Virus record (IMG/VR): IMGVR_UViG_3300046000_007674 | Coordinates: 1-28,228 of that record | Reading direction: 5' to 3' (one strand) | DNA from: a virus | DNA length: 28,228 nt | Part shown: piece by piece, positions 1 through 28,228 of the stretch | Numbering within the stretch: the first letter of the stretch is position 1 | Layout: the number at the start of each line of letters is the position of its first letter | The notes under the pieces: generated by a model | The model's database searches: none | The model's input: only the letters and a program-made list of their open reading frames with translations | Told to the model about the DNA's origin: nothing | Position numbers and translations under genes: made by a program

Positions 1-355
1 AAGCCTTTTTACTTGCTTCTTAATTAACACTTAGTATAACAGAGTATCCATTTACTGTCAAACTCTGTTATGTTGTTTCTACACAACACATTAACTGGAA
101 ACCCCTGAGTACTTTCGTATCCCAGGGGTTTCATAAATCTTGTAGAGTTGTTACTTTAAGTGTAACTTTCTCTTTCTATGAAACCCCTGAACATTCTTTG
201 TGCATCAATATTTGTGCCGCGAATACTAGGTGTTGCTGAATAATTCCCCTCAAAGGCCGCTAATACGGGGCAAGATGGTACTATCGACCATAGTCCTGTA
301 TGTTTCGGCAATTGACTGAGATTTTTCATCATAGTAGTTTATTTAGTCCTGGTTT

Positions 356-392
356 AAAAAAACTGCAAATTAAGTTATCTTTTTTTGCAGTT
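356..392 (-). terminator. Possible rho-independent terminator reading on the minus strand
   Basis: The stem AACTGCAAA (361-369) pairs with TTTGCAGTT (384-392) around a 14-base loop. Read on the minus strand the stem is followed directly by a run of T (plus-strand A run at 356-360), which is the terminator layout. No minus-strand gene lies directly upstream, so it may stop antisense transcription or be part of a structured leader. Confidence 0.4.
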
Positions 393-436
393 CATGTATG
401 AATTATATCAGCTTTTCTATTTTTAGTCAACCGCAT

Positions 437-483
437 GCTTGCCCTTTTTCTTGCAAGCTCTTTTGTACAGTATAACATATAAT
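437..483 (+). promoter_or_regulatory. Possible hairpin and sigma70-like promoter ahead of the first gene
   Basis: GCTTGC (437-442) can pair with GCAAGC (453-458), followed by TCTTTT, a weak terminator-like arrangement. A perfect TATAAT lies at 478-483. The best -35-like element, TTGCAA at 451-456, is 21 bases away, longer than the usual 16-18, so promoter assignment is weak. It would serve the short frame at 531 and the oxygenase gene at 592. Confidence 0.3.
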
Positions 484-530
484 AATCCCATGAATTATAT
501 TTAAGTTAGGAAACACAGAGTAAATACAAC

Positions 531-599
531 ATGAACAAAGAAATTCAGTTTACCTTTAATCTAAGTAATACTAGGAAGCATGAAATAGAAAATGCTTAA
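531..599 (+). CDS. Very short ORF (22 codons), leader peptide or gene remnant
   Basis: ATG at 531 opens a 22-codon frame ending at TAA 597-599, overlapping the start of the next gene at 592. An AGGA lies about 12 bases upstream. It may be a leader peptide that couples translation into the oxygenase gene, or the leftover N-terminus of a deleted gene. Nothing in the sequence gives it a function. Confidence 0.2.
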   Translation: MNKEIQFTFNLSNTRKHEIENA

Positions 600-1080
600 C
601 TATTTATTATTACCGGAAATTACCGAATTTGCAAAAATTTTAGACTATACAGATAACATAGTGTATACATCCATCTCTCCGGGTTTCAACGCATATCTCA
701 TTAAAGACTATGCAATTTTGCATCAAATTAGAAAAATATTTAAACCAATGTTAGGAGAAGAGTACAATAAACGAACAATAGTGTGGCTTCAAAAAATAGA
801 TAGCAGATTTAATGATTATATACACAGAGACCCAAGGATATATGGAATTTCATATATACTTAAAACCGGTGGGTCAGACGTAGTAACATCTTTATACGAT
901 GACAATCAACATATTAAATATTCAACTATAATAAAACCACATTGCTGGCATGTAATAAAGACAAGTAATTTGCATAGTGTTTCTAATATAAAAACTGAAA
1001 GAATATCACTTAGCATTTCAGTGGGCAACAATATAAATGAACATTTTTTAAAGATGTTGGAAAAAATACAAAATGAGTGA
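592..1080 (+). CDS. 2OG-Fe(II) oxygenase-like protein
   Basis: This 162-aa protein has the layout of a small 2-oxoglutarate/Fe(II)-dependent dioxygenase. An HxD pair (H78, D80) precedes a beta-strand and 'KTGG' turn, the distal metal His is H128 in 'SNLHSV', and the 2OG-binding Arg is R137 in 'ERISLSI'. Such enzymes couple 2OG decarboxylation to hydroxylation of a protein, nucleotide or small molecule; the substrate cannot be told from sequence. No strong ribosome binding site precedes the ATG, so translation may depend on the short frame at 531. Its 3' end overlaps the ATG of the following pseudogene by 8 bases, so both were probably once in one operon. Three more intact members of the fold lie at 6192-7528 and 10276-10872. 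Confidence 0.65.
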   Translation: MLNYLLLPEITEFAKILDYTDNIVYTSISPGFNAYLIKDYAILHQIRKIFKPMLGEEYNKRTIVWLQKIDSRFNDYIHRDPRIYGISYILKTGGSDVVTSLYDDNQHIKYSTIIKPHCWHVIKTSNLHSVSNIKTERISLSISVGNNINEHFLKMLEKIQNE

Positions 1081-1660
1081 CGTAAATAGACGATTAATAT
1101 ATCCCAAAATAGATGAATTAACCTTAAGTTGTATTTTAGAAAAATATAAAAATTCATAATTACAAAATAAAACCCAGTTGACCGTAACAGTAATCCATTA
1201 GACCATTCTGATTGGATCTTATATCAGTTTACAAACAAGAACCCGAATCACTTTAAAATTGCAGGAAAGTTCGTTAATGATGTCCTTACACAAATTCAAG
1301 TAGGATATAGAATAGAAATATCTTGGGAAAAGAAGAAAATATATTACCTTTTTGGAGTTGTACTATGATGATCAATGAAGATTTCCAGCTGACGAATTTA
1401 AACAATTAAATAAACGTATGAACAAATAGTTTGAGGACGAGGGATGTAATACATTCTACGGTGTACGGAAAGCATAACCAACACTATTGTCTATGAAAAA
1501 ATCTGATATTTTTACGAAAGATAAATATTATAGATAGCTATTCTAGATATAATATTGTTCTTGAACCAACAAGAATTAGATAACTATAGAAAGCATTTTA
1601 CAGGTCTAACTGCTGGTCTGCCAAAGTAAATATTGTGACCAATTATGTTTTTCAGCTAGA
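1073..1660 (+). pseudogene. Decayed GNAT-like gene, paralogue of the gene at 4700-5362
   Basis: Conceptual translation gives pieces matching the intact minus-strand GNAT-like protein at 4700-5362, spread over different frames. From ATG 1073 a 28-codon piece ends at TAA 1157-1159 and resembles its N-terminus. From 1177 another frame reads 'NPLDHSDWI' and 'HFKIAGKFVND' (intact copy: 'NLLNHADWI', 'IFKIAGKFVNN'). From 1335 a third frame reads 'ENILPFWS' (intact: 'NELLPYWS'). From 1385 the first frame returns with 'FEDEGCNTFYGV' (intact: 'FEQDGYTKFYTV') and in-frame stops. At least three frame changes plus stops make it non-functional. The homology is clear from ordered blocks; the 3' limit is approximate. 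Confidence 0.75.
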
Positions 1661-1692
1661 TTATTTTAATAGAGACAAATAAGGAGAATTAT

Positions 1693-2157
1693 ATGGTAAA
1701 ATACTTAGTGGTAACAAAATGGAATACGACAATTAGCACTAGTCCCGGATATATTAATTATATAGAACTAGAAAATATCCTGTTTTTAATACAAAATAAT
1801 GTGCCATTAAATTCAGTACTACCTGTGCATAATATTGCACCAGAACATTTTGATAAAGATATTTATGAAAAGTATTATACGTATATCATGGATCTCCCTC
1901 GGATGAAGCCTGAGTTATACGACACTACGCCGACGGATTCTAATGGAATCTCATTTGCATTAGGTGTCTTTGCCGAAGAGTTTGCCAATCCAATTGGATC
2001 GTCAGATGATCCAAGAGATCACTTCATTAGACAACAATTTTTAGATTTACTAGGACTAGCTGCTGACCGAGTGGCTGGATTATATGACATATCAGAATAT
2101 ACAGGCTCCTCCAAAGATATAGAAAATATATACAATGTACTTAAATTGAATAATTAA
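1693..2157 (+). CDS. Hypothetical protein next to the ATP-grasp ligase
   Basis: I do not recognise this 154-aa protein. It starts after a strong ribosome binding site (AAGGAGAA, about 6 bases before ATG 1693) and its TAA is followed with no gap by the ATG of the ATP-grasp gene, so the two are almost certainly co-translated. It has no signal peptide, membrane segment or cysteine motif. The middle is acidic and Pro-rich ('DTTPTDSNG', 'SSDDPRDH') and the C-terminal third looks helical. The tight coupling suggests a partner, regulator or substrate of the ligase, but no motif proves it. Confidence 0.6.
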   Translation: MVKYLVVTKWNTTISTSPGYINYIELENILFLIQNNVPLNSVLPVHNIAPEHFDKDIYEKYYTYIMDLPRMKPELYDTTPTDSNGISFALGVFAEEFANPIGSSDDPRDHFIRQQFLDLLGLAADRVAGLYDISEYTGSSKDIENIYNVLKLNN

Positions 2158-3057
2158 ATGTCAAAAGAAATTCTATTGACCAGTAATCTCTCTCTAGATT
2201 TTACCATACGGAATGTTAATATATACATAGATGCATGTAAAGAGTTTGGGTATACTACAAGAATTTTACATTCTTTCAATATGCACCGAGAACAAGATAA
2301 CCCATACGGTGCTATAAATTTGGCCGGATATCCAAACGAAACGCATCTGCGTTTTTTTAGAAAATTAGAAATACAGGGCGTAAAGGGTGTAAACTCTGTG
2401 TATAATGCAATGATAGCGGATGATAAAGCATTATTTAATTTAGAAATGATGAAATTAAATATGCCTGTACCTAAAACAGTAGATTTGCATATTTCGTATC
2501 ATGACCGGACCATTCCCGATTATATTGAGAGAGAAGTCGGATTTCCATGTGTCATTAAATTTACTAGGCTAGGATACGGGATAGGAATTCATCTTGCCAA
2601 AACCAAGGAAGAGTTTGAAGGAATATTTGATTTAGTGTCGCTATGCTCATCTAGGTCCGCAAATTACATTTCTAATACTAATTTGATTGCTCAGGAATAC
2701 ATACCTGAAACTAACGGCGGACAACTTAAAGTATTTGTTCTCAATAAAGAAGTTATAGGTAGTTGGTATCAACAACAGAAAAACGGTTGGAAAATTGGTA
2801 AGAAAGGGGACGGAAACAATGTTGCATTGAGGGCCGCTGAAAATAGATTTGAACTTACTAAGATAGAGCCTATGTTAGAGCAAAATTGCATAAAAATATT
2901 CAATGCGCTTGGTATAAATTTTGGTTGTATAGATGTTTTTTTTGGAAAAGATGGTTATCTATTTAATGAAATAAACACTTCGCCGGGATTTGCTAGATGC
3001 TACCTCGATAACATCAAGATCGCACATTTAGTAGTAGGATGGCTTATTTCAAAATAA
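2158..3057 (+). CDS. RimK-type ATP-grasp ligase
   Basis: This 299-aa protein has the order of a RimK/LysX-like ATP-grasp enzyme, which joins an amino acid to a carboxylate through an acyl-phosphate. Visible elements are 'NSVYNAMIADDK' (79-90) and 'MPVPKT' (102-107) of the pre-ATP region, the ATP-contacting strand and loop 'VIKFTRLGYGIGIHL' (132-146), 'AQEYIP' (178-183), and the metal-binding end with D259 in 'CIDVF' and E271/N273 in 'NEINTSPGF'. RimK itself adds glutamate to ribosomal protein S6. The phage substrate is unknown; the upstream 154-aa protein is a candidate by position. The ATG directly abuts the preceding stop codon. Confidence 0.8.
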   Translation: MSKEILLTSNLSLDFTIRNVNIYIDACKEFGYTTRILHSFNMHREQDNPYGAINLAGYPNETHLRFFRKLEIQGVKGVNSVYNAMIADDKALFNLEMMKLNMPVPKTVDLHISYHDRTIPDYIEREVGFPCVIKFTRLGYGIGIHLAKTKEEFEGIFDLVSLCSSRSANYISNTNLIAQEYIPETNGGQLKVFVLNKEVIGSWYQQQKNGWKIGKKGDGNNVALRAAENRFELTKIEPMLEQNCIKIFNALGINFGCIDVFFGKDGYLFNEINTSPGFARCYLDNIKIAHLVVGWLISK

Positions 3058-3097
3058 ACCATCCTATATTACCTTCTAAAACTCCTCTAGTTACTGA

Positions 3098-3111
3098 TGC
3101 CTGCTCAGGCA
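3098..3111. terminator. Small inverted repeat between convergent genes
   Basis: TGCCTG (3098-3103) and CAGGCA (3106-3111) form a short GC-rich inverted repeat in the 61-base gap between the ATP-grasp gene and the convergent desaturase gene. With a realistic loop only about four pairs form and there is no clear T run, so a two-way transcription stop is possible but weakly supported. Confidence 0.3.
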
Positions 3112-3118
3112 ATCATAG

Positions 3119-3859
3119 TTATCTCTTGGGTAAAAATAATTTTTCCAAAAGATATCCCAATATATCGTATTTATGAAATCTGGCTCGGCCAGGACGATTA
3201 TGATGGTTTTTATGCCATGCTTCACCACCAATGAATAAGTTAACCCACGGTTTGTTACTAGGAACATCATTGTTCCAGTCATGCGTCCAGGTATTAATGA
3301 ACCCTTCAAAATGAAAAGTTAAAGCAATGGGTGCCCAAAAAATAGCAAGAGCTAAATTAAATGGCAACACAAACAATGAAGTTAGTATAATTGGTAAGTA
3401 AATCCAGTAATAATACTTATGCCAAACAACATGGTGTGTTTTAAGCAAATTAGCTGCATGTCGCGGGTCTACCTTACTAAAAGAGTATCCAAATAATTGG
3501 ACATACCAAGATCCCATAATTTTTGTACTATGTGGATCTTTTTCTGTTCCTTGATACTTATGGTGAGCGCGATGCACTACACTCCAGCTTAATGCACTAC
3601 CTTGTAGACTAAATCCGGCCAAAAACAATCCGAAATATTCTAACCATCCTGGTAATTGTATTGCATTGTGACTGATAGCCCGGTGATAAGTCATGCTAAT
3701 ACCCAAGATAGATACTATATAATGCACTATTAATGCGATGATCAACATTTTCCATTGAATGGATAGCATAAGGTATGCTAGTGCAACATGCCCCAATGCA
3801 ATCCATAAGAAACCGTATAACCTTCTAAAACTAGTGTCTTGAAATCTATTTCGGTTCAT
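3119..3859 (-). CDS. Membrane fatty-acid desaturase 1 (delta-9 acyl-CoA desaturase type)
   Basis: This 246-aa protein is a membrane di-iron desaturase of the stearoyl-CoA/DesC group, which puts a double bond into acyl chains using O2 and electrons. The three histidine boxes are HRAISH (59-64), HRAHH (96-100) and HKNHH (216-220), with the family signature 'DPHS' at 108-111. Two paired hydrophobic stretches (about 15-55 and 152-190) fit four membrane spans. There is no cytochrome b5 fusion, so electrons would come from the host. Its ATG overlaps the end of desaturase 2 by 14 bases, giving a coupled tandem pair. Its C-terminus is shorter than those of the other three and lacks their 'WWE' motif, so it is not a simple recent duplicate. 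Confidence 0.88.
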   Translation of the reverse strand: MNRNRFQDTSFRRLYGFLWIALGHVALAYLMLSIQWKMLIIALIVHYIVSILGISMTYHRAISHNAIQLPGWLEYFGLFLAGFSLQGSALSWSVVHRAHHKYQGTEKDPHSTKIMGSWYVQLFGYSFSKVDPRHAANLLKTHHVVWHKYYYWIYLPIILTSLFVLPFNLALAIFWAPIALTFHFEGFINTWTHDWNNDVPSNKPWVNLFIGGEAWHKNHHNRPGRARFHKYDILGYLLEKLFLPKR

Positions 3860-4607
3860 GTTTAATAAGTCTAATTATCCAGCTGGGAGGATCTATCTCC
3901 CACCATTGTTCACCTTGTTTCCATTGATATGGCTTAGCATGATGATTATTATGCCAACCTTCACCCAAACTCATTAAGTGGGCAATCCAGCTGTTACGAG
4001 ATTCATCATTGACTTGATACGTTTTGTATCCGTGATAATGAGCAATTACAATAATTGAACTGGTTGAGTGTAGACATAAACACGCTGGAATCGCATATCC
4101 AAAAATTACAAGCAATGGATTGACATAGAATAGCATCATGCAATATAGCACGATAATGTACAAATAATATTTGTGTAAAAATTTTTGAAATTTATTTGTT
4201 CGCATGTCACGCACAAGTTTTGGATTCAATGGCAAGTAATTCCAAAATCCCATCCATGCGTTAAATTTTCCAAGTTGATAAGGACTGTGCGGATCCTCTT
4301 TAGTCTCCGCAGTCTTGTGATGCTGCCGATGTATCGCACTCCACGCCATTGGACTGCCGATTGTAGTTACTACCCCAACAATTGACAATATTTGTTCAAT
4401 TATTTTGTGCGTTTGAAAACTACGATGACTAATTAATCTATGATATCCCACATTGACCCCTAAAAGCCCGGTAATTATGTAAAACCCGATACTTATACCC
4501 AACCAGTCGAATGCAGAGGTGACACTAACAAATACTAAACCGACCAACAGCAGCATATGATTGATTAACTGCAATCCTCTTACTAATTGATTGTGGGATA
4601 GTGACAT
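3846..4607 (-). CDS. Membrane fatty-acid desaturase 2
   Basis: This 253-aa protein is a second membrane di-iron acyl desaturase. Histidine boxes are HRLISH (56-61), HRQHH (93-97) with 'EDPHSP' after it, and HNNHH (219-223) inside 'GEGWHNNHH'. 'WWEIDP' (235-240) is a C-terminal motif shared with desaturases 3 and 4. Hydrophobic segments lie at about 15-55 and 148-190. AAAGGT lies a short way before the ATG. It is first in a two-gene unit with desaturase 1, whose start lies inside its 3' end. Presumed substrates are host acyl-lipids or acyl-CoA; chain position cannot be told from sequence. Confidence 0.9.
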   Translation of the reverse strand: MSLSHNQLVRGLQLINHMLLLVGLVFVSVTSAFDWLGISIGFYIITGLLGVNVGYHRLISHRSFQTHKIIEQILSIVGVVTTIGSPMAWSAIHRQHHKTAETKEDPHSPYQLGKFNAWMGFWNYLPLNPKLVRDMRTNKFQKFLHKYYLYIIVLYCMMLFYVNPLLVIFGYAIPACLCLHSTSSIIVIAHYHGYKTYQVNDESRNSWIAHLMSLGEGWHNNHHAKPYQWKQGEQWWEIDPPSWIIRLIKHEPK

Positions 4608-4699
4608 CGTGTACCTTTACGCTATGCTGTATTTAGTATTGATCAGAACTAACCTAGAATTTAAGAAGTTATTACTACCTACTTCAAAAAATACCGGAA

Positions 4700-5362
4700 C
4701 TAGCTATTGCTATTAGTATCCCGGCCCAAAATATTAATTGTTGCGGATATCAACACAATTGGACGTAAAATAGCCCGCGGTAACAATTGTTTTATCAGTC
4801 TAAACGGATAATTGTCAATATCAGCTTGTGTGTTGAAAATATGTTCAACCTGGACAGAATATCGCAAAAATAACAATGTTTTGAAAAACTTACCATTGGA
4901 GAAATAGTCATTCACATTTTTCTCTCGGAGCATACGATTTTGCAATTTTTGTACTGTATAAAATTTCGTGTATCCATCTTGTTCAAATGCGGAATTAATA
5001 ACACACGCTAATGCCTGAAATGGCACTGCAGGGGATTTCCAAGAACGATATTTAAAATACAACAACCCCACTGACCAGTATGGGAGTAATTCATTTCCAT
5101 CATTTCTATGCCAAGTCAACGCAATACTATATCCTACGCTAATTTGCACTAATTCGTTATTGACAAATTTCCCAGCGATTTTGAAAATATTCGCCGGACA
5201 TACTAAGAATTGCCGGCGAATCCAATCTGCATGATTTAATAAATTATCAGTCAAGTATATAGGATTAGGGTGCGCCAATTCATTCTGTTTGTAGTGAGCT
5301 AATATCTCATCCAATTGATGGATATCTTCTAGAGTTAATAAGCGTATTTCATCCATACACAT
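4700..5362 (-). CDS. GNAT-like acyltransferase-fold protein A
   Basis: This protein of about 220 aa (start at ATG 5360-5362) resembles GNAT-fold proteins: an N-terminal helix-rich part, a central beta region around 'KIAGKFVNNELVQISVGY', then 'YWSVGLLYFK' and a helix before 'DGYTKFYTV'. The same block order appears in the gene at 8782-9381, so they form a family. GNAT proteins move acyl groups from CoA or a carrier to amines; I see no clear acetyl-CoA loop, so activity is inferred from fold only. A start at 5413 is also open but would overlap the divergent desaturase gene. It lies 23 bases from that gene, back to back. A decayed paralogue lies at 1073-1660. Confidence 0.55.
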   Translation of the reverse strand: MCMDEIRLLTLEDIHQLDEILAHYKQNELAHPNPIYLTDNLLNHADWIRRQFLVCPANIFKIAGKFVNNELVQISVGYSIALTWHRNDGNELLPYWSVGLLYFKYRSWKSPAVPFQALACVINSAFEQDGYTKFYTVQKLQNRMLREKNVNDYFSNGKFFKTLLFLRYSVQVEHIFNTQADIDNYPFRLIKQLLPRAILRPIVLISATINILGRDTNSNS

Positions 5363-5378
5363 ATTTAGTGCTAAATAT
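5361..5378. promoter_or_regulatory. Inverted repeat between divergent GNAT and desaturase genes
   Basis: ATATTTAG (5361-5368), a 2-base spacer, then CTAAATAT (5371-5378) form a perfect inverted repeat in the tiny gap between the start codons at 5362 (minus) and 5386 (plus). Each arm contains CTAAATAT, one or two changes from the T4 late promoter TATAAATA, but the distances to the start codons leave almost no leader. It could be an operator for both genes. Confidence 0.3.
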
Positions 5379-5385
5379 TGCAACA

Positions 5386-6162
5386 ATGAAAAATACTCGC
5401 ATTTTCGTAGCATTCAGTTTACTATTGGTCATTTTAGGAATAGTATCAATCTGGTTTATCCAAAATTGGTGGTTGGTGGGGCTACTATGGATCATAAGAA
5501 CCTTAATAAATGGAGTGATAGCACATCGTTATATAGCACATGGGCAGTTTTCCGTACATAGCACTCTACATAATGTATTTGCATACCTGACTAGCTTAAG
5601 TGCTTACAGCACCCCAATGTATTGGAGAATTGAGCATCTGCATCATCATGCCACTAGTGATACTACTCAAGATATACATAGCCCTATTAACGGCAGAGCT
5701 AATTCCTTTTTGCTGTGGTCGTTCAATGTCAACAGAATTAATGCTGTTTTTAAAAATAAGAAATCAGTCCGCAGTTTGAAACAAGTAAAACAAGATAAAC
5801 ACATTATGTACGCATCAGATTATTTCGTGTTCATCAATATTATCTTTTTAGTATTACTGTTTTTTATAGATATCAATTTATTTTTTGCATGGAATGTTGG
5901 TTACCTGCTGGAGCACATAAAGATTGGAATTATCAATTGGATACTGCATGAACCACGATTTCCGGGCAATTATCGTAATCACGATACCACAGATCAAAGT
6001 TTCAATAATGTTTTTTTGGGATTAATAACATTCGGGTTTGGTTGGCATAATAATCATCATGCTAATTGTAAAAAATTAATACTCACTGAGCATTGGTGGG
6101 AGGTAGATTTGGAGGGCCAAATTGGAAAGATGATTGCATGGATGTGCCCCCAAAGGAATTAG
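5386..6162 (+). CDS. Membrane fatty-acid desaturase 3 (lone plus-strand member)
   Basis: With start ATG 5386 this is a 258-aa membrane desaturase; an upstream GTG at 5368 is also in frame but overlaps the divergent gene's promoter area. Numbered from that GTG, the boxes are HRYIAH (53-58), HLHHH (90-94, the HxxHH box with an extra His) followed by 'DIHSP', and HNNHH (227-231) in 'FGWHNNHH'. 'EHWWEVD' (241-247) matches the C-terminal motif of desaturases 2 and 4. Hydrophobic stretches (11-45, 151-180) are typical membrane segments. It is the only plus-strand gene of the island between 3119 and 11436, and is paired back to back with a GNAT-like gene. Confidence 0.87.
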   Translation: MKNTRIFVAFSLLLVILGIVSIWFIQNWWLVGLLWIIRTLINGVIAHRYIAHGQFSVHSTLHNVFAYLTSLSAYSTPMYWRIEHLHHHATSDTTQDIHSPINGRANSFLLWSFNVNRINAVFKNKKSVRSLKQVKQDKHIMYASDYFVFINIIFLVLLFFIDINLFFAWNVGYLLEHIKIGIINWILHEPRFPGNYRNHDTTDQSFNNVFLGLITFGFGWHNNHHANCKKLILTEHWWEVDLEGQIGKMIAWMCPQRN

Positions 6163-6191
6163 ACTATGGTTTTGCCTCACTGCATTGAGCA

Positions 6192-6878
6192 CTACTCTCT
6201 AGAAGTGAATTTATGTTTACCAGTCCCAAATCCAAGCACGGTTATGGATTCCGGGTCGGTTTGATCAGTGATACCAAATCGGGTTATTGCGGCTAGTAAT
6301 CGGCTAGGTTTCCAATAATCAAACCCCAAAAAATACCAATCGCGGTCAGTGTAATTGACAAACTCATGCTTCTCGGTATATGGGTCAAAGCTAAACAACA
6401 GTCCCGGTGCAACTTCTATTTCCGTATTACGGATGCAAATTTTTGCTTCAGATTTGGTTTGTGTTCCGATACAAAATATGTATCTAGTAATATGAGAATG
6501 ATAAACCAAGTGATCCACATGCGGAAGAAGACCGGATTTGGGCGGGATCTTCCATATGCACATTCTCCCAAATGGGCCGGTCTCATTAATCAATGGCCGC
6601 AAAAAATTACAAAACTCTAACGCTTTGCTAAACTTGGGATTATACTCATACTGATTTTTGACTGCCATATACGTCATACTCGGGACATTGAAATAATTTA
6701 GATTGCGATTGATAAATTTCATTCGGCCCTGTGCAAAGATGCCAATCGCTCTCGGTGACGACACCCCATATATATCAACTGTGCCGTGTGGACACCACCA
6801 TGGAACTTCGTTATCAGCCTCAATTTCATCACGTATGATATTAGCCCAGTCCTTAAAATGCATTATTTTTTCATACAT
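6192..6878 (-). CDS. 2OG-Fe(II) oxygenase, aspartyl/asparaginyl beta-hydroxylase-like
   Basis: This 228-aa protein looks like a soluble member of the aspartyl/asparaginyl beta-hydroxylase group. 'GPFGRMCIWKIPP' precedes the HxD metal pair H120/D122 in 'LLPHVDH'; 'TRYIFCIGT' follows, with R132; the distal His is H171 in 'EKHEFVNYTDRDW' and R179 is the likely 2OG anchor. These enzymes hydroxylate Asp/Asn side chains of proteins, though phage members have no known substrate. It is the only gene here with an exact TATAAATA late promoter at a normal distance. It is convergent with desaturase 3, 29 bases away. Confidence 0.72.
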   Translation of the reverse strand: MYEKIMHFKDWANIIRDEIEADNEVPWWCPHGTVDIYGVSSPRAIGIFAQGRMKFINRNLNYFNVPSMTYMAVKNQYEYNPKFSKALEFCNFLRPLINETGPFGRMCIWKIPPKSGLLPHVDHLVYHSHITRYIFCIGTQTKSEAKICIRNTEIEVAPGLLFSFDPYTEKHEFVNYTDRDWYFLGFDYWKPSRLLAAITRFGITDQTDPESITVLGFGTGKHKFTSRE

Positions 6879-6895
6879 AATTTTCTTTCTAATTA

Positions 6896-6903
6896 TATTT
6901 ATA
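6896..6903 (-). promoter_or_regulatory. T4-type late promoter TATAAATA
   Basis: An exact TATAAATA reads on the minus strand and ends 17 bases before the ATG at 6878. By the T4 rule the start point falls near 6890, leaving a 12-base leader (AGAAAGAAAATT) with a weak GAAAG ribosome site. This suggests the oxygenase gene is expressed late and that the phage encodes a gp55-like late sigma factor elsewhere. Confidence 0.6.
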
Positions 6904-6913
6904 CTTCATATTT

Positions 6914-7528
6914 CTACAAGAAAGGATTAAGAATATTGTAAGTTATAAGATAACGATTACTTTTAGAATGTTTTTCTACTAAGGTTTTTACTGTATGTGC
7001 ATTTTTTACAGCGACTAGATATACGTCACCATCAGATGTTATATATGAATATTGATGCTTATCCCAATAAGCATCAGTTGAGCTATCTGTTGTTATATAG
7101 GTTTTACATGAATTTGAATTTTTTAGACCAATATTTATTGCATAATTTCTAGTAGAATCATAATGGGGCAAAACGTTGATACCTGATTGAATTCGTATTA
7201 AATTAACATTACGAGGATTTATTTTTAATTTTAAAAATATATCATTTAGCTTAGATTCCGGCGTTGTTGTATCTTTTCTTAAAGTATGCTGTAATTCAAT
7301 AAGTTGACTTGCTATATCTGAACATTCTTTATTAAAATTTATATAAAAATTTCTAGCAAAAGAAATTCCTATGTTGTATGTTTGCCAGTGTGGGGTTCCC
7401 TCTGAGTTACTAAATGGACTTTTGTCTTTTCCAATAGTCTCGGCAAATGATTCGGTCATTGCCTCAGGATCCCATGGGATAACAAAATTAGTAGATAGTT
7501 TTAAAAAAGGAACATCGTAACTATTCAT
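6914..7528 (-). CDS. 2OG-Fe(II) oxygenase-like protein
   Basis: This 204-aa protein carries the double-stranded beta-helix signature of 2OG oxygenases: H122/D124 in 'NVLPHYDSTRNYAINIGL', distal H178 in 'VKNAHTV' and R192 in 'SNRYLITYNI'. The block order and the 'RYLITY' ending match the protein at 10276-10872 closely, so the two are paralogues. The N-terminal 100 residues are specific and may bind the substrate. AAGGAG lies about 11 bases before the ATG. The gene ends 35 bases before the next oxygenase start. The function is presumably hydroxylation of a peptide or small molecule; the target is unknown. Confidence 0.7.
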   Translation of the reverse strand: MNSYDVPFLKLSTNFVIPWDPEAMTESFAETIGKDKSPFSNSEGTPHWQTYNIGISFARNFYINFNKECSDIASQLIELQHTLRKDTTTPESKLNDIFLKLKINPRNVNLIRIQSGINVLPHYDSTRNYAINIGLKNSNSCKTYITTDSSTDAYWDKHQYSYITSDGDVYLVAVKNAHTVKTLVEKHSKSNRYLITYNILNPFL

Positions 7529-7564
7529 TTTGAGATCAACTCCTTGTTATCAACTTCAATAAAT

Positions 7565-7927
7565 TCATTCTTCTATCTTTCTTAAAAATTTAAGATTGCC
7601 TATTGATGTTAATTGACCGCTAACAATTAATATAAATCTAGATGTGCTGTTGTTAACAGGAACTCGGTGTGGATAATTACTGCCATTAATACAAAACACA
7701 GTATTTGATTTCGTAGGTATAATTTCATATACTTTATCTTCTACCATATCCTGTGTAATCTTTTTTCGCTCTCTTCCGTGTTCTAAAAACTCTGATTTTA
7801 ATTTACTCATTTCTAAAAATGTTTTACCAGGATCTAATCCAAAACATAATCTAAAACCATATCCTGCGATATTTCTTCCAGCTAGTTCTGAACGACTGCC
7901 AGCTAAGATTATCCCATGATAAATCAC
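7565..7927 (-). pseudogene. C-terminal remnant of a 2OG-Fe(II) oxygenase-like gene
   Basis: The only available start is GTG 7927, preceded within nine bases by an in-frame TGA, and just 55 bases separate it from the upstream desaturase gene. The 120-aa frame contains what looks like the distal half of an oxygenase: 'NTVFCINGSNYPHRVP' with H87 and 'SRFILIVSG' with R97. No HxD metal pair is visible ahead of it, and there is no room for the missing N-terminus. I read it as a 5'-truncated copy that probably lacks metal binding; a small cupin-like protein of other function remains possible. The remaining codons contain no stop. Confidence 0.45.
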
Positions 7928-7982
7928 ACAACTATCTCACGGTTGGAATTGACGCAGTAAATAGTAAAGGACATTTAAGATT

Positions 7983-8774
7983 TTATTTTAAAAATATTTT
8001 GAATATATTACAGGGATCCCATTCCCACCACTTGCTGCTAATGGATTTGCCAAAATCATATGATTTTGGATCATAGTGATGATTGTTATGCCACCCTTGA
8101 CCCCATCCCAGATATCCAAAAATGACATTGTTTTGTGAATTATCGTTCGTGTTGAAGTTACGATAGCCAATCATACATTTTAAATGGCCAAATACGTTCA
8201 CTAAGTTATCTTGAATCAATGCAAGTGCAGTTGGCAAACATATCAGCGTAAGACTAAGTTTCCAATTAAAAAGTGCTACTATTATAGGTACTGCCCACAG
8301 AATTGACATTTGATGTGTGTGAAACCAAATATGATTGGACTTTCTGAGTAAGTTCGCTGAATATTTTAGATTGATGATAGGGTTGGCCTCATTGATCTTG
8401 GTAGCCCATCCAAAAAAAGCATGATATATGCCTTTGACGGGACTATGTAAATCTCGCTCAGTATCACTATGATTATGATGGTATCCTCGATGTATGGTTG
8501 CCCATGTAATAGATGACCCTTCCCCACTTAGTGTTCCCAAGAATAGCAGTATATTTTCTTTCCATCTAGGAAGATTCGGATAGTTATTGTGAGCAAATAT
8601 TCTATGGTAGCCGGCTGCTACTCCAAGCCCGGGAATCAAGATCCAACCAATTATAGTAAACCACAAGTAATAACTAGGAATTATACCTAACACCAATAAA
8701 GTTACAGTAAACATACCAAGGCTCACAAATGGAACAAAGCTAAACCAGGAATATTTTGAAATACGCTTAAACAT
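7983..8774 (-). CDS. Membrane fatty-acid desaturase 4
   Basis: This 263-aa protein is the fourth membrane di-iron desaturase. Boxes are HRIFAH (57-62), HRGYHH (95-100) and HNNHH (229-233) in 'GQGWHNNHH'; 'RDLHSP' (107-112) follows the second box and 'KWWEWDP' (248-254) is the shared C-terminal motif. The second box is HxxxHH rather than the HxxHH of its three relatives; both spacings occur in the wider superfamily. Hydrophobic spans are at about 10-55 and 155-195. The ATG follows the stop of the GNAT-like gene by 7 bases, so they are probably co-transcribed. Confidence 0.88.
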   Translation of the reverse strand: MFKRISKYSWFSFVPFVSLGMFTVTLLVLGIIPSYYLWFTIIGWILIPGLGVAAGYHRIFAHNNYPNLPRWKENILLFLGTLSGEGSSITWATIHRGYHHNHSDTERDLHSPVKGIYHAFFGWATKINEANPIINLKYSANLLRKSNHIWFHTHQMSILWAVPIIVALFNWKLSLTLICLPTALALIQDNLVNVFGHLKCMIGYRNFNTNDNSQNNVIFGYLGWGQGWHNNHHYDPKSYDFGKSISSKWWEWDPCNIFKIFLK

Positions 8775-8778
8775 GTAG

Positions 8779-8786
8779 TATTTATA
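8779..8786 (-). promoter_or_regulatory. TATAAATA match overlapping a gene junction
   Basis: An exact TATAAATA reads on the minus strand, overlapping the stop codon of the GNAT-like gene and ending only 4 bases before ATG 8772-8774. By T4 spacing transcription would begin inside this start codon, so it would serve a leaderless or later start, or be a chance match. Confidence 0.3.
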
Positions 8787-9381
8787 TCCGGCCGCATTGA
8801 GGCAAATGATTGCGATACTGTTGCTTCAAAAAGGTACAACGCACCACCACATCGGTTGGGAGAAGAGTACGATTAAACAAGATTTGCCATGGCAAGGTGA
8901 ATTTACACATGGTTTTGGCACTAACTTCAAATTCATCAAAATAGTCATAACGTTCGCTGTTTACCTTGCTAAACGCTAGTTTACGATATGTTTTGATATA
9001 TCGTTTTGGAAACATGCTATAGAATTTTAATCGGCCTTGTGCCTCGTTATGTGTCATAACGGCATCCAGAATTAGCTTTATATCAGCAGCATTCTTACCT
9101 AGGGTGCGTACTTGATTCCAATACCAACTTGCATCTTCGATGGATTCATGGAACCCTATCGCAGCGGTTATTTCTCCTAAGTTGTTGATTGAGCCATATG
9201 CATGGTAAGTGGTAAGATCCGTCAAATACGTATTGCAAAATATTGAATGGAGCATTTCTTCTATCTTAACATTTGGTCCAACAAAATAATTTGTCTGGTG
9301 ATTTACTCCCATGAATTTATGAGTCTGAAATAGTGGCTTAATTAGCTCAGAGTGAGTGTGGTTTAATTTTACAATGTTCAT
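8782..9381 (-). CDS. GNAT-like acyltransferase-fold protein B
   Basis: This 199-aa protein shares block order with GNAT-like protein A (4700-5362): a strand around 'AIGFHESIEDASWYWNQVR', a helix, then 'GRLKFYSMFPKRYIKTYRKLAF' and a basic C-terminal end ('FLKQQYR'). The fold suggests acyl-CoA or acyl-carrier transfer to an amine, without a motif that proves it. Its ATG overlaps the stop of the PP-loop gene (ATGA), and it leads directly into desaturase 4, so it sits in the middle of a coupled operon. A GNAT-like gene beside a desaturase is seen twice in this window, which supports an acyl-chain role. Confidence 0.5.
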   Translation of the reverse strand: MNIVKLNHTHSELIKPLFQTHKFMGVNHQTNYFVGPNVKIEEMLHSIFCNTYLTDLTTYHAYGSINNLGEITAAIGFHESIEDASWYWNQVRTLGKNAADIKLILDAVMTHNEAQGRLKFYSMFPKRYIKTYRKLAFSKVNSERYDYFDEFEVSAKTMCKFTLPWQILFNRTLLPTDVVVRCTFLKQQYRNHLPQCGRI

Positions 9382-10295
9382 ATTTGGTTTTTCAATTGTT
9401 TCACTACAGCCGAATATTCAATGCCATCAATGCTAGGTTCCAGTCGTAGAAGTTGACTACTGGTTAATTGCCGATATGCCTCAAAATTAAAACCTAGCAA
9501 TTTTTCAAACCCGTGTGTTTTTCTACGGTCTCTGACATAAGGACAAAGTCTACGTAATATAGTATTCTTGGAAGTTACTGACGATAGCTTGTAATTGAGT
9601 GGGGCCGTCACCAAGTCAACAATGCCCGGATCAGTTAAGTAATATAACAATAGTTCAGGTGTATAACTAAACCATTCATTTACCAGTGGAATATTGTAAG
9701 TAAGGCTGAAACGCATGGCACTTGCATCTTCATTTTCGCGGATACAATAATACCAAGAGCTAGGTGAGGTGGCTATGTTTCTCTTAAGCAATACTTCTCC
9801 TCCCATGACTGACGGGATACCCAATTTTAAAATACAGTGATATACCATTAAATACGTAATCTGTGTACACTGAATTTTATTGCCGAATTCGGCTGCTTCT
9901 CCGCTGCGTAAGAAGTCCTTAACGTCAAAGTCAATGACATGCAACGGAACCTTAAGTTCTGCTGCTAAATCAACGGCTTCGGCTACATCAGATGCGTTGT
10001 ATTCATCCTTGAATTTGATAGTGTAACAGACCGGGGTAACACCAATGTCTAAGAAATTACGTGCGACGATCTCACTATCAGTGCCACCACTAAGAAACAG
10101 CGCAAACTCTTTACCAAGATCATTGTACACTAGTTCAGCGGTTCGCAGTAATTCATTCTGATAGCTACTATGTTTATAATTTTCTGAATCAACTTGCCCC
10201 ACTGAAAGTATATATGGCTCGACTGAATTTTGGCGTTCACTATACAATCTGCCGCCAATTGTATATCTCAAATGGTTATTTTGCGTGAAGTTCAT
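9378..10295 (-). CDS. Asparagine-synthase-like PP-loop ATP pyrophosphatase
   Basis: This 305-aa protein contains an N-type ATP pyrophosphatase loop, 'LFLSGGTDSEIVAR' (67-80), followed by the typical strand 'VTPVCYTIKF' and 'ELKVPLHVIDFD'. This domain adenylates a carboxylate, as in the C-terminal half of asparagine synthetase, or a heterocycle as in QueC. The glutaminase half of asparagine synthetase is absent, so it would need free ammonia or another amine donor. It could form an amide on a small molecule or peptide. The start overlaps the preceding oxygenase gene by 20 bases and its stop overlaps the next ATG. Confidence 0.68.
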   Translation of the reverse strand: MNFTQNNHLRYTIGGRLYSERQNSVEPYILSVGQVDSENYKHSSYQNELLRTAELVYNDLGKEFALFLSGGTDSEIVARNFLDIGVTPVCYTIKFKDEYNASDVAEAVDLAAELKVPLHVIDFDVKDFLRSGEAAEFGNKIQCTQITYLMVYHCILKLGIPSVMGGEVLLKRNIATSPSSWYYCIRENEDASAMRFSLTYNIPLVNEWFSYTPELLLYYLTDPGIVDLVTAPLNYKLSSVTSKNTILRRLCPYVRDRRKTHGFEKLLGFNFEAYRQLTSSQLLRLEPSIDGIEYSAVVKQLKNQI

Positions 10296-10872
10296 TTTTA
10301 AACTCTTTTTCTAAAATTTCATACGTTACCCCAAATCCATATGTAATTAGATATCTAGGACTATCATTTAGACACTCAACTGAATGAAACTGATTGGTAT
10401 TCAATAAATAGGCATGACCTTCGTCTATCGTAGTAGTATAATGATTGACGTTAAAATTTTCTTTTATACCATCATTGCTCATCTTAGTAAGCGCACCAGA
10501 ACTGTTTCTTACACCTATATTAATACATGCGGTTCGTCCGGCTTCATCTTTGTGAGGAGTAATATTTCCTTTGGTACGTATTAAATGTATCCGTTCTATT
10601 TGAACCGGGATACTTGATGGAAATATATTTTCAAGTATATGATATACTTTTTGAGTCATTTTTTTTAAAACAGGATGATTAGACGTATGCCTAGTAAATG
10701 ATATTGATCCGATCACGTTTCCTTCATTCTTGTACTCCCTCCAATATGGATAATCAGGTAATTTAAAATATCTTCCATATCTGTGAACAACCGTTTCTAA
10801 TTTTTCAGCTTCATTAATGTATGACTGAAATTCATTCGGATCTATTAATTTTCCTAAAGGAAGTATTTCCAT
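10276..10872 (-). CDS. 2OG-Fe(II) oxygenase-like protein
   Basis: This 198-aa protein has the 2OG oxygenase signature H107/D109 in 'ITPHKDEAGRTACINIGVRN', distal H163 in 'NTNQFHSVE' and R173 in 'SPRYLITYGF'. It is a paralogue of the gene at 6914-7528, with the same spacing between HxD and distal His and the same 'RYLITY' strand. It is second in a five-gene minus-strand run (GNAT-like, oxygenase, PP-loop enzyme, GNAT-like, desaturase), ending inside the PP-loop gene. The start ATG 10870-10872 follows the upstream stop by 15 bases with no strong ribosome site, in line with coupling. Confidence 0.72.
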   Translation of the reverse strand: MEILPLGKLIDPNEFQSYINEAEKLETVVHRYGRYFKLPDYPYWREYKNEGNVIGSISFTRHTSNHPVLKKMTQKVYHILENIFPSSIPVQIERIHLIRTKGNITPHKDEAGRTACINIGVRNSSGALTKMSNDGIKENFNVNHYTTTIDEGHAYLLNTNQFHSVECLNDSPRYLITYGFGVTYEILEKEFKNELHAK

Positions 10873-10887
10873 TATAGTTATGTGAGA

Positions 10888-11436
10888 TTATTTGCTGTCA
10901 TTTTTATACTCTACTACATATTGTTCTGTATAGTATATATACTTTTTACCAATTGGTTTGAATTTTCTATAGATATCAGGCCAGTCATTGAACATTCCAG
11001 GACTCTTCCCCGCGGCTGCACGAACAAACCACTGATATATTGCACTATTGTAGGAATCCGCAGTAATATATAAATGTTTATACTGCATAGTACTCTCAAT
11101 GATTTTAGGTAGAATATATTCTCCCATAAAATATTTAGCTCTAAATTTTGGGTTTATGTAGGCCCTAGTGAGTGCAAGTGCTATTGTTTGATCTAGATCA
11201 TATTCATTGTATCCAGCACTACATACATATTCACCTTCATTTTCCAAGACATAATAACATCCGCGGTGATATCTACCATTAATATCATTTAAAATGTAAA
11301 AAATGTTAGCAGATTCATTACGATAATCAGGATGATAATTTTTGATAGTATTGGTATCAGTTATTTTAGAAAAGGATTCCTCTAACAAGCCTAGTACAAA
11401 CTCATTAGAAGAATCGTGAAGTTCATATAATACCAT
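10888..11436 (-). CDS. GNAT-like protein C
   Basis: This 182-aa protein resembles GNAT-fold proteins: 'YYVLENEGEYVCSAGY' as the central strands, then 'LALTRAYINPKFRAKYF', where an acyl-CoA-binding turn would sit, a helix 'EYILPKIIEST', then 'HLYITADSYNSAIYQWFVRA', in which the Asn-x-x-Ile-Tyr helix is typical of the fold's C-terminal half. It is less like proteins A and B than they are like each other. It heads the minus-strand operon running to desaturase 4. A GATAAATA late-promoter-like box lies 72 bases upstream. Activity is inferred, not shown by catalytic residues. Confidence 0.5.
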   Translation of the reverse strand: MVLYELHDSSNEFVLGLLEESFSKITDTNTIKNYHPDYRNESANIFYILNDINGRYHRGCYYVLENEGEYVCSAGYNEYDLDQTIALALTRAYINPKFRAKYFMGEYILPKIIESTMQYKHLYITADSYNSAIYQWFVRAAAGKSPGMFNDWPDIYRKFKPIGKKYIYYTEQYVVEYKNDSK

Positions 11437-11527
11437 TAGATATGATCGTACTCAGCTACAATAACTATATTTGAGTTGTGCCATAACTTATCCTTGTGTG
11501 TCTGACATTATTTATCTTGTTACAGGG
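11437..11527. promoter_or_regulatory. Intergenic gap with late-promoter-like GATAAATA
   Basis: This 91-base gap holds GATAAATA on the minus strand at 11509-11516, one base from TATAAATA, placed to drive the operon beginning at 11436 with a leader of about 66 bases. No terminator is evident. Confidence 0.3.
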
Positions 11528-11821
11528 TCAATCTTCTTTTATAATTAACCCATTGCTGCGTTTATCCCTTGGATAATCTACAACTTGGTCAAAGCGTCTT
11601 TCTTGTATAGTTTTGTGACCAAATACTTTTTCACTGTGGCATAACAGACATTTTGGATTACCACAATCCATAGCATGTTGTTTAGATAGACGATGAGGTT
11701 GTTCAACATTCTTATCATTGGATGAACTATATGAGTTAGCAATGTTCAATTGTTTCTTGATGGCATTATCATCCTTAAGCAAGCGTTTACTATGTTTGAT
11801 TTTATCTTGTTCGGTACTCAT
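11528..11821 (-). CDS. Small Cys-rich protein coupled to IscU
   Basis: This 97-aa basic protein carries one compact cysteine motif, 'DCGNPKCLLCHSEK', giving C53-x4-C58-x2-C61, with nearby His43 and His49. These could form a zinc or Fe-S site. The segment 'HRLSKQHAMDCGNPKC' looks strongly constrained, but I cannot name the family with certainty. The ATG directly follows the iscU stop codon, so the two are co-translated. A role linked to iron-sulfur assembly or metal handling is suggested by that coupling alone. Confidence 0.5.
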   Translation of the reverse strand: MSTEQDKIKHSKRLLKDDNAIKKQLNIANSYSSSNDKNVEQPHRLSKQHAMDCGNPKCLLCHSEKVFGHKTIQERRFDQVVDYPRDKRSNGLIIKED

Positions 11822-12202
11822 TTAATGTCTTTTACGGTAGTCTTTTACAGCGGCTTTGATGGCATCTTCGGCGAGGATGGAGCAATGTATCTTCACAGGT
11901 GGTAAAGATAGCTCTTCGGCAATCTGCGAATTCTTAATGGTAATGGCCTCATCCAATGTCTTGCCTTTAATCCATTCCGTCACCAAAGATGAGGACGCAA
12001 TGGCCGAACCACACCCATATGCCTTGAAACGAGCATCTGTTATTAACCCCGTTTCTTTATCAACTTTGATTTGTAGTTTCAGCAGGTCTCCGCACGCCGG
12101 GGCCCCTACTAATCCTGTACCTACATTTTCTTCAGATTTGGAAAAACTTCCTGCATTTCTAGGATTTTCATAATGATCTAAAACTTTTTCACTGTAGGAC
12201 AT
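11822..12202 (-). CDS. iscU: IscU-type iron-sulfur cluster scaffold
   Basis: This 126-aa protein is a full-length IscU, the scaffold on which IscS-supplied sulfur and iron form a [2Fe-2S] cluster. The three cluster cysteines are present: C37 in 'GAPACGD', C63 in 'YGCGSAIASSS' and C107 in 'KIHCSILAEDA', with D39. The HscA-recognition motif LPPVK is intact at 100-104, so it should be able to use the host's HscA/HscB chaperones. AGGAG lies 8 bases before the ATG. No other isc genes are present, so it must plug into host machinery. It may help load iron-sulfur proteins during infection. Confidence 0.93.
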   Translation of the reverse strand: MSYSEKVLDHYENPRNAGSFSKSEENVGTGLVGAPACGDLLKLQIKVDKETGLITDARFKAYGCGSAIASSSLVTEWIKGKTLDEAITIKNSQIAEELSLPPVKIHCSILAEDAIKAAVKDYRKRH

Positions 12203-12222
12203 AATCGTCTCCTGTACTCTAT

Positions 12223-12786
12223 TTAGTCTTGGGAATTATCTGCTACAACAACCCAACCTAATTTGAATAAATCTTCACGGATTTCTTCTGTCACTATGCT
12301 TTCAGAAACATAAGATTTGATTTCAAAAAAATCTTGTTTTTGATGGTCATCCATATTCTGAAATAGTTCTTCATCAATTGGGTCATCATTCCGTATACCA
12401 CTACAATACCAATCTATGTAGTCACCTTCTTCACGCATATCGGCGATAATTGATCCTGCATGTCTCCAACTACAACTCCATTTTTTCTCGGTTAGTATAG
12501 GCCATACTTCATTTCTCATAAAATCATTATTACATAAAGCGGCGTATATATGTTGAGCATATGCTTTATCGCTTTTAGCTTTTTCTATGATCCACTCAGT
12601 GGTTCGCAAATCATATTCTAAGTTATCTTTCTTCCAATCAGAGTCTTGATCTAATAACTTATCCGCACTGTCATTATCTTCATAAAGTTCTATCATATCC
12701 TTAGCAGTTTTGTTTAATGGATTTTCTGCCAAATCTGTTCTATATCTTTTGATTCTAAATTCATTTCTTGTCGGGCTTCTGTTCAT
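12223..12786 (-). CDS. Conserved phage hypothetical protein
   Basis: This 187-aa acidic protein is not one I can give a function. It has a central part rich in conserved-looking aromatic residues ('KKWSCSWRHAGSIIADMREEGDYIDWYCSGI') and a C-terminal part 'SIVTEEIREDLFKLGWVVV' that ends with a likely helix and strand. There is no signal peptide or membrane segment. The ATG lies 26 bases inside the 3' end of the lysin gene with AAAAGG just ahead, so the two are co-translated. Proteins of this look are common hypotheticals in T4-like phages, as far as I recall. Confidence 0.6.
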   Translation of the reverse strand: MNRSPTRNEFRIKRYRTDLAENPLNKTAKDMIELYEDNDSADKLLDQDSDWKKDNLEYDLRTTEWIIEKAKSDKAYAQHIYAALCNNDFMRNEVWPILTEKKWSCSWRHAGSIIADMREEGDYIDWYCSGIRNDDPIDEELFQNMDDHQKQDFFEIKSYVSESIVTEEIREDLFKLGWVVVADNSQD

Positions 12787-13312
12787 TTTTTACCTTTTGC
12801 TTACTATAGAAAATGTGATTTCCGATTCTTGCCACTTGTTTATATGGCCAAGCTGGATCAACATTAATTGAGTGAAAGAACACCGTTGTTTTTGGAACAA
12901 CATCTTTGTACATACCCATCATGGTTTGATATGCAATCATTTCTGCTTGTTTATATCTTGCACTAGCTTTATTTAGCACATCTTTTTCTTCGCATACCCA
13001 ACTAAATTGGCATATAACATTCTCATTGACTACTGTTTTTTGATAGATTACTTTACATGGGGTTTCAGCAAACCCATGATTAACCCGATTCAACACCACT
13101 CTTGCAACCGCAGCTTGTCCAGGCTTAGACTCTGATCCTGCTTCGTAAAAAATATTCTTTGCCATACACGCAACCTGCTGCTTATCAATTTTCTTTAGAT
13201 TAGCAGTAATTATAGGCATTTCAGCTATAACTTGCGTAGGTAAAGGTATAACCACAATTGTTAGAAACAACATGACTGTTATTGTTAATTTATTTTTGAT
13301 TGTTAATAGCAT
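12761..13312 (-). CDS. SleB-type cell wall hydrolase, probable endolysin
   Basis: This 183-aa protein has an N-terminal hydrophobic stretch (residues 9-30, signal peptide or anchor ending near 'VIAEMP') followed by a SleB/CwlJ hydrolase domain: 'VACMAKNIFYEAGSES' with the conserved Glu (E57), 'GQAAVARVVLNRV', 'CQFSWVC' and 'IGNHIFYS'. The domain cleaves peptidoglycan glycan strands. The signal would let host Sec export it, so it could act as a signal-arrest or exported endolysin. It is preceded by GAAGGG and a 16-base perfect palindrome. No holin is recognisable nearby. The last 15 residues are highly basic and acidic. Confidence 0.83.
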   Translation of the reverse strand: MLLTIKNKLTITVMLFLTIVVIPLPTQVIAEMPIITANLKKIDKQQVACMAKNIFYEAGSESKPGQAAVARVVLNRVNHGFAETPCKVIYQKTVVNENVICQFSWVCEEKDVLNKASARYKQAEMIAYQTMMGMYKDVVPKTTVFFHSINVDPAWPYKQVARIGNHIFYSKQKVKNEQKPDKK

Positions 13313-13324
13313 AATTTCCCTTCG

Positions 13325-13340
13325 CTGTAGTATACTACAG
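13325..13340. promoter_or_regulatory. Perfect 16-base palindrome before the lysin gene
   Basis: CTGTAGTATACTACAG is fully self-complementary and sits 12 bases upstream of the lysin start codon. It could bind a dimeric regulator or form a stem that affects translation or protects the mRNA end. No binding protein can be named. Confidence 0.4.
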
Positions 13341-13348
13341 TTTTAATA

Positions 13349-13371
13349 AATAACCAAACTGTTTGGTTATT
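13349..13371 (-). terminator. Likely terminator after the structural genes
   Basis: AATAACCAAAC (13349-13359) and GTTTGGTTATT (13361-13371) form an 11-base inverted repeat with one central base. On the minus strand it overlaps the stop codon of the upstream virion gene and is followed by a T/A-rich tail (TATTAAAA). It probably ends or attenuates structural-gene transcription before the lysin. Confidence 0.5.
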
Positions 13372-14713
13372 GTACCCAACAATCGCAATTGCAGGTGATT
13401 ACCTGTTCAATTGCTTGTGCAACTGAAATTGATGATGGTAATAATGATGAATTAGATGAATTAGTCGTATTTAGTTCTGGTGGAATTATATTAGTATAAG
13501 ACGATCCTGCTAAACTTCCTGGAACGATAGGCCCACCGGGTACCCCAACATCAAAGAACGGCCCGGTGATAGATACCTGACTTATACCCTGTGTGCCTAT
13601 ACCTATATCAGGGCTTGGCACAGGCAACCCATCAGGTGTTCCTATTCCTAATACTGCTGCAACACTAGAATTTGGGGGAGAAACGATAGTACTAACAATC
13701 GGGGTAACATCCAGAATATTATTGTCCAGATCAATTCCAACTTCTGCTAATCTCAATTTATTTCTTACTTCTCTCATTAAAGCAACAATACTTTGTCCAG
13801 CAATTAAATTTAAATCAGAGATAGCTTCTAAGTTTTGTGCAGATAAATTAGGGGCTGTTAGTATAGCATAGTTAGGTAGCAAATCTGTAAAACTATAAAT
13901 CATCAATGGGTAAGGGAACAAATCACCGGGTCTACCGGAAATTCTCGGTGAGGGTATCGCTGCTAATCCAGTATCTCTTGCTAGTTGTTCAATTGCTAAT
14001 TGCGTAGCAGTGGCATTGTATAAATCATTTAGTTCAGTTGATTGTCCCGGATGCGTGGTACGCATCACTGCTATTTCAGCATTAGCTAAATCTATTTGGG
14101 CTTGCACAGCAGCATCTAGTCCCAATGTAGGGCCCTGTGTTGCTGCATAAAGATTACTATAAATCGTTGATAAATTTCCAGTAGGCATGCTAGTTATTGC
14201 TGACTGCAAATTAACCCAACCGTATGATAATCCTGACATACAACCAAAGAAGTCTGAGAAGGTGTATGTCCCTTTAGGTCCAGTGCCTAATGCTACTAAA
14301 GATAATGCAGCCTGTGCTTCTACGGCAGCAGCGGGTATGTTAGTACCGTTCACCAGCGGTAACCCTTCAATAGTTTCTAAGTTAGCAACTACTTGTGCAA
14401 GTTTTTCTATCTCAATTTTTCTTATATTCTTTACTTGCTGCATCGTTGCACTAAATGCGCCCGCTGAAGTAGCAATATCACTAGGTAATATACCATCAAG
14501 ATATGATCCAAATCCTTCGGGTAATATCTGTGCATTAACTGAAACAAACGTATTAGCAGTAGTAGAATTATTAACAATCGTAGCAGTGATACCATTGGAA
14601 TTAGCAGTAACATTAAATGCATCACCGGTAGAATTCATCCCGGTGTTTCCAAAAGAATAGCTACTGCTAGGGTTCCCGTCAAGCAATGATAAGAAATTAT
14701 TTACTGTTGCCAT
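13367..14713 (-). CDS. Probable virion structural protein
   Basis: This 448-aa protein is rich in Ser, Thr, Asn, Ala and Gly and poor in charged residues, as phage particle proteins often are. It starts 'MATVNNFLSLLDG'. A helical middle ('MQQVKNIRKIEIEKLAQVVANLETI') and another around 'LNDLYNATATQLAIEQLARD' separate beta-rich parts, and the C-terminus has a 'CNCDCW' motif that could hold a metal or a disulphide. I do not recognise a named family. It follows the PAAR gene and another such protein in the same unit, so a baseplate or tail-tip location is likely. No enzymatic motif is visible. Confidence 0.55.
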   Translation of the reverse strand: MATVNNFLSLLDGNPSSSYSFGNTGMNSTGDAFNVTANSNGITATIVNNSTTANTFVSVNAQILPEGFGSYLDGILPSDIATSAGAFSATMQQVKNIRKIEIEKLAQVVANLETIEGLPLVNGTNIPAAAVEAQAALSLVALGTGPKGTYTFSDFFGCMSGLSYGWVNLQSAITSMPTGNLSTIYSNLYAATQGPTLGLDAAVQAQIDLANAEIAVMRTTHPGQSTELNDLYNATATQLAIEQLARDTGLAAIPSPRISGRPGDLFPYPLMIYSFTDLLPNYAILTAPNLSAQNLEAISDLNLIAGQSIVALMREVRNKLRLAEVGIDLDNNILDVTPIVSTIVSPPNSSVAAVLGIGTPDGLPVPSPDIGIGTQGISQVSITGPFFDVGVPGGPIVPGSLAGSSYTNIIPPELNTTNSSNSSLLPSSISVAQAIEQVITCNCDCWVQ

Positions 14714-14725
14714 TACATTTATTTA

Positions 14726-15997
14726 TTATTGATATCCACTACCACTGCCAATGCCGCCACCGGCATCACCGCTTCCTTCTCCACTACTATCTCCACTGTT
14801 AGTATCACCTGCTATACCAAAATCGCCGGATTCTCCGGGATCGGTCCATCCGCCGCCGTCTTTATCTAAACTCGGAGGCTCCCCTGGTGGAATAGTTGTA
14901 CCAACTATTGCTTTTATTGCAGGGGTAGTCAATGCAGGATTTATTGTTCCAACAACACTTGATATTACAGGTGCCACTGTTGTGCTAGTATATATAGGAT
15001 AATATGTTTTACTATTAGTTGGTCCCGGTACTGCATTATAGATAGGTACAGTTAACGATAGATAACTTTTAGGAAACATCTTTTTAACATTCAACAAGTC
15101 AGCTAGTGTTACTAATCCATCTGTGTTGCAATTTAATGCTACTAATATCGTGGCCAAGTCTACCCCCGCAATTACTAAAAAGGCTGAATAAACTTTTTGT
15201 TGTTGATCTTTGGATACATTAGTATTATTTGCTATTTGGTTTATCTCATCACTCGTCAACCCAGTAGATAATAATGCCACGGCTAATGATGGGGTCAATG
15301 CATTGTATTTTTTAAGAGTTGCTAATAGATTAGAAGGATAGCCAAATGTCCATATTGTGGATAAATCTAATGCTTTGCCTAAATTGATTAAATCTGTACC
15401 AAATACACCAGTAGATAAACTTATACCAGTAACATCAGCGGTGATTAAATCATTCATGTTACTGTATGTACCGTCTAAGAACGTCAATGAATTATACATT
15501 GCTGTAATTGATTGATTGGAATACTCAATAAATGATCCAGCACTAATGAATGTTCCTACAAAGTCGTTATACATTCCGCTAAGTGCTAGGGTGTTGTTAT
15601 AATTAAATTCAGAATATGCTTGCAGTGGAAATATTCTGATATAGCCATAACTGGCATTTTCACCAGTATAAGCTATGTTATAACTTTGACTTTGCACATA
15701 GTTAGGAGGAATGCTATTACCTAATGCAGGAATAGTTGAACTGCCCATTGCTTTAAGATTATTATAAGTTGTTAAACTTAAGTCACCTGCATTATATCTA
15801 ACCCAACCTTCTCGTATGGCGTTTGTTGCATTGTTTAATATGGTAGTTGATATTATAGTACCGTAAGTGTAACTACTGACACTAGTACTAGAACCAACTA
15901 TATTAGCAGTAGGTTGATTAATCCAAAAGCCTTTGCCCTGGAGTAAACCACTCATTACATTAACACCTAACGGGCTTTGTTTTCCTGTATTGCTCAT
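14726..15997 (-). CDS. Probable virion structural protein with Gly-rich tail
   Basis: With start ATG 15995-15997, one base after the PAAR stop codon, this is a 423-aa protein beginning 'MSNTGKQSPLGVNV'. Low charge and high Ser/Thr/Asn/Ala content suggest a particle protein. A central 'LVALNCNTDGLVTLADLL' resembles a dockerin-like or EF-hand-like Asp/Asn loop, but this is weak. The last 40 residues are a disordered Gly/Ser/Asp stretch. Position between PAAR and another structural protein suggests the baseplate or tail tip. I cannot assign a T4 gene number. Confidence 0.55.
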   Translation of the reverse strand: MSNTGKQSPLGVNVMSGLLQGKGFWINQPTANIVGSSTSVSSYTYGTIISTTILNNATNAIREGWVRYNAGDLSLTTYNNLKAMGSSTIPALGNSIPPNYVQSQSYNIAYTGENASYGYIRIFPLQAYSEFNYNNTLALSGMYNDFVGTFISAGSFIEYSNQSITAMYNSLTFLDGTYSNMNDLITADVTGISLSTGVFGTDLINLGKALDLSTIWTFGYPSNLLATLKKYNALTPSLAVALLSTGLTSDEINQIANNTNVSKDQQQKVYSAFLVIAGVDLATILVALNCNTDGLVTLADLLNVKKMFPKSYLSLTVPIYNAVPGPTNSKTYYPIYTSTTVAPVISSVVGTINPALTTPAIKAIVGTTIPPGEPPSLDKDGGGWTDPGESGDFGIAGDTNSGDSSGEGSGDAGGGIGSGSGYQ

Positions 15998-15998
15998 G

Positions 15999-16283
15999 TT
16001 ATGGTACAAATATATCAGGACTACCTTGAACGATACTATGACCGCAAGTATTGCCTGAGCCTATTCTTAATACAGGATCTCCTTCTGCAAAAACAGTAGG
16101 GCTTCCTTGAGTTGTAGTAGGTGCTTGATGAGGTGGATGCGCGCGGCGCTGCCATGGTGCATGCGGAGTAATACTGCTTACATGCAATCCAACGGCTATT
16201 CCATTAGCAAATACCGTGGCAGCACCGCGAATAATTGTTCCGCCTGTTTGATTTGCGTCACCCTTTCTACTCAATGCTGCCAT
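15999..16283 (-). CDS. PAAR-motif tail spike tip protein
   Basis: With start ATG 16281-16283 (the in-frame TTG at 16298 is less likely) this is a 94-aa PAAR-like protein. The pattern 'MAALSRKGDANQTGG', then 'GAATVFANGIAVGLHVSSITPH', and later 'GSPTVFAEGDPVLRIGSGNTCGHSI' is the repeated 'V.anG..v...gs..tcGh' form of PAAR proteins, with His and Cys residues that bind a single metal at the apex. In T4-like phages this protein (gp5.4 type) sharpens the central spike that pierces the outer membrane. It starts one base after the previous stop codon. Confidence 0.8.
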   Translation of the reverse strand: MAALSRKGDANQTGGTIIRGAATVFANGIAVGLHVSSITPHAPWQRRAHPPHQAPTTTQGSPTVFAEGDPVLRIGSGNTCGHSIVQGSPDIFVP

Positions 16284-16284
16284 T

Positions 16285-16578
16285 TTACCCCAGTACAATT
16301 CTCTTATCTGGTAACTTAATCCCAGTTGTTGCTTCTATATATTTATCCTTGATGCTATCATCAGTATTAGCATAAAAAGCAATCGCACTAGTATTTAGCG
16401 TTACATTTCCGTGTGATTCTGCGGTAAACATACTGGGGATCATCTGCATTCCCTGTTGACTAGGTGCGATTGATACAGGATCTGTTACTATGATATTATC
16501 CCGAGTTATCGTAATAACTTTAGTGATTATTTCTTCTCCGCTATTCATTTTTATGGTATAAATTTTACCTGCTTCCAT
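16285..16578 (-). CDS. Conserved phage hypothetical protein, small beta-rich
   Basis: This 97-aa protein starts 'MEAGKIYTIKMNSGEEIITKV' and continues with alternating strands ('NIIVTDPVSIAP') and a conserved-looking end ('YIEATTGIKLP'). The shape recalls Sm/SH3-like small barrels, but no function can be assigned. Its ATG overlaps the glutaredoxin stop (TAATG), so the two are coupled. A GATAAATA box inside the gene at 16340-16347 (minus) might drive the PAAR and virion genes downstream. Confidence 0.55.
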   Translation of the reverse strand: MEAGKIYTIKMNSGEEIITKVITITRDNIIVTDPVSIAPSQQGMQMIPSMFTAESHGNVTLNTSAIAFYANTDDSIKDKYIEATTGIKLPDKRIVLG

Positions 16579-16808
16579 TAGATACTTTCTGTTAATTTTT
16601 TTCTGAGTTCAGTAAACCCACCCACCAATTCTCCGTCTAGGAAAATTTGTGGAACTGTGCGGGCATTTGGTACTGCCTCTAGTAATTCTTCTTTTGTATA
16701 ACCGTCGCCGATTTTCTTTTCTTCAAACCGTATCCCTTTGCTCTTTAGCAAGGCTATTGCTTGATCACAATAAGTACAGTGGTAGCGGGACCAAATAACT
16801 GCTTTCAT
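16578..16808 (-). CDS. grx: Glutaredoxin, electron donor for ribonucleotide reductase
   Basis: This 76-aa protein is a small glutaredoxin. The redox pair is C11/C14 in 'RYHCTYCDQ', the cis-proline motif is 'TVP' (51-53), and 'GG' at 63-64 forms the glutathione-binding turn before a C-terminal helix. It would reduce the C-terminal cysteines of NrdA after each turnover using host glutathione or thioredoxin reductase. It directly follows nrdB by 11 bases, as expected for a phage nrd operon. The length is typical of phage glutaredoxins and NrdH-like proteins. Confidence 0.9.
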   Translation of the reverse strand: MKAVIWSRYHCTYCDQAIALLKSKGIRFEEKKIGDGYTKEELLEAVPNARTVPQIFLDGELVGGFTELRKKLTESI

Positions 16809-16819
16809 TCTATTTCCTT

Positions 16820-17920
16820 TTATAAATTTGGTAGTTGATCGTAATCTAGCTGGTCGCTCATAACACCAAGGACATAGTTTGTACTCTCGGTTTCTTGAAG
16901 CGCAGATTGCTTCTTACTAGTATCCACATGTTTAGTAAACCAGGGAATAGGAGTACTTCTTGGAGCATTGCCTTGATACTTAATACCAATTTCTTTCAAC
17001 GCTCCTACTGCGGTGTAATCAACAAAGTCTTTTAATACATTAGCATTCAGCCCAATAACCGGGCCTTTGTTAAACAAGTAATCTGCCCAGGCTTTTTCTT
17101 CACGGATTACATCCATGTACAATTGCTGAACTTCCCCTTCGCATTGTTGCTTAATATTAGCAAAACGGGTATCTTCTTTGATTACTTGATTAATAATGTA
17201 GGCAGTCCAGCCTTTATGTAGAAGTTCATCTTGGAGAATTAAACTGATAATATTGCCATTACCAATAAAGATTTTGTTCTCAACCATTGCTAAACTTGTA
17301 GCAAATGATACCATAAATCGGAATGCTTCCAAAGCGTATGAAGCATGTAAAGCCATCCAAATTGCTCTTATATGTTCAGATTCTTCTACGGGTTGACCCA
17401 ACTCTTTAGCACAGTTAATTCTGTGTAGGTCATCGTAATACTTTCCAACACTGCTGGCCATATCAATGATTTGTTGTGTATCATGTATAGTATTAAATAT
17501 ATCTTTTGGCACAGAATAAATGTTACGAATAATGTGACTGTAACTCTTACTATGAACATTAGTTTCAAAGAAGGTCCAGTTGTATATTAGAGCTTCTAGT
17601 TCAGGCAAACTGACTACTGGCATGAATACTTGACTTGGGGCTCGTCCTTGTAAACTATCTAATGCTGTTTGTCTTAGTAAGTTGCTAGTAAATATATGCT
17701 TCACTGCATCACTAGCATCTTTGAAGTCATTGGCATCTTTAGTTAAGCTGATTTCTTCAGGTTGCCAAAAGAACCCACGTGCTGTTTCTTCAAACTTAGC
17801 AATCTTTGGATACTTTACTTCCTCAAAGCGTTGAATTGTGACAGGACCTGCAGGGTCCAGAAACATCTTACGATTTAGATAATCTGATTGTTTTGATAAG
17901 TCATATTGGTGTTTACTCAT
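16820..17920 (-). CDS. nrdB: Ribonucleotide reductase class Ia small subunit
   Basis: Starting at ATG 17918-17920, which overlaps the nrdA stop (ATGA), this 366-aa protein is the di-iron, radical-bearing subunit. Ligands are D62 in 'PEEISLTKD', E119 and H123 in 'FETNVHSKSY', E198 in 'ALEAFRF', and E232/H235 in 'DELLH'. Tyr127 matches the radical tyrosine Y122 of E. coli. The ligand pair reads ExxxH instead of the ExxH of E. coli and T4 (ETIHSRSY), an unusual one-residue insertion. 'LDSLQGRAP' and 'HIIRNI' are otherwise typical. The C-terminal tail should dock to NrdA. Confidence 0.93.
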   Translation of the reverse strand: MSKHQYDLSKQSDYLNRKMFLDPAGPVTIQRFEEVKYPKIAKFEETARGFFWQPEEISLTKDANDFKDASDAVKHIFTSNLLRQTALDSLQGRAPSQVFMPVVSLPELEALIYNWTFFETNVHSKSYSHIIRNIYSVPKDIFNTIHDTQQIIDMASSVGKYYDDLHRINCAKELGQPVEESEHIRAIWMALHASYALEAFRFMVSFATSLAMVENKIFIGNGNIISLILQDELLHKGWTAYIINQVIKEDTRFANIKQQCEGEVQQLYMDVIREEKAWADYLFNKGPVIGLNANVLKDFVDYTAVGALKEIGIKYQGNAPRSTPIPWFTKHVDTSKKQSALQETESTNYVLGVMSDQLDYDQLPNL

Positions 17921-19005
17921 AATGTACAGCTTTCGCAATTTTCTTCTTCATCAAAATCAATTGGTTCTAACATTGTTGGTGCTGTCTCATCATCGGCTTT
18001 ACTACCGGCTTTATTAAGAAGTGAATAATAGAAGGTCTTTAGACCATAATAATGACCTTGCATCAAGTTCTTTGCGATCAATGTAGTTGGTACTTTTCTG
18101 TCAGTGAAATGTTTTGGGTTGTAAAAGGTATTTACAGAAATAGCCTGATCAACATAAGCTGCTAATACCGCTGCTGTTTTCAGATAACCATCACAATCTT
18201 TTTGTTCCCACATCAATTGATATTTGTGCTTTAGTTTTTGATATTCCGGAACAACTTGAGTGAAACTTCCCGCTTTGCTTTCTTTTACTGATATCAAACT
18301 CATTGGCATTTCAATGCCGTTTGTGCTATTGATAACCACACTGCTTGATTCTACAGGAGCAATGGCCATTTGTGTAGCATTACGGACGCCATGTTCTTTC
18401 ATGTTTGTGCGTAGTGTTTCCCAATCTAATTCAGGAGCAAAGTTTGCTAGTTCATTAACACCTTTGGCACGTAGTTCCCAGGGAAAGGTACCTTGACCAT
18501 ATCGTGTTTGTGCGCTGTGTGTACACGGACCTCGTTCACGGGCAAGCTCTACTGAGGCTTCTGTTAAGTAAAAGGCTTGATGTTCCATCCAAGTTTTAAC
18601 TTCGGATAGCGCGTCCTTCTCTCCATACTTCAAACTACGCTTTGCATGCCAGTAAGCTAGATTAGTGACACCAATACCCAATGGGCGAATCTCATCATTG
18701 CTTAGTTTAGATTGAATTGAGAGAAAATCTTGATAATCAAGTATATTATTGAGACTACGATGCAGAATGCGGCAAGCACGGCGCATATCTTCTGGGTGTC
18801 TAAACGATCCCCAATTAATACTTCCAAGTGTGCATAAACTTATCCTGCCGGTGTCGTCATCTAATCTCTTAAACGACTTGTTGGGTAAAATCACCTCAGC
18901 ACAGTTATGCACTAAAATCTCGTTTGCGAAAAAGCATTCAGTTCCGGGAACTGTTATATCATACACATCAGTTGGATCTACCTTTATTTTTTTAATTTTA
19001 ATCAT
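17917..19005 (-). CDS. nrdA: C-terminal half: intein-C plus NrdA C-extein
   Basis: The 362-aa product begins with 34 residues of split-intein C-part, ending 'VYDITVPGTECFFANEILVHN', with the terminal Asn34 needed for cleavage. The C-extein begins at Cys35 (codon 18901-18903) as 'CAEVILP' and supplies the rest of the large subunit to the redox-active end 'CESCTL'. Protein trans-splicing with the product of 19982-21637 would rebuild a NrdA of about 772 residues, close to the 761 of E. coli. The ATG overlaps the stop of the endonuclease gene (ATGA), so translation is coupled. 'SLCTLGSIN' holds the cysteine matching C462 of E. coli. Confidence 0.92.
   Translation of the reverse strand: MIKIKKIKVDPTDVYDITVPGTECFFANEILVHNCAEVILPNKSFKRLDDDTGRISLCTLGSINWGSFRHPEDMRRACRILHRSLNNILDYQDFLSIQSKLSNDEIRPLGIGVTNLAYWHAKRSLKYGEKDALSEVKTWMEHQAFYLTEASVELARERGPCTHSAQTRYGQGTFPWELRAKGVNELANFAPELDWETLRTNMKEHGVRNATQMAIAPVESSSVVINSTNGIEMPMSLISVKESKAGSFTQVVPEYQKLKHKYQLMWEQKDCDGYLKTAAVLAAYVDQAISVNTFYNPKHFTDRKVPTTLIAKNLMQGHYYGLKTFYYSLLNKAGSKADDETAPTMLEPIDFDEEENCESCTL
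18904..19005 (-). other. Split intein, C-terminal fragment (34 residues)
   Basis: Block F/G of a class 1 intein: 'VYDITVPGTECFFANEI' followed by 'LVHN' and then Cys+1. It carries no endonuclease domain. Together with the 107-residue N-part it makes a mini-intein of about 141 residues, similar in organisation to the NrdA split inteins of 'fractured genes' described from marine metagenomes (Dassa et al. 2009). Confidence 0.9.
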
Positions 19006-19949
19006 ACTTTAATCTTTCCTTTTACAAAATCTGAATGCTCTTTACAAAATTCTTTTTCATTTGTTACTCTGATATTAGTTATTCCGTTGTTATACCAACG
19101 ATGTTTTGCTGAATGAGCCGACGCAATCTTTCGTTGTTCTTCACTTCTATGATAAGGAGAATATTTAATGTCAAGATTCATATTTATATTTGTCTCAATG
19201 ATTAAGTTTTCCAATGATCCAAATTTATTACCAATCCACACTAAAGAAATTTTCTTAAATTCAGTAAATTCTGTTTTCATATTATCCCCTAATAAATTTA
19301 ATTTAAGATATCCTTGTTGGCATGATTCTGAAACACATTTCCACATTCTCTCTCTTCGGTCTTGCGTTAATTCTTTATAGTTATTATTAGCAGAGCCTTT
19401 TTGAGATTTTCTTTTTTCTGGCATAGTATTAGAAGGTAATCCTTTGCTATGATGTATCCATTCTCCGGATAATACCTTAGGATGATCAACTGAAACAGAC
19501 CCTAGCTTTTCTCTAGTAATAGCGTCAACTGCGGGCATCTTTCCTGTTCTTGCTTTACTAATACATTCGATGCCAAGTATTCTCAGATGATCCATTTCTT
19601 TAAGAAACTTTATATCAACATCCGATAGATTAATCTGTCGTTTATGATTACCTGTTGCTTTTACAAAAAAGAATTGCAGTGCAGAACCAGATGAGTATTC
19701 ATAACGAGTTCCTTTATAAATCTCATACAAATAGTAGTGAGCCATTAAGTGTTCGGAGAAAGTCAATAAAATTAGATTTTCTTCACCATCGGGATTACCG
19801 TCTAGATGACCCGCAGGGCCTGTTCTCTTTCTGTTCTTGTATAAGAAATCAGGAACAATGTGGTGACGCTCGTAATAGGTTCCTTGATATTTCATTCTGT
19901 TTTCTTTTCTTGCGTTGTCCATTAATTTTTTGTAAAGTTCTTTGTACAT
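19002..19949 (-). CDS. HNH homing endonuclease between the two nrdA halves
   Basis: This 315-aa protein has an N-terminal HNH nuclease domain: 'YERHHIVPDF' (H29, H30), 'GEENLILLTFSEHLMAHYYL' (N58, H67, H71). A middle part ('DHPKVLSGEWIHHSKG') and a C-terminal 'HRWYNNGITNIRV' resemble DNA-binding repeats of phage HNH homing enzymes. It would cut nrdA alleles that lack the insertion and so spread the split gene. It is a free-standing gene, not part of the intein protein. A late-promoter-like box and a hairpin covering its start codon lie just upstream. Its stop overlaps the start of nrdA-C. Confidence 0.85.
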   Translation of the reverse strand: MYKELYKKLMDNARKENRMKYQGTYYERHHIVPDFLYKNRKRTGPAGHLDGNPDGEENLILLTFSEHLMAHYYLYEIYKGTRYEYSSGSALQFFFVKATGNHKRQINLSDVDIKFLKEMDHLRILGIECISKARTGKMPAVDAITREKLGSVSVDHPKVLSGEWIHHSKGLPSNTMPEKRKSQKGSANNNYKELTQDRRERMWKCVSESCQQGYLKLNLLGDNMKTEFTEFKKISLVWIGNKFGSLENLIIETNINMNLDIKYSPYHRSEEQRKIASAHSAKHRWYNNGITNIRVTNEKEFCKEHSDFVKGKIKV

Positions 19950-19973
19950 ATGATTTCCTCATATGTATTTATG
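19947..19973 (-). promoter_or_regulatory. Late promoter-like box and ribosome-site hairpin of the endonuclease gene
   Basis: On the minus strand CATAAATA (19966-19973) is one base from TATAAATA. Directly after it CATATGA (19959-19965) and TCATATG (19947-19953) form a perfect 7-base stem with loop GGAAA. The stem contains the start codon and the loop part of the ribosome site GAGGAAA. T4 spacing puts the late start near 19960, inside the 5' arm, so a late transcript could not form the stem while a longer one could. Confidence 0.6.
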
Positions 19974-19981
19974 CCTGGTAA

Positions 19982-21637
19982 TCACATTTCAACACATAAC
20001 TCGTCAGTTTCTATCAATTCATCCGCCCTTACATAGCCTCTATTTTTAGTAAAAATACGGTGAGCAGGTGTGCATACAATCACATTGTTATTTTCATCTT
20101 GAATTTCAATTAATTCAGTGACGGTAGCAGTCTGTGCTGCTGCTGAAACAGGCATCCAAGTGACTCGGTCTTTTTTAATATCATAGCTTTTAACCAACGC
20201 ATCACTGAATCTACCTAATTCATACTGTTCAACAAAATCTTGTAATTTTAGTGTTAGTTCAATTTTGTTTGTTCTAATTTGAATTTTAGTATCACCTGTC
20301 AGACAAAGATTGGACTGATAGATTGGGTGTACTTTAGGATCAAACGGACCTTGATTTTGTACATTATCAGTGTACATCAAATAGATGCGACCGGTGTCAG
20401 TACGTTCTTTTAAGATGCCGCCTTTAAAAACTTCTTCGGCAGAAATTATTTTCTTACGCAAGTCTTTCCGGGTTTCGTATTTCACATAGAGTTCTTCAAA
20501 GAGTGAAATATCACTGTAAAATGCTTCATACAAGTCAGGGACTTCATTAGGATCAAAAAATGTAATGTTTTCTTTGTTTTTAAATCTTCTCCAGAAGAAA
20601 GCACTTAATACTACAGCATAGTCTAGGTGTCTGACACGATTTTCTTCTGTTCCTTGATTATTCTTCAACACAATAAGATCATCAAACTGGTAATGCCAGA
20701 TTGGAAAATACACAGTACATGAGGCGTTGCGGATCCCACCCTGCGAACATGAACGCAGATCGCCAAACCACTTCTTTAAAAATGGTATCATACCTGTATG
20801 CATAATCTCACCCCCGCGAATGGGTGAACCAAGTGGTCGTAGCCTACCAATCTCTAGTCCAATTCCAGCACGTTTACTAGCATATTTGGCCATCATCTCA
20901 CCAGAAGCGAAAATACTATCCAAGTCATCATCACTCCGAATAAGTACGCACGAACTGAATTGCTTAGTAGGGGTACCGAGACCAGCAAGGACAGGAGTAG
21001 CAAGGGTAAATAGCCCATCACTTGCTGCATTGTAGTATTCCTTTATATAACGCATTCTAGCATTATTCGGTTCTTCACTGTGGAACACTGTTGCTGCCGC
21101 AACCATATATCTAACTTGCGGAGTTTCATATATTTCCTTCGTTGAACGATTCTTTACCAGATACTTTTCAATCAATTGTTCAATGGCGGCATAACTATAT
21201 GTCTCATCCTTAGAATGATCTATCAAATCATCCATCTTATTCCAATCTTCTTCACTATACCATTCTAGTAATTCACTAGTATATAATCCAGTTGCTACAT
21301 TTCTTTTAACAATATCGTAGAGATGAGGAACCTCATATTGACCATAAACGTCTTTCCTGAGCATACTCATACGTTGCTTACCGGCTACATATTGATAGTT
21401 TGTGTGCCCAATATCTATATTTGATTCTACGTCAATCAAATCAACTATTGCTCTAAGTGTTATGTTATCTATTTGACTTGTGGTAATACCATCATAAAAA
21501 TGTAGTTGAGATTTAATCTCAATCATACTTGGGCTTACATCTGCTATTCCATTACATACTTTTGCAACTTGTGCTTGCCATTTTTCAAGCATTATCGGCT
21601 CTTTTTTACCACTGCGTTTAATAACGTTTATACCCAT
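19982..21637 (-). CDS. nrdA: N-terminal half: NrdA N-extein plus intein-N
   Basis: The 551-aa product has 444 residues of ribonucleotide reductase large subunit and 107 of intein. The N-terminus 'MGINVIKRSGKKEP' is the start of an ATP-cone; 'QFSSCVLI' holds the cysteine matching C225 of E. coli; 'SKRAGIGLEIG' and 'GGIRNASCTVYFP' are active-site and barrel segments. The N-extein stops at 'IYQSNL', and Cys445 begins the intein, which has 'CLTGDTK' and the conserved block B 'CTPAHRIF'. This half alone lacks the radical cysteine and must be spliced to the half encoded at 17917-19005. AGGTGA lies just ahead of the ATG. Confidence 0.92.
   Translation of the reverse strand: MGINVIKRSGKKEPIMLEKWQAQVAKVCNGIADVSPSMIEIKSQLHFYDGITTSQIDNITLRAIVDLIDVESNIDIGHTNYQYVAGKQRMSMLRKDVYGQYEVPHLYDIVKRNVATGLYTSELLEWYSEEDWNKMDDLIDHSKDETYSYAAIEQLIEKYLVKNRSTKEIYETPQVRYMVAAATVFHSEEPNNARMRYIKEYYNAASDGLFTLATPVLAGLGTPTKQFSSCVLIRSDDDLDSIFASGEMMAKYASKRAGIGLEIGRLRPLGSPIRGGEIMHTGMIPFLKKWFGDLRSCSQGGIRNASCTVYFPIWHYQFDDLIVLKNNQGTEENRVRHLDYAVVLSAFFWRRFKNKENITFFDPNEVPDLYEAFYSDISLFEELYVKYETRKDLRKKIISAEEVFKGGILKERTDTGRIYLMYTDNVQNQGPFDPKVHPIYQSNLCLTGDTKIQIRTNKIELTLKLQDFVEQYELGRFSDALVKSYDIKKDRVTWMPVSAAAQTATVTELIEIQDENNNVIVCTPAHRIFTKNRGYVRADELIETDELCVEM
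19985..20305 (-). other. Split intein, N-terminal fragment (107 residues)
   Basis: Begins with Cys1 (codon 20303-20305) as 'CLTGDTKIQI' and ends 'ETDELCVEM'. Block A, the strand 'ALVKSYDIKKDRVTW' and block B 'CTPAHRIFTKNRGYVRADEL' are all recognisable, with Thr and His of the TxxH motif. No endonuclease domain is inserted. The break after this part is the usual natural split site of inteins. Confidence 0.9.
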
Positions 21638-21644
21638 ATTTCAC

Positions 21645-22085
21645 CTATTTTATTTTTTTAATAATTTCTGCTATATCTAACTTATTTGTGACTTTAAAAT
21701 CTTGTAGATTATTACTTATCACTGTATTAGGGTAGTAATTAAGTATGTATTTTGCGTGGTCCACTGTGACTAGTGCCAAATCTTCGCCTATGTCATTGTT
21801 AGCTAATACAAATTCTACGTTAGTGATGTTCATTAGTAGTAGAGTATAACACATTCCCAAGCCTCTTGCAATAGTACAGTAATTATTGTCTACCAAAAGT
21901 TCCCATGGCCCGGGCCAGTTGAGTAAATCATTTGGGTGGAGATAATGGTTAACCAGTGGTGCTTTTTGCCACCAATCATCTATTAATAGACAACTGGCTT
22001 TAACATCACTGTTTTCTAGGGATTTTCTTAAGTCGTGCCAATTCTTAAGTCTTGCTTCGTAGTTTAATTGAAATGAATTAGTCAC
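21645..22085 (-). CDS. Conserved phage hypothetical protein
   Basis: This 146-aa protein uses GTG as start codon (22083-22085). It begins with a helix of aromatic and basic residues ('EARLKNWHDLRKSLEN') and contains 'CLLIDDWWQKAPLVNHYLHP' and 'WPGPWELL', which look strongly conserved, followed by 'CTIARGLGMCYTLLLM'. The pattern recalls a compact papain-like or transglutaminase-like fold (Cys then His/Asp), but this is only a suggestion. No function can be assigned. It ends 7 bases before the nrdA start. Confidence 0.5.
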   Translation of the reverse strand: MTNSFQLNYEARLKNWHDLRKSLENSDVKASCLLIDDWWQKAPLVNHYLHPNDLLNWPGPWELLVDNNYCTIARGLGMCYTLLLMNITNVEFVLANNDIGEDLALVTVDHAKYILNYYPNTVISNNLQDFKVTNKLDIAEIIKKIK

Positions 22086-22093
22086 ATTCTACT

Positions 22094-22114
22094 TATCATT
22101 TATTGATAATGATA
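22094..22114. other. Short inverted repeat between small genes
   Basis: TATCATT (22094-22100) and AATGATA (22108-22114) form a 7-base AT-rich stem with a 7-base loop in the 34-base gap. No T run follows on either strand, so termination is doubtful. Confidence 0.25.
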
Positions 22115-22119
22115 GAAAA

Positions 22120-22440
22120 TTAGACCCAGGGTAATGGTAAAACTACTACGGGAGGGTTGACTTGTAATTCTATTTGTGAAGCTAAGTCTAGTTCAACATT
22201 GACTTTATCGACTCCAGCTGTCCATATCCAACCCAACACTTGATCTTGAGTTAAGTCAGCATAAGGAGTAAAATCTGAACCACCTGCAAATGTAACTCTG
22301 GTCAATCCCTGAACGATTGCATAATAAGTATCGTCAGTTCCGGTACAGCTCCAGCCCACTTCTATCACTACGTCAGAGTAGCTGTCAAGTTGTAGTTGAG
22401 TAGCCATATTTTCAATTGTCCATGTGTATATATTTGCCAT
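22120..22440 (-). CDS. Small phage protein next to the tail fibre gene
   Basis: This 106-aa acidic, beta-rich protein begins 'MANIYTWTIENMATQLQLDSYSDVVIEVGW'. Strands with a 'TGTDDTYYA' turn and a Pro-rich end ('NPPVVVLPLPWV') suggest a small globular virion or assembly factor. It starts 13 bases after the large fibre gene, with AGGATT ahead of the ATG. I do not recognise a characterised family; proteins of this look occur beside fibre genes in T4-like phages, so tail-fibre attachment or assembly is a guess. Confidence 0.5.
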   Translation of the reverse strand: MANIYTWTIENMATQLQLDSYSDVVIEVGWSCTGTDDTYYAIVQGLTRVTFAGGSDFTPYADLTQDQVLGWIWTAGVDKVNVELDLASQIELQVNPPVVVLPLPWV

Positions 22441-22452
22441 CGTATAATCCTA

Positions 22453-25400
22453 TTATGCTGTCTTAATTACAGCAAAGTTAATAAGTGGTGCTTCAGCAAC
22501 TGCAACGGTTAAGTAATTATAAACTTGAACTTGAAATGAACCTGCTGCCACGTTTGCTACACTTAATATATAACTATTAGCACTACCACTACGTTGATTC
22601 AAAATAATCACATCAGTTGCTGCTACTGTCGTATTAGTAACTGTAAATAAATTATATGTATTAGCAGTAGTTGTAGTACTGAATAATGTAATAGCCCCAG
22701 TGACGTTACTTATAGTAACTGCTGTATCACGACTAGTTAATTGAGTAGCAGAACCAATTGTACCACTATAACCTAAACCACCTTGACCAGATACACGCAA
22801 GTTGGCACTAGTAATGGTACCACCAAAGAAACTGTTACCTGAACCAACAAACATTGCGTATGAGTTAGTTGCTGTGGCATTAGTACTTGCTGTTGGGTTA
22901 GATTGAATATAGAATGTAGCTAAGTTTGTATACGTCTTTGCGTTAGTTCCACCAGTGATAGTTGGGGTTGCAATATAATGTATTGCTGCATTAGCCTGTG
23001 TACCAGTGACTGCTGTATCAGTATAAGTTGCAGCAGCAGACCTAAATCCCAAGTTACCCATTGTTGCAGCTACATTGACGATACCAGATGCTGCGCCAGA
23101 TGCGGTATGACTGTTTGAAGTTATTGTTCCATTGGCTACAGTAGTTGTGATATTACCGGCTACATTAACACCAGTGCCAGTAATAGTTAATGTTGTGTTA
23201 CCTACTGCTGCAATGGTTACATTTCCATTAACGGCAGCAATTCTAACATTAGAGGTACCATTTGCCAATGTACCAAAAATATTGCCAGCAGTTAAGTTAC
23301 CAGTACCGGTGTTCAATGTACCTGCTACATTAACACCAGTGCCAGTAATAGTTAATGTTGTGTTACCTACTGCTGCTATGGTAACATTTCCGTTAGCTGT
23401 GGCAAGTCTAACATTAGAGTTACCATTTGCCAATGTACCAATGATGTTACCACCAAAGAAACTGTTACCTGAACCAACAAACATTGCGAATGAGTTAGTT
23501 ACTGTGGCATTAGTGCTTGCTGTTGGGTTAGATTGAATATAGAACGTAGCTAAGTTTGTGTATGTCTTTGCGTTAGTTCCACCAGTGATAGTTGGGGTTG
23601 CGATAGCATGAATTGCTGCATTAGCCTGGGTACCAGTGACTGCTGTATCAGTATAAGTTGCTGCTATAGTTCTTAAGCCTAAGTTACCTGCAATTGTAGC
23701 TACATTAGGTACGCCGCTGGCCGCACCGTTGACTGTAAATGCATTTGCTGCCATGAAGTTAGCAGTAATCAAGGTAGCACCAGTTAAATTGCCACCTGTT
23801 CCTGGACCAATAGTGACATTTCCTGTGGCAGTTAATGTACCGGCTACATTAACACCTGTACCCGTAACTACGACTATGTTTGCATTCCCAACTGCTGATA
23901 GGGTTATATTTCCATTAGCTGCCGTAATACTTACATTGCTATTTCCGTTACTGATATTTGAACTACTACCACCTGCGATCCCAGTCAATGCGGACCCGTT
24001 ACCTAAGAAATATGAGGCTGTTACGTTTGCGCTGAAATTTCCAGTATTAGCACCAATTACATTACCACCGGTTAAGTTGCCACCTGTTGCTGACCCAAGG
24101 ACAAAACCCCCCGTAGCATTTAATGTCCCGGTTACGTTAGCACCTGTTCCCGTAACAACTAATACGTTTGCATTACCAACTGCTGAGATATTTACATTTC
24201 CATTAACTACTGGAATACTTATATTAGATGTACCATTTGAAACACCTCCGCCACCTGCGATCCCAGTCAATGCGGACCCGTTACCTAAGAAATATAAAGC
24301 TGTTACATTCGCACTGAAATTGCCAGTATTAGCATCAATTACGTTAGCACCGGTTAAATTACCACCTGATGCTGAACCAACAATAAGGGAGCCGGTTGTA
24401 TTTAATGTCCCGGCTACGTTAGCACCTGTTCCCGTAACAACTAATATGTTTGGGTTACCAACTGCTGAGATATTTACATTTCCATTCGCTGTTGGAATAC
24501 TTACATTGCTATTGCCATTAAAGATAGTGTTACTGCTGACTGAAATGCCAGTCAATGCGGACCCGTTACCTAAGAAATATAAAGCTGTTACATTCGCACT
24601 GAAATTGCCAGTATTAGCATCAATTACGTTAGCACCGGTTAAATTACCACCTGTTGCTGAACCAACAATAAGGGAGCCGGTTGTATTTAATGTCCCGGCT
24701 ACGTTAGCACCAGTGCCAGTAATTGTCATTGTTGTGTTACCAACTGCTGCAATAGTTACATTTCCATTAGTGGTAGCAATTCTTACATTAGAGTTACCAT
24801 TTGCAAGTGTACCAATTAAATTACCTGCGGTTACATTCGCACTGAAATTACCAGTATTAGCACTAATTACGTTAGCACCGGTTAAATTACCACCTGATGC
24901 TGAACCAATAGCAAGTGGGCCGGTGGTATTTAATGTACCGGCTACGTTAACCCCAGTGCCAGTAATTGTCATTGTTGTGTTGCCCACTGCTGCAATAGTT
25001 ACATTTCCATCTGCTGCTGGAATACTTACGTTGCTATTGCCATTAAAGATAGTGTTACTGCTGACTGAAATGCCAGTCAATGCGGACCCGTTACCTAAGA
25101 AATATAAAGCTGTTACATTCGCACTGAAATTGCCAGTATTAGCACTAATTACGTTAGCACCGGTTAAATTACCACCTGATGCTGCACCAATAGCAAGGGG
25201 GCCGGTGGTATTTAATGTACCGGCTACATTAACCCCAGTGCCAGTGACCACTAATATGTTTGCGTTACCAACTGCACTGATATTTACATTTCCATCTGCT
25301 GCTGGAATATTTACGTTAGAGTTACCATTTGAAACACCGGCAGTTGAAATACCAGTTAATGCTGACCCGTTGCCAATGAAGAAGTTGGCAGTAATGTTAC

Positions 25401-27588
25401 TTGTACCAGTGTCCAATGTACCGGCTACATTTACTCCAGTGCCAGTAATTGTCACTGTTGTATTACCCACTGCCGCTATGGTTACATTTCCATCTGCTGT
25501 TGGAATACTTACATTAGAGTTACCGTTAAAAATACTATTAGCCGAGAGACCAGTTAATGCCGACCCGTTACCAATAAAGAAGTTGGCAGTAATGTTACTT
25601 GTACCAGTGTCCAATGTACCGGCTACATTTACTCCAGTGCCAGTAATTGTCACTGTTGTATTACCCACTGCCGCTATAGTTACATTTCCATCAGCTACCG
25701 GAATGCTTACGTTGCTATTTCCATTAAAAATACTATTAGCTGAGAGACCAGTTAATGCTGACCCGTTACCAATAAAGAAAGTAGCACTTGCGTTACCAAT
25801 AACCGCTAATACACTGGATGTTTTATCAAATGTTAAATTAGCACTACCATTAGCAACGCCACCGTCATTGAATATAACCTGTGTATCACTCCCTGCTACC
25901 GGGCCAGTTGCACCAGTAGCACCAGTTGTTCCTTGTATACCAGTAGCACCGGTCGCCCCGGTCGCCCCGGTCGCACCTGCACCGGTTGAACCCTGTGCAC
26001 CGGTTGCGCCTGTTGCGCCTGTCGCGCCTGTCGCGCCTGTCGCGCCTGAGCCAGTTGAACCCTGTGCACCAGTAGCACCAGTTGTACCAGTAAAACCAGT
26101 TGGTCCTGATAAATTAACCGACCACGCAGAATAAGTTCCGGATCCTAGAGTAGAAAGGACATTTACAACCATTGCTCCGGTAATTGCATTATATGACGTT
26201 ACCGTACCAAGCATATAGTTAGTAGGGGTATTTTGAATTACGACAGTTTGAGCCGGACTAAATGTTAAATTTGGATCAATAAGTAATGATTTGCTTCCTA
26301 CCGAAATAGTTAATGTAGACAGACTGTTAGAGAAAAATTTGTCACTCAACCCAGTTGCGCCAGTAGCACCTGTTGCACCTGTAGTTCCAAGTAAACCTGT
26401 TGCGCCAGTAGCACCTGTTGTAACAGAATTGGTCAAGTTAACATACCACACACTAAAAGTACCAGTACCTGTTGTAGCATTAATATTAACAACCATTGCT
26501 CCGGTAATTGGATCATAACTAATAAGTGGTCCAGTCATGAAATGAGCATTGGAATTTGAAATAATAACACTCTGACCCGGAGAATACGCTAATCCTGTCC
26601 CAACTGTTAATGATTTGCTTCCTACATTAATTGTCAAAGAAGTTGAACTTGTTGTATAATATCTATCACCTACTCCAGTAGACCCGGTAGCACCGGTGGC
26701 ACCTGACCCGGTAGCACCAGTTGCTCCTGTAGCACCGGTAGCACCAGTAGCACCAGTCGTTCCCCTAGCACCCGTTGCACCCGTTGAACCGATAGCACCT
26801 GTTGCTCCAATTGTGCCGGTTGCACCAGTTGTTCCTTGTATACCAGTAGCACCGGTCGCACCGGTCGCACCGGTTGCTCCAATTGTGCCGGTTGCACCAG
26901 TTGCACCAGTTGCGCCAGTAGCGCCGGTTGCACCAGTAGCTCCAGTAGCACCTGTTGCACCAGTAGTTCCTGTTGTTCCTCCTGCTACTGCTGCCCATCC
27001 TGAAACTGCGCTGTTAAATGTTAACGTTGCAGTATTACTATCATTATAAAAAATTGTGGGGAAATCAGGATTTCCCAAATAACTATATCCATTTGCAGCG
27101 ATAGGTGCAATATTTAAATATTGAATGCTTAAATTATGATTAATCGTCCAAATTGTAGCTGCCGATGACTGCGTATGAATAAATGTTCCACCTGGACCGA
27201 AAGGACCAGTCGCTCCCTGAGCACCAGTAGCACCGAAAGCACCAGTAGCACCAGAAGCACCAATGGCACCTGTTGCACCTGTTGCACCGAAAGCGCCGGT
27301 AGCACCGGTAAATCCGGTAGCACCAGTAGCACCAGTAGCACCAGTAGCACCAGTAGCACCCACTTGACCTTCTCCTGGTATAATCCAGGATAACTCACCG
27401 ACGCCGTTAGTGGTTATAAACTGACCAAAATAACCTCCTCCAATATGCACATTGCTAATGTGGTTTAGATTTGATGAACCTGTTGCAGAAAAATTATTTG
27501 TGGAAATATCACCATTCGCTAATATAATATTAGCAGGTGTCTCGCCTACTGAAAAGCCTTCTATTGAATTTAACGATTTACTTGCCAT
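22453..27588 (-). CDS. Large tail fibre protein with collagen-like repeats
   Basis: This 1711-aa protein is a fibrous phage adhesin. Four collagen-like Gly-X-Y blocks, mostly Gly-Ala-Thr, lie at about residues 80-132, 210-310, 398-420 and 500-560. Between them are two homologous domains starting '[13 protein letters not shown]' and '[13 protein letters not shown]'. Then a long series of near-repeats follows, built from '[11 protein letters not shown]', 'NVTIAAVGN', '[12 protein letters not shown]' and '[11 protein letters not shown]', and two copies of a domain with '[12 protein letters not shown]'. The C-terminus ('[11 protein letters not shown]...INFAVIKTA') is a typical fibre tip, where host binding would occur. 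Composition is almost free of Lys, Arg and Cys. Confidence 0.85.
22819..23661 (-). repeat. Two ~213-base direct repeats in the fibre gene
   Basis: Bases 22819-23031 and 23449-23661 are near-identical, 630 bases (210 codons) apart, so recombination between them would delete or duplicate in frame. They encode the two '[13 protein letters not shown]' domains close to the fibre tip. Confidence 0.7.
24263..25200 (-). repeat. Near-identical repeat units in the fibre shaft
   Basis: A block reading TGCGGACCCGTTACCTAAGA and its flanks recurs near 24271, 24555 and 25080, with about 110 identical bases shared between the copies around 24507-24619 and 25031-25143. The units encode the '[12 protein letters not shown]' shaft motif and stay in frame with each other. 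Such units could change number by recombination. Confidence 0.65.
25896..27365 (-). repeat. Collagen-like Gly-Ala-Thr repeat tracts
   Basis: Four tracts at about 25896-26100, 26345-26430, 26680-26990 and 27180-27365 consist of 9-base units that encode Gly-X-Y triplets (plus strand pattern like GTAGCACCA). They should form triple-helical rods in a trimeric fibre. Units differ mainly at third codon positions. Confidence 0.8.
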
Positions 27589-27590
27589 AT

Positions 27591-28228
27591 TTAAATTATC
27601 CTAGCTTGAGTTACCCAAACTGTACTATTACTACTTGCTGGTGTTACTTGCAATCGTATATCGCTACCCACCACATTAACTGCCAAATTTCCTGTATAAC
27701 CACCTATTTGTACAGTTCCATATACTGAATAATCAACAGTCGTGCCGTTAGTAACTGCCGATACTGTTGCAACACTGTATTTACCCCCTGAATCAATTGC
27801 TTTAACTAAAAATTCCGCCCCTGTTACGCCAGAAACAAGTAAACTAGCAATAGTCTGATTAGCTGTAACACTTGTTGTTGTTACATTACCGTAAGTTATT
27901 TGTGTTAGTACACCAATTTTAACTGTATTTCCGACATTTGCAGTTTTTACATCTATAAATCCATTTCCAACATTGCCGCCAATTTTGGTGACGCTTGAAC
28001 CAATTGTCAATACTTCAGTTGTATCATTATATGTAAAGGTAGCATTACCAACTAATGTTTTCGTAGAATTAGCATAAACAACTTGTGTACTTGATAAGCT
28101 GGAGATTTTAACGTTATCAACATTTGCAGTTCCTGTCTGTATGTAGGCGCCACCAACGGCAAGACTGTTTCCAGCAATTCGTGTGGTTGCAATGTCCAAT
28201 ATGTCATTTACATAATCAAATGTAAATT
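27591..28228 (-). CDS. Tail fibre-type protein, 5' end beyond the window
   Basis: The frame is open to the window edge, since upstream codons read 'FTFDYVNDI' before the TTG at 28199, so the true start lies outside. The visible part has a shaft motif '[15 protein letters not shown]', matched by the upstream 'FTFDYVND', and a C-terminal domain '[26 protein letters not shown]' ending '[14 protein letters not shown]', a pattern common at the ends of phage fibre or fibre-adaptor proteins. It stops 2 bases before the large fibre gene, so the two are co-translated. It may be a neck or short fibre, or an adaptor for the 1711-aa fibre. Confidence 0.7.

Follow-up and report, generated by a model that had tools for sequence, protein, structure and literature searches.

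Why would a bacterial virus encode four membrane fatty-acid desaturases, clearly diverged from one another, within 5.7 kb? A preliminary description of this locus had proposed that such a set could change the fluidity of the host membrane or make an unusual acyl product, and we followed up both readings by computational analysis of the window, by which we mean the whole stretch of 28,228 bp. The description had overlooked that viruses with several desaturases form a class which is both published and recurrent (PMC7300359, available text). Five fatty acid desaturases are reported for each of two viruses from cryopeg brine in the available parts of PMC7300359 and its follow-up PMC10405475, so that the four-desaturase headline is not new in itself.

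Results

The window is a virus record containing both RNR subunits, glutaredoxin, PAAR, an IscU/NifU-like gene, a SleB endolysin and collagen-like tail fibres, and its virus is described as a freshwater-type bacterial virus. For the RNR small subunit, the nearest matches are in large Xanthomonas and Stenotrophomonas phages (54–62%). RNR, PAAR, endolysin and tail fibre genes flank the desaturases on the same contig, which qualifies the latter as AMGs, and orthologous arrangements are found in many viral contigs. Bacterial contamination could thus be rejected, and the region is a real phage region, as had been assumed. The genes discussed here are the following.

2158–3057, plus strand: RimK-like ATP-grasp ligase, adjoining the desaturases; pathway membership unproven
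3119–3859, minus strand: D1, membrane desaturase PF00487 (E 1.1e-12); nine His and Asn; 14-bp overlap with D2
3846–4607, minus strand: D2, membrane desaturase PF00487 (E 7.9e-19); nine His, Ile for Asn; the most SCD1-like
4700–5413, minus strand: 237-aa protein, GNAT-like by eye only, no family match; start possibly at 5356–5362
5374/5386–6162, plus strand, ORF from GTG at 5368: D3, membrane desaturase PF00487 (E 5.7e-17); nine His and Asn; the most divergent
6192–6878, minus strand: Asp/Asn beta-hydroxylase-like 2OG enzyme, Asp_Arg_Hydrox barely above cut-off
6914–7528, minus strand: 2OG-type hydroxylase-like paralogue of 10276–10872 by shared sequence cluster, own Pfam match absent
7983–8774, minus strand: D4, membrane desaturase PF00487 (E 8.8e-12); nine His and Asn; third operon gene
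8782–9381, minus strand: GNAT-a, GNAT-fold protein; second operon gene, followed by D4
9378–10295, minus strand: PP-loop ATPase (SGGxDS), AsnB/QueC/LarE-like; first core-operon gene; 4-bp overlap with GNAT-a
10276–10872, minus strand: Asp_Arg_Hydrox-like 2OG gene, below cut-off; at the position of the relatives' ACP
10888–11436, minus strand: GNAT-b family protein; relatives precede an ACP, or are fused to it in contig L141

The four desaturases lie exactly at 3119–8774, three on the minus and one on the plus strand, as the preliminary description had placed them. All exceed the curated cut-off of PF00487, are free of internal stops and match the mouse/human acyl-CoA desaturase structures 4ymk/4zyo in sequence (E 9e-7 to 3e-22), scores which rule out chance as the source of these predicted assignments. 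Against the equivalog NCBIfam NF049918 (DesA family desaturase), D1–D4 stay at 45–82 bits versus a threshold of 400 bits. Judged at sequence level, from 74 viral and 41 bacterial representatives aligned together, the nine histidines of the SCD1 diiron site (HxxxxH, HxxHH, H, HxxHH) are kept in D1, D2, D3 and D4, so that the histidine boxes are complete, as claimed, and no iron ligand is lost. The second-shell Asn near the lone His is kept in D1, D3 and D4; in D2, as in close relatives of that protein, Ile takes its place. The Asn is present in 35 of 35 bacterial nine-His rows, while 15 of the 69 viral ones are without it. At the SCD1 tunnel-end Ala position, before the first His, I, L, T and G occur across the four desaturases, and since both the viral and the bacterial sets are highly variable here, we draw no conclusion on chain length. 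The dN/dS of about 0.08–0.12 in close orthologue pairs with estimable dS, dS being near saturation in most pairs, indicates purifying selection on the desaturases.

D2–D4 show 23–34% pairwise identity to D1, and each of D1–D4 belongs to a separate viral clade: D2, D3 and D4 within one all-viral group (34 rows, SH-aLRT 96) and D1 in another, mostly viral group. The tree was a quick one with no mixture model and many long branches, which renders its deep joins unsure; the separation of D1–D4 and their kinship with viral genes are independent of these joins. Best viral matches reach 74% for D4, 72% for D1, 63% for D2 and 39% for D3, for which close viral relatives were sought and none found. The best bacterial matches of the four show 29–34% identity, the nearest bacterial homologues found being cyanobacterial and planctomycete DesC-like enzymes. 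Placed in four separate viral clades and far from the bacterial homologues found, D1–D4 are not recent duplicates, and the tree bears out the earlier argument from their divergence that recent tandem duplication is to be rejected. Separate specificities, also suggested earlier, are plausible in view of this ancient divergence into separate lineages. We regard D1–D4 as predicted DesC/SCD-type diiron desaturases, ancient and virus-diversified.

Relatives of the window desaturases are encoded on at least 531 viral contig stretches. At least four PF00487 matches were present in 7 of the 50 desaturase-bearing records examined (one isolate phage included), the window being an eighth, and contig L074 carries seven desaturases in tandem. 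Two matches named 'Acinetobacter phage MD-2021a' were set aside, as they look like a mislabelled bacterial chromosome. Gene order recurs in independent metagenomes, namely the D4 operon described below in dozens of contigs and the overlapping D2–D1 pair in L008, which together with L007 contains D1 orthologues at 70–72%. Profile comparison did not show either the protein at 4700–5413 or L007 7901–8521 as a GNAT. A second QueC-like/desaturase cassette beside D1/D2 orthologues was found in 4 viral contigs only, too few for its conservation to be claimed.

The surroundings of D4 were analysed in two separate searches of viral contigs, one using only the PP-loop gene and the other only GNAT-a. A desaturase lies within 6 kb in all 44 close PP-loop loci whose flanks are complete, and GNAT-a is present in all 44 too; the desaturase count compares with 5 of 26 control loci, for which IscU, a neighbouring gene, served as the anchor (Fisher p 1.7e-13, counted on loci including near-copies). 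Because some loci are near-copies, the PP-loop loci were reduced to <80% identity (n=29), where a desaturase was found in 28 and GNAT-a in 29, near-adjacent and on the same strand. Starting from GNAT-a, both partners were present in 41/41 loci with full flanks. The commonest operon junctions are 4-bp overlaps, and the gene orders pp-GNAT-des and des-pp-GNAT both occur, which argues for a functional, rather than merely inherited, linkage. Asp_Arg_Hydrox-like genes (35/56) and genes of a TauD-like family (24/56) neighbour the operon loci.

In the PP-loop ATPase, SGG and DS of the P-loop are invariant over 39 sequences. Its structure prediction reached a pLDDT of 94, with Foldseek TM scores of about 0.3–0.4 versus LarE, MnmA and AsnB types, too low to choose among them; asparagine synthase (glutamine-hydrolysing) was rejected for this gene, which scores 17 bits versus a cut-off of 267 and encodes 305 aa only. 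GNAT-a (AlphaFold2 pLDDT 86) matched GNAT acetyltransferases in Foldseek with E 4e-7 and has the GNAT fold; its CoA-binding loop (motif A, Q/RxxGxG/A) is partly kept, with R in 38/41 and G in 26/41. A scan of 84,980 bacterial and archaeal species genomes, based on short conserved peptides, gave no match to GNAT-a, and 50,697 annotated phages gave none to either GNAT-a or the PP-loop gene. D4 belongs, as predicted from these comparisons, to a conserved operon of PP-loop ATPase, GNAT-fold protein and desaturase, which is virus-only by the searches made. D1–D3 are not tied to this operon, the link being proximity alone. Within the open-licence literature searched the virus-only operon is undescribed; the desaturases themselves are of a known kind.

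In 13 of the 29 non-redundant loci (<80% identity) an ACP gene lies directly upstream of the PP-loop gene. The encoded proteins comprise 72–81 aa with a DSL motif, and three of four stand-alone members tested exceed the PF00550 cut-off, the fourth being just under it. Before the ACP gene lies a GNAT-b gene, a family represented in the window by 10888–11436, and L141 encodes a GNAT-b–ACP fusion. The ACP is absent from the window, and in ACP-less operon contigs none was found elsewhere as far as these are assembled, some of them to 100–177 kb. Since the window and many relatives are without it, ACP dependence in this lineage rests on the relatives and on host supply.

Discussion

D4 is linked with a PP-loop ATPase and two GNAT-type genes, and in 13/29 loci also with an ACP, which favours an unusual acyl product. 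Of the two functions put forward in the preliminary description, this one has gained support and membrane fluidity is not supported as the leading one. We see about an even chance that the D4 operon carries out carrier-protein-linked acyl tailoring, with a specific acyl product that probably bears an amide. An acyl (or aminoacyl) chain would be bound through a thioester to a small ACP, which many relatives encode themselves and which the host would provide in this lineage. D4 would take hydrogens off the carrier-bound chain, using O2 and electron donors which are presumably the host's, since neither a 2Fe-2S ferredoxin nor a rubredoxin is found in the window. The PP-loop ATPase could adenylate a carboxylate for conversion to an amide or thioacid, and the GNAT-fold proteins could move an acyl or acetyl group onto an amine. 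The pathway would end in a specific acyl metabolite or lipid that is unsaturated and bears an amide, and that may be trimmed further by the nearby 2OG hydroxylases. Amidotransferases acting on ACP-bound substrates are known in polyketide pathways. The overlapping D1/D2 pair and D3 might insert additional double bonds or use other chains as substrates, so D1–D3 may serve either the D4-operon product or general lipids. What the sequences show are the identities of the genes, the intact ligands, the conservation of the operon, its link to an ACP and purifying selection; we infer the chemistry, the order of steps, the product and its use to the phage. Several observations speak against acyl tailoring. 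The window and many relatives have no ACP, the operon has neither an acyl-activating ligase nor a rubredoxin as a regular companion, GNAT-a retains its CoA-binding loop in part only, D4 alone of the four is operon-tied, and D3 is without a close viral relative.

The main rival is membrane remodelling, in which the four desaturases, acting at different chain positions or on different chain lengths, raise the unsaturation of host membrane lipids and aid infection in cold water. The identity of the desaturase family and the DesC-like nature of the nearest bacterial homologues found are consistent with it, and it is the model given for the cryopeg viruses in the available text of PMC7300359, having been proposed for cyanophages too. 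In that text, the cryopeg-brine virus desaturases resemble those of the window in being SCD-type with three His boxes, in multiple copies and in clades without microbial members; they differ in their predicted Pseudomonas hosts and membrane-fluidity interpretation, and operon partners are not reported there (PMC7300359). Remodelling leaves unexplained, however, why D4 is so constantly partnered by a PP-loop ATPase, GNAT proteins and ACP, and why four to seven diverged copies should be needed when a relative, mostly a single one, occurs in just 16 of 80 genomes sampled from one bacterial phylum. We consider it rather unlikely. Cyanophages, like the window, have phage-borne membrane desaturases, and a 2018 study by Roitman et al. 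reportedly deals, by its title, with the distribution, diversity and function of cyanophage lipid desaturases. Desaturases of cyanophages are also cited in the available text of PMC7300359.

The nearest working analogy for the D4 operon appears to be the bacterial polyyne pathways, which use several PF00487 desaturases together with an ACP (PMC8406139). A polyyne-like acetylenic product would arise if the four enzymes serially desaturated one ACP-bound chain, as in jamABC/polyyne clusters, and the tandem PF00487 genes, the ACP in relatives and altered active-site residues in some copies would fit such a scheme. The jamABC alkyne/polyyne clusters, however, have a fatty-acyl-AMP ligase, a thioesterase and a rubredoxin, where the D4 operon has a PP-loop ATPase and GNATs instead, which are not polyyne genes. 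The ligase is absent from the window and from 31/34 contigs, rubredoxin occurs in 2/34 contigs only and not in the window, and no thioesterase is found among the annotated neighbours. With ligase and rubredoxin missing, we do not class the D4 operon as a polyyne cluster, and a polyyne-like product is highly improbable.

Desaturases, hydroxylases, GNATs and ligases could also act together in decorating the virion or a glycan, modifying tail fibres, capsid or a surface glycolipid. The contig is shared with collagen-like fibres, 2OG enzymes are close, and Pelagibacter phage Mosig EXVC030M (MT647606) offers a similar setting, its desaturase (34% to D1) adjoining Asp_Arg_Hydrox and aminotransferase genes near tail fibres. 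Unlike the window, Mosig has a single desaturase copy, no PP-loop or GNAT-a match, and a 2Fe-2S ferredoxin. The presence of ACP and of membrane diiron enzymes speaks for acyl chains instead, and no glycosyltransferase was found tied to the operon, which makes decoration improbable.

Conclusions

With multi-desaturase phages already known, what is new here is the placement of D4 within a conserved virus-only operon. Only tentatively, and with some doubt, do we suggest that an ACP-linked, virus-only operon of GNAT-b, ACP, PP-loop ATPase, GNAT-a and diiron desaturase serves during infection to produce a dedicated metabolite derived from lipid, as a phage natural-product pathway without a described precedent. 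As a concrete five-gene set it can be expressed and assayed, so that the products of phage desaturases become directly testable. As a rule, phage desaturases are classed with the genes for membrane fluidity; the ACP in relatives suggests instead that the virus encodes a pathway to a specific fatty product, and not a simple membrane-fluidity gene. If this is true, the union of a desaturase with a carrier protein, an ATPase and proteins of acyltransferase fold in one operon would imply an acyl chemistry that some phages conduct for themselves.

A desaturase tandem and neighbouring genes in other loci

An uninterrupted tandem of seven desaturase genes was observed on a single 77-kb viral contig (L074, 5210-10744), in which the ends of most of the seven genes overlap or nearly abut. 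In three desaturase copies of L074, and in a further viral desaturase (L077, 11429-12205), the last His box reads QxxHH, with Gln replacing the first His, a feature shared with front-end-type desaturases. At L066, a run of four consecutive paralogous genes of ~250 aa each (12589-15591) adjoins desaturases. Genes for trp, accD and two-component systems occur in the records of locus L006 (CAKLQH020000002.1 and CAKLQF020000003.1), titled 'Acinetobacter phage MD-2021a'; these records have the appearance of bacterial chromosome under a phage label.

Other genes of the window

The following features were additionally noted:

7565-7927 (-), 120-aa ORF, by eye like part only of a 2OG-type enzyme
within 17917-21637 (-), RNR large subunit, N part, terminating in an intein N-half that begins CLTGDTKI
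19002-19949, free-standing homing endonuclease ORF between the N and C parts
within 17917-21637 (-), RNR large subunit, C part, opening with an intein C-half ending HN, then CAEV

The 120-aa ORF, with an in-frame stop just upstream, is possibly a decayed gene. The two-part RNR large subunit gene (17917-21637, minus strand) resembles the fractured genes with split inteins that have been described before.

Radical-SAM arrays

Orthologues of D1 and D2, the overlapping desaturase genes of the window, are adjoined by four-gene radical-SAM arrays at L007 (12235-18311) and equivalently at L009/L010, one gene of these arrays giving a weak SPASM match. Together with the QueC-like PP-loop gene that accompanies them, these arrays possibly constitute another phage pathway.
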